From Rhizobium acidisoli (GTDB lineage: Bacteria; Pseudomonadota; Alphaproteobacteria; Rhizobiales; Rhizobiaceae): a stretch of DNA of 64,000 nucleotides. The stretch's first letter is position 1, and every line of letters begins with the position of its first letter. This document shows, piece by piece, positions 1 through 64,000 of the stretch. A program made the position numbers and the translations under genes. The notes beneath the pieces were generated by a model that saw only the letters and a list, made by a program, of their open reading frames with translations, was not told where the DNA came from and did not search any database. The stretch lies in contig NZ_CP035001.1 of the NCBI RefSeq assembly GCF_002531755.2, forward strand, positions 372,001 through 436,000, given 5' to 3'.

Positions 1-2
1 CA

Positions 3-146
3 GCCAAGTTCGGTGAGCAAACGCTGCTGAAGCGAGCCGGACAGCCGGCGGAGCTCGCCGGCGCATATGTCCTCCTGGCATCTGAGCTTGGAAGCTATAT
101 GACCGGCGCGGTCATCCCCGTCACAGGTGGCGAGATCATGATTTGA
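3..146 (+). CDS. C-terminal end of a short-chain dehydrogenase/reductase (partial)
   Basis: The window opens inside this gene and shows only its last 47 residues. They match the end of classical SDR enzymes: a [14 protein letters not shown] segment is followed by [17 protein letters not shown], the usual final strand where most SDRs end in a TGG motif. The family are NAD(P)-dependent soluble oxidoreductases; substrate cannot be read from this part. The stop overlaps the TTG start of the downstream patatin-like gene, which suggests an operon. The 5' part lies outside the window, so integrity is unknown. Confidence 0.8.
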
Positions 147-1158
147 CGGCCATCAACGCCTCATCGGAAGTCTGGCTCTGCCTGTCGGGAGGCAATGCCC
201 TGGGCGCCTACCACGCCGGGGCGTATCGCGCCCTGCACGCAGCGGGCATCCGCCCCGAGCGTGTTGCAGGGACATCGGTCGGCGCGGTCGTCGGCGCGTT
301 GATCGCCGGAAACAAGCCTGAGGACCGGCTAGCGCGTCTGGATGAGTTTTGGCAACTGACCGCCAGCGATGTTGCCATCGCTAATTTCGCCCACCTCTGG
401 GACGGATCAAAGATTGCCTCGTCGCTCGGCACCCTGCTTCACGGTCGACCGCGTTTGTTTCAGCCGTCTCTCGGCTTGTGGTGGCGGCGCCTGAGCGGTC
501 TGCCGTCACCATCCCTATTCGAGCGCTCGGGCATTGGAAGACGGTTACCCGGCTTGTCGATTTCGACTATCTCAACGGCGGAGACGTTCGCCTTGTCGTC
601 AGTGCGACGGATGTCTCGACGGGGGAAGAGCAGGTTTACGACACCTCTCAAATGGAAATCACCATCGACCATCTGATGGCGTCTTCGGCATTTCCCGTGC
701 TTTTCCCGTCCGAGCCGGTGGGTGATCGGCATATGGTTGACGGTGGCCTGGCCGCCAATCTGCCGATCCTTCCGCTGTTTCGGGAGCCGCCGGCCTGCCC
801 CGTCAAGTGTTTGGCCTTCGATCTGGTTCAAGCGAACGGACCCGTGCCGAATACCCTCGACGACGCGGTCCACCGCATGCAGGACCTGTTATTGGCCAAT
901 CAAAGCCAACGGTCGATGGAGTTACTGAAACACCGGGCATCAGGCTGGCCGGTGCCAATCTCCGCACTTCATATCTCCTACAAGGGCGAACGGGAAGTCG
1001 GCGGCAAGATGCTGGAATTTTCCACCGCATCGATGAAGGTACGAACAGACGCGGGAAAGTCCGACGCCGAGATTGCAATGCGATGGCTTGACGAAGCCGG
1101 CCTACCAGGGAGCCACGCCGATCATATCGAAGAGTATGAGTTTGGCGTCTCAGGTTAG
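143..1158 (+). pseudogene. Patatin-like phospholipase, frameshifted
   Basis: Two overlapping frames together make one patatin-like protein of about 335 residues. The first frame (143-676, TTG start) carries the glycine-rich oxyanion motif SGGNALGAYHAG and the nucleophile elbow GTSVG. The second frame (478-1158) carries the catalytic aspartate in VDGGLAANLP and a C-terminal segment typical of bacterial patatin/DUF3734 proteins. Homology passes from one frame to the other near 525 (LFERS in the first, LGHWKTVTRLVDFDYLN in the second), so one indel separates the two halves of the Ser-Asp dyad. Family members hydrolyse acyl esters of phospholipids. It is probably inactive unless the frameshift is a sequencing error. 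Its start overlaps the SDR stop. Confidence 0.85.
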
Positions 1159-1181
1159 GTGTGGGAACGGGGATTGCATTA

Positions 1182-2039
1182 GGGCGCAGTGACGATTTAA
1201 CTATTTGAGCCAGATTGCGATAGCGGCGAGTTTGACGAAGCCCATGAAGTTGGCGAGGAGCTTGTCGTATCTGGTTGCGACGCGTCGAAACTGCTTGAGC
1301 TTGTTGAAGAAGCGTTCGATCTTGTTGCGCTCCTTGTAGAGATCGGCGTCGTAGGGGCGCAGGACTTTCCGGTTACGCTTGGGTGGGATGACGACGTCAA
1401 TTCCGGCCTCATCGATCCTGTCGATGAGATGATCTGCGTCATATCCCTTGTCAGCGATGGTGGCCTTGGCGTCGAAACCCTCGACGAGAGCATGGGCAAA
1501 GGCGATGTCGTTGCGCTGCCCCGGGCTGGCGATCAAACGGACTGGAAGGCCGAGCGCCTCGGTGGCGGCGTGGATTTTGGTGCTCAGCCCGCCCCGAGAC
1601 CGACCCAGGCCCTGGGCATCTGCCCCCCTTTGACCTTACGAGCGCCCGCCGCATGCTGATGCGCCCGCACGACGGTACTGTCGATCATCAGCCATTCGAG
1701 GTCGGCTTCGCGGGCCAAAACCGAAAGCATCTCGTCAAGGACGCCAATTTCGATCCAACGGTAATAACGTCGTTTCACCGAGCGGTAATCGCCGAGCCGT
1801 TCCGGCAGGTCACGCCAGCGACCACCGGAGCGGGCCATCCACAACAGCGCCTCCAGGAACAGCCGGTTGTTCGTGCGCGGACCGCGCTTGCCTTTCGTGC
1901 CGCCTGGCACAAATCTTTTGATCCGTTCCCACTGATCATCCCGAAGCGCATCGCAATCCATGGCCAATCTCCAAAATTAGCCTTGAATCTGATTTGCTCC
2001 GCCCCGGGAATCCTAAATCGTTAAATCGTCACCGCGCCC
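1182..2039 (-). mobile_element. IS5-family (IS427-group) insertion sequence, copy 1
   Basis: This is an 858-bp element bounded by inverted repeats that begin GGGCGCAGTGACGATTTAAC at the left and, read inward, GGGCGCGGTGACGATTTAAC at the right, with one mismatch. It is flanked on both sides by TA (1180-1181 and 2040-2041), the target duplication expected for IS427-group elements. It encodes a two-frame transposase on the minus strand. A second copy at 11725-12583 differs at only a few positions. The insertion lies 23 bp after the patatin-like gene and 38 bp before the DUF4334 gene, so it may have displaced the latter's promoter. Confidence 0.93.
1201..1967 (-). CDS. IS427-group transposase made by frameshifting (orfA + orfB)
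   Basis: OrfA (1967-1584) encodes 127 residues with the N-terminal DNA-binding part and the first catalytic aspartate in MIDSTVVRAHQHAAG. The second frame (ending at 1201) carries the second aspartate in ADKGYDAD and the glutamate in ERNKIERFFNKLKQFRR, completing a DDE triad. The frames join near 1622-1631, where the coding strand reads AAAGGGGGGC, a classic slippery run, so the full transposase probably arises by programmed frameshifting. The start context is a plain ATG at 1967, and both copies retain the slippery run and both frames. It is probably functional. Confidence 0.9.
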
Positions 2040-2077
2040 TAATAAACCTAGAAATCTCTTTCAGCGAAGGGCTCCAC

Positions 2078-2623
2078 GTGACCGAGTTAGTGGCAAGTGA
2101 TTCAGGTAAGATTGATCAGGCTTCTGCCGCCGCCTGGTTCCGCACGCTTCCCCCCGTGCTCCCTACGGAGATGGTTGGTATTTGGCGAGGAGAGGGCATT
2201 TCATCAGGTCATCCGTTGGATGGCGTCCTGGAGAACTTAAACTGGTTCGGTAAACGATTCCACGCCGATTTCCGGGCCGACGCCCTCCTGTTCCAGTGGC
2301 AACCGGGCCGTCTAGTTCCAATCGAACCGTCAGTCTTTCCGATCAGACTCGTTCTTCGCTTCGCAAGCTTCGGTAGGACGTTTATCGCAAGGAACTGGTT
2401 CTCCTACCTCGAGAGAGCCTTCCGCGCTAAGGGGCCAACGGCGACTGTCAAACTACGCTCTGTCGATTTCAATGAGACAGCGGCAATGGTGTATGACCGC
2501 CAGCCGATCGTCGATTACTTCCGTCGGATCGATGACAACGAAGTGGCGGGCATGATGGTGGTTAAAGGCGACGACCGGTGTTACTTCTTCCGCCTTCACC
2601 GCGTCGACAATGCGGGATGGTGA
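2078..2623 (+). CDS. DUF4334/GXWXG-domain protein
   Basis: This 181-residue protein has an N-terminal GXWXG motif (GIWRG, followed by GHPLDGVLENLNWFGKRFH) and a C-terminal DUF4334 region (AMVYDRQPIVDYFRRIDDNEVAGMMVVKG...YFFRL). Proteins of this architecture are small soluble bacterial proteins of unknown function. The GTG at 2078 was chosen because GAAGGG lies about 8 bases upstream. Reading further upstream would enter the IS element, which ends at 2039. The original promoter was therefore probably separated from the gene, and any expression may depend on the IS end. Confidence 0.78.
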   Translation: MTELVASDSGKIDQASAAAWFRTLPPVLPTEMVGIWRGEGISSGHPLDGVLENLNWFGKRFHADFRADALLFQWQPGRLVPIEPSVFPIRLVLRFASFGRTFIARNWFSYLERAFRAKGPTATVKLRSVDFNETAAMVYDRQPIVDYFRRIDDNEVAGMMVVKGDDRCYFFRLHRVDNAGW

Positions 2624-2766
2624 TGTTCGTTTGCGTTAAACAAAATTTGTCACTTCGCGGGGTCGCCAACTTGCTCTGGTTGCAGCCCGTCCATTCCGGG
2701 TTACTCCCTGATTACCAGGGCCGCCGGTTCATTCCACCTTGGCAGCGCAAATGAGCACGCGGCTAG

Positions 2767-3198
2767 ATGATGTTGGGTTATCATGCGTCCCACGAGCAGT
2801 TCTCCCCGAGCGAGCTGCTAAATTATGTGAAGGCCGCAGAAACGGCCGGCTTCCACGCAATCATGACGTCGGACCATATCGCGCCCTGGAGCAAGCGGCA
2901 GGCGAACGCCGGCAACAATTGGGCGTGGCTCGGAGCGGCGATGATGGCCACTTCCCTTCCATTTGGAAGCCTGGCTATTCCGGGAGGATGGCGATATCAC
3001 CCTGCCGTTCTCGCACATCTGGTCGCGACGCTTGCCGAGATGTTCCCCGGCCGCCTACGCTGGATCGCGGCTGGCAGTGGCGAAGCGTTGAACGAGCATG
3101 TTGTAGGACAAGGCTGGCCCGACAAGGCCGAGCGCAATGATCGGCTCCTGGCCGGCACGAACATCATTCGGGCGCTCATGCGTGGCGAGGATCAATAA
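2767..3198 (+). pseudogene. LLM-class flavin oxidoreductase, C-terminally truncated
   Basis: The 143 residues match the N-terminal half of luciferase-like monooxygenases of the F420/FMN type (about 300-330 residues): MLGYHASHEQFSPSELL, TSDHIAPWSKRQ, YHPAVLAHLVATLAEMFPGR and AAGSGEALNEHV. After RALMRGEDQ the frame stops and no family-like sequence was found in the next 300 bases in any frame. The second half of the TIM barrel is missing, so the product is unlikely to be an enzyme. The start is ATG-ATG at 2764-2769; no strong ribosome site is evident. Confidence 0.75.
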
Positions 3199-3220
3199 CG
3201 TTCGATCGGGAGCGCGTTTG

Positions 3221-3355
3221 ATGGTCTACGAGTGGGATACGCGAAGGGCTCGCAGAGCTTACATCTTGAAAATCCTTGCTGCCTCGGTCGCGGCAACTGT
3301 CGTCGCCAGCTTTCCCGCTTTGCTGCTCGTCAAAACGATGGCGCTTGGCAACTGA
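3221..3355 (+). CDS. Small putative membrane protein (44 aa)
   Basis: A 44-residue reading frame starts at ATG 3221 with a charged N-terminus (MVYEWDTRRARRAY) followed by one hydrophobic segment of about 20 residues (ILAASVAATVVASFPALLLV). The plan, basic residues then a single membrane helix, fits a short bitopic inner-membrane protein. It follows the truncated LLM gene by 22 bp. No function is recognised. Its reality rests only on this pattern. Confidence 0.4.
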   Translation: MVYEWDTRRARRAYILKILAASVAATVVASFPALLLVKTMALGN

Positions 3356-3504
3356 TCTCGCCCGCGACTCCGTTCATTGGATCCGCGGCGCAAGATCATA
3401 AAGATCTTTCCTGATGGTGGTTGCAGCCACGCCGGCCTGCCCCATCGTGTGACTGATTTGCTCCAGGCCGACCACCATGTTTGCTGCGGCTGCGCGCGCT
3501 CGCC

Positions 3505-4383
3505 TTAAGGCTGTTCGCTCATCAGGTTCGGTATCAGGTCGGGAATTTCACGGGCGAGAAATCCGAGGGGTCCGACCTTCATTGCCAGTTGCGAGCCTGC
3601 TTCGCCGTGAAGAAAAACACCCCACATGGCGGCGGCCACTGGTTCCGCGCCACGCGCCGCTAGTCCAGCCACGAGCCCGGCGAGAACATCACCAGAGCCG
3701 GAGGTCGCTAACCCGACGCCGCCGCCTTCGTAGCGCCAGATCCCTTCCGGTGCGGTTATGATCGTCTGGCTGCCCTTCATGATGACGATAAGGCCGAACT
3801 CCTCCGTCAGGCGTGAAGCCGCCAACGTAGGATCGGTCTCGACGGCCGCTTTGTCTACGCCCAACAGGTTCGCCATCTCTCCCGCGTGAGGGGTGATGAT
3901 GACCCGGCCGGTACGCCTGTGAAGGCTCTCGCCGAGCTCGGTAATCCGCGGCAGGGCACCGGCGTCGACGACAATGACTGCTTCGCCGGTGCGATCGAGT
4001 AAAGATTTAAGGATCTCGTGGCCATCGGCCTCTTCCACCATTCCCGGTCCAACGAGCAAAGCGTGCGCGCTATCCCACCGTGACGCCATGGACGCAACCG
4101 GGCTACATAGCAGTCCGCCAGCTGGCGTCTCCGGCACGTCGATGACCAATGCCTCGGGCATCGCCACGGCCAAAGCGCCGGCGCGGCTTTCGACGGTGAC
4201 AATCTGAAGCTTTCCAGCACCGGCCCGCATGGCGCCCAGTGCGGCCAGGAGAACGGCTCCCGGAACTTCTCTGCTGCCGCCGATGATGCACACCCGTCCC
4301 CGTTCTTCCTTGCTGCCTTCCGCAGGTTGCGGCAGCGGCAGAGATTCAAGAAATTGTGCATCGATGATCTGCATGCTCATCAT
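3505..4383 (-). CDS. nnrD: ADP/ATP-dependent NAD(P)H-hydrate dehydratase
   Basis: The 292-residue protein matches the stand-alone YjeF C-terminal/NnrD family, which dehydrates damaged NADHX and NADPHX back to NAD(P)H with ATP or ADP. Visible motifs are the nucleotide-binding GRVCIIGGSREVPGAVLLAALGAMRAGAGK at the N-terminus, VVDAGAL, ITPHAGEMANLLG, IMKGSQTIITAP, and the catalytic/phosphate motif ATSGSGDVLAGLVAGL. Length is normal for the single-domain form; no N-terminal epimerase domain is present. The ATG at 4383 overlaps the TGA of the upstream histidine phosphatase by 4 bases, so the two are cotranscribed and translationally coupled. Confidence 0.9.
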   Translation of the reverse strand: MMSMQIIDAQFLESLPLPQPAEGSKEERGRVCIIGGSREVPGAVLLAALGAMRAGAGKLQIVTVESRAGALAVAMPEALVIDVPETPAGGLLCSPVASMASRWDSAHALLVGPGMVEEADGHEILKSLLDRTGEAVIVVDAGALPRITELGESLHRRTGRVIITPHAGEMANLLGVDKAAVETDPTLAASRLTEEFGLIVIMKGSQTIITAPEGIWRYEGGGVGLATSGSGDVLAGLVAGLAARGAEPVAAAMWGVFLHGEAGSQLAMKVGPLGFLAREIPDLIPNLMSEQP

Positions 4384-5141
4384 CGAGCAGCCACGTTGGC
4401 ATCTTTTTGAGCAGTCACCGGCGCTCCCGCTTCGATAAGCGGCGCGACAAAGTTATACCGTGTCAGGACCAGGCCGCCTCCGACCTCCTTGCCGGCGTTG
4501 GCGACGTATTCGGTCACACCACAGTTCACCACGTCGCCTTCCCGATCGATCTCCAGGATCTGCTCCTCGGAGAGATTCTCGATGATGTAACGCATGCACA
4601 AGACGACAACCTGATGAGCAACGATGAGGACGCGTTGATCGGCGTAATGAAGGCTGATCGTATCGAGCATGCTTCGCAGCCGCAAAATGACGTCGCACCA
4701 GCTCTCACCGGCCGGCGGCCGATGATAGAACTTTCCCAGTATTCGCCGGAACTCTGCCTGATCCGGGTGCAGCTCCTCGATGCCCCGCCGAGTCAGCCGA
4801 TCCAGAACTCCGAACTCTTTTTCTCGCAGCCGCTCGTCGATGCTGACGGAAAGGCCCTCCGAAGGCGAAAGATGCTGGGCGATTGTTTCCGCGGTTCGAA
4901 CGGCCCGTTTGTACGGCGATGCCAAAATGACTTTGGGCTGTTCCGATAAAGTCAGGTCGCTGAACCATGCCGCCAAGGCGTCAGACTGCTGTTGGCCAAG
5001 CGCACTCAAGGGGACGTCGACATCTCGTCCTCCGATCTCTATGCGGGCATGGCCTGCAAGGTCGGCGGCGTCCCGGGCGACGTTGCCGGCGCTTTCACCG
5101 TGGCGCACGATCCAGATTTGTTTTGGCCAGTTTTGCTTCAT
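4380..5141 (-). CDS. Histidine phosphatase (phosphoglycerate mutase-like) family protein
   Basis: This 253-residue protein carries the family signature at the N-terminus, IWIVRHGESAGNVA, with the phosphohistidine in RHGE. It also has ASPYKRAVRTAETI (second phosphate-binding arginine) and VLIVAHQVVVLCMRYI, the C-terminal histidine region. These enzymes transfer or remove phosphate from small metabolites or proteins; the substrate cannot be told from sequence. A GGGAGCGAG ribosome site precedes the ATG at 5141. It is the first gene of a two-gene operon with nnrD, hinting at a role in metabolite repair or stress. Confidence 0.85.
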   Translation of the reverse strand: MKQNWPKQIWIVRHGESAGNVARDAADLAGHARIEIGGRDVDVPLSALGQQQSDALAAWFSDLTLSEQPKVILASPYKRAVRTAETIAQHLSPSEGLSVSIDERLREKEFGVLDRLTRRGIEELHPDQAEFRRILGKFYHRPPAGESWCDVILRLRSMLDTISLHYADQRVLIVAHQVVVLCMRYIIENLSEEQILEIDREGDVVNCGVTEYVANAGKEVGGGLVLTRYNFVAPLIEAGAPVTAQKDANVAAR

Positions 5142-5242
5142 CTCGCTCCCGCTCTTCTATTCCTGCTTATCAGGTGCTGTGAAGCGGCCTCCATGGGCAA
5201 AGGCGCCGCGTCTCAGCCTGCGGAAAACCAAATTTTGCCCAG

Positions 5243-6630
5243 TTAGTTCCTGCGCCCGGTCATGCACTGGTGAACGAATGAGCTGTTAGCCTCAATACTC
5301 TCCGGCTCCGCAGTAGAGCGGTTAGGAGCGCCGGGACCGTCATCGGCTCCCTCAGCCGTCTCGTCGATGATCCGCGCGCCGCGTTGCCGCGTGAGGTACC
5401 GCCCTACCCACTGGATGGCGACAAGAAGGCGCTTCTCGAAGTTGATCAGGAGGTCGACATGGACAAGCGCCCAAAGCAGCCAGGCCGCCCTGCCTTTCAA
5501 CGTCCATTTTCCAAAGTCGAAGACGGCGGCATTCCGACGGATCACCGCGGTACTACCGCGATTCTTGAATTTGAAACCTGAAACGGCTTTGCCCATTCGC
5601 AGGCTTTTCCGAGATATGTGCCTTGCTGCTTGGCGACCTGCGCTAGACCTGGCAGGAGCTTCCCGTCCGCCCCGGTGAGCGCAGATGTGTCTCCAATGGC
5701 GTAGATGTCATCGAACCCCAGGACACGAGATGATCATCGACAGGGATCCGTCCACCCGCCAGTCCGAGTATCCCGAGCCATGAATGGGCGGGGGACGCCT
5801 TGACGCCCGCGCCCCATATGATCGATCCGGCGGGAACGAACTCACCTTCGATCTCGGCCCCATCCTCGCGAATATCCATCACCCGCCTGCCCGTGCGGAC
5901 CTCGACGCCGATATTCTCGAGATAGGACTTGGCGTATGCAGAAAGATGTTCGGGAAAGGCGGCGAGTATCCGTGGTCCCGCCTCCACGAGTACCACTTTC
6001 AGATTGTCGGGCTGGAGGTCCCGAAAGTCGCGGCTGATCATGAAGCGACCGAGTTCGGAGATGGCGCCGGCCATTTCGACGCCCGTTGGTCCACCGCCGA
6101 TGACAATGCTGGTGAGCAATGCCTGTTTCTCTGGCTCGCTCTTCGCTCACGCTACTTTTTCGAAGGCCAGAAGCAGCCGATGACGGATATGCCGCGCCTC
6201 ATGAATGCTTTTTAGCCCGGGCGCGAACTGCCGCCATTCATCATGGCCGAAATAGTTGTAATCGGAGCCGGTGGCGATGACGAGCTTGTCGTAGGAAAGC
6301 GGGTCGCCATCAGAAAGTGACACCTTGTGCAACCGCGGGTCAATTCCGACGACCTCTGCCATGATCAAGTTGATGTTCTTGAAACTGGCAAGCGTTTTGC
6401 GAATCGGTTCGGCAATGTCCGCCGGCGACAGGGCGGCGGTCGCCACTTGATACAGCAGCGGCTGGAAGAGGGTGTGATTGCGGCGGTCAACGACCGTGAC
6501 ATCATTATCCTGGGGCGTTGCTCAGTTCCATGGCACAGGCCAGGCCGCCGAAACCGCCGCCGACGATGACGACATGGCGGGAGGCACGGTGTACGGCATC
6601 AAGGCCATTTCGGTCAGGATACGCAGTCAT
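5243..6630 (-). pseudogene. Type II NADH dehydrogenase (ndh-like), multiply disrupted
   Basis: Successive frames assemble into one flavoprotein NADH:quinone oxidoreductase of normal length. The start at 6630 reads MTAYPDRNGLDA, followed by the FAD fold HVVIVGGGFGGL; then TVVDRRNHTLFQPLLYQVAT; the NADH fold SIVIGGGPTGVEMAG; IYAIGDTSA; and the membrane-binding C-terminus AAWLLWALVHVDLLINFEKR. At least four lesions are visible: a frameshift near 6510, an in-frame TGA at 6147-6149, and frameshifts near 5725 and 5608. The gene is dead. Related intact enzymes feed electrons from NADH to quinone without pumping protons. Confidence 0.88.
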
Positions 6631-6680
6631 GGATGGGCTCCCTAGATCGCTAGGGACAGGTCGCGCGCTCGACGGGCGCT

Positions 6681-6842
6681 TCATGTCGGCAGGCCAAAGC
6701 ACCGCAATGAGAGTAGGTGCTCAAGCGTGAGGTTTGGGCCGAAGAGAAGAAACGACCACACCGGTCGGGTCGCGAAGACAAGACCAAGACCGAACGCGGC
6801 CCAGATCATTGCCGTGCGGAGTTCACGAAGCACCTCAGACAT
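6681..6842 (-). CDS. Small putative membrane protein coupled to the DUF2243 gene (53 aa)
   Basis: The start ATG at 6842 overlaps the stop of the DUF2243 gene within the string ATGTCTGA, an arrangement typical of translational coupling. The 53 residues hold one hydrophobic stretch (AMIWAAFGLGLVFATRPVWSFLLFG) and a short charged N-terminus (MSEVLRELRT). No family is recognised. It could be an accessory subunit of the DUF2243 protein or the eroded start of a larger membrane gene; its tail lies 51 bp upstream of the ndh pseudogene start. Confidence 0.45.
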   Translation of the reverse strand: MSEVLRELRTAMIWAAFGLGLVFATRPVWSFLLFGPNLTLEHLLSLRCFGLPT

Positions 6843-7317
6843 GTCGTCGCCTCATGATCATTACGCCGATGGCGACCATCGCCCCCCCCCAGGCAAGGAA
6901 GCCGAGGTCCCAGAAGAGCAACTCTCCGCGAGGAACGGTTTCGTTGACGTGGTGGAGGCCGAGAACCTGATGATCGACAATGCCTTCGATCAGGTTGAAT
7001 GCTCCGAAGCCGATGAGCATTGTCGCGACGAGGTCGGCCGTCGACCAGCGGAAATGGCCGAGGCGACCGGACCGCCAAAGGATGAAGAGACCGGCGAGCA
7101 CGAAGACGTAGGCACCAGAATGGAAGACGCCGTCCCAGAAGGTGTTCAGTTCAAGGTTCTCGATCGATGTGATCGGGTACCAGGAACTGAGCATATGATG
7201 CCACTGCAAAAGCTGGTGAAGAACAATGCCGTCGAAGAAGCCTCCGAGTCCGAGGCCCAAGAGCAGGCCGGCGGACAGTGGTAAGCTTCGTGCGGGCCGC
7301 CGCTCCAATCCTATCAT
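6835..7317 (-). CDS. DUF2243 family membrane protein
   Basis: The 160-residue protein is a clear DUF2243 member: GGFFDGIVLHQLLQWHHMLS near the N-terminus, then FHSGAYVFVLAGLFILW, LIGFGAFNLIEGIVDHQVLGLHHVNE, and a final LLFWDLGFLAWGGAMVAIGVMI helix. Four membrane segments are evident, with histidines conserved near the membrane face (VLHQLLQWHH, VDHQVLGLHH), which could bind metal or haem; that is inference. Function of the family is unknown. It overlaps the DUF982 gene upstream (ATGA at 7314-7317) and a 53-aa ORF downstream, forming a tight operon. Confidence 0.88.
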   Translation of the reverse strand: MIGLERRPARSLPLSAGLLLGLGLGGFFDGIVLHQLLQWHHMLSSWYPITSIENLELNTFWDGVFHSGAYVFVLAGLFILWRSGRLGHFRWSTADLVATMLIGFGAFNLIEGIVDHQVLGLHHVNETVPRGELLFWDLGFLAWGGAMVAIGVMIMRRRHV

Positions 7318-7574
7318 CCCAGCACCCTAGCCGAGACTGCCGCTTCCACGAAAGCCTCGCGGGCAAGCTCCGGGCTGCCGCGCTTCGCGATCGCGTCGAC
7401 GCAGCGGCGCTTGGCGACGGCGTATCCCGCTTGACTGGTCGAGGGCCAGCGATGGAGAAGCGCCGCCAATGCCGCGTCCGGCCCGTCAATACGTTCCCGC
7501 ATGCCGTCGCCGATCCGGACGAAGACGGGCGATTGCCAGGTGACGTGGAAATCGACGTCGATGACCTTGTCCAT
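7314..7574 (-). CDS. DUF982 domain protein
   Basis: The 86-residue protein matches DUF982, a small soluble family abundant in rhizobia: PVFVRIGDGMRERIDGPDAALAALLHRWP, then YAVAKRRCVDAIAKRGSPELAREAFVEAA. The ATG at 7574 follows a strong GGAGG ribosome site 6 bases upstream; a longer in-frame extension upstream lacks support. The TGA overlaps the ATG of the DUF2243 gene. No biochemical function is established for the family. Confidence 0.85.
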   Translation of the reverse strand: MDKVIDVDFHVTWQSPVFVRIGDGMRERIDGPDAALAALLHRWPSTSQAGYAVAKRRCVDAIAKRGSPELAREAFVEAAVSARVLG

Positions 7575-7896
7575 TAAGGACCTCCATTCGTTTCGTCCCG
7601 ACAAACCAGCGCAGGGGACGCGAGTTCCCTTGCCTCCGATTTGAGTGCGCAACCGAACGCGCCGCACAATTGCGCGACGCCACCTAACGAAGCTTGTTGG
7701 TTGGGAGGCTGGACCGCAGTGCTCTACGTTGTAGGTCCGAAGCACCTTGCTCCGGAATTTAATGGACGCGACGATGGCAGATCTATCGCAGCGGTGAGCT
7801 CTCACGCCTGGATGGGAGTCCAACCGACGGCTCAGCAGTTCCAAGACGGCCGCCTTGAAGGGGTTCGAACCGTCGACCCATAGATTATTGGTATGT
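7575..7896. other. Intergenic stretch between the DUF982 and Fic genes
   Basis: No convincing gene is seen in these 322 bases. They contain the promoter side of the DUF982 operon, including a GGAGG next to its start, and the 3' side of the fic-like gene. A tRNA T-arm-like string GGGTTCGAACC lies at 7860-7870, but its flanks do not fold into a tRNA. Confidence 0.6.
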
Positions 7897-9078
7897 TCAC
7901 GCGGTTGGGGGCAAAGGATCAGTGCCTTCGCTAAGGATCGCGAGATACCGCCGGTAGCTAAAAACGCGACCTCGCTTGCGGCCAGTGACCTCCTCAACTA
8001 CACCGAAACGCTCCAGGTCTGTAAGTGCCGCATTGATGGTGGGCGCGGAAAGGCCTGTCTGTTGAACGAGCTGATTGGCCGTCATAAACGGATTTTGCTG
8101 AAAAAGGTCGTGGATCCGAAGCGCCGAGCCCGCTCGGTCGCTTTCGGATGTGATGCGCTCGCGGTCTTCCTTAAATACGTCGACGATCTGGGTCGCCGCG
8201 TGAAACGCCTGGTTGGCGGTATCGGCAACGCCAGTGAGAAAGAAGTCGAGCCAGGCTTCCCAATTGCCTTGTTCGCGAACCTCCTGAAGCAGTCGATAAT
8301 ATTCCGTCCGATGGGCCTTCAGATAGAGACTCAGGTAGAGAAGCGGCTTACGCAGAACCCCGTTCGTGCAAAGATACAACGTGACAAGGAGGCGACCGAT
8401 TCGCCCGTTGCCATCTAAGAATGGATGGATCGTCTCGAATTGGACGTGGAGAAGGCCAGCCTTAATTAGTGCCGGTAGTCTCGACCGATCTTCATGCATG
8501 AACCGCTCAAGGGCATCCAGGCAGGCGTCCATTTCCGTGACAGGCGGTGGGACGAAGAGGGCGTTGCCAGGCCGCGTCCCGCCAATCCAATTTTGCGAAC
8601 GCCGGAATTCTCCCGGATTTTTGGTGCCACCACGCCCACTGTGCAGCAATCGCGCATGCATTTCGCGGATCAAACGCAGCGACATCGGCAGCGCTTCTAG
8701 TCGCTCCAAACCATACATCATGGCATCGACGTAATTAGAAACTTCGCGGATATCGTCGATGGGCTGTCCTGCCTGGGCTTCGGTCTCAAAACGCAGGAGA
8801 TCGGATAGGGTCGACTGCGTCCCTTCGATTTGCGAAGATAGAACAGCCTCTTTCCTGACATACATATAAAGGAAGAGTTCCTGACGAGGAAGCAGCATCG
8901 TGATGCCATCTAGCCGTCCGAGAGCTCGCTCTGCCAAGCTAAGGCGTTCCAAGAGTGAAAGCACGTCAATGGCAGGTAGCGGCGGCAACGCAGGTGGTAT
9001 GAATGCCCGCACTGTTTCGCCGGCAACTGATGTTTCGACAAAGCGGCCCCGCCGCTGATTGGGTTCGGAATCAGACAT
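7897..9078 (-). CDS. Fic family protein with C-terminal winged helix
   Basis: The 393-residue protein has the Fic active-site motif HPFLDGNGRIGR near residue 217, where the histidine transfers AMP (or another group) to target hydroxyls. An inhibitory motif SSQIEGT near residue 82 makes it a class II, N-terminally self-inhibited Fic protein. The last ~80 residues (SALRIHDLFQQNPFMTANQLVQQTGLSAPTINAALTDLERFGVVEEVTG) form a winged helix-turn-helix, as in Fic proteins that also act as repressors. Three AT-rich half sites lie just upstream (9102-9165) and could be its own operator. No separate antitoxin gene is present. Confidence 0.9.
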   Translation of the reverse strand: MSDSEPNQRRGRFVETSVAGETVRAFIPPALPPLPAIDVLSLLERLSLAERALGRLDGITMLLPRQELFLYMYVRKEAVLSSQIEGTQSTLSDLLRFETEAQAGQPIDDIREVSNYVDAMMYGLERLEALPMSLRLIREMHARLLHSGRGGTKNPGEFRRSQNWIGGTRPGNALFVPPPVTEMDACLDALERFMHEDRSRLPALIKAGLLHVQFETIHPFLDGNGRIGRLLVTLYLCTNGVLRKPLLYLSLYLKAHRTEYYRLLQEVREQGNWEAWLDFFLTGVADTANQAFHAATQIVDVFKEDRERITSESDRAGSALRIHDLFQQNPFMTANQLVQQTGLSAPTINAALTDLERFGVVEEVTGRKRGRVFSYRRYLAILSEGTDPLPPTA

Positions 9079-9101
9079 GACGCGAGTATGGGTTTCAGCC
9101 G

Positions 9102-9165
9102 CTATTTAAGCAAGCGCGGCTTTATTTAAATAAGGAGAAAGCTAAGGTAGGCGCTCTTAAATAAG
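9102..9165. promoter_or_regulatory. AT-rich repeated operator candidate upstream of the fic-like gene
   Basis: A perfect 12-bp palindrome TTATTTAAATAA (9122-9133) is flanked by related half sites CTATTTAAG (9102-9110) and CTTAAATAAG (9156-9165). They stand out against the GC-rich surroundings and lie 24-87 bp upstream of the Fic start. The Fic protein carries a winged helix, so autoregulation is a reasonable inference. AT-rich promoter elements are the alternative. Confidence 0.5.
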
Positions 9166-9254
9166 CCTCACCACGTTCGACCGCCTTGACGGGATCTGAA
9201 CTGGCGAAGGCTTGCAATCGATCCGGGGTTAAATGGACAGGCAGCGCGCCACAT

Positions 9255-9899
9255 TCAGCGTTCAAACCGGTCCAGCATTTTTCTCAACTGCGCGTTTTGC
9301 AGCTTCAGCTTCCTGGCGAACTGATCCCTCAGCACCTTGATCTCGTCATCGAGGCCTATCTCGTTTGCAGTATGGATAAACTGTCGTTCGTTCGCTATCG
9401 CCATCGCTTCCTTGCCGCGGCTCCTTTGCTTGCGCGGTGCGACCTCGACAGTTCGCTTGATCCCAGGGGTATCATGTGCAGCGGTGACGTCGATACCAAT
9501 ACCACCGGATATAGCCGGATTAGCGACCTCCACCATTTTGGCGACTTCGCCGTCCACGGTGTCGCGGACATCGTTTTCGGCCTCTTCGGAATGCACAGGC
9601 ACTGCGGAGATTGCAGCGGCATGATCGTGACGAGGTAGCTCCTCACTTGCCGGTCGAGCGGCACGAATCAAGCTCTCCTCGTCAAGCGTTTCAGTCGGAG
9701 CGGCAATAGCCAACGCGTCCGGCGATGCGGACGAATGTCGCGAACTGTTCGAAGTCGCTATTGCCGCCAAGTCGCGGACCTTCCCCTCTCGGGGAAACGC
9801 GTCAGGCTGCTCGTGCAGACACGAAGGTTCGCTTGCGATGCCGTGCTCTGCGGCAGACAGATATTCGCTGAGCGGTTTGGCGATCACCAGAGGGGTCAT
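9255..9899 (-). pseudogene. SyrB-like protein, 5' end replaced by transposon sequence
   Basis: The C-terminal half resembles SyrB-type rhizobial regulators: a basic stretch (APRKQRSRGKEAMAI) and a heptad-like end, DDEIKVLRDQFARKLKLQNAQLRKMLDRF, comparable to the LAEKLRAENADLRKRL ending of that family. The frame stays open to an ATG at 9899, but its first ~65 residues are the antisense of the ISL3 transposase N-terminus that starts near 9700. The native start has therefore probably been lost and the apparent one is accidental. SyrB proteins are implicated in repressing symbiotic regulators; that role is not shown here. Confidence 0.5.
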
Positions 9900-11305
9900 T
9901 GCCTGCTTGCGGGATAAAACACTAGGTCAGATAGATGGCGTCTCCCTGGAAATTTCTCGCCCGGCTGATCTCGCGGGGACGCGGACATAAGAGAGAAAAC
10001 GGCTCGACCGAGAAGATTACGTTGTCTTGCTTCCCTATGCCAGACGAACCGGACGCCTCGAGCATCTCGTCCACCATTTAGGGCTTGCGCTTGGCGGAAG
10101 ACCGGCGGCGCGTTTTGCCCAACGGCTGATGCTTCCCGTAAGCAACGATACCTTGCTCCGCGTTATCCGCAGGCAAGGACTTCCGCCGTCGACCGCGCCC
10201 TCGGTGATCGGCATCGACGACTGGGCATGGCGGCGCAACCATCGCTACGGCACGATCGTGTGCGACCTGGAACGTCGGCGGCCGGTCAGTCTACTGCCGG
10301 ACCGGGAGCCGGCGACGGCAGAGGCCTGGCTGCGGCAGAATGCCCAAATCCAGATCATTGCTCGCGACCGCGGTGGCGCTTACGGGCTGGCGGCTGCAAA
10401 GGCGTTGCCTGATGCGGTGCAGGTAGCTGATCGATGGCATCTGATGGAGAATGCCAGCCGTGCGTTCCTGGACGCCGTCCGCAAGTCGATGCGGCAAATC
10501 CGCAAGACGCTCGGCGCAACGCGTATCAATCCGAAGCTGCTGACCGCGGCCGAACGCCTCTCCGACGCGAACAAGCCAACGCGGCCATCATGGCGCTAGC
10601 AAAGGACGGCATGACGATCAAGGAAATCGTGCGTCGCACCGGGCATAGCCGCGGCTTGGTCCGCCAGGTGCTCAGAGGGCAACGAAACGATGTTTTTCGG
10701 TCCCGAGAAAGTTCGTTGGAAATGTATCTGGAATGGCTCGACGCACAATGGGCTGTCGGTAAGCGGAACGGCACTGAGCTATGGCGGCGTTTGAAAACAC
10801 AGGGCTTTCGGGGTTCGCGCCGGGTCGTGAGTGAATGGGCCACAAGGCGGAAGCGGGCCGACAAGGCCGATGCGGAATCGTTGACCCGCGTTCCATCCGC
10901 CCGCACGATTGCCCGCCTTCTCACAACCAACAGAGACAACCTGACGAAATCCGAGACCGTCACCATCGCGGCCATCGAAAGCGGCGTCCCGTTGCTCATT
11001 GCGGCTCGCGATATCATTACCGACTTCCATCTGATGATCCGGCGCAAAGCGGAAAACCAACTCACGTCTTGGATCGACCGCGCCCGCGACAGTCTGGTTT
11101 CCTCCTTTGGCAATGGCGTGGTGAAAGACATTCAGGCTGTCCGGGCAGCTATCGTCTCACCCTGGTCCAATGGACAAACCGAAGGGCAGATCACCAAGCT
11201 CAAGCTGGTGAAACGCCAAATGTACGGACGCGGAAAGCTTGATCTTCTTCAAGCCCGGCTGATCGGTGCGACATGAGAGAATCGCACCAAATCTGCGTCA
11301 GAGCC
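9700..11305 (+). mobile_element. ISL3-family insertion sequence remnant
   Basis: Three pieces on the plus strand make one ISL3 transposase. An N-terminal zinc-binding segment lies at ~9705-9876 (RSRYCRQVADLPLSGKRVRL). The central part at 10021-10570 includes LPYARRTGRLEHLVHHLGLA and IGIDDWAWRRNHRYGTIV. The C-terminal part runs to 11276 (VSPWSNGQTEGQITKLKLVKR). A ~145-bp segment separates the first two, a frameshift near 10555 separates the last two, and a one-base slip disturbs the CxxC region near 9725. The right end is at 11283-11305, reading GGCTCTGACGCAGATTTGG inward, and recurs at 30022. The left end is missing. The element is inactive. Confidence 0.85.
9877..10020. other. ~145-bp insertion inside the ISL3 transposase
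   Basis: The transposase reading passes from IFAERFGD, ending near 9876, to VVLLPYARRTGRLE, starting near 10021. In related transposases these motifs are nearly adjacent, so the intervening 144 bases are extra. No open frame, clear inverted ends or recognised family was seen in them. It could be a small non-autonomous element or rearrangement debris. Confidence 0.5.
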
Positions 11306-11360
11306 AAAATTGGACGCCGATTACCCCGCCAAGGGGGTCAAATTTGCACGCCGAAACACA
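11304..11360. repeat. Repeated motif resembling IS21-type terminal repeats
   Basis: Just after the ISL3 end, CAAAATTGGACGCCGATTAC is followed about 30 bases later by CAAATTTGCACGCCGAAACAC; the shared core is CAAA(A/T)TT(G)nACGCCGA. Such spaced repeats are typical of the multiple transposase sites at IS21-family ends. No istA or istB sequence is nearby, so this is at most a terminal scrap. Confidence 0.35.
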
Positions 11361-11724
11361 GCGCTGTGCCTTACTGACGCCGAAGCGCACCGAGGTCACG
11401 AGCTCGTTAACGCTTGCCTCGAAACGATCGAGATCAGGATTGTCATAGGTTTTCTGAATCGCCGGCTAAAGACTCCGGCAACCTGTCGACAATGACAACC
11501 GCCTATTCGAAAAGCTTTGCCTGGAAGGTTTTCAATGCGGTTTGAGCTAGCGTACGATCGAGGCCAAGCGGGAGAACTTTCGAGCAGCCTTTCTCGGCTT
11601 CGATTTCACCCACATCGTGCGATTTCGATTTACGGATGCCAACATCGAACGGCTCGTGCAGGACCCTGGCAAGGCGCCACCAGATCGTGCCGTCGTCAAC
11701 AACGCGCGGGGTGCTGGAGAACTA

Positions 11725-12583
11725 GGGCGCAGTGACGATTTAACTATTTGAGCCAGATTGCGATAGCGGCGAGTTTGACGAAGCCCATGAAGTTGGCGAG
11801 GAGCTTGTCGTATCTGGTTGCGACGCGTCGAAACTGCTTGAGCTTGTTGAAGAAGCGTTCGATCTTGTTGCGCTCCTTGTAGAGATCGGCGTCGTAGGGG
11901 CGCAGGACTTTCCGGTTACGCTTGGGTGGGATGACGACGTCAATTCCGGCCTCATCGATCCTGTCGATGAGATGATCTGCGTCATATCCCTTGTCAGCGA
12001 TGGTGGCCTTGGCGTCGAAACCCTCGACGAGAGCATGGGCAAAGGCGATGTCGTTGCGCTGCCCCGGGCTGGCGATCAAACGGACTGGAAGGCCGAGCGC
12101 CTCGGTGGCGGCGTGGATTTTGGTGCTCAGCCCGCCCCGAGACCGACCCAGGCCCTGGGCATCTGCCCCCCTTTGACCTTACGAGCGCCCGCCGCATGCT
12201 GATGCGCCCGCACGACGGTACTGTCGATCATCAGCCATTCGAGGTCGGCTTCGCGGGCCAAAACCGAAAGCATCTCGTCAAGGACGCCAATTTCGATCCA
12301 ACGGTAATAACGTCGTTTCACCGAGCGGTAATCGCCGAGCCGTTCCGGCAGGTCACGCCAGCGACCACCGGAGCGGGCCATCCACAACCGCGCCTCCAGG
12401 AACAGCCGGTTGTTCGTGCGCGGACCGCGCTTGCCTTTCGTGCCGCCTGGCACAAATCTTTTGATCCGTTCCCACTGATCATCCCGAAGCGCATCGCAAT
12501 CCATGGCCAATCTCCAAAAATTAGCCTTGAATCTGATTTGCTCCGCCCCGGGAATCCTAAATCGTTAAATCGTCACCACGCCC
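11725..12583 (-). mobile_element. IS5-family (IS427-group) insertion sequence, copy 2
   Basis: This 859-bp copy is nearly identical to the one at 1182-2039. The differences seen are one extra A near 12519, a Leu-to-Arg change in orfA and a CACGCCC instead of CGCGCCC right tip. TA flanks it at 11723-11724 and 12584-12585. It sits within the tag-like pseudogene. Both transposase frames are open, so it is probably still mobile. The near identity of the copies points to recent transposition. Confidence 0.93.
11744..12510 (-). CDS. IS427-group transposase made by frameshifting, copy 2
   Basis: This is the same two-frame arrangement as copy 1. OrfA (12510-12127) carries the first aspartate in MIDSTVVRAHQH. 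The second frame, ending at 11744, carries ADKGYDAD and the glutamate of ERNKIERFFNKLKQ. The slippery AAAGGGGGGC of the coding strand lies at 12165-12174. One substitution relative to copy 1 changes LFLEALLW to LFLEARLW, outside the catalytic residues. Confidence 0.9.
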
Positions 12584-12778
12584 TAGTGAAAGAGGAAGGA
12601 TCATTGGCCGCCTCTGTCTGGCGCTTCGAGCCGAAAGGGGTCCGAGCTCTCGCCTCCGCAGACGGCGTTGGTGTCGGCCTCCGAGGGGCGTCGACGAATA
12701 CGGTAAACCAGATTCTCGTCCCATCACATCTGGTTCCGGGTCCCATATCGCTCATGTATACCCTCCAAGGCTTGCCGG

Positions 12779-14731
12779 CTAAAGCTCGGACCGCGCGGCG
12801 GTTATGCCTGTCTTGTTCGAGGACCGCCTGGTACGAATCTTGCGCGCGGGCGTCACCAATGATGCTGGTCCATCGGCGAGTGCCTCGCGGGCAGCCGAGG
12901 TCAAGGTGGTGGCAACGAAATCCGGGTCCCGAAGCGCAGGCGGTTGCCTTTCCTTCTCGTTTTCCACCCAAAGGACCGCGCCGACGCGAATAGTTGGGTA
13001 TATGCGCTTGAACCGACGAACAAGTATGGTGGCATGCCTTGCCGAGTCCTCGTTGAGGAAGCAAACTACGATGGCGTTCGATTGTTTCGGAACGAGGCTC
13101 ATGGCACGGCGATTGGGGATGTCAGAATGCCTCGCTGCGACCACCTCGGCGCCCTGTACCTGAAGAATCTGGGCAAGCATCGCAGCCGACGCGTCGTCGA
13201 GCGGGCCCCTGCCTCCGACGCAAAAGACGGTCTTGCCCCGTCCGTCAGGTAGTTCGCTTTCATCCCCATTCCCTTCCTTGGGGGGGCTAGGCCCACCTGC
13301 CGCTTCCGTCTCCTTCTGTTCCTCTTCCTCTTCCTGCTCTTCTTCCTCCGCGATTTCCGCGAGGTTCGAGACCAGTGTAATGGCGGTCCCGAACACCTGT
13401 TCCATCTGCTCCGCAGTCAAGACGCCTCGACGCCTATCCTTCTCCGCGAGTAGAAGGGCGGGAATGGCAACCTTGCCATAGTAATCCTCCAGATAATCCT
13501 CCTCGAGGAATTCCTCAGCGTAATCGGTCGCCTCATCGGGATCGCCGGCAAGAAGCCGCTGGTACAGCCGCTCCTTGGGATCGAGCACCGGGTCACTACC
13601 AAAAACCACCTCGAGGAACTCGAACTGCGGGACATACCGGCCCAACACTGCAAGACACACGGTCAGCGGCGTGGACAGCACAAGACCGACTGGTCCCCAC
13701 AGCCATGCCCAAAAAATCGCCGCGACGATGATTGCCAGCGGAGAGAGGCCGGTACGAGAACCATAAAGCCAGGGCTCGATGACGTTGTTGCTGGTCAATT
13801 CCAGCACGAGGAAGATGGCCCCAACCCAGAGAACAAGGCTCCAGCCAGGGTCAACTGCAAAGGCCAGGAACAGCGGCAGAACCGTCGCGATTACAGGCCC
13901 GATATAAGGGACAAATCGAAGGACGATGGCTAGCATCCCCCAGAGCGCTGGATTTGGAATGCCAACCGCCCATAGTCCGAGCGCCAATGGGACGCCGTAG
14001 GCGCAGTTCACCACCAGCTGCATAAGAAGATACCGCGCGACGCGGCTACCTGCCTCCTGGATGGCTTCTGTTGTGCGATGCAGATCGCCATAGCCAACGA
14101 GCCGGATAAAGCGATCGCGAAGCTCTTCCCGCTCTAAAAGCATGAATATTACGACGACGATGATCAAGCCCAATGAGGCGATGGGGCCGAGCAGCGGACC
14201 AATCAGGCTAGTCAGCGTTTCAATTGGTCTACTCGGCGCGAATATCTCAACGAGCACAGGCTCCCTTGGTCTTGATGCGGTACCGGGAGCAACTGGGCGC
14301 TCGTCGGCGTTACTGAGCTCACGACCGACGCTCTCAATGACGGACGTCAGGCGCCGCACAATACCGCTGTCCGTTCCACTTTCCTGCAGAGTTCGAATTT
14401 TTGCAATGATGTTGCCCTGGTAGGCCGGAAGGTTCTGGGCCACTTCGGCAACGTGTCCTGCTACGACAAGCCCGAACAGGACGAGGACAAGAAAAGCGAT
14501 CACGACAGTGATTATTACCGCCGAAATACGGGGCAGGCCAAGCTTTCGAAGGCGAGAGGAAATGGGAGCCAATGCGAATGTCAACAGGACTGCGATTGCT
14601 AGAGGAAGAAGTACTTCCTTGCCGAAATACAGAATAGCAATAACAGCGAATACACTCACGAAGGCAGGCATGCGTGAAGGGGAGGATGGCGAGGTCGAAT
14701 AGACGCGACGGGGGCCGAGGTCATTTTCCAA
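12779..14731 (-). CDS. AI-2E-family transporter with a C-terminal soluble domain
   Basis: The N-terminal ~370 residues are an AI-2E/PerM-type membrane protein. There are paired helices at the start (VSVFAVIAILYFGKEVLLPLAIAVLLTFALAP), a periplasmic stretch, then the conserved helices containing PNPALWGMLAIVLRFVPYIGP and NNVIEPWLYGSRTGLSPLAIIVA. About 250 further residues follow: an acidic low-complexity run (EEEEQEEEEEQKETE) and a Rossmann-like segment (KTVFCVGGRGPLDDASAAMLAQILQVQGAEVV). I chose TTG 14731 because GGAGG lies 5 bases upstream; an upstream ATG at 14827 would translate a solo IS end. Family members export signals or act as ion antiporters; the substrate is unknown. Confidence 0.8.
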   Translation of the reverse strand: MENDLGPRRVYSTSPSSPSRMPAFVSVFAVIAILYFGKEVLLPLAIAVLLTFALAPISSRLRKLGLPRISAVIITVVIAFLVLVLFGLVVAGHVAEVAQNLPAYQGNIIAKIRTLQESGTDSGIVRRLTSVIESVGRELSNADERPVAPGTASRPREPVLVEIFAPSRPIETLTSLIGPLLGPIASLGLIIVVVIFMLLEREELRDRFIRLVGYGDLHRTTEAIQEAGSRVARYLLMQLVVNCAYGVPLALGLWAVGIPNPALWGMLAIVLRFVPYIGPVIATVLPLFLAFAVDPGWSLVLWVGAIFLVLELTSNNVIEPWLYGSRTGLSPLAIIVAAIFWAWLWGPVGLVLSTPLTVCLAVLGRYVPQFEFLEVVFGSDPVLDPKERLYQRLLAGDPDEATDYAEEFLEEDYLEDYYGKVAIPALLLAEKDRRRGVLTAEQMEQVFGTAITLVSNLAEIAEEEEQEEEEEQKETEAAGGPSPPKEGNGDESELPDGRGKTVFCVGGRGPLDDASAAMLAQILQVQGAEVVAARHSDIPNRRAMSLVPKQSNAIVVCFLNEDSARHATILVRRFKRIYPTIRVGAVLWVENEKERQPPALRDPDFVATTLTSAAREALADGPASLVTPARKIRTRRSSNKTGITAARSEL

Positions 14732-14803
14732 TTCCGCCTCCGTGATCTTTGGCGTTGCTCGAAGACATCGATGTGTCGGTCGCTCTCGCCAAGTCTTTGC
14801 AAT

Positions 14804-14815
14804 TAGGGCGCAGTG
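14804..14815. repeat. Solo IS427-type end
   Basis: TAGGGCGCAGTG matches the outer tip of both IS427-group copies plus the TA target, then diverges (TGACC in place of ACGAT). It lies just upstream of the chosen start of the AI-2E-family gene. It may be a footprint left by a lost element. Confidence 0.45.
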
Positions 14816-14911
14816 TGACCTCGGCAATGGTTGTGACGTACCTCACTTGACGATCTCTATGGCATCGCGTGCGGGAGGTGACCGCACGGGCAAAGAGACT
14901 GCCTGCAAATG

Positions 14912-15300
14912 GGCTCCGTTGCAAAAATCCCATTGACGTTTGAAAGAGCGCCGAGGATTTTCTGCGAGATTTTTGGTAAGCGATTTCAAGTGGCGCCATT
15001 TTCAGGGTGATGTGATTTTGTGGGCAGTGCGGTGGTATTGCCGCTGCGCTACCGCAATCTGATGGGCGAATGGGGCGTGATTGTCGATCATTCGCCAATC
15101 TATCGCTGGGCCCAGAAATACGCGCCAGAGATTGAAAAGGGGCTGCGTTGGCACTGGCGACGGCCACAGGCAACAAGCTGGCGGGTCGATGCGACCTATG
15201 TGAAGGTTCGTGGCGTACCTTTACCGGGCCGTCGGCGAATTCGGCAACACGATTGATTCTATCTGTCTCAGACGCGCAATGCCAAGGCGGCGAGTCGGTC
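14912..15300 (+). mobile_element. IS6-family insertion sequence remnant
   Basis: The segment begins with GGCTCCGTTGCAAA, the characteristic IS6/IS26-type terminal repeat. A degraded transposase follows: FKWRHFQGDVILWAVRWYCRY, GVIVDHSPIYRWAQKYAPE and SWRVDATYVKVRG (the first catalytic aspartate region), then YLYRAVGEFGNTID and YLSQTRNAKAA in shifted frames. At least three frameshifts are present, and the C-terminal half with the right end is missing. It is inactive and abuts the 3' end of the PAS kinase. Confidence 0.82.
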
Positions 15301-15334
15301 CCACCGTTGTCGCGCAAATCCTCTGCGGCCGCTG

Positions 15335-16540
15335 TTAGACCGGCATACGGAACAGGAAGGCGGTCTGCTTTGTGTCGGAGTGCACCTCCAAACGACCGCC
15401 ATGGCTTCGAGCAATCTCACTGCAGATAAAAAGACCGAGGCCAAGCCCCTGCTTTTCCGCAGAACCTGTGGCTCGGAAGAAGGGCTCGAACAGGTGGTCC
15501 CTCACATGTCGGGGAATTGGATCGCCCTCATTCGCAACCGTAATGATGATTTCGTTCGGGCCTGGAGCCGCAACGACCGTGACCGGGAGCCCCGGCGCCC
15601 CGTGTGTCAGCGCGTTACCGATCAGGTTGGATACCAGCTGAGCCACCCGGCCGCCGTCGCAAGCTACCTGGTCCGGAATATCCAGTGAACTCTGGATGTC
15701 CCGCTCCGGATTTGCGGTCTGTAATTCCTGGACAACATGCTCAAGTACGACGCGCAAGTCGGTTGGCTTAGGGTCGACTGCAATGCCCTGACCAGCTCGA
15801 CAGCGCGCAAGATCGAGCATGTCCTCGATCAGGCTGGACATGCGCTCTGTACTTTGGTTCATCATCGTCAGAACGCGCCGGCCCTTGTCGGACTGAGGCT
15901 CCCGCGACAGAATGTTTAGCCCCCCGGCGATGGAAGCCAGCGGATTGCGCAGGTCATGCCCCAGGATCGCGACAAACTGCTCCCTTAAGTGCGCCACCTC
16001 CTTTTCCGCAAGCAGCCCTTGCTCAAGTTTGAGCCGCTCGGCAATACCTGCATCGATACGCTCTTCCAGAGTTCGGTTCAGTTCCTCGAGCTCTCGGCGG
16101 GCTCGATCGGCGGCGTTCCTTGCATCCACCAGGTCGCGCTCGTATCTGCGTCGATCCACCGCCTGGAACAGGGTTATACGGGTGAACTGAACACCTCCGT
16201 CGTTCGAGCGGCGTTCGGCTGCATTCGCCAAAACGGGGAGCTTTTGTCCATCCGGACCGACAAGATCCAGAGCGACTTCATTGAAGTGTCCCTGCATTCG
16301 CAACAGCGGCGCAAAATGGGTTTCGTAGAAAATCTTCCCTGGAACACTGAGTAGATCGTAAAATCGCTTGCCGAGGAGGTCGAAGCTCTGCACGCCAAGC
16401 CATCCGGCAAGCGTGCGGTTAGCCTTGACAATCACGCCATCGGCTGCGAGCGACAGGTAACCACAGGGGGCGTTCTCATAGAGATCGTCCAGATCCTCCA
16501 CGATTCCCTCCAGCCCTGCTTGAGGTTCCGCTTTACACAA
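15335..16540 (-). CDS. PAS-domain sensor histidine kinase
   Basis: The 401-residue protein has an N-terminal PAS domain (~18-130, NAPCGYLSLAADGVIVKANRTLAGWLG), a coiled coil (~130-185), a HisKA domain with the phospho-acceptor in VAILGHDLRNPLASIAGG, and a HATPase domain (NLIGNALTHG; GLGLGLFICSEIARSHGG). No membrane segment is seen, so it should be cytoplasmic. The start, TTG at 16540, overlaps the stop of the upstream RsbQ-like gene by 8 bases, so the two were translated as a pair. The hydrolase probably supplied or sensed the ligand of this PAS domain, as RsbQ does for RsbP in Bacillus. No response regulator is adjacent. Confidence 0.85.
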   Translation of the reverse strand: MCKAEPQAGLEGIVEDLDDLYENAPCGYLSLAADGVIVKANRTLAGWLGVQSFDLLGKRFYDLLSVPGKIFYETHFAPLLRMQGHFNEVALDLVGPDGQKLPVLANAAERRSNDGGVQFTRITLFQAVDRRRYERDLVDARNAADRARRELEELNRTLEERIDAGIAERLKLEQGLLAEKEVAHLREQFVAILGHDLRNPLASIAGGLNILSREPQSDKGRRVLTMMNQSTERMSSLIEDMLDLARCRAGQGIAVDPKPTDLRVVLEHVVQELQTANPERDIQSSLDIPDQVACDGGRVAQLVSNLIGNALTHGAPGLPVTVVAAPGPNEIIITVANEGDPIPRHVRDHLFEPFFRATGSAEKQGLGLGLFICSEIARSHGGRLEVHSDTKQTAFLFRMPV

Positions 16541-17320
16541 AGGCTTTGATCGCTGAAATCACCTGGGCAGGCGCGCTCAGGTTCGGACAATGCCCTGTTG
16601 CATCGATGATGACCATCTCCCCCTGCGGCAAATGATCTCGCACATATTCCCCGACCCCCTGTTGAGCGATGACATCCTGGTGGCATTGTATCACAAGCGC
16701 GCGGGCCTGGCAGCGTGAAAGGTCCCCTCTGTTGTCGGACAGAAAGGTGACGCGTGCGAATGCCTTGGCGATGTCGGGATCCGTCCGGCAGAAGCTGTTC
16801 ACCAGCTCTTCGCTCAGTTCCGGACGATCAGGATTGCCCATGATAACCGGCCCCATGGCGGCGGACCATCCCATGTGATTATCGTCCAGGAATTCCAGCA
16901 ATTCCTCGATCTGCTCCCGGGTAAACCCACCCTCGTAACCTTCGTCGTTAATGTAGCGGGGCGACGGACCAATCAGGACAAGCTCGCTGAACAGATCAGG
17001 TGCGTCACTTGCAGCGAGAATGCCGATCATGGCGCTCACGGAGTGGCCGACAAATACGCCACCTATGATATCCAGGGCCTGCCCTATCTCGACGACATCA
17101 GCCGCGTAACCCGCAGGCTGGAGTACTTGGCATGCTCATAGGCGCTGAGGTCGGACTTGCCGCAGCCGACATGGTCGAAGAGGACGACCTTATAATCCTG
17201 TTCAAAGGCCGGCGTGACATGCCGCCACATGTTCTGGTCGCATCCGAAGCCGTGCGCAAACACCATGGGGCGCCGTCCTTCGCCCCGCACCGTGACATTG
17301 TTCCTTGCTATAACCGACAG
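16533..17320 (-). pseudogene. RsbQ-like alpha/beta hydrolase, frameshifted
   Basis: Two frames join into a hydrolase of about 262 residues. The first holds VIARNNVTVRGEGRRPMVFAHGFGCDQNMWRHV and VLFDHVGCGKSDLSAY. The second holds the nucleophile GHSVSAMIG, the aspartate region QCHQDVIAQ and the histidine in DATGHCPNLSAP, so the catalytic triad is complete apart from the frame break. The break lies near 17108. The closest family is RsbQ/KAI2/D14-type hydrolases that act with sensor proteins. The start is uncertain: GGAGGA precedes a CTG at 17320, and no ATG fits well. The stop overlaps the kinase start. Confidence 0.78.
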
Positions 17321-17635
17321 GATTCCTCCGACTTTGGTGCGAGAACCCACTGCTCCCCTGGGCTTCCTACCGCCAGGCTGGGTGAACATAGGAACATTGT
17401 GGGCAGCCGTCGAGTACCTTAACCCTAGGCCGAACCCGGTGGTCTGCCGCCAAATCCCCAGCTTGTGGGAAGCACGAATAATTACGCGGTCGCCTTCTAT
17501 GGCGCGTGGAACCAATTCTCCATTGTTGCGTTTGTCGTGGTTAAGCTCAGTGAATCGGGCAAGGGCTAGGGGCGGACGGGGTCCAACTGTAGCTGGCGCT
17601 CTGTTCCGGGCTCACGGTCCGAGGGGATAAGTTGC

Positions 17636-19822
17636 ATGTCCAATATCGAAGAGTTTCCTGCAGCCGCCCGACGGCTGACCGAGTTCGAGGCGCTCACGGC
17701 AGCTGCGCCAAGTGTTTTCGACGCGGTCCCCGGCGCGGTCTATCTCTGCGACCAGGACGGCTGGCTCGTGCGTTACAATGCCGAGGCGGCGGAGCTGTGG
17801 GGACAAACTCCCCCTGTTGGCGACAAACGTCCCCGCTTCTGCGGATCCCATGCTCTCTTCCTCCCCGACGGCACGCCGCTTGCACATGACGTCTGTCCCA
17901 TGGCAACTGCTGTTTTTGCCGGCACATCCACGCGGAATGCCGAGGTCGTCATGGAGCGGGCGGATGGGTCGCGCTTCACAGCACTCGTCAATATCCGCGC
18001 GCTGAAGGACCATGAAGGCAAAATCCAGGGCGCCATCAACTGTTTCCAGGATATTTCCGGACATAAAGAGCTGGAGGAGACAATCCGGCAGAAGAATGCC
18101 GATCTTGAGGATTTCTTCGAAAACAGTGCGATCGGACTCCATATCGTCGGCGGCGATGGCATCATCCAGCGCGCCAACAAGGCCGAGCTTGCGCTTCTCG
18201 GCTATACGGCAGAGGAATATGTGGGGCGACATATCGTCGAGTTTCATGTGGACGCACCGGTCATCGGCGACATTCTCCACAAGCTTTCCTGCGGCGAAAA
18301 CCTCGACCGTTATCCCGCACGTCTGCGTGCCAAAGACGGATCCATCAAGCAGGTGCAAATCACCTCCAATAGCCGTTTTGAGGAGGGCAAGTTCATCAGC
18401 ACGCGCTGTTTTACGACGGACGTGACCGATCTTCGTGAGGCCGAGACTGCCCGCCGTGAAAGCGACGAGCGACTGACCGCAACCTACGACGCCGCCACGA
18501 TCGGGATTGCGGAAGCCGACAAAGACGGCCGGCTGCTGCGCGTCAACGACACTCTCTGCCGGATGTTGGGACGCTCCCGTGAGGAGCTGCTCAACATGAC
18601 CTTCTTCGACTATACACAAGAAGAGGACCAGAAGGAGGACGGTGCTCTTTATGCGCGCCAGATGGCCGGCGAAATCAACAATTATGCCCTGCGTAAACGG
18701 GCCACGAGGCCCGACGGCAGTACGGTCTATCTGGATGTTTACAGCTCGTCTGTTCTGGATGCAGAGGGGAGCTTCCGCTACGGAGTGCGGGTACTCCAGG
18801 ATGTTACTGCGGCCAAGCGGATGGAGGACCGGATACGCGAGAGCGAACAGCACCTGCGCGATCTGTTGGAGGCGCTGCCGGCGGCGGTTTATACAACCGA
18901 TGCAATAGGTCGTATCACCTTCTTCAATAACGCAGCCGTGGAGATGTCCGGCCGCACGCCCGAAATCGGCGATATGTGGTGCGTGACCTGGCGACTTTAC
19001 AATACCGACGGCACACTGCTTCCTCACGATCAATGCCCTATGGCGGTGGCACTGAAGGAAAATCGTCCTGTTCGCGGCGCCGAGGCAATCGCCGAACGGC
19101 CGGACGGCAGACGCATTCCATTCATCCCCTACCCCACACCTCTTCATGACGCGGACGGCAAACTGATCGGTGCGATCAACATGCTGGTGGATATCACCGA
19201 GCGCAAGCAGGCGGAGAACCGGCAGAGGCTGCTAATCGATGAACTCAACCATCGTGTGAAAAACACGTTGGCGACTGTGCAGTCGCTGGCGATTCAAACC
19301 GCGCGGCAAGCTGAAAGCCTTGAGGATTTCTCGCTTCGGTTCGAGGCAAGACTACTCGCTCTATCGCGCGCTCATGATTTGCTGACGAGACGCAATTGGG
19401 AGGGTGTTTCCCTGGACACGCTCACCCGTGAAGTATTGACGGCATTGGCCGATAACGCAGGGCGGCAGGTGGAGATTAATGGACCGTTCGTTGATCTCGA
19501 CCCTCGCACGGCGTTGAACGTCACGATGGTCCTTAATGAACTCGCAACTAACGCAATCAAATACGGAGCCCTGTCCTCAGAAGCTGGCACGCTGGCGCTG
19601 ACTTGGCGGCTGGAAGCGGGGTCGGACCTGAAACCGCGGTTGATCCTTGAATGGCGCGAGCGCGGGGGTCCGCCCGTAGCTCCACCGATTCGTCGCGGAA
19701 CCGGCAGCCGGCTGATGGAGCGAGCTATTGAGCGTGACCTGGGCGGTCACTTTGACCTTGCCTTCGAACCGTCGGGGGTGGTGTGCCGCATGTCTTTCTC
19801 AGCCGCAGGCGGCCCTGCATGA
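17636..19822 (+). CDS. Four-PAS HWE-family sensor histidine kinase
   Basis: This 728-residue cytoplasmic protein contains four PAS-like domains, at about 25-135, 145-265, 275-395 and 400-525. The first and fourth share the pattern WGQTPP/SGRTPEIGD...LPHDVCPMA, suggesting internal duplication. The C-terminal catalytic part (~530-728) is of the HWE/HisKA_2 type: phospho-acceptor DELNHRVKNTLATVQSLA, N-box MVLNELATNAIKYGAL and a final RGTGSRLMERAIERDLGG. There is no membrane segment. The stop overlaps the ATG of a single-domain response regulator (ATGA, 19819-19822), its likely phosphorylation partner. Such pairs often feed general stress or light/redox responses in alphaproteobacteria. Confidence 0.9.
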   Translation: MSNIEEFPAAARRLTEFEALTAAAPSVFDAVPGAVYLCDQDGWLVRYNAEAAELWGQTPPVGDKRPRFCGSHALFLPDGTPLAHDVCPMATAVFAGTSTRNAEVVMERADGSRFTALVNIRALKDHEGKIQGAINCFQDISGHKELEETIRQKNADLEDFFENSAIGLHIVGGDGIIQRANKAELALLGYTAEEYVGRHIVEFHVDAPVIGDILHKLSCGENLDRYPARLRAKDGSIKQVQITSNSRFEEGKFISTRCFTTDVTDLREAETARRESDERLTATYDAATIGIAEADKDGRLLRVNDTLCRMLGRSREELLNMTFFDYTQEEDQKEDGALYARQMAGEINNYALRKRATRPDGSTVYLDVYSSSVLDAEGSFRYGVRVLQDVTAAKRMEDRIRESEQHLRDLLEALPAAVYTTDAIGRITFFNNAAVEMSGRTPEIGDMWCVTWRLYNTDGTLLPHDQCPMAVALKENRPVRGAEAIAERPDGRRIPFIPYPTPLHDADGKLIGAINMLVDITERKQAENRQRLLIDELNHRVKNTLATVQSLAIQTARQAESLEDFSLRFEARLLALSRAHDLLTRRNWEGVSLDTLTREVLTALADNAGRQVEINGPFVDLDPRTALNVTMVLNELATNAIKYGALSSEAGTLALTWRLEAGSDLKPRLILEWRERGGPPVAPPIRRGTGSRLMERAIERDLGGHFDLAFEPSGVVCRMSFSAAGGPA

Positions 19823-20193
19823 GTGAGTTCAGCGGCATCAAGGTCCTTATCGTTGAGGACGAAGGTTTTGTTGCACTGATGATTGAGGATATGCTTCAGG
19901 ATCTGGGATGCGAGGTCGTTGCATCCGTGGCTGGGCTTAAGGAAGCCTGTAGCGTCGCGGCCACCGCCGAAGTCGATCTGGCTGTTCTCGATATCAATCT
20001 CGGAGGGGAGCAGAGCTTCCCGGTCGCTGAAATCCTGCTTGAACGAGGGGTGCCTTTTATCTTCAGCACTGGGTATGGAGCGGGTGGCTTGCCAACTGAA
20101 CTCTCTGGATCGCCAGTGTTGAGCAAGCCCTTCTCCGCGAAAACAATGCAGGAAACGCTATCGTCTGCCCTTGGTCTAACTCTGCGGAGGTAG
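19819..20193 (+). CDS. Single-domain response regulator
   Basis: The 124-residue protein is a lone receiver domain. The acidic pair is in VLIVEDEGF, the phospho-acceptor is D58 in LAVLDINLGG, the threonine switch region is in FIFSTGYG and the conserved lysine is in VLSKPFS. No output domain is present. It overlaps the HWE kinase stop by 4 bases. It may act by protein-protein contact or as a phosphate sink for that kinase. Confidence 0.9.
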   Translation: MSEFSGIKVLIVEDEGFVALMIEDMLQDLGCEVVASVAGLKEACSVAATAEVDLAVLDINLGGEQSFPVAEILLERGVPFIFSTGYGAGGLPTELSGSPVLSKPFSAKTMQETLSSALGLTLRR

Positions 20194-20542
20194 CCTCGGA
20201 TGCGGCCGTGTGGCATTCAAACCCATGCAATTTGGTCTTTATGACGTCAGCAGCGTCGTCGAAGGACACGACAGCAAGTTCTCCTCGCGGCGCAACGGCG
20301 GGAACAGACCACGGCTCACGACCCTCATGGCATAGCCCGCATGAGTCGCCATGTGTCAGCGCCGCTCCTGCCTTCAGCCTTTCGAGGAACCCATTAAGGC
20401 ACTTGCGCCACGACAACCGCAAATTTTTTGGTCGCGCCGCCACTTCAACCACGTACCCGCGCTTAGAGAAACTATCCAGATCGCGATCCTGGTGTAGGCT
20501 TGTCGGGATACATCAATCGGCTCCTCCCCTGATCTAAGGAAA
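20194..20542. other. Intergenic stretch after the response regulator
   Basis: No gene is supported in these bases. A minus-strand frame crosses the region (20452-20063), but it runs into the receiver gene and has no recognisable motif or ribosome site. No repeat or hairpin stands out. Confidence 0.5.
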
Positions 20543-20758
20543 GTGAGGGGCGATCATGACCCGATCCAAGGTAACGGAAACGCAAACGGCCATGAGCGAG
20601 AAGAAGTCGCTCTCTGCCAGCGAGCGTATGACCACGTCAGTTCTGTTCGACAGGTCAAGACCGACCGCGACTGCGAAGAACTGGCCAGCCGGATCATCCA
20701 GTCGTTTCAACGTGGGGTAAAGGGTGAGGGCGTGAGGACGCGCTGGTGCGGCTCCTGA
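20543..20758 (+). CDS. Small hypothetical protein (71 aa)
   Basis: A frame starting at GTG 20543, with AAGGAA just upstream, encodes 71 residues with a plausible helical core (VALCQRAYDHVSSVRQVKTDRDCEELASRIIQSFQRGVKGEG). The pattern resembles short rhizobial proteins of unknown function with an ExCxxLAxxIxxxFQxGV-like segment. No function is known. The gene stands alone between the signalling pair and a terminator. Confidence 0.45.
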   Translation: MRGDHDPIQGNGNANGHEREEVALCQRAYDHVSSVRQVKTDRDCEELASRIIQSFQRGVKGEGVRTRWCGS

Positions 20759-21109
20759 TCTGACCGTCATCTGAAAGTCGACATGATGGAGCTTGTTTTG
20801 CGTTGAGCGGCAGGAGGGTATCTGGCTAGGTCCGCCGCTCAGCCGTGTGGATCAACTTATTCCCGAAGGTGCGGAACCAGAGGAACCGCCGCTGGTTAGT
20901 GCTTTGGATCGCGCGGGTGGATGACAAAGAGCTATCGCAGTTCCTGCCCGCACAATCCCACTTCAACTCCCCGTTTCCCCAATTGCCCCGCTTCGGTGGG
21001 GCTTTTTTTAATTGTCTGCAGCGCAGTTGACGACGAATGGTGAAATGCGACTGCTGCCAAGCGGCCGCCCACTTTGACAGCAGGATCTAAAAGATGCTTA
21101 AACGATTGG
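20759..21109. other. Intergenic stretch with a terminator
   Basis: Apart from the hairpin at 20985-21009, no gene is evident. A short frame at 20845-21030 has no recognisable features. The stretch ends where the autotransporter remnant begins. Confidence 0.5.
20985..21009 (+). terminator. Rho-independent terminator
   Basis: GCCCC and GGGGC pair around the loop GCTTCGGT and are followed by seven T residues, a textbook intrinsic terminator for plus-strand transcription. What it terminates is unclear, since the nearest recognisable plus-strand ORF ends at 20758. It may be left over from a lost gene. Confidence 0.75.
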
Positions 21110-21871
21110 GAAAGCAGGCATTTGGAAGCTCGAGACGGGCGCGGACGGGGCGTTGGCCGAAAGCGCGGCCGGCGCCCTGATTGGCGGGTTCAGCGTTCAC
21201 TTTGGCACGGTTTCCGCAGATGCATCCTCTCTGTTCGGCACCGGCGACATCGACAGCACCGGCGATGGCCCTGGCGGCACGCCGACCTGGTACGGCAATA
21301 GCGGCCTCTACATCGACGCTCAGGGGCAACTGACCTGGTATGACAGCGATCTTCATTCCGACGATTTGAGCAGGACGCTGACAAGGGCAACGACGGTTTC
21401 GGCTACGCATTGAGCATCGAAGCCGGACAGAAGATCGGGCTTAGTACGCGTTGGTCGCTGACACCGCAAGCCCAGCTTTTCTATTTATCCGTGCGCTTCG
21501 GCGACTTCACCGATCCCTATGGCGGCGCAGTGTCACTGCGCGATGGCGACACGCTGATCGGCCGCCTCGGCGTCTCCGCCGACTACGACAACGACTGGAA
21601 GGATGCCGCAGGGCTGGTGAGCCGCTCAAGCGTCTACGGGATCGCCAATCTCTACTACGACTTCCTCGACGGATCCGATGTCGACGTCTCGGGAACGAGA
21701 TTCGTCAGCGAAAACCGGGCGCTGTGGGGCGGATTGGGCCTCGGTGGCTCCTACAGTTGGTGGGACGAGCGCTATTCCATCAACGGCGAAGCATTCGCGC
21801 GCACCAGCCTCCATGACTTTGGTGACAGCTACTCGTTTGGCGGGAAGGTTAGCTTCAATGTAAAGTGGTGA
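21110..21871 (+). pseudogene. Autotransporter beta-barrel domain, truncated and frameshifted
   Basis: The segment encodes the last ~255 residues of an autotransporter outer-membrane barrel: LETGADGALAESAAGALIGGFSVHFG, GNSGLYIDAQGQLTWYDSDLHSD, then IEAGQKIGLSTRWSLTPQAQL and the terminal VSFNVKW with an aromatic last residue, as outer-membrane barrels have. A frameshift near 21372 separates DLSRTL from GNDGFGYALSIEAGQ. The passenger domain and signal peptide are absent. It is a 3' relic of a large secreted-protein gene. Confidence 0.85.
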
Positions 21872-21904
21872 TGACCTTGCCCCCCAAGTTTTATCCCATT
21901 TTGA

Positions 21905-22290
21905 GTTCGCTCCAGCGGTTTGTTGCTGTTTTCGCAGCATCGGTGCGCGTGTGCCGATCGCTCGCTTCCGGCCACCACGTTTGCGCACTGTCAGCTTCTC
22001 CTCGCGATAGAGCCTGATGAGCCGCTTGTGATTTACAAAATGCCCCTCACGTCTGAGCAGCACATGAAGACGTCGATATCCGAAGCGACGGCGTTCACGC
22101 GCCAGCGCCTTCATCCGCTCGCGAACGCCATGGTCATCGCTGCGTCTGGTTTCGTGGCGGATCGTCATTCGGCAAAAGCCCATGGCTTTACACGCCCCCC
22201 GTTCGCTCATCTCGTGGTGACCTATCAGATGCGCGAGAGCTTTCCGCTTCTCTGCGGGCGTCATGCCAATTGGGGGTAAGATCAGTGAGT
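21905..22290 (-). mobile_element. IS3-family insertion sequence remnant (orfB N-terminus)
   Basis: The minus strand encodes about 125 residues typical of the IS407-group orfB start: MTPAEKRKALAHLIGHHEMS, ERGACKAMGF, RMKALARERRRFGYRRLHVLLRREG and YREEKLTVRKRGGRKRA. It breaks off after RAIGTRAPM, before any catalytic DDE residue. The orfA, the integrase core and both ends are missing. The piece lies directly after the autotransporter relic and may mark the rearrangement point. Confidence 0.82.
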
Positions 22291-22299
22291 GCAGAACGC

Positions 22300-22657
22300 C
22301 AATTTTCGGTCGGCTTAAAGCGCGCGAAGCCCTCGTCACGGCGGCCTTCGCGGCTGTCCGGTTAGCCGCGGGTTTCGAGTTTGGCCTTTGGTAGCTGGCG
22401 ACTCCGTCTTCGCTGAAGAGTTTCAGCGATACTAGCCCAATAGGCGGGCACTGCCGGCATCCGCGTGAAGTGGTGATTTTCTTCTGCGCCAGAAATGCCC
22501 CGCCGAAACCGGGCAAGTTCGTACAAACAGAGCTATCTAGCGAGGAACTCCCGTACGGCCCTGCTGATGTAACAAGAGCCGGCGGGGCCTGTTCCGGGTA
22601 CGGTCTCGTACTCAGGATCTCCTTGCGCAGGAAAATGTCTTTGAAGGAAGCCGATAT
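22300..22657. other. Intergenic stretch between the IS3 remnant and the c-di-GMP gene
   Basis: No gene is supported. The minus-strand frame from the IS3 remnant stays open through this region, but it shows no homology-like segment upstream of the transposase part. No repeat stands out. Confidence 0.45.
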
Positions 22658-24775
22658 TCAAGCAAGGCAATGGACGGGTGGGGCCGCCGCCGTCATAGCG
22701 CGCTCCTTATTCCCGCTCATTTCCCTTGGCACAGACCGCAGGGCTTGCGCCCGCGGATCGCCTTTGTGTCCGGAGAGGATATCTGCGAACGGTGCCGGTC
22801 GCCCGAACAAATAACCTTGGGCAGATTCACAGCCTTCGGCATGCAGGATTGCAAGTTGGTCGCAAGTTTCGATACCTTCTGCGAGGACAGGAATTTCGAG
22901 GCTGCGTCCAAGCGCAAGTACGGCACGGATGATTGCGCGCGCTGACTTGCTGGATTCGATTTCACCCATAAAGCTGCGGTCGAGCTTGATCTTGTCGAAC
23001 GGGAAAGCACGGAGCGTATCGAGCGAAGAGTAACCCGTCCCGAAGTCGTCAAGAGCGATCGTCACACCCAGCTTCCGGATCTGCTGCAACTGAAGGAGGG
23101 TACGCTCCTTGTCTTGGATGATGGCCGACTCCGTGAGCTCAAGTTCAAGATTTTCCGGTCTCAGTCCGGTGTCGGTGAGAACGCCGGCAACCAATCCCGG
23201 CAGGTTGGGATGGAGGAACTGCACCGGTGAGAGGTTGACGGCGACTCTTATGTTCAGGCCCAGGGACGAGCATTGGCTACAGGCAGTTCGAAGAACCCAT
23301 TCGCCAAGTTGCAGGATAAGGCCGTTTTCTTCGGCGAGGGGAATGAATTCGACCGGTGGGATGAAACCACGTTGCGGATGCTGCCAGCGTAGCAGCGCCT
23401 CATAGCCGATGACCGAACTATCCGATACTAGCGTCTGAACCTGATAGTAGACTTCGAGCTGATTGTTTTCCAGAGCGTGACGAAGATCGATCGCGAGTTG
23501 GCGCTTGTTACGGACGGTGTCGTCCATTTTCTTGTCGAAAAAACAGATCTTTTCCCCAATTTCGCTCTTGGCCCGATAAAGCGCCAAGTCGGTGTTGTTA
23601 ATCAATGTCTCCCTTTCCTGAGCGTCGTCAGGGAAGATGCAGGCGCCAAAACTCGCGCCAACTGAGGCGTGGAAGCCGTCAAGCATAAACGGCCTGATGA
23701 TCTCGGCCCGCAACCGCAGGAGCGCCTCGCGCAACTCGCCGCGACTCGCGACAGGCGCAATAATTGAAAACTCGTCGCCGCCCGTGCGTGCGATGAACAT
23801 GGTGCCATCGTTTGAATCACGCATGCGCTGCGCCAAGATTTTCAGCGCCTCATCGCCCGCCGAATGCCCCTTTATGTCGTTGATTTCCTTGAAACGATCG
23901 AGGTCGATGGCTGCCAGCGCAAATTTCGGTCCGCCATTGTTGCCCAGTTCGATTTGCGCAGCGAGGCGATCATTGAAGCACGCACGATTGGCAAGCCCGG
24001 TCAACGCGTCATTGAGCGCCATATGCTCCAGCTCGCTGACCGAACGGACGCGGTTTTGATTGTCAATCAAGTAGCTCGCTGCTACGGCACCGACAATGAT
24101 GACGCTGAGCAGAGCGATCGCCAGGGCCATAGCCTGCAGAGCCGCTGGATTGGAATAACTGTCGTCCATAAAGATCGGTGTGAGCTTGAACGCAGTCATG
24201 CCCGTGAAATGGAGGCTGACGATCGCCAGCGTGAGCAATCCAACCGATATGATCTTGCTGGCGGCGCTATAGTCACGGCTGGCAACCTGTATCGCAGCGG
24301 AAGTGATAGTCACGGCGAGAAAGATGGACGCGATCAAGAATCTCATATCCCAATCGACCGTGCCTTGGGCAACATAAGCCAGCATACCTGTGTAGTGCAT
24401 GATGGCGATTGACAGTCCAACTAAGGCGCCGCCGACAGCAGGTGACCAGGAGGTGCGGATCATACCGGCTACCGTCAAGCCGCAGAATGAGCCAGCCATA
24501 GCGATCAGCAAGGAAATGATTGTCAGTACCGGATCGAAGGTCACAGGCGTGCCGGCATGGTAGGCGATGATGGCGATGAAATGTGTCGACCAGATGGACG
24601 CGCCTGCGGCCGTTGCGGCGAGAAACTGCCAGCCGACCGCTTCCGCGCCGTTGACGCTCCGCCCCCGCGAAAAAAGGCGAAGGACCGCCCAACTTCCTGA
24701 AACACAGACTAGAGCGGCGACCAGAACAAGCCAGATGTTATGTTGCGTTGTGATGCAATTGACGACCGAAAACAT
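22658..24775 (-). CDS. MHYT-GGDEF-EAL cyclic-di-GMP enzyme
   Basis: The 705-residue membrane protein has an MHYT sensor of seven helices (~1-240) with the motifs STHFIAI, IMHYTGM and LHFTGM, thought to bind copper or a small gas. A GGDEF domain (~255-415) has an intact signature in ARTGGDEFS. An EAL domain (~430-685) contains GYEALLRW, the metal-binding ELTES, ALDDFGTGYSS and KLDRSF. Both catalytic motifs are intact, so it could make and break cyclic-di-GMP. It is monocistronic, reading away from the small intergenic region at 24776. A function in the biofilm/motility switch is inference from the family. Confidence 0.93.
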   Translation of the reverse strand: MFSVVNCITTQHNIWLVLVAALVCVSGSWAVLRLFSRGRSVNGAEAVGWQFLAATAAGASIWSTHFIAIIAYHAGTPVTFDPVLTIISLLIAMAGSFCGLTVAGMIRTSWSPAVGGALVGLSIAIMHYTGMLAYVAQGTVDWDMRFLIASIFLAVTITSAAIQVASRDYSAASKIISVGLLTLAIVSLHFTGMTAFKLTPIFMDDSYSNPAALQAMALAIALLSVIIVGAVAASYLIDNQNRVRSVSELEHMALNDALTGLANRACFNDRLAAQIELGNNGGPKFALAAIDLDRFKEINDIKGHSAGDEALKILAQRMRDSNDGTMFIARTGGDEFSIIAPVASRGELREALLRLRAEIIRPFMLDGFHASVGASFGACIFPDDAQERETLINNTDLALYRAKSEIGEKICFFDKKMDDTVRNKRQLAIDLRHALENNQLEVYYQVQTLVSDSSVIGYEALLRWQHPQRGFIPPVEFIPLAEENGLILQLGEWVLRTACSQCSSLGLNIRVAVNLSPVQFLHPNLPGLVAGVLTDTGLRPENLELELTESAIIQDKERTLLQLQQIRKLGVTIALDDFGTGYSSLDTLRAFPFDKIKLDRSFMGEIESSKSARAIIRAVLALGRSLEIPVLAEGIETCDQLAILHAEGCESAQGYLFGRPAPFADILSGHKGDPRAQALRSVPREMSGNKERAMTAAAPPVHCLA

Positions 24776-25239
24776 TCTTCTCTTTGCCTAGAAACCCATG
24801 GTCCACTCTCCCAATTCCCTGTTGAGATCACCTTAATTTAATAGACAAGTATCCTGTATGATTAACCTGCAGTGTACCGGTGCACCTTCTACGCGACTGG
24901 AAATAGGCGCGCGCCCGGCAGGGTACTGTCCTCGCCAGCCGGCAGCCTTGGCGCAGGCTATCAAACGCGGACCGACCCCATATCTCGATGGCGTCTCAAC
25001 GCCAGCCGCTGGCGCCAGCAGCAGGGCGATGCCGGCGGCGAAGGCGCCGTGCGCCTCGCTCATATCGGTGGGCGCGCGTACTCGCCCTGGCCGGCAGGGG
25101 CAGCACGGCCGCCGGCGGTGCGGGGGGCTGACGTTTTTTAGAATCCGCCCACAACGTCTAGATTGTCTCAGCGTATGATCTCAAGCAGATGTTGCTGGTA
25201 CACACTTATCGTACTTGAACGGACAGCTCTCAATCTATC
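24776..25239. other. Intergenic stretch upstream of the MHYT gene
   Basis: No gene is supported in these 464 bases. The part nearest 24776 is AT-rich and probably holds the promoter of the MHYT gene. The GC-rich part near 24900-25130 has open frames in several directions without recognisable motifs. Confidence 0.45.
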
Positions 25240-25481
25240 ACGCTATTTTATCGTTGCGTCCAATCTATCCTTCCGGCCTTTCTGGAGAGCGGATTCCATA
25301 CGTGGCTCGGGTCGCGGCGATCTGCGATGTCTATGATGCGCTGACGACGATAAGGCCTTACAAGCCCGCCTGGTCGCAGGCCGAAGCCACCAACATGATG
25401 ATGAAGTCGCCGGGTCACTTCGATCCCGACCTATTGGCGGCCTTCGTCTCGAACATGGTGATCAGCGGCACGCTTCGCTAG
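25240..25481 (+). pseudogene. HD-GYP phosphodiesterase, C-terminal fragment
   Basis: About 80 residues match the end of an HD-GYP domain: YPSGLSGERIPYVARVAAICDVYDALTTIRPYKPAWSQAEA followed by GHFDPDLLAAFV. The N-terminal part, including the HD metal site, is missing, and the stretch before YPSGLSG diverges from the family. A matching N-terminal piece (DUF3391) lies 2 kb away on the opposite strand at 27400-27576, suggesting that one gene was split by an inversion. Confidence 0.75.
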
Positions 25482-25814
25482 ATCGCATCACCGCAGGTCT
25501 GTAAGATTTCTCGAGCTTGATCAGGAGGAAGTCTTCCATGGACCGCAGGTTTGCTAAAATCGCGATCCGTGGTGTCGGCAAGGCACTCGGCTGCCGGAAG
25601 ACGTCGTGTCTTCAGGCATGTGGTCTTGGTTGGTGGAGGCCTGCGATCGCAATGTCCGCGAACTCAACCTCAATCCGAACGATCGCCGTCTTGTGCCCGC
25701 CCTGAAGCTGGCACAGCGACTCGAGGGCGCGCCGCGGCATCCTCGCCAGTGTCCGGGCGGTATTGTCCTCACCCATGACAGCTCGACGATCTGGTGCCGT
25801 ACGACTGTTGTCCC

Positions 25815-27245
25815 GATCGTGTCCCGGCAAGTGGTGTAGCTGACGGGAGGTAGCAAAGCCGAGTGCCCGCGCGCTTCTCGCTGCGCTGTAGCGGGTGATC
25901 GGCTTTGCGGGCGGCCATCAGTGTTTTCCGCTAGGGTCGGGTTGTTCAAGACCAACCTGACGGAAAGACCACCGATGACCAATGACATGATGAACGTGCG
26001 CTCCCTCGTTGAGAAGAGCGCGGATGCAGATTTATTGCGTGAGATGATTGGCTTTGCCGCCGAGCGGCTGATGGAGTTGGAAGTCGGCTCGGCCACGGGT
26101 GCTGACTTCGGTGAGAAGAACCCGATGCGGCTCGCTCAACGCAATGGCTACCGTGACCGCGATTGGGAGACGCGCGCCGGAACCGTCGAGCTTCGCATTC
26201 CGAAGCTGCGCAAGGGCAGCTACTTCCCGAGCTTTCTCGAACCGCGTCGGATGGCGGAAAAGGCCCTGACGGCGGTTATCCAGGAAGCGTATATTCAAGG
26301 GATATCAACACGCTCTGTCGACGACTTGGTCAAGGCCATGGGCATGTCTGGCATCTCCAAAAGCCAGGTGAGCCGTCTATGCGAAGAGATCGACGTCAAG
26401 GTCAAAGCGTTCCTCGACAGGCCAATTGAAGGCGAGTGGCCGTATGTATGGGTGGATGCGACCTACCTCAAAGTCCGGCGCGGCGGCCGCATCGTTTCCG
26501 TTGCTGTTATCATCGCCGTCGGCGTCAACAGCGATGGTCGACGCGAGGTCCTGGGAATGGAAGTCGGCACGTCGGAAGCCGAGCCGATCTGGACGGAATT
26601 CCTGCGCAGGCTGACACGTCGAGGATTACGTGGTGTGAAGCTTGTTGTCTCCGATGCGCATGAAGGGCTCAAGGCCGCCGTCACCAAGGTTCTCAACGCC
26701 ACCTGGCAACGGTGCCGGGTTCACTTCATGAGGAACGTACTGGCGCATGCTGGAAAGAGTGGCAGGCGGGTCGTCTCGGCCTTCATCGCCACCGCCTTTG
26801 CCCAGGAGACGCCGGAGGCCGCCAGCGCTCAATGGCGCAGCGTCGCTGATCAGATCAGACCGAAAGTGCCGAAGCTCGCCACCATCCTGGACGACGCTGA
26901 AGAGGACGTGCTCGCCTACATGACCTTCCCGAAAGAGCACCGGGCGAAGCTTCACTCAACGAATCCAATCGAACGTCTCAACGGCGAAATCAAGCGACGA
27001 ACGGAGGTCGTCGGCATCTTTCCCAACGACGAAGCCATCGTCCGTCTCGTCGGTGCACTGCTGCTCGAACAGAATGATGAATGGGCCGTCCAGCGCGCCA
27101 GGTACATGACGCTTGAGACCATGGCACAAATGAGCGATGATCCCCAAATCAGTCTGCCCGCTGTGGCACGCTGAAATCCCCTCCGACCCAACGTCGGAAA
27201 GCACGGCAATCAGCCGTCAGCTACACCACTCCCATGGACACGATC
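25815..27245 (+). mobile_element. IS256-family insertion sequence, complete
   Basis: The 1431-bp element has imperfect inverted ends of about 32 bp, both starting GATCGTGTCC and ending GTGGTGTAGCTGACGG, and is flanked by a perfect 8-bp target duplication GTTGTCCC (25807-25814 and 27246-27253). One intact transposase gene fills the centre. The duplication shows a simple transposition into the dnaE2 fragment without later rearrangement of the ends. A truncated relative lies at 32624-33256 in the opposite orientation. Confidence 0.93.
25975..27174 (+). CDS. IS256-family transposase
   Basis: From ATG 25975 the protein has 399 residues, normal for this family. Visible are [28 protein letters not shown] near the start, the first catalytic aspartate in [16 protein letters not shown], the second in [15 protein letters not shown], the CRVHF motif ([14 protein letters not shown]), and the glutamate region in [26 protein letters not shown]. 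All DDE residues are intact, so it is probably active. An upstream ATG at 25921 is in frame but less likely. Confidence 0.93.
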
Positions 27246-27399
27246 GTTGTCCCTGGCTTACAGGACGTCAAATTAAGGTCACTAGTCCCCGGCCCAACTG
27301 CCGAAAGCGGCCCGCAACGGCCGGAACGCACATCGGCATTATGGTCGAAGGCGCCGTAGGTATCGCCGTTGCTTCAGGGTGCGCGGCCATCGCTCCTTC

Positions 27400-27576
27400 A
27401 GCGATGGAGTCGGTGGGGGAGGAAACCAAGAACGGGCTGAACCGCACCGAGGCGTCCTGGCTGCCGCTCTCAACCTCATCGACGAACATCCCTACCCGCA
27501 ATTCCTGCAGCCTTATTCTTTTCCGCATGGCTGGCGCCGCCTCGAATTTCAAAAATGGATAAAGTGTTTCAACCAT
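27400..27576 (-). pseudogene. HD-GYP phosphodiesterase, N-terminal (DUF3391) fragment
   Basis: From ATG 27576, with AAAGGAG about 9 bases upstream, the minus strand encodes MVETLYPFLKFEAAPAMRKR, then IRLQELRVGMFVDEVE and RFSPFLVSSPTDS. This is the DUF3391 domain that opens many HD-GYP proteins. Homology ends near 27400, and the frame then runs on without family features to 27268. The HD-GYP catalytic domain is absent here; a C-terminal piece lies at 25240-25481 on the other strand. Promoter and ribosome site look intact, so a short dead peptide may be made. Confidence 0.7.
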
Positions 27577-27980
27577 CAGTAAACACTCCTTTGTTTCAGG
27601 AAGTATGAATCGTTGGAGGCCACATTCAGGATGCTGCAAGTACTTGATGAGTTTCGGATGCATCCTTGGTCGCCGTCCCTCGATAGACTAAGACGCGCCC
27701 TACAAGCTCTGAGGAAAAAGCGGCTATCGGGACCGATGATGCTCAACTGCGATCGCTCCACTATCTCGTTCATCGGATCTGCACCTCCGCCAAGGCGCAC
27801 AGCCATCCCGCCGGCGGGCCGTCCCGGCCTCCTCAAGACATCAAGCACGGGCACACCGAATGGTCATTAGCAGCAACTGAAATTTACAACCGGTTATGAT
27901 TTTTAGGATACCAATTCTAGTTGTGACGTGACGAAGCGGCTCCAAGTTGTGTTCTGTCATCTAACCTGGGTGATTTCTGA
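27577..27980. other. Intergenic stretch between the HD-GYP fragment and the PAS kinase
   Basis: No gene is supported in these ~400 bases. The region holds the ribosome site of the HD-GYP fragment at its left edge and an AT-rich segment near 27880-27960 that probably carries the promoter of the kinase. Confidence 0.45.
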
Positions 27981-29606
27981 ATGTGGCAACGAAACAACCG
28001 AACTTCACATATCGGCGAGGGTTCAAACCGCCAGGACAATCGTCTTGGAGATGTTGATCAATCGGACCTTTTTCGAGCTGCGCTCAATTTGGACGAGGCG
28101 GCAGTGTCCATATTTGATGCCTCGAGCAGGCTTCAATATGCCAATCCGGCCTTCTGCCATCTTTATGGGCAGCCTGTGACGGATCAACACCTCGGCAGCA
28201 CTGCGGAGAAACTCTCGCTTCTGCTCGTCCCCGCATGCGGTAGCCAAATCGCTGCTTCGCGTTGTCTGGTGCCGACGGAACTCAAAACGGGCGAGATCGA
28301 GGAGTGCACCCTCGCTCTTGCCAATGGGACTCGGATCGGCATCGTGCATCACGGACTGCCGACAGGCGGCTGGTGCACCCGCCATGTGCGCGAGATCGAA
28401 CAGCTGCAAAGGGTTGGCGCGATCAACGAACTCATCTCGTTTCAGTCTCTCATCGACCAAGTGCATGACTATCTCTGGGTCAAGGACAAGAGCAGTCGTT
28501 TCGTCTTCGCCAATGTTGCTTTGGCCAAAGACCATGGCTTTTCGCATCCCAGCCAACTGGTCGGCCTCACCGATTTCGATCTACACTGTCAGGAGGCAGC
28601 TCACCTCTTTCGGTCGACTGAGTGCGAAATTCTCGAATCCGGAGTTGCCATGCTCGATCGGGAGGAAAAGGTCGTTGACGCGACGGGACAGGAGAAGTGG
28701 CTCTCTTCGAGCAAGATGCCACTGCGTGATGCCTCGGGTCAGATTATCGGAATCATCGGCGTCGCCCGCGACATCACACTGCGGAGGCGGGCGGAGGCTC
28801 TTGGGCAACGGGCTTCGGAACTCGAAGAAGCGTCTCGACAATTGGAGGCCGCGCTGGAGCGTGAGCGGCAAGTGAACGCCCTCCAAAGTCAGTTCGTCGC
28901 CATGGCCAGTCACGAGTTTAGGACGCCTCTGACGATCATTGACGGCGCCGCGCAGCGGTTGACCCGCCGCCGTGACCAGCTAGACGCTGAATTCGTGTCA
29001 ACCAAGGCTGAGCAAATTCGTTCGTCGGTAGCGCGCATGGTTGAGTTGATGGAAAGCATCCTGTCATTCGGAAGACTTGAAGCGGGAAAGATAAGCATAG
29101 CGCTGAAGCCCTGTTCCATCGGCGATATTCTCAGTGCTTGCTGCGACCGCCATCATGACTGGGACAGAAAGCACCATGTCTCCCTGCGCCTCGAGCCGCT
29201 TCCAAAGAACGTTGCTGCCGATGCGTCTGCTCTGGAGCAGGTGTTCACAAACCTGCTCTCAAATGCTGCGAAATATTCTCCTCACTCCCCCGAAATTGAG
29301 GTGCGGGCGTGGAGCGACGCGCAGAATGTATATGTGACTGTAAGAGACCGCGGCATTGGCATCGACGAGGACGATTTGCCGCGAATGTTCGAGCGCTATT
29401 TTCGTGCGCGGACGTCCTCGGGCATCGCCGGGACGGGTATTGGCTTGAACCTCGTCAAGCAGATAGTCGAGCTCCATGAAGGTACCGTAAGCGTCGCTAG
29501 CAGAAAAGGGCATGGTTCTACGTTCACAGTTTCCTTGCCCGCGGCCGCCTCGGCAGCACATCCCGCGAACAGGGCTCCCAAAACAAAGGAACAGCTGAAA
29601 CGATAA
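27981..29606 (+). CDS. PAS-domain sensor histidine kinase
   Basis: The 541-residue protein has two PAS-like domains (~30-140, and ~150-275 with YLWVKDKSSRFVFANVALAKDHGF and PLRDASGQIIGIIGVARDIT), a coiled coil (~275-310), a HisKA domain with the acceptor in ASHEFRTPLTIIDGAAQ, and a HATPase domain (NLLSNAAKYSP, RDRGIGIDEDDLPRMFERYF, GTGIGLNLVKQIVELHEG). No membrane segment is seen. The kinase ends against a response regulator relic that would have been its partner. With that partner broken, the kinase may be orphaned or talk to another receiver. Confidence 0.88.
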   Translation: MWQRNNRTSHIGEGSNRQDNRLGDVDQSDLFRAALNLDEAAVSIFDASSRLQYANPAFCHLYGQPVTDQHLGSTAEKLSLLLVPACGSQIAASRCLVPTELKTGEIEECTLALANGTRIGIVHHGLPTGGWCTRHVREIEQLQRVGAINELISFQSLIDQVHDYLWVKDKSSRFVFANVALAKDHGFSHPSQLVGLTDFDLHCQEAAHLFRSTECEILESGVAMLDREEKVVDATGQEKWLSSSKMPLRDASGQIIGIIGVARDITLRRRAEALGQRASELEEASRQLEAALERERQVNALQSQFVAMASHEFRTPLTIIDGAAQRLTRRRDQLDAEFVSTKAEQIRSSVARMVELMESILSFGRLEAGKISIALKPCSIGDILSACCDRHHDWDRKHHVSLRLEPLPKNVAADASALEQVFTNLLSNAAKYSPHSPEIEVRAWSDAQNVYVTVRDRGIGIDEDDLPRMFERYFRARTSSGIAGTGIGLNLVKQIVELHEGTVSVASRKGHGSTFTVSLPAAASAAHPANRAPKTKEQLKR

Positions 29607-30009
29607 GTGTTCTTTGCATTGATGACGAACAAGAAGTCAGGCAACTGATCGTCGAAGAATTGAGCGAAGCGGGCTTTGGCGCGTACGAAGCCTCTACCGG
29701 CAGGGAGAGCTTGGAGCTGATGATCTCGAACTGGCCAGACATCGTGATCTGCGACATCACCATGCCCGAAATGAACGGCTCAGAACTGGTTGCTGAAATC
29801 CAGTTGAACTATCCCAGCCTCGCCGGCACGCCGTTCATTTCCTTACCGCTTTGACTGACAAAGCGACCATGCTGGAGGCGCCGAGGTCCGGCGCCGACGA
29901 TTACTTGACGAAGCCTATTGACTTCGACGTCCTGATCGCGAAGGTCGAAGGGTGTGTAAAAAAGGTTGAGAACGCGCGAAGACGGGGCGCTCATTCTAAC
30001 TGTCAATAG
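29600..30009 (+). pseudogene. Response regulator with lost start codon and frameshift
   Basis: The receiver sequence is clear: ISVLCIDDEQEVRQLIVEELSEAGF, then VICDITMPEMNGSELV with the phospho-acceptor, and after a one-base slip near 29838, FLTALTDKATMLEA and GADDYLTKPIDFDVLIAKV. Two lesions are visible. The frame has no ATG, GTG or TTG before ISVL; the codon at the expected place is ACG (29600-29602), one change from ATG. A one-base indel then puts a stop after TPFISLPL. It overlaps the kinase stop, as an operon partner would. Confidence 0.8.
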
Positions 30010-30021
30010 GCGTCCGAAACT

Positions 30022-30112
30022 GGCTCTGACGCAGATTTGGTGCAATTCTCTTATGTCGCGCCGACCAGGCGGGCTCGAAGGTAGTCGCCTTGACGGGAAT
30101 CGAACCACCGCT
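30022..30112 (-). mobile_element. ISL3-family 3' end remnant
   Basis: GGCTCTGACGCAGATTTGG at 30022 is the same terminal repeat as at the right end of the ISL3 element near 11305. Reading the minus strand, the final transposase codons precede it (DYLRARLVGAT-stop, compared with DLLQARLIGAT in the other copy). Only about 30 codons survive, with a slip near 30100. Confidence 0.75.
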
Positions 30113-30143
30113 GCGCCGTGGCTACCATTAGTCAGCAGCAAAT

Positions 30144-30450
30144 CTACTGAAAATTCCTGCCCTTGATCTTCACGGTATCGATATCAAAGGTCCGGCACAA
30201 ACATATCTCTCAGCCGAAGCCCCGGCGCCGGCCGTTCGCGAGAATCCGGGCTGCCTGAAGAGCCGTGTGCGAACACGTCGCCGCCGCGTCCGGTCGGCGG
30301 CCAGAATTCACTGTCGCGCCCGGCAGGCACGACAGATCGAAGATCTACTGAGCGACGAGGTGTTCCACATCGCCCTCCTGCTGAATCCTGCCATTGATCA
30401 TGATGGTGCCGAGCACCACCTTGCGCGAGCGCGCCGATGTTCCAACCGGG
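30144..30450 (-). pseudogene. dnaE2-like error-prone polymerase, C-terminal fragment
   Basis: The minus strand encodes VVLGTIMINGRIQQEGDVEHLVAQ, a stop, IFDLS, then in another frame DSEFWPPTGRGGDVFAHGSS and PAPGLRLRDMFVPDL, and finally DIDTVKIKGRNFQ-stop. These are the last motifs of DnaE2/ImuC polymerases, which typically end RDIYIPDLHIDTLKVKTRNF. An in-frame TAG and at least two frameshifts show that it is dead. An internal fragment of a similar gene lies 3-4 kb away on the plus strand. Confidence 0.75.
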
Positions 30451-30514
30451 CTTACGCGACGCTTCAGTGCCGGCGGGCCAGCCAAGGAACGGCGATGCAA
30501 GCTGCTCTATCCAT

Positions 30515-31562
30515 CTAAGGTTCGCGCCAATAAAGTGGCGGTTGAAGGTTGAGCAGCATTGAATCGCCGAATTCATGTGCACGGTAACCGCATGCGGTTA
30601 GAGCGGTGGAGGCACTGGCGAGGAGGCCGTCGTCCGCGAAGGCGCGCAACAGCTCGAAATGGCTTTCGCCGGGCTGGTGGACGCCAGTGAGAACCGCATC
30701 GACGACGCGGAGCGGAGTGCCACATGCGATGCGCCCTGTCGCAATACCATCTCCGGCACGCACGCTGCCATCGGGATTGGCGGCTGCTTCAAGTGCGCGC
30801 ACGACGCTCGTGCCGATCGCGATGATGCGGCTGCCCCTGAGCTGCGCCCGCGCTACCTGCGCCACGGTACATTCAGGGATGTGGTACGGCTCGTCGAAGG
30901 GAAGGCGCGAGTCGAGTGCGGGATCGCCGGTGGAAGAAATCCCCGCGGCATGCGTGAGTGTTGCAAAACCGATCTCGCGCCGACGCCAAGCTTGCAGTGT
31001 GCGCCAGTCGAGCGCGAAGGAAGCCGATGGCGCCTCGAACGCGACCGGCCGGGCGGCAATTCTCGTCCAAACATCCCACAGTGCCAGCGGCTCCGGAACA
31101 TGCGCGTATTGAATCGGCCTGCCATGCTGCGCCAGTCCTGCAAACATGGCTGCTCGGGTGCCTTCGAAGCTGAGCTCGACAAGGCGAGGATGGTCGAGAA
31201 CGCGCTCGACCCCTGGCTTCAAGTGGGCCGAGCTGGAGGCGATCGCCTGATGACAGCGCAGGCGGCGGCAGCCGATCTTCCGTGCGGGTGCGGTGATCAC
31301 CAGAGCCAAAGACGATCGCAAGGAAGCGGACTTGAGCGGAAGCTGACAGCCAGCCGGCCAAGCGGATCTCGATTATCTTTCCACATCGGAGATGCGTGCC
31401 GTGCAGCCTGGCAGGCAAGGTTGCGGCATCGTTGGCGACAACCAGATCGCCAGGATCGAATAACGTCTCGAGGTTAGCCCTCTGCAGGTCGCGCATCGTG
31501 CCGTCCGCCTCCACGACGAGCAGCCTGGCCGATTGCCGATCGAGGCGATCAGCGGCGATCAC
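30515..31562 (-). pseudogene. S-adenosylmethionine:tRNA ribosyltransferase-isomerase (queA-like), frameshifted
   Basis: Two frames make one protein of about 349 residues, normal for QueA. The first begins MIAADRLDRQSARLLVVEAD and contains DLVVANDAATLPARLHGTH and FGSGDHRTRTEDRLPPPAL. The second contains KPGVERVLDHPRLVELSFEG, GRPIQYAHVPEPLALWDVW and THAAGISSTGDP...FDEPYHIP. The frames meet near 31218-31235, one indel apart. QueA builds epoxyqueuosine on tRNA from S-adenosylmethionine. This version resembles a short rhizobial paralogue, so loss need not affect queuosine supply. Confidence 0.82.
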
Positions 31563-31705
31563 GCGTGGGCTCCGGCGGTAAGCGCATCGTGACTCGGCAA
31601 GGCGTCGAGCATCTTTTCGATGATTGATAGGACCAAAGCCTGACCCGGGGAACTCTCATTTGAAGGTCGCGTTTTGTGGCTGAAGCCATTTAGGGAGTTA
31701 CCAAA

Positions 31706-31966
31706 ATGAAAACGTTATCTATCGCGAGCATGATTGGGCTGGCGTCGATCTTCACATCAGCCAGCCCAAGTCTGGCCGATAGTGTAACGGTAACGATTGG
31801 TGATAGCCACGGTAGGTCATGGCATGGAGACCACGATCGGCGCGATTGGCGTCGCTACCATGGGCGTGATTATTATCGCCGCGGTCCACGCTGTCGTGTG
31901 AAGGTTGTTCGCCATCGTCACCACCATCGGTGGATCTACACCAAAAAGCGCATCTGCCGCTGGTAG
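31706..31966 (+). CDS. Small secreted histidine/arginine-rich protein (86 aa)
   Basis: The protein has a classical signal peptide (MKTLSIASMIGLASIFTSASPSLADS, cleavage probably after SLA). The mature part of about 60 residues is dominated by His, Arg, Tyr and Asp (HGDHDRRDWRRYHGRDYYRR, then VRHRHHHRWIY) and one pair of cysteines (RCRV, ICRW). It is periplasmic or extracellular. Metal or polyanion binding is plausible from composition only. It is monocistronic; an AGGGAG ribosome site lies about 10 bases upstream of the ATG. Confidence 0.72.
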   Translation: MKTLSIASMIGLASIFTSASPSLADSVTVTIGDSHGRSWHGDHDRRDWRRYHGRDYYRRGPRCRVKVVRHRHHHRWIYTKKRICRW

Positions 31967-31989
31967 TCATTTCGCACAACTCGGCTCAA

Positions 31990-32390
31990 GCCTCTAGGTT
32001 GGCATTCGACTTTCGAGGGCGATGGTGACGAATTATCAAAGCATACCCGATTTCGACCGGCCGACTTCGCTTCATAGCGCGCATTGTCGGCTTTCGAATA
32101 AAGGATGTCAAAAGAACTGTCCCTCTCGTTTCGAAGGGCCGCGCCAATCCATACGGTCCGAACGCGCCCGCTGTGGATAAACAGGCCGCCGCTCGATCCC
32201 GAACCCGGACCTTTTCACAAATTTCATGCAACGTGAGCTCGGCAGTCAGCCCACCTGCTTCTCGATGATAAAGCCGAAGCTTGGCATCATTGGATCTTGC
32301 AATACGATGGGCAATGGCCACCCCAATGCCCGTACCACCTGTCTCTCGGTTCCAGGATCTTTGTCGAGGCGGGTCACCTGCTGATTACGC
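31990..32390 (-). pseudogene. Possible histidine kinase C-terminal remnant
   Basis: In shifted frames the minus strand shows TRLDKDPGTERQ, then GTGIGVAIAHRIARSNDAKL and REAGGLTAELTL, resembling the G2 box and final strands of a sensor kinase ATPase domain. The stretch is short and broken by at least one indel near 32320. The rest of the region has no recognisable content. Confidence 0.4.
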
Positions 32391-32623
32391 GCTGCCTGCA
32401 CGGAGGATGGCGAAGGATCGGCTGCACCATTGGCGATCGGTATATGCCAACGACATCGGCCCCGTGACGGCAAAGGCGGCGCTATCCAACATGTTCATCT
32501 TTGATCCGCGATGAGCCGGACACTGTCATGGCACCGAAGCGCCAAGACCAGTTATTGCTTACTTCGCCAAAGTTGGTCAACCTTGGCCGGATGCTGCGGT
32601 CAATGCGTCCGCGACGACCCCCG

Positions 32624-33256
32624 GCGTGCCGACTTCCATTCCCAGGAGCTCGCGTCGACCATCGCTGTTGACGCCGACGGCGATGATAACAGCAACGGAA
32701 ACGATGCGGCCGCCGCGCCGGACTTTGAGGTAGGTCGCATCCACCCTTACATACGGCCACTCGCCTTCAATTGGCCTGTCGAGGAACGCTTTGACCTTGA
32801 CGTCGATCTCTTCGCATAGACGGCTCACCTGGCTTTTGGAGATGCCAGACATGCCCATGGCCTTGACCAAGTCGTCGACAGAGCGTGTTGATATCCCTTG
32901 AATATACGCTTCCTGGATAACCCCGTCAGGGCCTTTCCCGCCATCCGACGCGGTTCGAAAGCTCGGGAAGTAGCTGCCCTTGCGCAGCTTCGGAATGCGA
33001 AGCTCGACGGTTCCGGCGCGCGTCTCCCAATCGCGGTCACGGTAGCCATTGCGTTGAGCGAGCCGCATCGGGTTCTTCTCACCGAAGTCAGCACCCGTGG
33101 CCGAGCCGACTTCCAACTCCATCAGCCGCTCGGCGGCAAAGCCAATCATCTCACGCAATAAATCTGCATCCGCGCTCTTCTCAACGAGGGAGCGCACGTT
33201 CATCATGTCATTGGTCATCGGTGGTCTTTCCGTCAGGTTGGTCTTGAACAACCTTC
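32624..33256 (-). mobile_element. IS256-family insertion sequence, truncated copy
   Basis: The segment matches the first ~220 codons of the transposase at 25975 and the leader from TTCAAGACC onward. Both ends are missing: the left end is cut within the leader at 33256 and the right within GMEVGT at ~32624, so the glutamate of the triad is lost. Relative to the intact copy a 2-bp and a 1-bp deletion near 32930-32970 cancel each other, replacing about 13 residues ([12 protein letters not shown] becomes [12 protein letters not shown]). It is inactive. Confidence 0.9.
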
Positions 33257-33299
33257 GCCCAGAACGTGAACACCATGGCAACAAGCCTGAGGAGCGAGA

Positions 33300-33605
33300 G
33301 ATCCAAATCGGCGATGCTGGTATCACCTGATTTTCTCGACCGACTGGCCCGTCTCCCCATGCACTCCGCCATGACCAGAAAGCCATGGAGCGACGATCTT
33401 CCGGACAGTCGCCGGACGCTCATGGAAGTGCTGGACGCCAACACCAATCGCGGCGCGTTTGCCGAATTCGCCGACAGCTGGAAGGGCATGCTAAAGCCGG
33501 GCTACCCGACCGACCTCGTTATATAGGATCGCAACCTCGAGAAAATCGAGGCGGATGAAATCGCGGACTTGAAAACCGCGGCACAATCTGTGGGGGGCAA
33601 ATCAC
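33300..33605 (+). pseudogene. Amidohydrolase (YtcJ-like), C-terminal fragment with internal stop
   Basis: The plus strand encodes [20 protein letters not shown], then AFAEFADSWKGMLKPGYPTDLVI, a TAG, then DRNLEKIEADEIADLKTA and VGGKSHM. The G-x-L-x-PG-x-x-x-DLV-x-LDRN pattern is the C-terminal hallmark of metal-dependent amidohydrolases. The stop falls where a hydrophobic residue precedes DRN. Everything upstream, including the metal site, is gone, replaced by the IS256 relic. Confidence 0.7.
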
Positions 33606-33639
33606 ATATGCTGCAAGAAAAGACGGAAAGGATTGGCAC

Positions 33640-34161
33640 CAGCCCCTCGAGGAGGTGGCGCCGGAGACAAGATCAATCCCGATAAGATCATGGCCGTCGA
33701 AATAGAGGAGATCGAATGCCATCAGCACCGCTTCGCGAGACGCGTTCTTTCCGCCCCGACCGCCTAGCGACTGTTGAAGCAAAGTCCGACCGGCCCTGCT
33801 CGTTGAATACGACCGCTTCGCCATCCAGTATCGCCGTCGATACGGGAAGCCGTCTTGCCTCGGCGGCGATAGCAGCAAACCGTTCGGTCCAGTCATGGCC
33901 GCCGCGGGTCAGGATGCGGACGCCCGACGATTCGATGTGGACGGCCAGGCGATAGCCATCCCATCTCACCTCGTATGTCCATTGCGGGCCTTTCGGCGGC
34001 CGCGACTTCAGCAGCGCCAGGCATGGATCAATGCCCGCCGGCATGGGATCAAGGGTGAGCTGAGGCTGCGCCGGATCGCGCTTCTTGCGCGGCCGACTGC
34101 GGATCGGCGCCTCGGCATGACCGAGCAGCGGCTTCGAACGTGAGCGAGGCGGCTTTGTCAT
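33640..34161 (-). pseudogene. ATP-dependent DNA ligase (ligD-like), fragment
   Basis: The first frame (34161-33780) has a basic N-terminus, then LDPMPAGIDPCLALLKSRPP, TYEVRWDGYRLAVHIE and ILDGEAVVFNEQGRSDF. Later frames give LLQQSLGGRGGKNASREAVL, MAFDLLYFDGHDLIG and RHLLEGLVP. In intact ligases the nucleotidyl lysine lies in a K-W-D-G-Y-R context; here it is R-W-D-G-Y-R, so the catalytic lysine is missing. Two frameshifts and loss of the OB domain confirm decay. LigD ligases act in non-homologous end joining. Confidence 0.78.
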
Positions 34162-34273
34162 CCCGGAAGTTCAGCGGCAATGGCTCATAAAGCAATTCAC
34201 CCAGATTGACTATTGACTTGGCCAAGCCATCTTTGACGATGTCACGTCCCTACCGTCGGATCTGCTGTAGAAT

Positions 34274-34579
34274 ATGCCCATTCGATACCAACCCCTCTAC
34301 ACATGGCGCGGCACGAAGATCGATGAGAACGACGATCCGACGGATCTCGACTGGCTGGGCTATGACGGTGAAATCATCATCGGGAGGATCCGAATGGAGA
34401 GCGGCGGTCCAAAGAATGGCCAGTGGCGATGGAGCGGCCTCGGCCCGCATGTCCGTCAACGGCTGACGCCGCAGCAAGGTTTCGAAGCCGAACCGCGGAA
34501 GGCTATCCGAAAGGTTGAGGAATATTACCACATGCTGATGCGGAACAACGGAGCGCGAGGAAGCAAGGATGATCGCTGA
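34274..34579 (+). CDS. Hypothetical rhizobial protein (101 aa)
   Basis: The 101-residue soluble protein reads naturally as a compact domain: YQPLYTWRGTKIDENDDPTD, LDWLGYDGEIIIGRIRME, then NGQWRWSGLGPHVRQRLTPQ and a helical end KAIRKVEEYYHMLMR. Similar short proteins with a YDGxxxIGRIR and W-W-S-G pattern occur in rhizobia; none has a known function. No operon partner is evident. Confidence 0.68.
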   Translation: MPIRYQPLYTWRGTKIDENDDPTDLDWLGYDGEIIIGRIRMESGGPKNGQWRWSGLGPHVRQRLTPQQGFEAEPRKAIRKVEEYYHMLMRNNGARGSKDDR

Positions 34580-34725
34580 ATTAATCGTGCGCGCCACCAC
34601 GGTTGCCCGACAGCGACTCTGTGACTGCAACTACTGCCAACCAGACGAATGCAACAAAAGATGGCGTTTTATAGATTAGGGGGCCGCCCAGCGCACAGGA
34701 GATTTTAAATGCTTGGGGTTAGCAA

Positions 34726-34956
34726 ATGATAGCTGAGCGGCCCATCGAGCAGTATCAAATATTGAATGGCGGCTGCTGGTCGACACAGACGGAGAATAAG
34801 ACTTTCCGCTCTCTCGAAAAAGCAATCGAATACGCCGGAAAGCATGCGGATGAACTGAGCGCTCTTGAGGTTTTCATCCACAACGGCGGGCAACGAGAAG
34901 AAATTATCTGTGGCGCAGAACTCAGGTCGTTGATTACTCGGGTCTGCCACCACTAA
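34726..34956 (+). CDS. Hypothetical small protein (76 aa)
   Basis: The 76-residue frame has a plausible alpha/beta pattern (YQILNGGCWSTQTENKTFRS, LEKAIEYAGKHADELSALEV, FIHNGGQREEIICGAELRSL), resembling short proteins that replace or modify a signal input domain. No family is recognised with confidence. A second frame begins upstream at an ATG preceded by CACAGGAG (34696) but is short. Coding character is good; function is unknown. Confidence 0.5.
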   Translation: MIAERPIEQYQILNGGCWSTQTENKTFRSLEKAIEYAGKHADELSALEVFIHNGGQREEIICGAELRSLITRVCHH

Positions 34957-34972
34957 AGCTGAAGGCATCGCG

Positions 34973-35107
34973 TCAGTTGATCTTCAGCCAGTGCCGAAGC
35001 CATGCCACGGCCCCATCGCTGGCGTAAGCCACCATCCCGCCGATCGTGAGGCCGGCGAAAGCGATCAAACTTGAGATCCATAGCCGATAGCTTTCATGCG
35101 CTGCCAC
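34973..35107 (-). CDS. Possible small membrane protein (44 aa)
   Basis: A frame from GTG 35107 encodes MAAHESYRLWISSLIAFAGL, TIGGMVAYASDGAVAWLRHW and LKIN, one hydrophobic helix with charged ends. It overlaps other short open frames in the same stretch, and the ribosome site is weak. It could equally be the tail of a decayed membrane gene. Confidence 0.3.
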   Translation of the reverse strand: MAAHESYRLWISSLIAFAGLTIGGMVAYASDGAVAWLRHWLKIN

Positions 35108-35339
35108 TCTTCAGTCGGCTGCACGTACTCGTAGTTCATCTGCACCGTTTCCTTGATGCTTTCAGTTCATCGCGAACCTGGGCGTCCACGCCGGCATTTA
35201 TCACCAGGGCCTTATCGAGAAGATTGATCTGCGCCCCTGCTCGTCGAGGCGCCGATGGATCACCGCGCGGCTTTCATGGGCATTCGCCTTCTCGTCGCTT
35301 ACATCCTTTCGGAGCCTAGAAGCGTGGCGGGACGTTACG
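35108..35339. other. Short stretch without a recognised gene
   Basis: The minus strand has a protein-like segment (LDKALVINAGVDAQVRDELK) that may be the remains of a small gene leading toward 34973. Nothing firm is seen. Confidence 0.35.
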
Positions 35340-35554
35340 ATCGTGTTCAAAGACGCGACCTGCCGGGATCTATGAACGGGTTGAAGCTAGCGGCCGCGAT
35401 CCGCGACCGTTGGGCGCCGATCCAGATCATCATCACCTCGGGACATTTCCGCCTAGGCGACCGCGACATTCCGGTGAGAACCGTGTTTTTTCCGAAGCAA
35501 TACGATCACCAACAGGTCGTGGCGGCTTTGCACGGGATTTCGGGGAGCATGTGA
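35340..35554 (+). pseudogene. Response regulator, C-terminal fragment
   Basis: The segment reads DLPGSMNGLKLAAAIRDRWA, PIQIIITSGHFRLGDRDIPV and TVFFPKQYDHQQVVAALHGI. This is the second half of a stand-alone receiver: after the phospho-acceptor loop (PGSMNGLKLA), the TSG switch strand and the lysine in FFPKQYD. The first half with the acidic pair and acceptor is not found upstream. It is probably a relic. Confidence 0.65.
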
Positions 35555-35979
35555 GACGCTTTGAGAGGGGCGGATCCGCCAGACAGGATCGGCTCCTGTG
35601 GATCACAAGCCGACTGCGGAATGTCGTTTGACATCGCGGTGACCGCCTCGCATTTTCAACTTACCTCCGCGAGCGCCGGATAGAACGTACCAATTTAACG
35701 GCGAGGCCATTTGTCCTATCTGGAAAACGGTCATCGCCACAGCGGTGGTGCACCGGCTGCTCTGATGGGACCTCCGCTCCGTCGTGGCAACCAACCGAAA
35801 GATTGGATGATTCGAGATACGACGGAGATGGCGAACCGCGCCTATGTCGGCCAACGCGGTTCGGACATCTCCCAGGTGAAATTGTCGTCCATCTAATCGT
35901 TTCTGGGGAGGCTCGCCACAACTCTGCTTCAAATCGGAGTCCACATTCGCTCATTTGCCTGCGTCAGGACGGATCGAAC
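35555..35979. other. Intergenic region upstream of the two-component system
   Basis: No gene is supported in these 425 bases. Several short overlapping frames exist without motifs. The part near 35,980 is expected to hold the promoter of the response regulator gene; a single GCATTTTC at 35650 resembles the CATTTT repeats found before the downstream operon. Confidence 0.45.
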
Positions 35980-36636
35980 GTGCGCATTCTGCTTGTGGAA
36001 GACGACAGTATTCTCGGCTCGTCACTAAAAAGGGCACTGGAGAAGCACGCCTACGGCGTCGACTGGATGCGAGACGGCGAGTCGGGGCTCGAGGCGGCCG
36101 AGCAGTTGCTTTTTGCAGCCGTCATCCTCGATATCAACCTGCCGCTGCTTAGCGGAATCGAGGTTCTTAAAGGCGTGAGACGCAAAGGCAACACCGTGCC
36201 CATCTTGCTTTTGACGGCGCTCGACAACGTCCGGCGCAAGGTCGAAGGTCTCGACGAGGGAGCGGACGACTACCTGGTCAAACCGTTCGATCTCGACGAA
36301 TTGCTTGCCCGCCTGCGCGCGCTAATCCGACGACGCGACGGCCGGACTGAAAGCCTGCTTCGGTGCGGCGATGTCGAAATGGATCCGTCTGCAATGGTCG
36401 CGCGGAAAGGCAATATACAGGTACACACAACGGCAAAGGAGTTTCACCTGCTCAAGCTCCTGATGGAGCGCAGCGGTCGCTACGTGACGAAGAACGATAT
36501 CGAATACGCGCTTTACGATGCCTATAGCAGCGTTGAAAGCAATACCATCGAGGTAACCATCTACAATCTGCGCAAAAAGCTAGGCACCGAATTCATCAAA
36601 TCGATCCGCGGCATCGGCTACATGATCGAACGATGA
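35980..36636 (+). CDS. OmpR/PhoB-family response regulator
   Basis: From GTG 35980 the protein has 218 residues. The receiver has the acidic pair in LLVEDDSILG, phospho-acceptor D51 in VILDINLPLLSG, the threonine in LLLTALD and the lysine in DYLVKPFDLDEL. The C-terminal winged helix contains KEFHLLKLLMERSGRYVTKN, SSVESNTIEVTIYNLRKKLG and IRGIGYMIER, typical of the QseB/PmrA group. It overlaps the kinase gene by 4 bases. Its probable target is the operon starting at 38124, where CATTTT direct repeats lie. Confidence 0.93.
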   Translation: MRILLVEDDSILGSSLKRALEKHAYGVDWMRDGESGLEAAEQLLFAAVILDINLPLLSGIEVLKGVRRKGNTVPILLLTALDNVRRKVEGLDEGADDYLVKPFDLDELLARLRALIRRRDGRTESLLRCGDVEMDPSAMVARKGNIQVHTTAKEFHLLKLLMERSGRYVTKNDIEYALYDAYSSVESNTIEVTIYNLRKKLGTEFIKSIRGIGYMIER

Positions 36637-38009
36637 GCCCGTCAACCCTTACGCGCAAGCTCTTCCTGAGGATTGCCCCCGTGGTCGTGGTGACAATCCT
36701 GGTGATCGGCGCCTTCGCCTTCAACAGCGCCACGCGCGAGATCAACAATATCTACGACGCGCAGCTCATCAACGATGCGAACGTCTTGTGGGGACTGTTG
36801 CACAACCGGTTGCGCCACTCGCCGGAGCGCACGCCCCAACAGATCGATGACATCGATTTCAGCATGGACAATCAGCTCGCTTTCAACGAGGACGCGGACG
36901 ACTATGCCGATGCGCATATGTTCCGCGCCTGGGTGGACGGGAAGATCATGTTCTACTCCAGCACCGCATTTCTCTCCGACGTGCCGTACCAGAAGGCGGG
37001 CTTCACCGACCTTTCTTACCGCGGCGAGAACTGGCGGGTCTATTCGTTGCCGATCCCGGCTTCAGGCATCGTCATGGAAGTCGGTGAAAAGACGTCCCTA
37101 CGATACACTCTCGTTTCCAACATCCTTCTGAACCTGGTCTTTCCGCTGCTCGTACTGGTGCCGGTGATCGGCTTTCTGATTTGGCTCGGGATCAACAATG
37201 GCCTGCGGACCATCCACGGGCTTGTGCATCAGATCCGCACCCGTTCGCCGGACGATCTCTCAGCGATTGCCGTGGAGGGCCTGCCCAGGGACCTCCTGCC
37301 TCTCGGCCGGTCGATCAACCAGCTTCTCGAAAAGCTCGGCCGGTCGCTGACCCTTGAGCGGCGTTTTTCCGATCTGGCGGCCCACCAGCTGCGCACGCCG
37401 CAGGCAAGCGTCAAGCTGCTGCTGCAGATGCTTGCAAGCACCGATGACCAGCAGGAGCAGAAGGCGATCATCTCGGATCTGGTGACCAGCAACAACAGAG
37501 CCACCCATCTCATCGAGCAGTTGCTACGCCTTGCCAGGGTCAGCCACCATCCGCTCAATCCAATGCCGGTTCCGCTGTATCACATGATCGCGTCGACCGT
37601 GGCGGACTTTGGCAACATCATCAATAGCCGCAATCTCGACGTCTCGCTGGAAGGGCCGGAATCAGCCGAGATCAGGACGGATGAATCACTGCTGCAGATG
37701 ATGGTCAGCAACCTCCTAGACAATGCGATCAAATATACGCCTGTCGGCGGCATCATTGAGGTCATCCTCTCCTCTCAAGGGGAGTTCTGGCTGGTATCGA
37801 TCAGCGATAGCGGACCGGGCATAGCCCCCGTGGACCGGGAGGCCGTGTTCAAGCGGTTCTATCGCCTGGACACGCTCCATGCCGAGGGTGCCGGCCTTGG
37901 GCTTGCGATCGTCGCCGATACCGCCGAACGACTTTCTGTGTCGATCGCGCTTTCGACACCTCCCTGGGGTAACGGCCTGCGGGTTGAATTGCGCCTGCCC
38001 AGAGACTGA
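36633..38009 (+). CDS. Membrane sensor histidine kinase
   Basis: The 458-residue protein has one helix at ~10-30 (IAPVVVVTILVIGAFAFNSA), a periplasmic domain of about 130 residues rich in acidic residues (DIDFSMDNQLAFNEDADDYAD), a second helix at ~165-195, then a HAMP-like linker. The HisKA acceptor is in DLAAHQLRTPQASV, and the ATPase domain has SNLLDNAIKYTP, SDSGPGIAP and GAGLGLAIVAD. The architecture is QseC/PmrB-like, and the acidic periplasmic stretch could sense cations or cationic peptides (inference). It is translationally coupled to the response regulator by ATGA. Confidence 0.93.
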   Translation: MSPSTLTRKLFLRIAPVVVVTILVIGAFAFNSATREINNIYDAQLINDANVLWGLLHNRLRHSPERTPQQIDDIDFSMDNQLAFNEDADDYADAHMFRAWVDGKIMFYSSTAFLSDVPYQKAGFTDLSYRGENWRVYSLPIPASGIVMEVGEKTSLRYTLVSNILLNLVFPLLVLVPVIGFLIWLGINNGLRTIHGLVHQIRTRSPDDLSAIAVEGLPRDLLPLGRSINQLLEKLGRSLTLERRFSDLAAHQLRTPQASVKLLLQMLASTDDQQEQKAIISDLVTSNNRATHLIEQLLRLARVSHHPLNPMPVPLYHMIASTVADFGNIINSRNLDVSLEGPESAEIRTDESLLQMMVSNLLDNAIKYTPVGGIIEVILSSQGEFWLVSISDSGPGIAPVDREAVFKRFYRLDTLHAEGAGLGLAIVADTAERLSVSIALSTPPWGNGLRVELRLPRD

Positions 38010-38031
38010 GGCGCTGCTACCGGCGTCCGTT

Positions 38032-38055
38032 CATTTTTCATTTTCGCATCATTTT
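38032..38055 (+). promoter_or_regulatory. CATTTT direct repeats upstream of the lipid-type operon
   Basis: Three CATTTT hexamers lie at 38032, 38039 and 38050. The last two form CATTTT-N5-CATTTT, a tandem repeat with exactly 11-bp spacing, the usual layout of OmpR-family binding sites. It sits 69-92 bp before the first operon gene and just after the two-component genes, making that regulator the obvious candidate. Confidence 0.55.
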
Positions 38056-38123
38056 GCCCTCAGGCTTGCCTCATCGACTCTCGGTAGACACAGCCGCGGA
38101 TCAAGTCGAAGGGCGGCCATTGG

Positions 38124-38807
38124 ATGCAAATATTTTCCGATTTTGACGGCACGATTTCCATTCAGGATGTGACGGATATCGTCCTGTCCTGCTTTGCCGA
38201 TTCCGAGTGGGAAGAGATCGAGCAGGAATGGAAGGACGGTCGTATCGGCTCAGCCGAGTGCATGCGCCGCCAGATCGCCCTCATCCGGGCAAACCGGCCC
38301 GAGCTCGACGCACTCCTCGACACCGTGGCAATCGATCCAGGCTTCGTGGCCTTCCGTGATTACTGCCGCGAAAACGGCCTGCCGATCACCGTCGTCAGCG
38401 ACGGCGTCGATTACTTCATTCGCCACGTGCTGGCGCTGAACGGCATCAGGGATCTGCCCGTCATCGCCAATATCCTGACCCATCGGGTCGTCGATGGTCA
38501 CCACACCTATGCGCTTGCACCTTCGCCGGCGACAGCCGGCTGTTCGGCAGGCTCGGGCGTGTGCAAATGCAAGGTCATCGGCGGCATCGAGCGGCAGATC
38601 TATATCGGCGATGGACGCAGCGATTTCTGCGTCTCCGGCCGGGCCGGCCTCGTCTTCGCCAAGGGCAAGCTCGCCGATTACTGCAGCGACCAGGGCATTT
38701 CCTACATCGGCTTCGACGATTTCACCGACTTGATCCCAAAGATGCAAGCCGCCCTCCCCGGCATTGCGCGGGCCCCCCGCGCAATGCTCCAATCTTCAAT
38801 CGCATAA
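38124..38807 (+). CDS. HAD-family phosphatase (MtnX/SerB-like)
   Basis: The 227-residue soluble protein starts with the HAD motif I FSDFDGTISIQDVTD, has motif II in PITVVSDGVDYFI and motif III/IV in IYIGDGRSDFC, all intact, giving Mg-dependent phosphate hydrolysis from a small molecule. It is closest in layout to MtnX-like and phosphoserine phosphatase-like HAD-IB enzymes. A cysteine-rich loop (CSAGSGVCKCK) is unusual and could bind metal. It opens the nine-gene operon, 19 bp before the aminotransferase. In that setting it may remove phosphate from a phosphorylated head-group precursor; this is inference. Confidence 0.82.
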   Translation: MQIFSDFDGTISIQDVTDIVLSCFADSEWEEIEQEWKDGRIGSAECMRRQIALIRANRPELDALLDTVAIDPGFVAFRDYCRENGLPITVVSDGVDYFIRHVLALNGIRDLPVIANILTHRVVDGHHTYALAPSPATAGCSAGSGVCKCKVIGGIERQIYIGDGRSDFCVSGRAGLVFAKGKLADYCSDQGISYIGFDDFTDLIPKMQAALPGIARAPRAMLQSSIA

Positions 38808-38826
38808 CCAGACCGAGAGGTTCACC

Positions 38827-40248
38827 ATGAACATTGTCAACGCCGACACCTTCAAGGAAAATACGGCGCTCACCGAAAAGTCGGAAGCCGAGCTGCGGTT
38901 TCTGGAGGAGACCTATTGCTCGCATGGCGATACGGTCCACTACGCGGTGGAACCGAAATTCTTCGAAGAATGCGAAGGCTCCTACGTCTATGACGCAAAG
39001 GGGACCGCGTTTCTCGATCTGCAGATGTGGTATTCCGCCGTCAATTTCGGCTATCGCAACGAAAGGCTGAATGCCGCCGTCCATCGGCAGCTCGACCGGC
39101 TGCCGCAAGTCGCCTCGCAATATCTGCATCGCGAGAAGGTTGAGCTTGCGACGATGATCGCGCAGGATGCCGAGCGCAAGTTCGGCCGCAAGGGGCGCGT
39201 TCATTTCAATGTCGGCGGATCCCAGGCAATCGAGGATTCGCTGAAGCTGGTGCGGAACTATACCGGCGGCAAAAGCCTGATGTTCGCCTTCGAAGGCGGC
39301 TATCACGGCCGCACGCTGGGCGCCTCCGCGATCACGTCAAGCTATCGCTATCGCCGCCGCTTCGGCCATTTCGGCGAAAGGGCGCAATTCGTCGAGTTTC
39401 CTTACCATTTCCGCGGCCCGAAGGGCATGACGAAGGAGGAATACGGCGAGCATTGCGTCCGCAAGTTCGCTCGCCTCTTTGAAAGCGAATATAACGGCGT
39501 CTGGGATCCCAAGGTCGGCAGTGCCGAATATGCGGCCTTTTATATCGAGCCCATCCAGGGCACCGGCGGCTACGTCATTCCACCGAAGAACTTCTTCACC
39601 GAACTCAAGAAGGTCCTGGATCAGCACGGCATCCTGCTTGTCGTCGACGAGATCCAGATGGGCGTCTACCGGACCGGAAAACTCTGGTCGATCGAGCATT
39701 TCGGCGTCTCGCCCGACGTTCTCGTATTCGGCAAGGCGATCACCAATGGGCTTAACCCGCTCTCGGGTGTCTGGGCCAGGGAGGAAATGATCAATCCGAC
39801 CGTCTTCCCGCCTGGCTCCACCCATTCCACCTTCGCCAGCAATCCGATGGGAACGGCCGTTGCGCTCGAAACCATGAAGATGCTGGAAGAGGAGGATTTT
39901 GGCGCGGCGATCATGGCCAAAGGCGCCTATTTCCTCGATGGCCTGAAGCAGCTTCAGAAGCGCCATGCGATCGTCGGTGACGTCGACGGGCTCGGATTGG
40001 CGCTGAGATGCGAAATCTGCAAGGAAGACGGTTTCACGCCCGACAAGGCGACGATGGACTGGCTTTGCGACGAAGGCATGAAGGGCGACCTCCAGGTCGG
40101 GCACAAGGTCTATGGCCTCGTTCTCGATGTCGGCGGCTACCACAAAAACGTCATCACCCTGGCGCCGAACCTGCTGATCTCACACAAAGAGATCGATCTG
40201 GCGCTGACGCTGCTCGACCAGCTCTTCACGCGCGCGGCCCTGAGGTAG
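38827..40248 (+). CDS. Class III pyridoxal-phosphate aminotransferase
   Basis: From ATG 38827, preceded by GAGAGG, the protein has 473 residues. The fold-type I motifs are intact: NVGGSQAIEDSLKL for the phosphate site, GGYHGRTLGASAIT, the cofactor-binding aspartate in LVVDEIQMGVYRTG, the Schiff-base lysine in VLVFGKAITNGLNPLSG, and the HSTFASNP motif. Relatives transaminate omega-amino groups of ornithine, diaminobutyrate, putrescine or acetylornithine. It is followed by an arginase-family gene 4 bp later. Together these two could produce or trim a diamine or amino-acid-derived moiety. Confidence 0.87.
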   Translation: MNIVNADTFKENTALTEKSEAELRFLEETYCSHGDTVHYAVEPKFFEECEGSYVYDAKGTAFLDLQMWYSAVNFGYRNERLNAAVHRQLDRLPQVASQYLHREKVELATMIAQDAERKFGRKGRVHFNVGGSQAIEDSLKLVRNYTGGKSLMFAFEGGYHGRTLGASAITSSYRYRRRFGHFGERAQFVEFPYHFRGPKGMTKEEYGEHCVRKFARLFESEYNGVWDPKVGSAEYAAFYIEPIQGTGGYVIPPKNFFTELKKVLDQHGILLVVDEIQMGVYRTGKLWSIEHFGVSPDVLVFGKAITNGLNPLSGVWAREEMINPTVFPPGSTHSTFASNPMGTAVALETMKMLEEEDFGAAIMAKGAYFLDGLKQLQKRHAIVGDVDGLGLALRCEICKEDGFTPDKATMDWLCDEGMKGDLQVGHKVYGLVLDVGGYHKNVITLAPNLLISHKEIDLALTLLDQLFTRAALR

Positions 40249-40252
40249 CACG

Positions 40253-41206
40253 GTGCAGCTTCTCCTCCTTCATCTCGACGATGCTTTGGAGTTGCAGCCT
40301 GATTTCGTGCGCGCCTGCACGCTTGCAGGCGCGTACCACCATGTCGACAAGCGGGGCGGCAGTGCAATCAGATTGTGGGGCAAGCAGAAGATGCTCTCCG
40401 ACCTTGGCCGGGATATCTCCCGGTCACTGCCCTCTCGAGGCAGGGGTCCGCAGCTTGCCTTCATGGGCTCGGGCGATTTCCACCATGTGACCGCTCTGCT
40501 TCTCGACACGGCCCTCGAACGGCGGCCGGTTTCGACCACCCTCGTTCATTTCGACAATCACCCGGACTGGGTGAACTTCGAGGGCGGCATGCATTGCGGC
40601 TCGTGGATCAACAGCGCCCTGTCGAACCCCAAGATAGACAAGGTCGTCACGGTCGGCGTCTGCAGCGGCGATCTGCGCAACCCCGAACGCAAGGGAGCCA
40701 ATCTGCGCTGGCTGAGGGAAGGCAAGCTGGAGCTTTACCCTTACGAGCATCCGCCAAGCCGTGTCTCTGCCGAATACGGCAGCGGCGCCAGCTACCGGCA
40801 GGACGGGCGCGCCCTGTACTGGAATTCCATCTCCGCGATCGGCGAGGACAATTTCATCGACCGGATCCTCAGCCGTATCGGCACCGAAGCAGTTTATGTC
40901 ACGGTCGACAAGGACGTGCTGGCCGCCGATGACGCCGTGACCAACTGGGATCAGGGGCGCATGCGGCTGCCCTATCTGATGGCGCTGATCAGCGAGATCG
41001 GCAGCCGCCATCGCATCATCGGCGCCGATGTCATCGGCGACTATTCGGTGCCGAGCTATGCTGGCGGCTTCACGACCCGGCTCCTGAAGCAGGCGGAAAT
41101 CTTCATCGATCAGCCGCGGCTTCGGCAGGCGGCGGACGCCGTGCGCAACATCAACAGCGCCGCAAATCACGCGTTGCTGGAAGTCCTGGCGGAAGCAATG
41201 GAATGA
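40253..41206 (+). CDS. Arginase/agmatinase-family (ureohydrolase-like) protein
   Basis: The 317-residue protein starts at GTG 40253. Metal-ligand motifs of the ureohydrolase fold are recognisable but variant: GSGDFHHVTALLLD, LVHFDNHPDWVNF in place of the usual DAHxD, and VTVDKDVLAADDAVTNWDQG in place of SxDxDxxDP. The fold and metal site are likely kept; the substrate may not be arginine. The family cleaves C-N bonds of guanidino compounds or related amides. It overlaps the first SMR-like gene by 4 bases. Confidence 0.78.
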   Translation: MQLLLLHLDDALELQPDFVRACTLAGAYHHVDKRGGSAIRLWGKQKMLSDLGRDISRSLPSRGRGPQLAFMGSGDFHHVTALLLDTALERRPVSTTLVHFDNHPDWVNFEGGMHCGSWINSALSNPKIDKVVTVGVCSGDLRNPERKGANLRWLREGKLELYPYEHPPSRVSAEYGSGASYRQDGRALYWNSISAIGEDNFIDRILSRIGTEAVYVTVDKDVLAADDAVTNWDQGRMRLPYLMALISEIGSRHRIIGADVIGDYSVPSYAGGFTTRLLKQAEIFIDQPRLRQAADAVRNINSAANHALLEVLAEAME

Positions 41207-41556
41207 CTGGCGGCCTCACCTTGCCGACGTTCGGCCTGATCCTGTTCTGCGTGGTCGCGGAAACCGCCCGCGAGGTTTGCTTCAAGCAGGCGGCCAGCGA
41301 CAGCGCCGTTCTGGCAACCCTGGCCAAGCCGCTGACCTGGCTCGGCATCGCCTTCTGGGCGATCGAGCTGCTTGCCTGGGCGGCCGTGCTCGCCCGCGTG
41401 CCGCTGACCACCGCCTTTCCGCTGATGGCGCTCAGCTACGTCGGGACCGTGGTCGCCGGCGCGGTCGTCTTCAAAGAAAAGATCAACCTTCGCCACGCGA
41501 CGGGCGTGTTTCTCATTACCGCCGGCGTGGCCTGTGTGGGAGCAACCGGACTATGA
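41203..41556 (+). CDS. SMR/EamA-like small membrane protein 1
   Basis: The 117-residue protein has four hydrophobic helices, as in small multidrug resistance and ArnE/ArnF-type proteins: LILFCVVAETAREVCFKQAA, WLGIAFWAIELLAWAAVLA, TAFPLMALSYVGTVVAGAVV and GVFLITAGVACVGA. A glutamate in helix 1 (VVAE) corresponds to the proton-coupling acid of SMR transporters. Start and stop overlap its neighbours by 4 bases each. A second, differently built member lies four genes later, so the pair could form a heterodimeric flippase as ArnE-ArnF do; this is inference. Confidence 0.82.
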   Translation: MTGGLTLPTFGLILFCVVAETAREVCFKQAASDSAVLATLAKPLTWLGIAFWAIELLAWAAVLARVPLTTAFPLMALSYVGTVVAGAVVFKEKINLRHATGVFLITAGVACVGATGL

Positions 41557-42425
41557 AAATCTTTGCTCATACCAGATGGGATGTCGCCCCCGTGCTTGCG
41601 GCCTTTGCCCATCTCGCCTTTGACGTCTACCTGATCGTCGGTTTCGAAAGCCGGCCGCTCTGGATCTCCGCGATCCTGGGCTGCCTCTATGCCGTATCGA
41701 TATCCTGGAACATCAACAGCATCTCGCACAATTTCATCCACACGCCGTATTTCAAGCCGCGCTGGATGAATTACGGCTTCAGCCTGCTGGAGTCAGTGGC
41801 GATCGGTTTTTCTCAGACCTATTACCATTGGGTGCATATGCGCCATCACTCCGGCAACAGCGACCGGCCGGATGAAAACGGCGGTACGATCGATCTACTG
41901 TCGATCTACCGCTACGGCCGAAACGGCGAGCCGGAGAATGTCTGGTCCTACACGCTGAAGAGCTTCTTCCGCGACAGTCTCGGCGATATTCACAAAGGCA
42001 TCGCCAAGAACCGTCCTTTCGATGCCGCATGGGGCCGTTTCGAACTGCTTGCTTTCCTCGGCCTAGCGGCAATCGCGCTGATCTACGATTGGAAGGCCGT
42101 GCTGTTTTTCGTGCCGTTTTACTATGCCGGCAACTGCCTGTCGTCGCTCAACGGCTATTATGAACACCTGCATGGCGATCCGGACGAACCGATTGCCTGG
42201 GGCGTGAGCAGCCACAAGCCGTTCTACAACTGGCTTTGGTTCGGCAATGGTTACCATGCGGAACATCATTACCGGCCACGCACCCACTGGACGAAGCTTG
42301 CGGCACTGCACGAACAGATCAGGGAGGAACAGGAAAAGGCCGGCACGCATGTGATCAGCACCTGCCATGCCCTCGGCTTCATGGCTCCGGAAAACCGCGA
42401 GATGGAGCTTCGGCATGAGGTCTGA
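41553..42425 (+). CDS. Membrane fatty acid desaturase-type di-iron protein
   Basis: The 290-residue integral membrane protein has the three histidine boxes of the desaturase/hydroxylase superfamily: HNFIH, HMRHH (in HWVHMRHHSGN) and HAEHH (in GYHAEHHYRPRTHW), plus EHLHG. These bind two irons that activate oxygen. Such enzymes introduce double bonds or hydroxyls into acyl chains. It lies in the middle of the operon, coupled on both sides (ATGA at 41553; 11-bp overlap with the hydrolase gene). The product double bond would be a substrate for the CFA synthase at the end of the operon. Confidence 0.88.
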   Translation: MKIFAHTRWDVAPVLAAFAHLAFDVYLIVGFESRPLWISAILGCLYAVSISWNINSISHNFIHTPYFKPRWMNYGFSLLESVAIGFSQTYYHWVHMRHHSGNSDRPDENGGTIDLLSIYRYGRNGEPENVWSYTLKSFFRDSLGDIHKGIAKNRPFDAAWGRFELLAFLGLAAIALIYDWKAVLFFVPFYYAGNCLSSLNGYYEHLHGDPDEPIAWGVSSHKPFYNWLWFGNGYHAEHHYRPRTHWTKLAALHEQIREEQEKAGTHVISTCHALGFMAPENREMELRHEV

Positions 42426-43230
42426 GCAGTTGAGCTTCTTCCTGCCAGGAACCAATGGCAAAGGTGTGCTGCTGATCCACGGCCTGACGGGCGCCCCAGC
42501 CGAAATGAAGCTCGTGGCGCGCCGGGTCAATCGGCGCGGCTACAGCGTTCACGCGCCGTTGCTGGCCGGTCATGGCGAAGACGTCAAGACGCTGCGTCGC
42601 ACGCAGTGGGAAGACTGGCTGGCAAGCGTCGTGCGGGGATCGGAATTCCTGGCAGAGCGCACGCAGACGGTTTTTGCCGCCGGCATTTGTGTCGGCGGCA
42701 AGCTGTCGTTGCTGGCTGCCAAGCACCGGCCGGACCTGATCAAGGCTGTCGCGATCTACTCGCCCTGCTTCCACTACGACGGTTGGGACGTTCCGCGACA
42801 CTATACGATGCTGTCGCCGCATATCGGCTGGCTATCGCGGGTACCTTTTCTCGACCGCCTCAACTTCAGCGAAAACCAATCGCTCGGCATCAAGGACGAG
42901 CGGATGCGGCGCATGGTCGAAGGCATGGCGGGCGAAGGCATGCTCGAGAAATTCCCCGGCCGCGGCATCGTCGAGATGTATCGATTGGGCAAGGCACTGC
43001 GCGGAGCCCTGCCGCAGATCCAGACACCGACGCTGATCCTCCACGCCGAAGAGGACGATCTCAGCAACCCCCGGCATGCGCTTTACATATCCGATCACAT
43101 CGGCGGTCCGCATGAACTCAGGTGGATCAAGGACAGCTACCACATGATCCATCTCGACCGCCAGCATCGACAGGTCGCGGAATTCACCGCCAATTTCTTT
43201 GAGGCAGGCCATGCTGAAGCTCGCCTATAG
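42415..43230 (+). CDS. Alpha/beta hydrolase (carboxylesterase/lipase-type)
   Basis: The 271-residue soluble hydrolase has the oxyanion motif LLIHGLTGAPAEMKLVARR, a nucleophile region FAAGICVGGKLSLLA in which the elbow reads G-I-C-V-G, so the nucleophile would be cysteine rather than serine. The acid lies in ILHAEEDDLSNP and the histidine in SYHMIHLDRQHRQV. Layout resembles monoacylglycerol lipase/Est30 proteins. The start at 42415 lies inside the desaturase gene. The Cys-for-Ser change suggests acyl transfer rather than hydrolysis; this is inference. Confidence 0.85.
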   Translation: MRSEQLSFFLPGTNGKGVLLIHGLTGAPAEMKLVARRVNRRGYSVHAPLLAGHGEDVKTLRRTQWEDWLASVVRGSEFLAERTQTVFAAGICVGGKLSLLAAKHRPDLIKAVAIYSPCFHYDGWDVPRHYTMLSPHIGWLSRVPFLDRLNFSENQSLGIKDERMRRMVEGMAGEGMLEKFPGRGIVEMYRLGKALRGALPQIQTPTLILHAEEDDLSNPRHALYISDHIGGPHELRWIKDSYHMIHLDRQHRQVAEFTANFFEAGHAEARL

Positions 43231-44356
43231 ACAGTTTGTTGCCGAAGGTGGCGGGCCGGTTGCACAGGTCTACGACACGATCCGCGCCATCGGCCGCGAA
43301 GCCTGGAACGCCTGCTATCGCGGTCATGTCGAAGATTATGATTGCCTGCTCGCGATCGAAGACGCCGGCATCGGCGAATTCGACTGGCGCTACATTGCGA
43401 TCGTCGAGAACGGAAGGATCAGCGCCGCCATGCCGGCGTTCCTCTGCCCCTATCCGCTGGACACGACACTGGAAGAGGGCTTGCCGCGCCGGCTGATCCG
43501 CCGCGTGCGACGACACGTTTCAGGTTTCCTAGTGCTGCGGCTTGCCTGCCTCGGCTCGCCGTGCACCGAAAACGGCGTCATAGGCTTTCATGCCGAGGTG
43601 CCCGAGGCACGTCGTGAGGCACTGCTCGGCGACCTGCTCGACGCCTTCGAAAGTCTTGCGGCTCGGGAAGCCTGCGCGCTGATGGGGGTTAAGGATATTC
43701 CCGCGCCGGTCGCGCTGGAGTTCGGCACCCTGTTTTCAGAACGGCGCTATGCGACAATCGGCGGCCTGCCATCCGCCTGGCTCGATATCGATTTTCGGAC
43801 GATTGACCAATATATGGCCAAGCTGTCTGCGGGCACGCGCAAGGACATGCGGCGCAAGATGAAGTCCTTCGACGCCGTCAGGGTCGAGATCAGAACGGAT
43901 GTGGGTGACGTGCTGCCGCGTATCATGTCGCTCTACCACGACACCCGCGATCGCAGCGAATGGCAGTTCGAAGAGCTGACGCCGGCATATTTTGAAGGGA
44001 TACTCACCCATATGCGCGGCCGTTCGTTCTGCGTCCTCTATTTTGTCGAGGACGAGCTGCTGGCTGCCAATCTCATCTTTCATGATGATCGCGTCGCGAT
44101 CGACAAGTTCTTCTGCATGGACGGCGAGCGAGGACGGCCCTACAACCTTTATTTCCTCAGCTGGTTCACCAATCTGCGCTATTGCCTCGATCGCGGCCTT
44201 TCCCATTATCAGAGCGGCCAGGCCTATTATGAAAACAAGGTCCGGCTCGGCAGCCAGCTTACGACAAACACCATGTTCTTCCGCCACCGCAATCGGCTGC
44301 TGCAGGCGCTGTTGCGGCTGGTCTCCCCGCTCTTTTCGCAGGATGAGGCCAAGTAA
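43211..44356 (+). CDS. GNAT/FemAB-like acyltransferase
   Basis: The 381-residue protein begins at ATG 43211 inside the hydrolase gene. It is built like FemAB/GNAT-fold transferases: a first half (YDTIRAIGREAWNACYRGHV...) and a second half with LSAGTRKDMRRKMKSFDAVRVEI, FCVLYFVEDELLAANLIFHD, DKFFCMDGERGRPYNLYFLS and HYQSGQAYYENKVRLG, the conserved end of this group. Members transfer acyl or aminoacyl groups to amines. In this operon it could N-acylate an amino head group. No membrane segment is seen. Confidence 0.75.
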   Translation: MLKLAYRQFVAEGGGPVAQVYDTIRAIGREAWNACYRGHVEDYDCLLAIEDAGIGEFDWRYIAIVENGRISAAMPAFLCPYPLDTTLEEGLPRRLIRRVRRHVSGFLVLRLACLGSPCTENGVIGFHAEVPEARREALLGDLLDAFESLAAREACALMGVKDIPAPVALEFGTLFSERRYATIGGLPSAWLDIDFRTIDQYMAKLSAGTRKDMRRKMKSFDAVRVEIRTDVGDVLPRIMSLYHDTRDRSEWQFEELTPAYFEGILTHMRGRSFCVLYFVEDELLAANLIFHDDRVAIDKFFCMDGERGRPYNLYFLSWFTNLRYCLDRGLSHYQSGQAYYENKVRLGSQLTTNTMFFRHRNRLLQALLRLVSPLFSQDEAK

Positions 44357-44784
44357 TGACGTCCATGCGCCTGACATGGCTCGCCGTGCCCGTCCTCAAC
44401 ACGCTTTTCCAGATCTTCACCAAGCTTGGCGCGACGCAGCTCGGCAATGCCGAGGGGACGACCTGGCTTAAGGATGCGCTGAGCTCGCACTGGATCCTGG
44501 CAGCCGTCGTGGTCGAGATCGTCTGCTTCTTCATCTGGATGACGGTGCTCGCCGAACTCGACCTCAGCAAGGCCTTTCCGCTTTCCGGCATCAGCTACGT
44601 CCTGATCATTGCCACCGGCTGGTTTGCTTTTGGCGAACCGATCGTCAGCCTTCAGATCGTCGGCAGCGCTCTGATCCTCGCCGGTGTCTGGCTGATCGCC
44701 GGCGCATCCGAAAAAACGGGCTCCGTCAGTGACAACGATGTTGGACCGATCCTGCCGCACGCCCATGTCAGCAAGGATCGATGA
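44356..44784 (+). CDS. SMR/EamA-like small membrane protein 2
   Basis: The 142-residue protein has four helices (TWLAVPVLNTLFQIFTKLGA, HWILAAVVVEIVCFFIWMTV, SKAFPLSGISYVLIIATGWF, LQIVGSALILAGVWLIAG) and a charged C-terminal tail of about 25 residues. Helix 1 lacks the glutamate seen in the first SMR-like protein, which resembles the asymmetry of ArnE/ArnF-type subunits. The ATG overlaps the TAA of the GNAT gene by one base, and the TGA overlaps the CFA gene start. It is probably the partner of the protein at 41203. Confidence 0.8.
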   Translation: MTSMRLTWLAVPVLNTLFQIFTKLGATQLGNAEGTTWLKDALSSHWILAAVVVEIVCFFIWMTVLAELDLSKAFPLSGISYVLIIATGWFAFGEPIVSLQIVGSALILAGVWLIAGASEKTGSVSDNDVGPILPHAHVSKDR

Positions 44785-46121
44785 TGCAGCCAACACAAAA
44801 TTTCATCCTCGGTAATGCGAAGGGCGCTGCATCGGCGTTCAGCAATCGGGTTCTGGAGCGTGCGCTCGCGCGCATCGTCACCCGCGGCTGCCTCAACGTC
44901 ACAACATCCAATGGGCAGCAGCTCTCCTTCGGCGACGGGTCCGGAGAGCAGATACATGTCAGCTTTGCCGATCTTGCAGCGCAATGGGCATTTCTCATCG
45001 ATGCCGATCTGCGGCTCGGCGAACTCTATATGGATCGCCGCTTTCTCATCGAACGGGGCTCGCTCCACGACTTCCTGGCGATGATGCTGCGTGAGGCGCA
45101 GAACGCCAAGCATCCGCTCGTCGCCAGGGTGGTCGATCGCGCCCGCACCTGGCTGCGCATCTTCCGCCATCGCAATTTTCCGGCGCGCTCCAAAGCCAAT
45201 GTCGCCCACCATTACGATCTCGATGGCCGGCTCTACGAACTCTTCCTCGACGGGGACCGGCAATATTCCTGCGCCTATTTCGAGAGCCCCGACCAATCGC
45301 TCGATGCGGCGCAACACGCCAAGAAGCGGCATCTCGCCGCGAAATTGCAGCTTGGGCCCGGCAAGAGCGTGCTCGATATCGGTTGCGGCTGGGGTGGGCT
45401 CGCCCTGCACATGGCGAGGCATGTGCAGGGCGGGCATGTGCTCGGCATCACCCTGTCTGAGGAGCAGCATGGCTACGCCCAGAAGCGGCTTGCCGAACAC
45501 GAGCGGGTGGAGGCAGGCACCCAGTTTGTCCTGCAGGATTATCGCAGCCTGAGCGGACGGTTCGACCGGATCGTGTCGGTCGGCATGTTCGAGCATGTCG
45601 GCCTCGCATCCTACCGCGCCTTCTTCGAGAAATGTGCGGACCTGCTGGAAAATGACGGCATCATGGTTCTGCACACGATCGGCTGTTCGGCGACGCCCGG
45701 CTTCACCACGCCTTGGCTCGACAAATATATCTTTCCCGGCGGCTATATTCCCGCGCTCTCGGAAATCCTGCCCGAAATTGAAAAGGCCGGTCTTGCGGTT
45801 GCCGATATCGAGGTCCTGCGCCTGCACTATGCCTGGACGCTGGCACATTGGCGAAAGCGCTTCCTGGCCCGCTGGCAGGAGGCTGCCGCACTTTACGACG
45901 AACGCTTCTGCCGCATGTGGGAATTCTACCTTGCCAGCGCCGAAGCCGCATTCCGTTACGAAGATCTGGTGGTTTTTCAGATCCAGCTAAGCAAGCGCAA
46001 CGACGTCATTCCCGTGACGCGAGACTATATCGCCCAGCATGAAACAGCGGCGGCGCAAAGTTCAAAAGCCGATCTGGAAGGAACGGCTGAGCGTGATACC
46101 GATCACGTTCTGGTCGGCTGA
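44781..46121 (+). CDS. Cyclopropane-fatty-acyl-phospholipid synthase family methyltransferase
   Basis: The 446-residue protein matches CFA synthases throughout: an N-terminal lipid-associated domain, NVAHHYDLDGRLYELFLDGD, YSCAYFE, the S-adenosylmethionine motif VLDIGCGWGGLALHMAR, GITLSEEQHGYAQKRL, QDYRSLSGRFDRIVSVGMFE and the final FQIQLSKRNDVIP. The enzyme methylenates cis double bonds of membrane lipids. A housekeeping cfa gene is normally present in rhizobia, so this may be dedicated to the operon product. Its last 60 bp overlap the 3' end of the convergent MipA/OmpV gene. Confidence 0.9.
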   Translation: MMQPTQNFILGNAKGAASAFSNRVLERALARIVTRGCLNVTTSNGQQLSFGDGSGEQIHVSFADLAAQWAFLIDADLRLGELYMDRRFLIERGSLHDFLAMMLREAQNAKHPLVARVVDRARTWLRIFRHRNFPARSKANVAHHYDLDGRLYELFLDGDRQYSCAYFESPDQSLDAAQHAKKRHLAAKLQLGPGKSVLDIGCGWGGLALHMARHVQGGHVLGITLSEEQHGYAQKRLAEHERVEAGTQFVLQDYRSLSGRFDRIVSVGMFEHVGLASYRAFFEKCADLLENDGIMVLHTIGCSATPGFTTPWLDKYIFPGGYIPALSEILPEIEKAGLAVADIEVLRLHYAWTLAHWRKRFLARWQEAAALYDERFCRMWEFYLASAEAAFRYEDLVVFQIQLSKRNDVIPVTRDYIAQHETAAAQSSKADLEGTAERDTDHVLVG

Positions 46122-46886
46122 GCCAAGCCTTGAGGTGATCGGGCTATCGGCGGCATCGCCCACCAGGCGGTTATATTTGTCGTAGACCTGCACGCTCCAG
46201 ACCGGTGAAAGCGTATAGGTGGCGGCCACCGTGAAACCGATGGATTTGAGACCGCCATTCGCGTCGAACGCCTCGACGCGACCACTCTTGGCAGCTTCCT
46301 CGGCGGACACCGCGAAATTGTTGCGCATATAGGGGCCGTTTGCCAGAGACATGCGCGGACCGGCAGACAGCAGCCAGCGATCGCCGACCGGCTGGAACCA
46401 ATCGAAATAGAGATCGGCAAGCAAACCGTCGCCGCCCCACAGCGCCTGACGCGTTTCCGCCCGCACACGCAGGTGATCCTCTATCGGCCAAAATTGCGCA
46501 AAGACACCGGCGTCCAAGTTCCACTGGACCGAATGCAGACCCTGCAGTTCGGATTCGTCGAATGCCGACCGCCCTCCTCTCAGGCTGACGACAGGGCCGA
46601 TATCGACACCACCGATATCGAACATCCCGTAGTCGATATTATCGTCCGGCGCGCCGTATTCGGGCGCTTCGCCGAGACGACGAAAATCGAAAGACGGCAT
46701 ACCGCTGAAGGAAAGGTGCTTCGATCCTTCATAGGAAGGACCGTATTCGACGGATCCGCCAAGGGTTATGATCCACTGGTTATCGGAGGATTTTGCATCC
46801 TGGCTCAAGGCCGAACGAGACCCCAGGAGTAGTAGCAGCAACGATACCGCCGCCGCCCGGAATAATGCCGTGTTCGATGAGGCCAT
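46062..46886 (-). CDS. MipA/OmpV-family outer membrane protein
   Basis: From ATG 46886 the protein has 274 residues with a signal peptide (ALFRAAAVSLLLLLLGSRSALSQ). The mature part is a beta-barrel of the MipA/OmpV family: WIITLGGSVEYGPSYEGSKH, SFDFRRLGE, GPVVSLRGGR and a final NVIGITLSRSFQIGF with terminal phenylalanine. It is located in the outer membrane. It converges on the CFA synthase gene with a 60-bp overlap of coding ends. Related proteins appear beside two-component systems responding to membrane-active compounds, which fits the cluster. Confidence 0.85.
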   Translation of the reverse strand: MASSNTALFRAAAVSLLLLLLGSRSALSQDAKSSDNQWIITLGGSVEYGPSYEGSKHLSFSGMPSFDFRRLGEAPEYGAPDDNIDYGMFDIGGVDIGPVVSLRGGRSAFDESELQGLHSVQWNLDAGVFAQFWPIEDHLRVRAETRQALWGGDGLLADLYFDWFQPVGDRWLLSAGPRMSLANGPYMRNNFAVSAEEAAKSGRVEAFDANGGLKSIGFTVAATYTLSPVWSVQVYDKYNRLVGDAADSPITSRLGSADQNVIGITLSRSFQIGF

Positions 46887-47071
46887 AAACGCCCTACTCC
46901 GTACCTCAAAGCCAGCGAACGATCCACTTTCTGAGGCGGCGCCGCTGCAATCTTTTAAAGCAAATTTCCCTTCTATGCCAACTGCCTTAGGGGCATCCAG
47001 AGCATGCGGCGTCGCACTATTTCTTTCCCGCGGAGACGCAAATACTAGCAGGCTGCGCGACGTATCAAGCC

Positions 47072-47665
47072 TCACTGCAGTGAGCGGCGCGCGAAACCCA
47101 GCCAGGGTTCAAGTTGCTCAAAGCTCACGTCCATCGGGTAAGCCGCACTGAGATAGGGCAGCGAAATATGACCATATCGAAGCGATATCTGGCTTTCGGC
47201 TGCGGCTTCTCCGGCCTTGGCGATGGCGGCCAGATAGAGCGCGCTGGCAAGGCCGCTGCGGTCCGCGCCGGCCTGACAGTGGATCAGGAGAGGCTTTTCG
47301 GCGTTTATCATGAGGGCGATAAGTTGTTCGGCTCTCTCCTGTGTCACGATTGATCCGGCGGACATCCGGAAGTCGTAGTGCGTAATGCCGAGACCGCTGC
47401 TCGCCGCAACCTCCTCGTCGTACCAGGGTTTACCGATATTTTGGCCGCGCAGATTGATGATCGACCGGATGCCGTACTCTTTGACATAGTTTGAGAGGGC
47501 AGCGGCTGTCGGCTGTGCCGAGCGATAAACTTCTCCCGAGACAACCGTATTGAAGTTGCCGCTTAGGATAAGCCAGCCGACATAGCAGGCGATCATGGCA
47601 GCCATTGCGATCACACTCCCTCCGCCATAGCAGAGGATTGCCTTCAAAGTTTTTGACGGTTTCAT
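47072..47665 (-). CDS. Membrane-anchored dual-specificity (CX5R) phosphatase
   Basis: The 197-residue protein has one N-terminal membrane helix (~14-36) and a cysteine phosphatase domain with the signature LIHCQAGADRSGLA (Cys130, Arg136). A likely general-acid aspartate (D98) lies in THYDFRMSAG, and SGEVYRSAQP is the typical family start. The CX5R chemistry can act on phosphoproteins, phosphoinositides or lipid phosphates; a membrane anchor favours a lipid or membrane protein substrate (inference). Its ATG overlaps the stop of the small upstream membrane gene, so it is the last gene of a coupled three-gene operon. Confidence 0.85.
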   Translation of the reverse strand: MKPSKTLKAILCYGGGSVIAMAAMIACYVGWLILSGNFNTVVSGEVYRSAQPTAAALSNYVKEYGIRSIINLRGQNIGKPWYDEEVAASSGLGITHYDFRMSAGSIVTQERAEQLIALMINAEKPLLIHCQAGADRSGLASALYLAAIAKAGEAAAESQISLRYGHISLPYLSAAYPMDVSFEQLEPWLGFARRSLQ

Positions 47666-47892
47666 TGGTCTTTTTGTCGCTTCATGCGCCGCGTATTCCG
47701 CACCGTTGCGGCAACGATGATGAGCAAGCAGCCGGCTAACATGGTGAAGCCCAGCAGCAGATGCATTGAACTGGGAGTGGAATAGATACCGATTGCAATG
47801 CTCAGCACGAGTACCAGTACCGCCAGTGTCAACCAAACATCGGCGACAAACATGCTAAAGATTTCTTTGAACACATCCGCGATGACGGTCAT
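47662..47892 (-). CDS. Small two-helix membrane protein (76 aa)
   Basis: The 76-residue protein consists of a short N-terminal amphipathic stretch, two hydrophobic helices (VWLTLAVLVLVLSIAIGIY and LLLGFTMLAGCLLIIVAATV) and a basic tail (RNTRRMKRQKDQ). It starts within the stop of the COG4280-like gene (ATGA) and ends within the start of the phosphatase gene. No family is recognised. The placement suggests a subunit or chaperone of the neighbouring membrane proteins. Confidence 0.7.
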   Translation of the reverse strand: MTVIADVFKEIFSMFVADVWLTLAVLVLVLSIAIGIYSTPSSMHLLLGFTMLAGCLLIIVAATVRNTRRMKRQKDQ

Positions 47893-48644
47893 TGGAGCAG
47901 TTCCTCAGCTTCGGATCTCAGGACGCGGGACATGGCGAGCCCGGTCATCAGGAACAATGCTGCAAAAACAAAAAGCATCAGGTCCTGCCCCGGCCATTCG
48001 ATGCCCAGACCTTCACCGGTCCAGAAGACTCCGAAGCTCGACAGCATGATGGCCACTGAAAACTTTAGCATGTTTTCTGGGACTCGTGAGAGCGGCTTGT
48101 GGACGATGACGCCGACTAGCAATACCAGCAGGCAGGCGGCCAGCGCCCCAAGCGAGGCCGCCCAGGTGAGGCCTCGGCCGGAACCGACGGCGATCACGAT
48201 GAAGATCACTTCCAGACCTTCGAGCAGCACGCCTTTGAAGGCTGTCATGCCGGCCAGTAAGTTAAGCGACGTCTGGTGGCGTGCGATCGCATCCGACAAA
48301 TATGCCTGCTCGGCGCGGAAGGCCGCGATCTCGTCATGCAGCGGAATGATCCCCGCCGATCTCAGGATGGCTTTGCGCAGCCATCCCATGCCGAACAACA
48401 GCAACAGGACCCCAATTACGAGCTGCAGCGAACGCAGCGGAATGTTATCGAGGAGGGGGCCAAGGGCAAGGACCACTATAGCCAGCACCGCGAGTGCCGC
48501 CACCGTACCGGCGACAGCAGGGCGCCATCCTCGGAGCGTGCCTACCGCCAGAATGATTGTAAATGCCTCGGCCACTTCAACAATCGACGCCATGAAGGCT
48601 GCCCCAATGGCCGGCGCGGCGATGGCCCAGGATAAACTCTGCAT
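47889..48644 (-). CDS. COG4280-like integral membrane protein
   Basis: The 251-residue protein has six to seven hydrophobic helices in two similar halves. Each half starts with an ExxE motif followed by a matching helix: E23-VA-E26 then AFTIILAVG, and E142-GL-E145 then VIFIVIAVG. Paired acidic motifs of this kind occur in metal ion transporters such as FTR1/EfeU and GDT1 types, so cation transport is possible. The family itself is uncharacterised. GGAAAGAG precedes the ATG at 48644. It opens a three-gene operon and is divergent from an RpiR-type regulator. Confidence 0.78.
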   Translation of the reverse strand: MQSLSWAIAAPAIGAAFMASIVEVAEAFTIILAVGTLRGWRPAVAGTVAALAVLAIVVLALGPLLDNIPLRSLQLVIGVLLLLFGMGWLRKAILRSAGIIPLHDEIAAFRAEQAYLSDAIARHQTSLNLLAGMTAFKGVLLEGLEVIFIVIAVGSGRGLTWAASLGALAACLLVLLVGVIVHKPLSRVPENMLKFSVAIMLSSFGVFWTGEGLGIEWPGQDLMLFVFAALFLMTGLAMSRVLRSEAEELLQ

Positions 48645-48719
48645 GCTCTCTTTCCGATTGTTGTGGTGACAACACTGGAGAATAATGGTGTAGTATGTAT
48701 AACAGGTCAAGGAGATCAA
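48645..48719. promoter_or_regulatory. Divergent promoter region between the COG4280-like and RpiR genes
   Basis: Only 75 bp separate the two starts. A loose dyad TGTAGTATGTATAACA (48690-48705) lies in the middle, with TGT and ACA arms. GGAGAT serves the RpiR gene. The RpiR-type regulator is a natural candidate to control both directions. Confidence 0.4.
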
Positions 48720-49640
48720 ATGAACCAGGCGTCTTCTTTCGCCGAGTTGGTGGCATCCCGTAGCCCCAACCTCAGCCGCACCGAACATCGTGTGGCGCGA
48801 TATTTCGCAGAAAACCTGCATCAGATTTTGGTGCACACAGCGATCGAGCTCGCCAATGCTATTGGGACCAGCGACGCCTCGATCATCCGTACCGCCAGAG
48901 CCCTCGGGTTCGAGGGTTTGGACGGAATGCGCCGGGCGATCGCCGACGAATTCAGCGCCCAACTGACGTTGCCTGAACGGTTGTCACGGACGATCCTGAA
49001 GAATGCCGGAGATCTCGAGCAGGCCCTGGAAAAGACACTCACAGCCCAGGCAGAGGCGATTTCCACGCTGCGATCCACCCTCGATGCCCAAAGCTTTCGC
49101 GCCATCGTCCATGCGCTAACCGGCGCCCGCGAAATCGTTGTGTTCGGGGTTGGTCCCACATCGGCTATGACCCAATACTTCTGCACCCAACTCGGCAGAC
49201 TCGGCCTGAGCGGACGGGCGTTAACCTCCACCGGCCTATCTCTGGCGGACGAACTTCTGCCGCTGCGTGCCGGCGACGTCGTGTTCATCATGGCCTACAG
49301 CCGGGTATACCGGGAACTGTCCGTCCTGCTCAACCATGCCCAGGCTCTTGGCTTGCAGACCGTCCTCGTGACGGACAGTCTCGAAAGGGAACTGGCGGGG
49401 CGTGTGACCCGGGTCGTGACAGTCCCGCGCGGCCGGGCCGATGATTTCAGCCTACACAGCGCGACGCTGGCCTTCCTTGAAACCCTGCTCGTCGGACTGG
49501 CGACACTAATGCCTGAAAAGACTGTTGCCAGCCTCGACCAACTCAACCGGCTCCGCGCGGACCTAGCTGGACAGGCGATGACTCTCCCGCTTACCCAATC
49601 CGTCACATCAGACCCGAGACACGGGGACACTTCTCCGTGA
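48720..49640 (+). CDS. MurR/RpiR-family transcriptional regulator
   Basis: From ATG 48720, with GGAGAT 4 bases upstream, the protein has 306 residues. The N-terminal helix-turn-helix domain (~1-80) contains LSRTEHRVARYFAENLHQI and IGTSDASIIRTARALGFEGL. The C-terminal SIS domain (~125-260) contains VVFGVGPTSAMTQYFCTQLG, DVVFIMAYSRVYREL and TVLVTDSLE. RpiR proteins bind phosphosugars through the SIS domain. No sugar gene is adjacent; the closest targets are the divergent membrane operon and itself. Confidence 0.9.
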   Translation: MNQASSFAELVASRSPNLSRTEHRVARYFAENLHQILVHTAIELANAIGTSDASIIRTARALGFEGLDGMRRAIADEFSAQLTLPERLSRTILKNAGDLEQALEKTLTAQAEAISTLRSTLDAQSFRAIVHALTGAREIVVFGVGPTSAMTQYFCTQLGRLGLSGRALTSTGLSLADELLPLRAGDVVFIMAYSRVYRELSVLLNHAQALGLQTVLVTDSLERELAGRVTRVVTVPRGRADDFSLHSATLAFLETLLVGLATLMPEKTVASLDQLNRLRADLAGQAMTLPLTQSVTSDPRHGDTSP

Positions 49641-49867
49641 CCGATACTCAATGTCGACATGCTTGATACCATCGAGGAAATCCCGAATTTCTCCAGAGCT
49701 ACATTACCGCCACCTGCTGTCGCCCAGCAAACCCGCCCTGCATAACGGCATCGTTACCCAAGGCCAGGCTCAACGAGAGAGAGTTGCGCGACGGCCGGCT
49801 GGCGATCTATTCCTCGGCCAAGCGTCGTTACCTTCGATCTGGTTGGACAAAGAGCTAGCGGATGCAG

Positions 49868-51190
49868 TTATTCAGGCAGATCGATAATGACAGATGCTAT
49901 AAGCCCAGGCCGCTCCTCGCGAGGAGCGAGCGTGACGCGCGCCCCTTGTCGTTCGGCTGCCGCTTTCGCGATGGCAAGCCCTAAACCGCTTCCCTCGCTG
50001 TCCTGAGGCCCTGCCCGGAAGAACCGTTCAAAGACGCGCGGCAAGTCTTCCTCCGCGATGCCGGGACCGGTGTCGCGGATTTCGATTCGAATTTCTTGCC
50101 CGCCAGTCAGCACCGCGACGTCGACGATTCCGCTCGCAGGCGTGTATCGAACGGCGTTCTCGATGAGGTTTTCAAGAATGATTTCGAAGTCGGCCAGCGC
50201 TCCGATGGTGAAAGCCTTGTCCTGGCGTGTGATGCCCAGGTCAATCCCCCGGCTCTCGGCAAGGGGGGTGAGGCGCGCAACCGTGTCGAGCGCGAGCTGG
50301 ACAAGGTCGATCGCCTGCGACGTGGGCGCGGTCTCATGGGCGTCGTAGCGCGCCAGCCGCAAGAGCTTGTTCACGAGGCGGGTGGCCCTGCCGATTCCGG
50401 CGTCGAGCTCAGCTAAACCCTGAGAAAAACGGCCGTCGCGGTCGTCGTGCCGAAGGTTGTCGATTTGAATTTGAAGCGCCGAGAGCGGTGTGCGCAGTTC
50501 ATGGGCCGCATCCGAGATGAACCGCCGCTGTCTCTCCAGCAATGCGCGTAGCCGGGCGAGCAGCAGATTGATCGAACTTACGAACGGAACGACTTCAGCT
50601 GGCACGTCATCGATCGGAACAGGGCTGTCCACGGTTGTGTCCCGGGAGGCGACCGCGACGGCCAGGCGATTGAGCCGGGCCATGATCCGATCGATAATCC
50701 AGCTCAGCGTCAGCAATGATAGCGGAATCAGAACGATAATAGGAAGCGCCGCCTGGAGCGCCGCATTCGCCGCCAGTTCCTCCCGGACGCTCATATCCTG
50801 GGAGACCTGAACAGTTCGATCCGGCGCGGCCAGCGTGTAGACCCGCCAATAGTTGCTGACGGTCGAAATGTCGACAAACCCGGTCGCTGGTTGGCGGGGA
50901 ATACCAACGGCGGGATGCGATTGTCGCAACGGCTTGCCCGCCGCATCCCAGGCCTGGATGACGAAGTCGTCTTCGGGATCGTGCGGCGCGCCGCTATCTG
51001 GGCCTGTTTCTGGCGATGAACGCGCATCACCGACATAGAGCGCGATCTGCCGTAGCTGATTGTCGAGGAAGTCGGATGCCTCGTTCCTGACGAGGAAGTA
51101 CGATGTTGTCGCCGCGCAGACGCCGATGGTCGCCATTAACCCGGCAAGCCATATGAAGGCCGTGCGTCGGATCGAAATCGTGCCTTTCAC
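49868..51190 (-). CDS. Membrane sensor histidine kinase
   Basis: The 440-residue protein has an N-terminal helix (AFIWLAGLMATIGVCAATTSYF), a periplasmic loop of about 130 residues with an acidic stretch (PHDPEDDF), a second helix (ALPIIVLIPLSLLTLSWIID), a HisKA domain with the acceptor in SDAAHELRTPLSALQIQ, and an ATPase domain (ENLIENAVRYTP, DTGPGIAEEDLPRVFERFFR, GSGLGLAIAKAAAE). QseC/TctE type. It is coupled by 4 bases to the response regulator gene upstream. A divergent exporter operon is the likely output. Confidence 0.93.
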   Translation of the reverse strand: MKGTISIRRTAFIWLAGLMATIGVCAATTSYFLVRNEASDFLDNQLRQIALYVGDARSSPETGPDSGAPHDPEDDFVIQAWDAAGKPLRQSHPAVGIPRQPATGFVDISTVSNYWRVYTLAAPDRTVQVSQDMSVREELAANAALQAALPIIVLIPLSLLTLSWIIDRIMARLNRLAVAVASRDTTVDSPVPIDDVPAEVVPFVSSINLLLARLRALLERQRRFISDAAHELRTPLSALQIQIDNLRHDDRDGRFSQGLAELDAGIGRATRLVNKLLRLARYDAHETAPTSQAIDLVQLALDTVARLTPLAESRGIDLGITRQDKAFTIGALADFEIILENLIENAVRYTPASGIVDVAVLTGGQEIRIEIRDTGPGIAEEDLPRVFERFFRAGPQDSEGSGLGLAIAKAAAERQGARVTLAPREERPGLIASVIIDLPE

Positions 51191-51843
51191 TTGGGAACCA
51201 TCCAGCCGGCCCCGCGGACGTTGCGTATGATGTCCTTGTCGAACTTGCGCCGCACGTAATGGATGAGCACGTCGACAGCGTTGCTTTCCACCTCTTCACC
51301 CCAACCATAGAGCCTTTCCTCGAGCTGGCTGCGCGATAGAATGGTGCCGGGACGTTCCAATAGTGCCTGAATCAAGACAAACTCGCGCGCTGGCAACACT
51401 TCGCCGCACCCACGATATTTCACCTCATGGCTCGACAGATCGAGCTCGATTTCGCTCGTGCAGAGGATCGAAACCGCCTGACCTCCATGTCGGCGCAGTA
51501 CGGCACGCATGCGCGCCAGCAGTTCTTTGACCTCGAACGGCTTCACCAGGTAGTCATCGGCCCCGAGGTCGAGCCCCGTGACGCGATCGTCGAGTTCGTC
51601 ACGGGCGGTGATCACCAGGATTGGTCTCCTGTCGCCGGCCATCCGGAGCGAACGCAGGATTTCCAGGCCCGAGCGGCCGGGCAAACCGAGGTCGAGCAAC
51701 GCAAGACCATGGCCGCCGACGGCGACGGCTTCGCCCCCGAGGTGCCCGTCACGCACCCAATCTGCCGACATGCCGGCATCGTCGAGGGCTTGCACGAGAG
51801 CCCGGCCAAGCATGACATCATCTTCGATCACAAGAACACGCAT
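51187..51843 (-). CDS. OmpR/PhoB-family response regulator
   Basis: The 218-residue regulator has the acidic pair in VLVIEDDVMLG, phospho-acceptor D51 in LALLDLGLPGRSG, ITARDEL, and the lysine in DYLVKPFEVKELLARM. The winged helix contains REFVLIQALLERPGTILSRS and NAVDVLIHYVRRKFDKDII. Its gene is the first of the kinase operon and starts 134 bp from the divergent exporter operon. A TCTAA direct repeat with 11-bp spacing lies between them. Confidence 0.93.
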   Translation of the reverse strand: MRVLVIEDDVMLGRALVQALDDAGMSADWVRDGHLGGEAVAVGGHGLALLDLGLPGRSGLEILRSLRMAGDRRPILVITARDELDDRVTGLDLGADDYLVKPFEVKELLARMRAVLRRHGGQAVSILCTSEIELDLSSHEVKYRGCGEVLPAREFVLIQALLERPGTILSRSQLEERLYGWGEEVESNAVDVLIHYVRRKFDKDIIRNVRGAGWMVPK

Positions 51844-51913
51844 GTTTCAAGATAACCTAAACCGATTTCTCCTGCACAGATTCTGATGCAGCCGACTGCA
51901 TTCCGGCTGATCA

Positions 51914-51930
51914 TCTAAGACCCTTCTAAT
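51914..51930 (+). promoter_or_regulatory. TCTAA direct repeats between the second two-component system and the exporter
   Basis: TCTAAG-N5-TCTAAT (51914-51930) is a tandem repeat with an 11-bp step, the standard geometry for two OmpR-family monomers bound head to tail. It lies 71 bp before the response regulator start on one side and 48 bp before the secreted-protein gene on the other, so it could serve both directions. Confidence 0.5.
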
Positions 51931-51977
51931 TCTGCTGGCGTCATATGCCTTCTCAGGTTTGCAGAGGAGCGCCGATC

Positions 51978-52550
51978 ATGACTGTCCGCTATCGAATATC
52001 CGCCGCATTGGGTGTGCTGCTCATGGTATCATCCGGCGCATTTGCTCCCGCTGTGGCGCAGAAGAAACTCGTTGCGCCTGAGACGAACCCGCCGGGGGAC
52101 ATTCCGGACAACCAAGTCTTCGTTACCTACAACTCTCCCGACGGATTTGATCTGAAGGTGCCGGAGGGATGGTCGCGGTCCGCGATCGACCATGGCGTTC
52201 GGTTCTTCGATAAATACGATGAGATAGTTGCTACCGTTGGCATCGCGAATGCAGCGCCAACGGCTTCTTCAGCAAGGGCCCACGAGATCCCAGACCTCAA
52301 GACGGCCGAGCACGCTGTCAAAGTCACGGCGGTCAAGGATGTAAGGCTCGCAGCGGGAGCGGGTGTCCGCATCAGCTATGTGTCGAGCTCGGCGCCTAAT
52401 TCGGTCACGAGCAAACAGATCAGGCTCGAGCACGAGCGCTTCATCCTGTTCAAGAATGGCAAGGCGGTCACGCTTGATCTTGCCGCTCCGGCCGGTGCCG
52501 ACAACGTCGACCAATGGCAACTGATCTCCAATTCCTTGCAGTGGAGGTGA
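51978..52550 (+). CDS. Secreted hypothetical protein (190 aa)
   Basis: The protein has a signal peptide (MTVRYRISAALGVLLMVSSG, cleavage probably after AVA). The mature domain is a single beta-rich unit with FVTYNSPDGFDLKVPEGWSR, IVATVGIANAA, VRISYVSSS and VTLDLAAPAGADNVDQWQLI, a pattern like small periplasmic lipocalin- or PsbP-like domains. No family is certain. GAGGAGC precedes the ATG. It is the first gene of the exporter operon, 4 bp before the ATPase gene, so it may be its periplasmic partner. Confidence 0.75.
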   Translation: MTVRYRISAALGVLLMVSSGAFAPAVAQKKLVAPETNPPGDIPDNQVFVTYNSPDGFDLKVPEGWSRSAIDHGVRFFDKYDEIVATVGIANAAPTASSARAHEIPDLKTAEHAVKVTAVKDVRLAAGAGVRISYVSSSAPNSVTSKQIRLEHERFILFKNGKAVTLDLAAPAGADNVDQWQLISNSLQWR

Positions 52551-52554
52551 GTTC

Positions 52555-53217
52555 ATGGCTGCGCTGGAGGCGACCGAGCTTTACCGCTTCTTTCATGCCG
52601 GCGACGACGAAGTCGTGGCTCTGCGCGGGGTGGCCCTCACGCTCGATGCCGGAGAATTCACCGCGTTGAGAGGCCCGTCGGGCAGCGGAAAATCGACGCT
52701 CCTTGCCTGCCTGGCCGGGATCGATGAGCCGGACGGTGGCGTCGTGTCTGTCCTGGGCGAGCGCGTGACCCGACGCCCCGAGCCGGAGCGGGCTCGGCTT
52801 AGGGCTCGCCATTTTGGCATGCTCATGCAATCCGGCAATCTGTTCGAGCATCTGACGGTCCGGGCCAACATTCGTCTCCAGATGGAGATTTCCGGTCGCG
52901 GCAGACCGGACGAAATCGATGGCCTTGTCGGCGGGTTGGGCCTCGACGGGCTCGCCGACGCACTACCTTCCCACCTTTCAGGCGGTGAGGCAGCTCGCGC
53001 TGGCTTGGCCGTGGCGCTCGCTGCAAACCCGGCAATCCTGCTCTGCGATGAGCCGACCGCCGAAGTCGATGCGGCGACAGAACAACTCGTCATTGATCGC
53101 CTCGTCGAAAACTGCCGGAGCGGCGGCGCCGTCCTGATCGTCACGCACAGCCCAGCACTCGCCGCACGGGCCGATCGCATTGTGGACATTCGGGATGGAG
53201 GCATCGTGCATGGCTAA
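52555..53217 (+). CDS. ABC transporter ATP-binding protein 1 (MacB/LolD-type)
   Basis: The 220-residue ATPase has Walker A in LRGPSGSGKSTLLACLAGID, a Q-loop in MLMQSGNLFEHLTV, the signature LSGGEAARAGLAVALAANP (more usually LSGGQxQR), Walker B in ILLCDEPTAEVD and the H-loop in LIVTHSPALAARAD. The LolD/MacB group energises FtsX-type permeases that work on periplasmic substrates. The unusual signature may mark an asymmetric pair with the second ATPase, whose gene overlaps by 8 bases. Confidence 0.9.
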   Translation: MAALEATELYRFFHAGDDEVVALRGVALTLDAGEFTALRGPSGSGKSTLLACLAGIDEPDGGVVSVLGERVTRRPEPERARLRARHFGMLMQSGNLFEHLTVRANIRLQMEISGRGRPDEIDGLVGGLGLDGLADALPSHLSGGEAARAGLAVALAANPAILLCDEPTAEVDAATEQLVIDRLVENCRSGGAVLIVTHSPALAARADRIVDIRDGGIVHG

Positions 53218-53893
53218 GACTTTGGCGGTGGCCACGGATCTGTGGCGCAGCTTTCAGCGCGAGCGGGGTATCGTGACGGCCATTCAGGGCTGCTCCTTCA
53301 GGATTCACGCAGGCGAAACCATCGCCATCATGGGACCTTCCGGCTGCGGAAAGACGACGCTTTTGAACTTGATCGCAGGGCTGGACGTGCCAAGCTCAGG
53401 ACAATTGGATTGGCCTGGGCTCGGTCCGTTCGACACATTGCGCCCCGAGCGGATCGGCGTCGTCTTCCAATCTGCGAACCTGATGCCGGCACTCACCGCC
53501 GTCGAGAACGTCGCGTTACCGATCCTTCTCACTAGCGGCCCCGACGCCGAGACGCGCGCCCTGACGGCACTTGCCACTTTCGGCGTCGAAGCGCTGGCGG
53601 CAAAGTTGCCGGAGCAGCTTTCCGGCGGCCAGGCCGAGCGGGTCGCCGTAGCGCGGGCCGTTTCGACCAATCCGCAATTGATCGTCGCCGACGAGCCGAC
53701 AGGCCAACTTGATCAGGCCAGTGCCGTGTTGCTGGTCGACCGACTCCTCGCCTGGGGTCGGCAGTCGGGAAGCGCCATAGTGATCGCGACGCATGATGAG
53801 CGCATGGCGGCAAAGATGAGCCGCATCTGGTGGATGCGTCACGGCAAATTCGAAAGCATGGTTGAGAGGTCGGCATGTACAGGCGCTGGCTGA
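53210..53893 (+). CDS. ABC transporter ATP-binding protein 2 (MacB/LolD-type)
   Basis: The 227-residue ATPase has Walker A in IMGPSGCGKTTLLNLIAGLD, VVFQSANLMPALTAVENV, a canonical signature LSGGQAERVAVARAVSTNP, Walker B in LIVADEPTGQLDQ and the H-loop in IVIATHDERMAAKM. The start ATG lies within ATGGCTAA, overlapping the first ATPase stop. It overlaps the permease gene by 19 bp. Two ATPases with one fused permease implies a heterodimeric motor. Confidence 0.9.
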   Translation: MAKTLAVATDLWRSFQRERGIVTAIQGCSFRIHAGETIAIMGPSGCGKTTLLNLIAGLDVPSSGQLDWPGLGPFDTLRPERIGVVFQSANLMPALTAVENVALPILLTSGPDAETRALTALATFGVEALAAKLPEQLSGGQAERVAVARAVSTNPQLIVADEPTGQLDQASAVLLVDRLLAWGRQSGSAIVIATHDERMAAKMSRIWWMRHGKFESMVERSACTGAG

Positions 53894-56529
53894 TCGGACT
53901 TGTCCGAACGCGTTCCGGCCGATTGGTCGGCACCATCGGCGGTGTCGCGCTGACGGTCGCCTTCATCGCGTGCCTAGGCGCGTTTTTGCAATTCAGCGCG
54001 GCCCAGAAGACCGCACGGTCGGTCGCCCAGGTCCCCGTCGACTGGCAGGTTCAACCGCTGACGGGAACGGATCATAGTGCGGTCGAGGCTGTGATCCGCT
54101 CCGCCGCCCCGGTAACCGGTCTGCAGTCGATCGACTATGCCGACGTACCTGGTTTTGAGGCGAACACGGGAGGCACCGTGCAGACCACGGGCGGCGGCAC
54201 GGTACTTGGCATCGGACCAGGCTATTTCGAACAATTCCCAGCACAGGTTCGACGGCTCGTAGGATCGGTCGACGGCGTTCTGATCGCGCAACAGACTGCG
54301 GCCAACCTGCATGTCGCGGTGGGGGATCAGGTCACCATCCACCGGCACCAAGCGCCTGATTTCAGCGTTACGATCGTCGGCATCGTCGATTTGCCGAACG
54401 CCGATGCGATGTTTCAGGCGATCGGTGTCCCGGCTGGCGCCACACCACAAGCCCCGCCCGACAATGTTTTGCTGTTGCCCTTGCCTCAGTGGAAGCAGAT
54501 GTTCGAGGAGCAGCGCGCGAGCCGGCCCGATACAATTCGGACCCAGTTCCACGTCAAGCTCGATCATCATGACTTATCATCCGACCCGGTCGCCGCCAGC
54601 ACCGCAGCAACCGAGCGCGGCCACAATTTCGAGGCTCGCGTCGCCGGAACCGCGCTGCTTGCAAACAACCTGGCGGCCCGATTGGCGGCGGTGCGCGAGG
54701 ATGCCCTTTATGCGCGGCTGGTATTCCTTTTCCTCGGCGCCCCTGGGGCCATCCTCGCCATCCTGCTGACGCTTGCGGTCGCCGGCGCTGGGCGGGACAG
54801 GCGCCGCCACGATCAGGCGTTGCTGCGCCTGCGAGGAGCAGCCGTCGATACGGTTCTTCGCATGGCTGCCGCTGAAGCGGCAGTTGCGGGTGTCGGCGGT
54901 GCGATCCTCGGTATTCTCCTTGCTGCTCTTGCCGCGCATTTCATCCTCGGGGTGGCGCTCTTGCGCAGGGGAGCAATTCCCTTGATTTGCGCTGTGGCGG
55001 TGGCCGGGATCGCGCTTTCGCTCGCATCGATCCTGATCCCAGCCTGGCGCGACGCCCGCGGCTCGACCATTGCGGCCGCCCGGCGGCCAGTCGGCTATGA
55101 CCAGGCACCGCTCTGGGCGCGCTTCTATCTCGATCCGGCCCTGCTGGCTTTGGCGGCGGCGCTCTACTGGCGTTCGGCAGCGAGCGGATACCAGGTTGTT
55201 CTCGCGCCGGAGGGCGTGGCAGCGACGGCGGTCGACTACACGGCCTTCCTCGTCCCTGTGTTGCTATGGATCGGCCTGGCCCTATTGGCCATGAGGCTCG
55301 TCGGGGCCGCGTTGCGGCAAAGCGGCTCGGTGATCGCCAGGACCTTGCGACCGGTCGCCGGACGTCTCGCGGGTGTGGTGGCTGCGACATTTGGACGGCA
55401 AGGCCGGCGACTGAGTGCTGGCATCGGTTTAGCCGCGCTTGCGTTTGCCTTCGCCGTATCGACTGCGATTTTCAACGCGACCTATGAGGCTCAGGCAAAG
55501 GTCGACGCTGAACTCACCAACGGAGCCGACGTCACCGTCACGGGCACATCCGCCGTGCCCGCTTCCCAGGCGCTCAATCATCTTTACCGGCTGCCGGGCG
55601 TGGCGGCCGCGCAGCCGATGCAACACCGCTACGCTTACGTCGGAACAGACCTTCAGGATCTCTTTGGCATCGATCCAACGCGCATCGGCACAGCCACGAC
55701 GATGTCCGACGCCTATTTCGCCGACGGCGACGCCAGGGCGATGCTCACCGACCTCGCACAAACACCCGACGGCGTGCTTGTATCGCAGGAAACGGTGAAC
55801 GACTATCAACTCAGTCGCGGCGACAGCATCAATCTTCGCCTGCAAAACGCGGCCGATCACCAATACCATGTCGTACCCTTCCACATTATGGGCGTAGTGC
55901 GCGAATTCCCGACCGCACCCAAGGATTCGTTTCTGGTCGCCAACGCCGCTTACATTGCACAGCAGACCGGGTCCGCCGTAAGCGAGATCGTCCTTCTCCG
56001 TTCGAGCGGCGATCCGGCCCGCGTCGCTCTGGCCGCCCGAAACGCGACTGCGGGTCTACCTGGACTCAAGGTCAGCCAGATCGGCGATGCCGTCGCCCTG
56101 ATCGGGTCGAGCCTCACCGCAGTTGACCTCGCCGGCTTGACACGGCTCGAGCTGGTCTTCGCGCTGGTCATGCTGGCCGCTTCGGGTGGATTGGTGCTAG
56201 GTCTCGGGTTTGTCGATCGCGAGCGCTCCTTCGCGCTCCTCGTCGCGCTCGGAGCCCGGCCACGACAACTCGGGGCCTTTGTCTGGAGCGAAGCAATATT
56301 AGTCACCGGCAGCGGTATGGTCCTGGGTCTCATGGCGGGCACGCTGATTGCCTATGTGCTCGTCAAGCTGTTGACCGGAGTGTTCGACCCCCCACCCCAG
56401 GTGCTTTCGGTGCCATGGTTCTATCTCGCTACCCTCGTTGCCGCCGCCGGGGGGACCTCTTTGCTGGCCGCGATGAACGAAGCAATGCGCAGCCGGACAC
56501 ACGTCACGCAGAAGCTCAGAGGTGAGTGA
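53875..56529 (+). CDS. ABC transporter permease with two FtsX-type modules
   Basis: The 884-residue protein has an N-terminal helix (LVGTIGGVALTVAFIACLGAF), a periplasmic domain of about 230 residues, four helices at ~270-400, then a second module: helices at ~415-540, a periplasmic domain (TNGADVTVTGTSAVPASQAL...), and three final helices with LELVFALVMLAASGGLVLGL, SEAILVTGSGMVLGLMAGTL and FYLATLVAAAGGTSLLAAMN. This equals two FtsX/MacB permease halves in one chain. Such exporters extrude lipids, peptides or antibiotics or act as mechanotransmitters. The adjacent two-component system suggests response to envelope stress. Confidence 0.9.
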   Translation: MYRRWLIGLVRTRSGRLVGTIGGVALTVAFIACLGAFLQFSAAQKTARSVAQVPVDWQVQPLTGTDHSAVEAVIRSAAPVTGLQSIDYADVPGFEANTGGTVQTTGGGTVLGIGPGYFEQFPAQVRRLVGSVDGVLIAQQTAANLHVAVGDQVTIHRHQAPDFSVTIVGIVDLPNADAMFQAIGVPAGATPQAPPDNVLLLPLPQWKQMFEEQRASRPDTIRTQFHVKLDHHDLSSDPVAASTAATERGHNFEARVAGTALLANNLAARLAAVREDALYARLVFLFLGAPGAILAILLTLAVAGAGRDRRRHDQALLRLRGAAVDTVLRMAAAEAAVAGVGGAILGILLAALAAHFILGVALLRRGAIPLICAVAVAGIALSLASILIPAWRDARGSTIAAARRPVGYDQAPLWARFYLDPALLALAAALYWRSAASGYQVVLAPEGVAATAVDYTAFLVPVLLWIGLALLAMRLVGAALRQSGSVIARTLRPVAGRLAGVVAATFGRQGRRLSAGIGLAALAFAFAVSTAIFNATYEAQAKVDAELTNGADVTVTGTSAVPASQALNHLYRLPGVAAAQPMQHRYAYVGTDLQDLFGIDPTRIGTATTMSDAYFADGDARAMLTDLAQTPDGVLVSQETVNDYQLSRGDSINLRLQNAADHQYHVVPFHIMGVVREFPTAPKDSFLVANAAYIAQQTGSAVSEIVLLRSSGDPARVALAARNATAGLPGLKVSQIGDAVALIGSSLTAVDLAGLTRLELVFALVMLAASGGLVLGLGFVDRERSFALLVALGARPRQLGAFVWSEAILVTGSGMVLGLMAGTLIAYVLVKLLTGVFDPPPQVLSVPWFYLATLVAAAGGTSLLAAMNEAMRSRTHVTQKLRGE

Positions 56530-56535
56530 GGGCAT

Positions 56536-56571
56536 GCTTTCCGCGCAACCCATGCCGTATTGCGGGAAAGC
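56536..56571 (+). other. Hairpin between the permease and DUF1344 genes
   Basis: GCTTTCCGCGCAA (56536-56548) can pair with TTGCGGGAAAGC (56560-56571) across an 11-base loop, giving about 12 pairs with one bulge. It is followed by AAAAATA, so it is not a plus-strand terminator. It may protect the upstream mRNA or attenuate readthrough into the DUF1344 gene. Confidence 0.5.
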
Positions 56572-56610
56572 AAAAATATCGGCGGCCCAAACCATAAATG
56601 GAGAAGTAGA

Positions 56611-56865
56611 ATGAAACGACAGATCCTTATGACCGCAATTCTAACGCTCGCGTCGATAAGCATGGCCTTGGCAGCCCAAGCGTCCGGCAAGATCACGGCG
56701 ATCAGCAAGAATGCCGATACGATCACGCTGTCGGACGGCAAGACCTACAACCTGCCCGAGGGAATCGAGGACACCAAACTCCGCGTCGGGGAGAAGGTCC
56801 AGCTGACTTACACGATCAAAGGCAGAAAAGCGGTCGTCTCGCAAATGACCTCGCAGAAGAAGTGA
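56611..56865 (+). CDS. DUF1344 family secreted small protein
   Basis: The 84-residue protein has a signal peptide (MKRQILMTAILTLASISMAL, cleaved near ALA-AQA) and a single beta-rich domain: GKITAISKNADTITLSDGKT, YNLPEGIEDTKLRVGEKV, LTYTIKGRKAVVSQM. This is the DUF1344 pattern, common in rhizobia and of unknown role. GGAGAAG precedes the ATG. A strong terminator follows at 56872. Confidence 0.85.
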   Translation: MKRQILMTAILTLASISMALAAQASGKITAISKNADTITLSDGKTYNLPEGIEDTKLRVGEKVQLTYTIKGRKAVVSQMTSQKK

Positions 56866-56871
56866 GACTTC

Positions 56872-56904
56872 GGGCGGCCGGTGACATCAACGGCCGCCCC
56901 TTTT
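56872..56904 (+). terminator. Rho-independent terminator after DUF1344
   Basis: GGGCGGCCG (56872-56880) pairs perfectly with CGGCCGCCC (56891-56899) around the loop GTGACATCAA and is followed by C and TTTT. It lies 7 bp after the DUF1344 stop and should end the exporter-DUF1344 transcription unit. Confidence 0.85.
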
Positions 56905-57083
56905 GCAGGTTATTTGCTGCGGATTTACTGCCTGTCGACCTTCACGCCGTCACCGCTCTAATTCTCAGCTAATAGAATCCACGTAGTCATCTCATGTAAA
57001 CCGCACGCCGGTGGCAAGGCAGGGGGGCTCACCCAACCGCCGCGGGCTGCCACTCGAGCCTGCCAGAAATTGGGAATCCGCTG

Positions 57084-57473
57084 ATGAAACAGATTATTCT
57101 CGCCATTGCACTTATTGTTGCACCGGTAGCTGCCTTCACCGGTTTTGAACTCTATGCCAACAAAGCACCCGCCGAAACGGCAGACCTTGGTGATCTGTCA
57201 TCGTTCAAGACAATCATAGCCGACGTTCAAACCCTCTGTTCCAAGGGGGATCTGTCAGCCGCCGCAAAGCGAATTACCGACTACGAAACAGCTTGGGACC
57301 AGGCCGAGACAGCGATCCGTCCGCTAAACCCGACCGACTGGGACAATATTGACGTCGCTTCGGACGCGGCGCTCAAGGCGCTACGGCAATCAGCCCCATC
57401 GGCCGACAAGGTCAATAAGGCGCTCGCTGCCCTTATGGTGGAGCTCGACGATCCTGCTAACCCTCCTCAATAG
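57084..57473 (+). CDS. Secreted hypothetical protein (129 aa)
   Basis: The protein has a signal peptide or anchor (MKQIILAIALIVAPVAAFTG) and a helical mature domain (LSSFKTIIADVQTLCSKGDL, AAKRITDYETAWDQAETAIR, PTDWDNIDVASDAALKALRQ, DKVNKALAALMVELD) with one cysteine. The W-D-x-A-E and D-x-A-x-x-A-L patterns suggest a four-helix bundle. It precedes a COG4705-like membrane gene by 89 bp, and the two probably form an operon. Function is unknown. Confidence 0.72.
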   Translation: MKQIILAIALIVAPVAAFTGFELYANKAPAETADLGDLSSFKTIIADVQTLCSKGDLSAAAKRITDYETAWDQAETAIRPLNPTDWDNIDVASDAALKALRQSAPSADKVNKALAALMVELDDPANPPQ

Positions 57474-57562
57474 GGCGAGGTCGCATTGGATCTCACGTGC
57501 GCTTGAAATGCCTGCGCTGTCCAACCTCAATGACCATTACCGCTTTCTCAAGGATACCCACA

Positions 57563-58408
57563 ATGCCCGCCACCACCGAAACCGTCAAAGCTGTCGTTTA
57601 CAATCGTGTCCCCCGCGTCACGCCAGACTTCTGGCTCATTAAACTTATGGCTGTCACGATGGGCGAAACGGCAGCCGATTATCTGAATGTGCAGATGGGC
57701 GTCGGTCTGACGGCGACATCGCTGATCATGTCCGTTGTTCTCGCGGGGGCGTTGATTTGGCAATTTGCCCAAAAGAGATATGTTCCCGCTGCGTATTGGC
57801 TTTCGGTTGTGTTAATCAGCATCGTTGGCACTTTGATCACGGACAATCTGGTGGACAACTTGAATGTGCCGCTGGTGGATACCACGATAGGTTTCGCGAT
57901 CGCCTTGGCGCTGACTTTCTTGCTCTGGTTTCAGACGGAGCGCACGCTTTCAATACACTCTATATTCACGGGTCGGCGCGAGGCCTTCTATTGGCTCGCT
58001 ATTCTGTTCACCTTTGCGCTCGGCACAGCCGCCGGCGATCTGGTGGCCGAGAAGTTCGCACTGGGATATCTGGCGACTGGCGTCCTATTCGGCATGGTCA
58101 TCATCTCGCTTACCATCGGCTACTTCTTTCTCGGCCTCGATCCGGTACTTGGCTTTTGGTTGGTCTACATTCTGACCAGACCTCTCGGTGCCTCATTCGG
58201 TGACCTGATGTCTCAGCCGACGCAATACGGCGGCCTCGGCCTCGGCACGATTATAACAAGTGCGATCTTTTTAGCGGCCATCGTGGCGATCGTCGTCTTT
58301 ATGAGCCTACGGCATGAAGGCGAGGAATTCGTTGAGATCTGGGAGGATGGCGATTTGGCAGCGGCCAATGAAAACGAAAGTTTGGCTTCTGCCGGAGAAG
58401 AAGGCTGA
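57563..58408 (+). CDS. COG4705-like membrane protein
   Basis: From ATG 57563 the protein has 281 residues and about eight helices in two similar halves: KLMAVTMGETAADYLNVQM, SLIMSVVLAGALIWQFA, ISIVGTLITDNLVDNL in the first, ILFTFALGTAAGDLVAEKF, GVLFGMVIISLTIGYF, SFGDLMSQP in the second. Each half carries an acidic GE-T-A-A-D or G-T-A-A-G-D motif in the membrane, hinting at cation handling. The family is uncharacterised. A charged tail ends the protein. An alternative upstream start at 57497 lacks a signal. Confidence 0.82.
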   Translation: MPATTETVKAVVYNRVPRVTPDFWLIKLMAVTMGETAADYLNVQMGVGLTATSLIMSVVLAGALIWQFAQKRYVPAAYWLSVVLISIVGTLITDNLVDNLNVPLVDTTIGFAIALALTFLLWFQTERTLSIHSIFTGRREAFYWLAILFTFALGTAAGDLVAEKFALGYLATGVLFGMVIISLTIGYFFLGLDPVLGFWLVYILTRPLGASFGDLMSQPTQYGGLGLGTIITSAIFLAAIVAIVVFMSLRHEGEEFVEIWEDGDLAAANENESLASAGEEG

Positions 58409-58491
58409 GATGACATCCGCGCCTTGAGATCGGCAGCCAGGCGTCCTCTAACACAGCACTCGTCGCTTTCGGCGTTGTCGTATCTTTAGAT

Positions 58492-58510
58492 TGAAAGCTC
58501 ACTGAAAGCT
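58492..58510 (+). promoter_or_regulatory. TGAAAGCT direct repeats upstream of the substrate-binding protein gene
   Basis: TGAAAGCT occurs at 58492-58499 and again at 58503-58510, a perfect 8-bp direct repeat with 11-bp spacing. This geometry fits OmpR/PhoB-type regulators. It lies 85-104 bp before the start codon at 58596. Confidence 0.5.
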
Positions 58511-58595
58511 TGGGGCAGTTACGGTCACATGTGGATCTCGTAGAGGACGCCGTGAGGAGCGCGGCGGGCGATATCCTGTTCAGGAGGAGACTTTC

Positions 58596-59609
58596 ATGCA
58601 TTCATCACGCGTTTTCATTTATTCTGCGGGCCTGGCCTTGGCGATGGCAACCAGTTCGCTCGGGGCCACGGCAGCCCAAGCTGCCGACAAGATCTCCATC
58701 ATGGTGGGCGGCTATGAAAAGCAGATTTATTTGCCGGCCAAGCTTGCGGAAGCGCTCGGCTACTTCAAAGACGAAGATCTCGACGTTGAGCTTCTCAACG
58801 AACCGGCCGGCGTGGACGCGGAAAACGAGATGCTCTCCGGCGCCGTTCAGGGTGTGGTCGGCTTCTATGACCATTGCATCGACCTGCAGGGCAAGGGCAA
58901 GTTCGTCGAATCCGTTGTGCAGTTCAGTCAGGCGCCAGGGGAAGTCGAACTGGTGTCCAGCAAACACCCGGAGATCAAGTCGCCCGCTGATTTCAAGGGC
59001 AAGAACCTCGGCGTCACCGGACTTGGTTCGTCCACGAATTTCCTGACGCAGTATCTGGCTGTCAAGAATGGCTTAAAGCTCGGCGAGTTCACCTCAGTTC
59101 CCGTCGGTGCCGGCCAGACTTTCATCGCCGCCATCCAGCAGGATGCCATTCAAGCCGGAATGACCACCGAGCCGACGATCTCCCGTATGCTCAAAACCGG
59201 CGAGGCCAAAGTCTTGATCGACATGCGGACGATGGCTGGAACCAAGGCGGTCCTTGGTGGCACTTATCCGGCCGCGTCTCTTTATATGGACGCCGACTGG
59301 GTCAATGCACACAAGGAGGAGGTGCAGAAGCTCGCGAACGCTTTCGTCAAGACGCTGCACTTCATTAATACGCACTCTGCGTCCGAGATCGCCGACAAGA
59401 TGCCAAGTGACTTTTACGTCGGCGACAAGGAAGGCTACGTGAAAGCGCTGGAAAATGGCAAGGCGATGTTCACGCCGGACGGTGTGATGCCGGAAGACGG
59501 ACCGAAAACGGTTCTCGCCGTTCTCTCGGAATTCTCGAAAAATGTTCAAGGTAAGACGGTCGACTTATCAAAGACGTACACGACGGAATTCGTAATGAAG
59601 GCCAAGTAA
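58596..59609 (+). CDS. NitT/TauT-type ABC transporter substrate-binding protein
   Basis: The 337-residue protein has a signal peptide (VFIYSAGLALAMATSSLGAT, cleaved after AQA) and the SsuA/THI5-type periplasmic fold: DKISIMVGGYEKQIYLPAKL, ALGYFKDEDLDVELLNEPAG, KNLGVTGLGSSTNFLTQYLA, AAIQQDAIQAGMTTEPTISR and KALENGKAMFTPDGVMPED. Family members bind sulfonates, nitrate, pyrimidines or aromatic acids. No permease or ATPase gene is adjacent, so it is an orphan that must borrow partners or act in sensing. CAGGAGGAG precedes the ATG; a terminator-like hairpin follows. Confidence 0.87.
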   Translation: MHSSRVFIYSAGLALAMATSSLGATAAQAADKISIMVGGYEKQIYLPAKLAEALGYFKDEDLDVELLNEPAGVDAENEMLSGAVQGVVGFYDHCIDLQGKGKFVESVVQFSQAPGEVELVSSKHPEIKSPADFKGKNLGVTGLGSSTNFLTQYLAVKNGLKLGEFTSVPVGAGQTFIAAIQQDAIQAGMTTEPTISRMLKTGEAKVLIDMRTMAGTKAVLGGTYPAASLYMDADWVNAHKEEVQKLANAFVKTLHFINTHSASEIADKMPSDFYVGDKEGYVKALENGKAMFTPDGVMPEDGPKTVLAVLSEFSKNVQGKTVDLSKTYTTEFVMKAK

Positions 59610-59619
59610 CCTATATCGC

Positions 59620-59644
59620 GCCGCCTCCGGCGCTCGGAGGCGGC
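59620..59644 (+). terminator. Hairpin after the substrate-binding protein gene
   Basis: GCCGCCTCCG (59620-59629) pairs perfectly with CGGAGGCGGC (59635-59644) around a 5-base loop, 10 bp after the stop. The T-run (TTTTTT) comes about 20 bases later rather than directly after the stem, so it may be an imperfect terminator. Confidence 0.6.
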
Positions 59645-59769
59645 ATCAAGTTTCGGCTAGGTCTTTTTTAGAACAGCTAAAGCCACGAATGGTGCGCTTC
59701 GCAGGGGAGCGGGCAATGGGTGCTACCTTCGCAAAGGCGGGCATCTTTTGAGACGCTGCCATCTGTGAT

Positions 59770-60912
59770 TCATCGCGTCGGCCGACGCCTTATCGCTCTC
59801 GCAATTGCGCGCCCCTGAACCTTCGCACTTCCAATATCACCAACAATGCTCGCTCGCATGCCGATACAATAAAGCCCGGGAAGATAAGATAATTGTTGCG
59901 GTCCATTGATCAGGGTTCGCCCCTGTTCATCTAGCAGACCGAGGCTGCCCAGCATCCCTTCGAGATCGGGTGCGTATCCAGTCGCCGAAATGACGATTTC
60001 TGGTGAACAGGATTGACCCTCTTTGAAATTGACGTGATCCTCATCAAACGATTGCACTTCCGGCACCACCTTGATCGTCCCCGCTTTGATCGCCTTCACG
60101 GCGCCATCATCTGATGCCAATGCTATACCTTCTCTTAGTCTGGTCGCACCGCCGGCCGCCGGCTTTCCGATACCGAACCGTCCCAGATCACCGAAAGCGA
60201 CATAGCTCGTGGCGGCAAGTGCCGCATCGACCAGTCGCGTCGGAAAACAGGCTAGAAAGGGGGAAAGCCGATGGACGGTTACACCGAAAAGGCGCTTTGG
60301 CACGAGTGTCGGGCTATGTCTTGACGACAGCCAAAGAGCGGCTGTTTTTTGCTTCGCCAGATGATTAAGGACGTCAAATCCGGAATTGCCGGATCCGACG
60401 ACGAGAACGCGTTTGCCATCATAATCACATGGGTTGCGAAATTCAGCAGCATGCATGACTTTGCCTTGGAAACGTTCGAGGCCGGTCCACGCTGGTATGA
60501 TTGGTTTGCGGTCTCGGCCCGTTGCGATAACGACGTTCCGGGCCGTGATCGTCCCTTTGTTCGTCGCGAGCCTATAAACGCCCTCACTAATCGATATGTG
60601 ATCGACCTCGACCCCAAATTCGATTGGCATCGATTCTTTGGCAACGAAGTCTTCAAGGTGGGCGACCACGGCATCGCGCTTTGGAAAAGCTGGGGTTCCT
60701 GCTGGATACCGCATGCTTGGCAGGTAGGAAAGATCCCGGTGAGTATTGAGCGTGAGCTGAGGATGCCTCGCACGCCATTGATCACCAACGCGGCTAGCCT
60801 TCTCGAATATCCGTGGGTAAATTCCAACCTTCCGCAATTCGAAAGCGGCGATCAGACCAGCCGTACCAGCCCCCACGACTACGGTGGATTCAGTCTCATT
60901 TGCTTGTATCAC
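59770..60912 (-). CDS. Flavin-containing monooxygenase-like oxidoreductase
   Basis: The 380-residue protein has an FAD-binding motif in TVVVGAGTAGLIAAFELRK and an NADPH-binding motif in VLVVGSGNSGFDVLNHLAKQ. Between them lies FQGKVMHAAEF, the FxGxxxH signature of class B flavin monooxygenases. SATGYAPDLEGMLG is the usual C-terminal motif. It is shorter than most class B enzymes (about 450-500). Such enzymes N- or S-oxygenate amines, thioethers or ketones. It is divergent from the DUF2156 gene with 77 bp between starts, suggesting a shared control region and a linked pathway. Confidence 0.87.
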   Translation of the reverse strand: MIQANETESTVVVGAGTAGLIAAFELRKVGIYPRIFEKASRVGDQWRARHPQLTLNTHRDLSYLPSMRYPAGTPAFPKRDAVVAHLEDFVAKESMPIEFGVEVDHISISEGVYRLATNKGTITARNVVIATGRDRKPIIPAWTGLERFQGKVMHAAEFRNPCDYDGKRVLVVGSGNSGFDVLNHLAKQKTAALWLSSRHSPTLVPKRLFGVTVHRLSPFLACFPTRLVDAALAATSYVAFGDLGRFGIGKPAAGGATRLREGIALASDDGAVKAIKAGTIKVVPEVQSFDEDHVNFKEGQSCSPEIVISATGYAPDLEGMLGSLGLLDEQGRTLINGPQQLSYLPGLYCIGMRASIVGDIGSAKVQGRAIARAIRRRPTR

Positions 60913-60989
60913 GATATATCCAGTTGATTCTCATTGACATTCTTTCCGAACGCATCGACGGTACAAAACTCCGACTTGAAATGTTGTAA

Positions 60990-62027
60990 ATGGCGCGCCT
61001 GAGAAAATTTATCGATACCTGTCTTGATCGGAGCTTACCTGCAATCTCGTCGGTAAATTTGACGGTCGAACAGCGACTGTCACTGTGCCGCCAGTACGGC
61101 GATTTTTCCCTGGCATATTCCACGGCCGTTCAGCCTGATCTCAACTACTTTGGCGACGAAGACGGCTACATCGCCTACGCTACAAAAATGGGGCATGTTT
61201 TTGCTCTTGGCGATCCGGTCGCCAGCCCAGGCCGAAGGGCCCATTACCTCGCGCAATTCATCGCCCAATCCGGAAAGCCTTGCTTCGTTCAAATTCACGC
61301 ATCAACCGCCGCGGAGCTTGCATCGCACGGTTATCGTCTAAATCAAATGGGCAAAGACAGCGCCCTTTCATTGCCGACCCACTCGTTCACGGGCAAGCGC
61401 AACGAAACTCTCCGGTACTCCGAACGTTGGTTGCATAAAAACGGCTATACTATACACGAGTGCGGAGACGGCGAATTTGTCGCCGAGCTTACGAAGATTT
61501 CTGATGACTGGCGCGCTGGAAGAATTGTCCGGCGCCGCGAGATGCGGTTTTTGAACCGACCATTTCGTCTGTCCCTTACGCCGGGGATGCGGCGGTTCGT
61601 TCTTTTATCACCTCATGCAAAGCCAATCGCCCTGCTCGACTTCGACCCGCTCTTTCGCGGCGGCAAAGCCGTTGGCTACACGGCAGCTTTCAAGCGAAAA
61701 TTCCCCGGCACCACTGCCCATGCTGAAATCGGGCTTACGAAGTATGCTGCCGATCGTTTCAGACAAGAAGGCTCCGAGATCATGACCCTCGGCTTGTCGC
61801 CTCTCGCCGGCGTCGAGAAAAGCCAATTTCGTGATAGCACCGTCTGGCGTTACCTCTATCAGCGCGCGTTCGTTTCATCGCTGGTTAACCGCAGGATTTT
61901 CAACGTTCAAGGCCAAGCCGCGTTCAAGCGCAGGTTTCATGGCAAGGAGGTGCAAACTTATATTGGCTTTAAACGCGGGACCCCCACCGAGACCGTTGCG
62001 CTACTGCGGCTCCTGAAAACGTTTTAA
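60990..62027 (+). CDS. DUF2156 (phosphatidylglycerol lysyltransferase-like) protein
   Basis: The 345-residue protein matches DUF2156, the GNAT-fold catalytic domain shared with MprF-type lipid aminoacyl transferases: FSLAYSTAVQPDLNYFGDED, GYIAYATKMGHVFALGDPVA, FVQIHASTAAELASHGYRLN, the central PIALLDFDPLFRGGKAVGYT and a final FNVQGQAAFKRRFHGKEVQT. No membrane helices are present, so it is the soluble domain alone. In MprF this domain moves an amino acid from tRNA to phosphatidylglycerol; here the substrate is unknown. It is divergent from the flavin monooxygenase gene. Confidence 0.83.
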   Translation: MARLRKFIDTCLDRSLPAISSVNLTVEQRLSLCRQYGDFSLAYSTAVQPDLNYFGDEDGYIAYATKMGHVFALGDPVASPGRRAHYLAQFIAQSGKPCFVQIHASTAAELASHGYRLNQMGKDSALSLPTHSFTGKRNETLRYSERWLHKNGYTIHECGDGEFVAELTKISDDWRAGRIVRRREMRFLNRPFRLSLTPGMRRFVLLSPHAKPIALLDFDPLFRGGKAVGYTAAFKRKFPGTTAHAEIGLTKYAADRFRQEGSEIMTLGLSPLAGVEKSQFRDSTVWRYLYQRAFVSSLVNRRIFNVQGQAAFKRRFHGKEVQTYIGFKRGTPTETVALLRLLKTF

Positions 62028-62544
62028 CCTTTTGTGTCCGCTGCTGAGATCCGTTCCTGGTAAGCCTGGGCGGCTGGACGCGGTTCTGGTAGGGGCATTG
62101 AACTTCAGGTCGGGCCCCAAAAAACGTGACGCTCGGAGAGCAGGATGTCGCAGAGGTTAATTTTGCCTGGGCACAGTCGAATCCTAACGAGCGATAATAC
62201 CCTGCGCCTTGAAAGGATTCGAACCGCGGTCACTGCCGCGAAATACCTATGTGCTTGGCAAGCAGTGCGTTTTCCTGCTTCGCAACTATGGCCGGTTCCC
62301 TTCGATCCATTATGCGATCTTCCTGGCCTAAAACGCGAACTCTATGGCAACAAGCCGGTCGCTGGCCTCGAGAGCTCTGGCCTGCCAACGACGTTCAACG
62401 CCCTGCATAGGCAGCGGGCGCCTTCCTCGATCCTCCCAGAAAGAATACGAACGCGGCGAGAAATACCAGTATGACACGCGTCGTCTTTCCCCTCTCATTG
62501 CAAACCGTCAGAAAACTGCATATATTTCTAACAGGAGACATGTC
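62028..62544. other. Intergenic stretch before the AbiE-type pair
   Basis: No gene is supported in these 517 bases. A plus-strand frame (62145-62474) has no recognisable features. A tRNA T-arm-like string GGATTCGAACC lies at 62215-62225 and an anticodon-loop-like TTGCCAA lies nearby (62257-62263 on the minus strand), but stems do not pair over the required lengths. CAGGAG at 62532 serves the downstream antitoxin-type gene. Confidence 0.5.
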
Positions 62545-63138
62545 ATGCAAAAGCTGACGTCACAAATCATGGGCCATGCTGAACGACTGCCGGAAGGGTC
62601 CGCGCTTTCGGCAAAGAGCTTTTTGCATCTCGGAAATCGTGCCGCCCTGGACCAGGCTCTGTCGCGCCTGGCCGAGCGCGGCGAGCTCGTCCGGGCCGGC
62701 CGCGGCATCTATATGCGGCCTGTCAAAAGCCGTTTTGGCAGCCGGCCGCCGACAGTTGAACAGGCGGTGGAGGCCGTGGCGCGGCAACGCGGCGAGGTCA
62801 TCGTCTCAAACGGCGCCGCCGCTGCGAATTCCCTAGGCCTGACCACCCAGGTCCCGGTCCGCTCCGTCTACCTGACATCCGGCCGCAGCCGGACGATGAA
62901 CCTTGGACAGCAGACGGTCGAGCTCAGGCATGTGCCTCGCTGGCAACTGGCCTTGGCCGATCGGCCCGCCGGCGTGGCGGTCCGTGCGCTCGCCTGGCTT
63001 GGGCCCGAGAAGGCCGATGAGGCACTGCCGCGGATCAAGCGAAAGCTGCCGCCAGACGCGTTCGGCGAGCTAGTGGCGGCGGCACCGCAGTTCCCGACCT
63101 GGCTTGCAAGAAGCGTGGGAAAGGCTGCGCATGGCTGA
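62545..63138 (+). CDS. AbiEi/DUF6088-type antitoxin
   Basis: The 197-residue protein begins with a winged-helix domain (LTSQIMGHAERLPEGSALSA, RAALDQALSRLAERGELVRA, GRGIYMRPV) followed by the AbiEi C-terminal domain (EAVARQRGEVIVSNGAAAAN, LGLTTQVPVRSVYLTSGRSR, VELRHVPRWQLAL). These proteins repress their own operon and counteract the AbiEii nucleotidyltransferase in type IV toxin-antitoxin and phage-exclusion systems. The ATG at 62545 has CAGGAG upstream. It overlaps the toxin gene by 8 bases. Confidence 0.85.
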   Translation: MQKLTSQIMGHAERLPEGSALSAKSFLHLGNRAALDQALSRLAERGELVRAGRGIYMRPVKSRFGSRPPTVEQAVEAVARQRGEVIVSNGAAAANSLGLTTQVPVRSVYLTSGRSRTMNLGQQTVELRHVPRWQLALADRPAGVAVRALAWLGPEKADEALPRIKRKLPPDAFGELVAAAPQFPTWLARSVGKAAHG

Positions 63139-64000
63139 TCAGTTCCTGACCTTGTCAAAGGACGACCGGCGCGAAGCCTTGGCCGTCGCGGCCGACAGCA
63201 CCGGACGGCCCATTCACCTGCTCGAAAAGGATGTCTGGGTCGTCTGGACGCTGCAGACGCTCTTTTCGTCCAAGCTCGGCGAGCACCTCGTCTTCAAGGG
63301 TGGCACTTCGCTTTCGAAAGCCTACGGCGTCATCAAAAGGTTCTCCGAGGACGTCGACCTGACCTATGATATCCGCGCCCTGGCACCGGACTTGGTCAGC
63401 GACAATGATGAGGCGCTGCCGAAAACCCGCAGTGAGGAGAAGCGCTGGACCAGCGAAGTGCGAAAGCGGCTTCCGGTCTGGGTCTCGGACTCGGTGGAGC
63501 CGGTGATCGCCGGCGCGCTGCACGATCAATCTCTTCCGGCGGCAATTCGCCTCGAGGATTATACGCTCTATCTGGACTATGACGCGGTGAGCAGCGGATC
63601 CGGCTATGTCGCCCCGAGCGTCATGCTCGAATTCGGCGCACGGTCAACCGGTGAGCCAGCCAGTATCCGCGATGTCGGCTGCGACGCTTCGGGTCACGTC
63701 GATGGTGTCGAATTTCCGAAAACGAGCCCTCGCGTCATGCACGCGGAGCGGACGTTCTGGGAGAAAGCGACCGCAATCCATGTCTTCTGCCTGCAGGAAC
63801 GTCTCCGCGGCGATCGTTTTGCCCGCCACTGGCATGACGTCGTTCGGCTGGATGATGCCGGTTTCGCCGACAAAGCATTCGCGGATCGGCAGCTTGCCAA
63901 TGTCGTGGCCAAACACAAATCCATGTTCTTTGCGCAAAAGGCGGCCGACCGCTCACCTATCGACTACGCCGCAGCCGTCAACGGCAATCTGGTTCTCACG
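63131..64000 (+). CDS. AbiEii/AbiGii-type nucleotidyltransferase toxin (partial)
   Basis: The frame runs from ATG 63131 to the window edge without a stop, giving 290 residues. The nucleotidyltransferase signature is intact: VFKGGTSLSKAYGVIKRFSEDVDLTY (GS/T...DxD type), and later MLEFGARS, HAERTFWEKATAIHVF and RFARHWHDVVRL match the conserved second half of AbiEii proteins. The enzyme is expected to block translation by adding nucleotides to tRNA or related targets, held in check by the upstream gene product. The last residues are outside the window. Confidence 0.87.
   Translation, partial: MADQFLTLSKDDRREALAVAADSTGRPIHLLEKDVWVVWTLQTLFSSKLGEHLVFKGGTSLSKAYGVIKRFSEDVDLTYDIRALAPDLVSDNDEALPKTRSEEKRWTSEVRKRLPVWVSDSVEPVIAGALHDQSLPAAIRLEDYTLYLDYDAVSSGSGYVAPSVMLEFGARSTGEPASIRDVGCDASGHVDGVEFPKTSPRVMHAERTFWEKATAIHVFCLQERLRGDRFARHWHDVVRLDDAGFADKAFADRQLANVVAKHKSMFFAQKAADRSPIDYAAAVNGNLVLT

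Follow-up and report, generated by a model that had tools for sequence, protein, structure and literature searches.

A plasmid-borne operon of Rhizobium (NZ_CP035001.1) was studied within a window of 64,000 nucleotides, by which is meant the whole stretch of DNA analysed. Reading of the sequence placed a response regulator (RR), a sensor kinase (HK) and nine tightly spaced genes on the forward strand at positions 35980–46121, and a convergent mipA/ompV gene fills the remainder of the interval 35980–46886 picked out by a first-pass annotation, in which that gene was not named. The nine genes encode, in order, a phosphatase (HAD), an aminotransferase (AT3), a ureohydrolase-fold enzyme (ARG), a small membrane protein (SMR1), a desaturase (DES), an alpha/beta hydrolase (ABH), a transferase (FEM), a second small membrane protein (SMR2) and a cyclopropane fatty acid synthase (CFA). 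Domain profiles recovered all eleven genes with the domains that the first-pass annotation had named, and its claim of tight spacing was borne out: with stop codons counted, HAD and AT3 are separated by 19 bp and AT3 and ARG by 4 bp, and all later neighbours overlap (ARG/SMR1, SMR1/DES and SMR2/CFA by 4 bp, DES/ABH by 11 bp, ABH/FEM by 20 bp and FEM/SMR2 by 1 bp). HK and HAD stand 114 bp apart, and this gap houses a conserved operator; the nine genes may accordingly form a transcription unit of their own, apart from RR and HK.

Conservation of the gene set

The core consists of seven genes, HAD, AT3, ARG, FEM, ABH, SMR1 and SMR2, whose order on one strand was kept in 75 of 80 relatives. Of the five that depart from it, L026 and L088 are represented by short contigs, the locus of L091 is rearranged, and L095 has ARG as its only core gene; for L059 the profile table lacks SMR2, which tblastn nevertheless locates at the expected place with 68% identity. 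The genome carries a second copy of the operon on a different replicon, at 92.4% identity and with all eleven reading frames open; dN/dS between the copies was 0.07–0.20 for the operon genes that differ. The conserved order and this second copy together indicate a gene cluster beyond chance. DES (64/80 loci) and CFA (52/80) are optional, and 51 of the 52 CFA-bearing loci also carry DES. The genome comparison proposed with the first-pass annotation therefore recovered a recurring, ordered gene set, but not the one indivisible set of nine that had been envisaged. In some loci (e.g. L058 and L062) CFA lies on the opposite strand, several kb off.

Elsewhere in Pseudomonadota the core is found again with its gene order shuffled. 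The gene set was found in Rhizobium, Phyllobacterium, Agrobacterium and Brucella/Ochrobactrum, and also in genomes close to Stenotrophomonas maltophilia and in Xanthomonas sacchari; in the annotations seen, its genes carry only generic names. ARG was present in 16 of 398 genomes, all within the 25 that bear AT3. Twelve of the 15 other ARG genomes hold the seven core genes on one stretch, in varying order, while two of the remaining three are interrupted by contig ends and one is split across two contigs (one of the 15 was judged from two stretches of the same contig combined). No ARG match was found in 9 of the 25 AT3 genomes, eight of which carry HAD-AT3-ABH and one (L197) AT3 alone. Bartonella plasmids (bat) carry AT3-FEM-ARG without the other four core genes within the 20–25 kb fetched, and two genomes (L204 and L226) have FEM without a nearby ARG. 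Clusters of other lineages contain a ketoacyl synthase (KAS) and an acyl carrier protein (ACP), and KAS replaces the desaturase in some loci (KAS in 7, DES in 66, a figure in which a few genomes are counted twice, and both in 0). A DegT enzyme was seen only in clusters of other lineages, several of which are adjoined by HlyD-ABC-TolC genes.

Two-component system and operator

RR (35980–36636, GTG start) is an OmpR-family regulator with PF00072 and PF00486 matches, and HK (36633–38009; PF02518, PF00512 and PF08521) has a 2CSK_N sensor domain. The best NCBIfam model for RR was QseB, at 203.9 bits under a cut-off of 345, and HK scored 193.1 against QseC under a cut-off of 475; a QseBC system proper was rejected, as both equivalog cut-offs were missed. 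The acidic periplasmic loop of HK, NEDADDYADAH, showed few substitutions across 17 aligned sequences including that of the window (L058 dropped out of this alignment through length or absence).

The operator (38038–38073, forward strand) comprises four TCA half-sites with an exact 11-bp period. This pattern matched once in the window, where 0.02 matches were expected, and in the whole genome it matched at both operon copies and at one unrelated tandem repeat on C1; with up to three mismatches allowed, the site occurred in the 7.5 Mb of the genome only at the two operon copies. A T(C/A)A form, chosen after the alignment had been viewed, was present in 72 of 79 relatives and in none of the shuffles. 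Seventy of these 72 loci have an RR of at least 66% identity and two lie on contigs that end before RR, whereas in the seven loci without the operator RR is missing or merely 31–51% identical. Operator and regulator co-vary, and the two-component control put forward in the first-pass annotation is accordingly well supported by comparison of sequences, with RR presumably binding the site.

The mipA/ompV gene (46062–46886, reverse strand; PF06629, 134.5 bits) overlaps CFA by 60 bp at its 3′ end; its start codon at 46886 is our choice of likely start. MipA was present in 60 of 80 loci and not found in the other 20. In the available text on the P. aeruginosa MipA-MipB/ParRS system, a MipA/OmpV protein likewise adjoins a two-component system (PMC10936184). 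The Rhizobium locus differs in that no MipB was seen there and in its output operon.

Enzymes and membrane proteins of the operon

HAD (38124–38807) is an MtnX-like HAD-IB phosphatase (TIGR01489, 105.5 bits, cut-off 81.55) whose motifs DFDGTI, SDG and GD.SD were conserved in 25 aligned rows. AT3 (38827–40248), the signature gene, passes PF00202 with 257.6 bits against a cut-off of 30.5. Its GKAITNGLNP and DEIQMG segments align with GABA-AT, and the lysine and DEIQMG are conserved in 28 rows; on these sequence features AT3 is a class III aminotransferase with the lysine and aspartate that we take to bind PLP. It is 65–76% identical to 23 relatives outside its own genome and 55% to one more. The nearest known proteins are amino-acid racemases and GABA/ornithine-type enzymes and include no lipid enzyme, which counts against a lipid pathway. 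Across the operon enzymes other than SMR2, which lay outside the scan, no NCBIfam equivalog scored over its cut-off, and the only models that did so were broad HAD subfamilies.

ARG (40253–41206) fits the arginase/ureohydrolase superfamily by its metal-ligand positions (H, DxHxD, DxD) and its fold. A profile search gave weak agmatinase/arginase-type matches and one cobalt chelatase. An agmatinase or arginase proper was rejected (PRK02190, 24.5 vs 302; TIGR01230, 18.8 vs 174.3). An operon for arginine or polyamine catabolism, with no lipid product, would suit the name 'arginase' given to ARG in sources and the resemblance of AT3 to ornithine, putrescine and GABA aminotransferases. It is, however, scarcely credible, given how far ARG falls under the agmatinase models and that a single-sequence search of PDB sequences returned no relative of ARG, and it would leave the acyl-chain and membrane genes unexplained. 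The available text of an R. leguminosarum acid-stress study describes arginase and ornithine aminotransferase genes with neighbouring tags; these are taken to be another pair, not ARG and AT3.

ABH (42415–43230; PF12146, 72.3 bits) has a cysteine at its likely nucleophile position (GICVG), and across 93 sequences this position is Cys in 79 and Ser in 14. FEM (43211–44356) matched only PF04339 and PF13480 in Pfam, and a profile search found nothing. Typical PF04339 members score ~390–550 bits and FEM ~36, so by sequence it is a distant subfamily of that family. Five further weak PF04339 matches had no core gene in the neighbourhoods fetched; judged from open frames, four of these loci resemble exopolysaccharide/exosortase clusters. 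The predicted FEM structure has the FemXAB two-GNAT-domain fold and is closest to FemX, Sbb17 and MprF, and for this reason aminoacyl transfer would be as possible as fatty-acyl transfer. FEM was rejected as an MprF aminoacyl-PG synthase, no LPG-synthase C-terminal domain being found by Pfam.

SMR1 (41203–41556; PF00892, 28.0 vs 28.2) is a small EamA/ArnE-like membrane protein, and SMR2 (44356–44784; PF00892, 32.8 bits vs 28.2) is of the EamA/SMR type. The ArnE-like character of SMR1 agrees with the flippase-like pair of the first-pass annotation, but its score against ArnE was 51.9 bits (cut-off 92) and against ArnF 39.2 (cut-off 99), and an ArnE/ArnF flippase proper was rejected. Because model cut-offs were missed, the plain ArnEF and polyamine readings are weakened. 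The arn (L-Ara4N) operon with PmrAB combines two-component control, an aminotransferase, the ArnE/ArnF SMR pair and an envelope output, and the present operon shares this outline with an ArnE/ArnF-like pair. Besides the low SMR1 score, it differs in that AT3 is of class III and ArnB of the DegT family, and its Pfam matches include no ArnA-, ArnC- or ArnT-type domain. Charge modification of the MprF or Arn kind is one alternative: an aminoacyl-tRNA-dependent FEM would transfer an amino acid to a lipid amine, either pre-existing or made by the operon, ARG would turn transferred arginine into ornithine, and the SMR pair would flip the product. We judge it rather unlikely. Compared with MprF, FEM belongs to another sequence family, the flippase would be a separate SMR pair and there are many extra enzymes.

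DES (41553–42425; PF00487, 100.4 bits) is a membrane fatty-acid desaturase whose translation shows three histidine boxes; a single-sequence search of PDB sequences gave no match. CFA (44781–46121) scored 303.7 bits against 27 for the CMAS domain PF02353 and narrowly missed the equivalog NF053839 (590.6, cut-off 600). These two genes, with the KAS and ACP inside clusters of other lineages, make the lipid product proposed at first pass well supported at the level of gene content. CFA is one of four strong PF02353 copies in the genome, and the substrates of such synthases may be bulk phospholipids and not a special product; this possibility and the three other copies weigh against a dedicated lipid pathway.

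The acyl-chain genes also bear on whether the product might be a secreted small molecule comparable to rhizobitoxine or mangotoxin, be it an antimetabolite, a toxin or a signal, which the SMR proteins and, in other lineages, TolC-type exporters would export. Rhizobitoxine synthesis, in the available text, relies on the desaturase RtxC and on a DHAP aminotransferase, RtxA, which makes a serinol-type product from dihydroxyacetone phosphate (PMC3222319), and the mangotoxin protein MboF is described in part of its source as having two EamA domains (PMC3355146). An aminotransferase and a desaturase in a rhizobial operon are common to both systems, compared here by description; RtxA, unlike AT3, carries a fused sulfhydrylase-like domain (PMC3222319, available text). 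Although the HlyD-ABC-TolC neighbours would also fit export, CFA and the KAS with ACP indicate acyl chains, and the linkage of regulator, kinase and MipA indicates the envelope; a secreted product thus appears somewhat improbable.

A possible route to an envelope lipid

The best reading is of an envelope-stress regulon that would build, tailor and flip an undescribed aminolipid. We regard it as evenly balanced whether the operon serves as a dedicated, inducible pathway to an undescribed nitrogen-bearing envelope lipid; the head group, all substrates, the product and the sequence of reactions are those that we infer. HK would sense an envelope signal, perhaps cationic peptides, cations or acid, as the acidic loop of the sensor and the presence of MipA next to the operon suggest, and RR would bind the four 11-bp repeats that lie shortly before HAD and turn on the nine genes. 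AT3 would add an amino group to a keto precursor and HAD would take off a phosphate, giving an amine part such as a serinol-like unit, to which FEM would link an acyl or aminoacyl group. ARG might trim a guanidino group, an amidino group or some other amide, and ABH might cut or transfer an acyl group. In Rhizobiales DES and CFA would desaturate and cyclopropanate the acyl tail, other lineages having the ketoacyl synthase and ACP instead, and SMR1/SMR2 would flip the product. The conserved catalytic residues of AT3 and the FEM fold argue for an amine product, and operator–regulator co-variation, co-occurrence of the core and the acyl-chain genes for a nitrogen-bearing envelope lipid. Against it stand the nine AT3 genomes without ARG, the reduced Bartonella set, the lone ARG of L095, FEM without ARG in L204 and L226, and the loci in which MipA was not found.

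A more specific route, which we consider distinctly unlikely, would lead to a ceramide-like lipid independently of serine palmitoyltransferase. Here KAS and ACP, or in Rhizobiales a desaturated fatty acyl, would supply a keto or acyl chain, AT3 with the phosphatase would make the amine backbone by transamination, FEM would N-acylate or aminoacylate it, and the SMR pair would flip the lipid. Bacterial ceramide synthesis employs Spt, AcpR, AasR, CerR and CerS, and in the available text of the reports a PLP enzyme is likewise encoded in one region with an ACP-type gene and an N-acyltransferase (PMC11324152, PMC11087976). The PLP enzyme here is, however, a class III aminotransferase, FEM is at most a putative counterpart of CerS, and KAS-ACP lies outside the Rhizobium operon itself. 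No Spt-type alpha-oxoamine synthase was among the Pfam matches of ten operon proteins (CFA was covered by NCBIfam instead). If true, such a route would mean that sphingolipid-type architecture arose a second time, by convergence, in a form induced by envelope stress and disseminated on plasmids.

A literature search, which reached few subscription papers, found no description of the gene set or cluster. The set is conserved and co-inherited with a clear regulatory site, though its annotations are generic, and the locus offers a concrete gene set, an operator and a signature enzyme, AT3. If an inducible envelope lipid is made, it would add to Arn, MprF and ornithine lipids a further means of withstanding cationic peptides or acid, whether in soil, in plants or in hosts.

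Gene organization, duplication and conservation

The operon lies on contig C4 of the Rhizobium acidisoli genome (7.5 Mb, five contigs; the window is G000:C4:372001-436000), and opens with genes for a response regulator (RR, 35980-36636) and a sensor kinase (HK, 36633-38009). These are followed by genes for a HAD phosphatase (HAD, 38124-38807), a class III aminotransferase (AT3, 38827-40248), a ureohydrolase (ARG, 40253-41206), an SMR protein (SMR1, 41203-41556), a desaturase (DES, 41553-42425), an alpha/beta hydrolase (ABH, 42415-43230), a FemX/GNAT-like protein (FEM, 43211-44356), a further SMR protein (SMR2, 44356-44784) and a CFA synthase (CFA, 44781-46121), with a convergent mipA/ompV gene at 46062-46886. 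The likely nucleophile of ABH is Cys in 79/93 sequences and Ser in 14/93; the six Ser-type examples printed all fall outside the 80 named loci described below.

The first-pass annotation expected the nine genes after the kinase to be kept together in other genomes. An ARG-alignment scan of named genomes matched at least 597 stretches, of which 520 code for a relative. Only the best 80 of the 520 were kept; as the nearest relatives, they bias the set towards close kin. The closest named relatives of the ARG protein are from Rhizobium, many of them R. leguminosarum. Profile searches of these best 80 of 520 recovered ARG in 80, HAD and AT3 in 79 each, SMR1 in 78, ABH and FEM in 77 each, SMR2 in 76 and MipA in 60. 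The expected order held for seven core genes (HAD, AT3, ARG, SMR1, ABH, FEM and SMR2), which were in identical order on one strand in 75/80, but not for DES and CFA, which were present in only 64 and 52 loci, respectively. The operon is patchy within the family: of 199 family genomes, six (own genome counted) match ARG with an E-value no higher than 1e-10, and only the own genome and two others have a near-full-length match at 54% identity or more. Among 72,556 PLSDB plasmid records, 32 carried AT3 at E 1e-100 or better.

A second copy of the operon and mipA was found on contig C2 (window 35791-46984 versus G000:C2:225609-236792; 92.4% identity), about 16 kb from repC of that replicon. A RepC gene on each of C4 and C2 suggests that the two contigs are repABC replicons. 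Between copies, all eleven operon genes could be aligned over their full lengths with no stop, and dN/dS was 0.07-0.20 for those that differ. For mipA it was 0.33, and the alignment of that gene includes a single stop, which probably precedes the true start. The two copies of ARG do not differ in DNA sequence, nor do those of SMR1, whereas the neighbouring AT3 and DES have diverged (dS 0.16 and 0.22), suggesting recent gene conversion between the replicons. Compared with the fetched locus L016, dS across 35980-46121 was about 0.8-1.1 for RR and HK, 0.15-0.28 from HAD to FEM and 0.6-0.7 for SMR2 and CFA, as if the operon middle had been exchanged by recombination.

A second two-component system, a hypothetical protein, two ABC ATPases and an 884-aa FtsX-type permease are encoded at 49868-56529. 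A 90%-identical block of this type lies 146 bp from the regulator end of the C2 copy, and the same genes follow CFA in Rhizobium sp. CIAT894 (L229); of the 80 named loci (best 80 of 520 relatives), only 1-2 were found to carry the block. It may export or sense the operon product.

A repeated site between kinase and phosphatase genes

OmpR-family regulators usually recognize 11-bp direct repeats. The 114-bp gap between HK and HAD contains four TCA triplets at an exact 11-bp period (38038-38073), a pattern observed once in the window versus 0.02 expected. In the whole genome, the site with up to three mismatches was found only at the two operon copies, and the bare four-triplet pattern additionally at one unrelated tandem repeat on contig C1. 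Among 79 relatives (from the best 80 of 520), the strict form was present upstream of HAD in 52 and a T(C/A)A form in 72, with none in shuffles, the latter count being descriptive because this form was picked after the alignment was seen. In the same relatives the T(C/A)A form was absent upstream of RR, HK, AT3, ARG and FEM, and it preceded CFA in 5/51. In the seven loci without the site (L075, L086, L089, L090, L091, L092 and L094) RR is missing or only 31-51% identical, while among the 72 site-bearing loci RR is at 66% identity or more in 70 and the contig ends before RR in two (L056 and L088).

The HK sensor domain carries an acidic loop, NEDADDYADAH, with few substitutions across 17 sequences. 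The available part of one study proposes that MipA of P. aeruginosa acts alongside ParRS as a co-sensor of polymyxin, and states that two-component genes often adjoin MipA (PMC10936184). Taken together, the acidic loop and the MipA precedent make it likely that the operon responds to an envelope signal.

The core genes across the phylum

Co-occurrence of the genes, which the first-pass annotation suggested testing, was borne out for AT3 and ARG in a survey of 398 genomes from across the phylum. AT3 was found in 25 and ARG in at least 16, a lower bound as at most five ARG candidates were scored per genome, and all 16 ARG genomes also hold AT3 (hypergeometric 1.5e-22 by genome and 3.6e-13 by genus, kinship ignored). 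Of the 15 ARG genomes other than the own one, 12 have the seven core families together on a single stretch, in differing orders and strands; for one genome, two stretches of one contig were read jointly. Among the remaining three, contig ends interrupt the locus in two, and in the third it is divided between two contigs. The core gene set is older than its gene order. One group of core-bearing genomes is close to Stenotrophomonas maltophilia, the FEM of that species being 95-96% identical.

The nine AT3 genomes with no ARG match comprised eight with HAD-AT3-ABH, one of which also has SMR1 and SMR2, and one with AT3 alone; in one of the nine (G356), FEM is on another contig. Mini-clusters of ACP-ketoacyl synthase-HAD-AT3-ABH were observed at three loci (L199, L200 and L201), with no FEM, ARG or SMR genes within the stretches fetched. 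At L197 (8911-11228), a solitary, divergent AT3 (55% identity) adjoins a sulfotransferase-family gene (PF13469), hinting at another use of this type of aminotransferase.

Plasmids of Bartonella from bat faeces keep AT3-FEM-ARG with an MBOAT acyltransferase nearby. In that of Bartonella sp. HY406 (L227, 11971-17974) the three adjoin a hypothetical protein and the MBOAT O-acyltransferase gene, and none of the remaining four core genes turned up within about 12 kb. A Xanthomonas sacchari plasmid carries, side by side, HAD-AT3, ketoacyl synthase-ACP, FEM-ARG, DegT aminotransferase-SMR-SMR-ABH and HlyD-ABC-TolC.

Acyl-chain modules and a proposed pathway

A literature search for this gene set found no paper on the cluster. 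AT3 together with HAD could form the amine part of the product. The nearest precedent would be RtxA, likened by its described reaction and not by sequence, which in the available part of its source turns dihydroxyacetone phosphate into serinol phosphate and then serinol (PMC3222319). FEM and ARG may work together, because their genes adjoin in 10/15 shuffled loci (L124-L133); FEM was also found without ARG nearby in two genomes (L204 and L226). An MprF-like aminoacyl modification is an improbable reading of the operon. SMR1 and SMR2 would flip the product, and its tail could be shaped by either DES and CFA or ketoacyl synthase and ACP.

Among 111 AT3 loci (a few genomes counted twice, kinship ignored), DES was present in 66, ketoacyl synthase in seven, neither in 38 and both in none. 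CFA occurred with DES in 51/52 loci from the best 80 of 520 relatives; in some Phyllobacterium loci, CFA is on the opposite strand, several kb from DES. This alternation and pairing would look like the pattern expected of tail-tailoring modules acting on one product. That the product is instead a secreted small molecule seems doubtful; the alternating acyl modules are the strongest evidence for a lipid, short of proof. The operon is most likely a pathway for an aminolipid without an existing name, induced by envelope stress.
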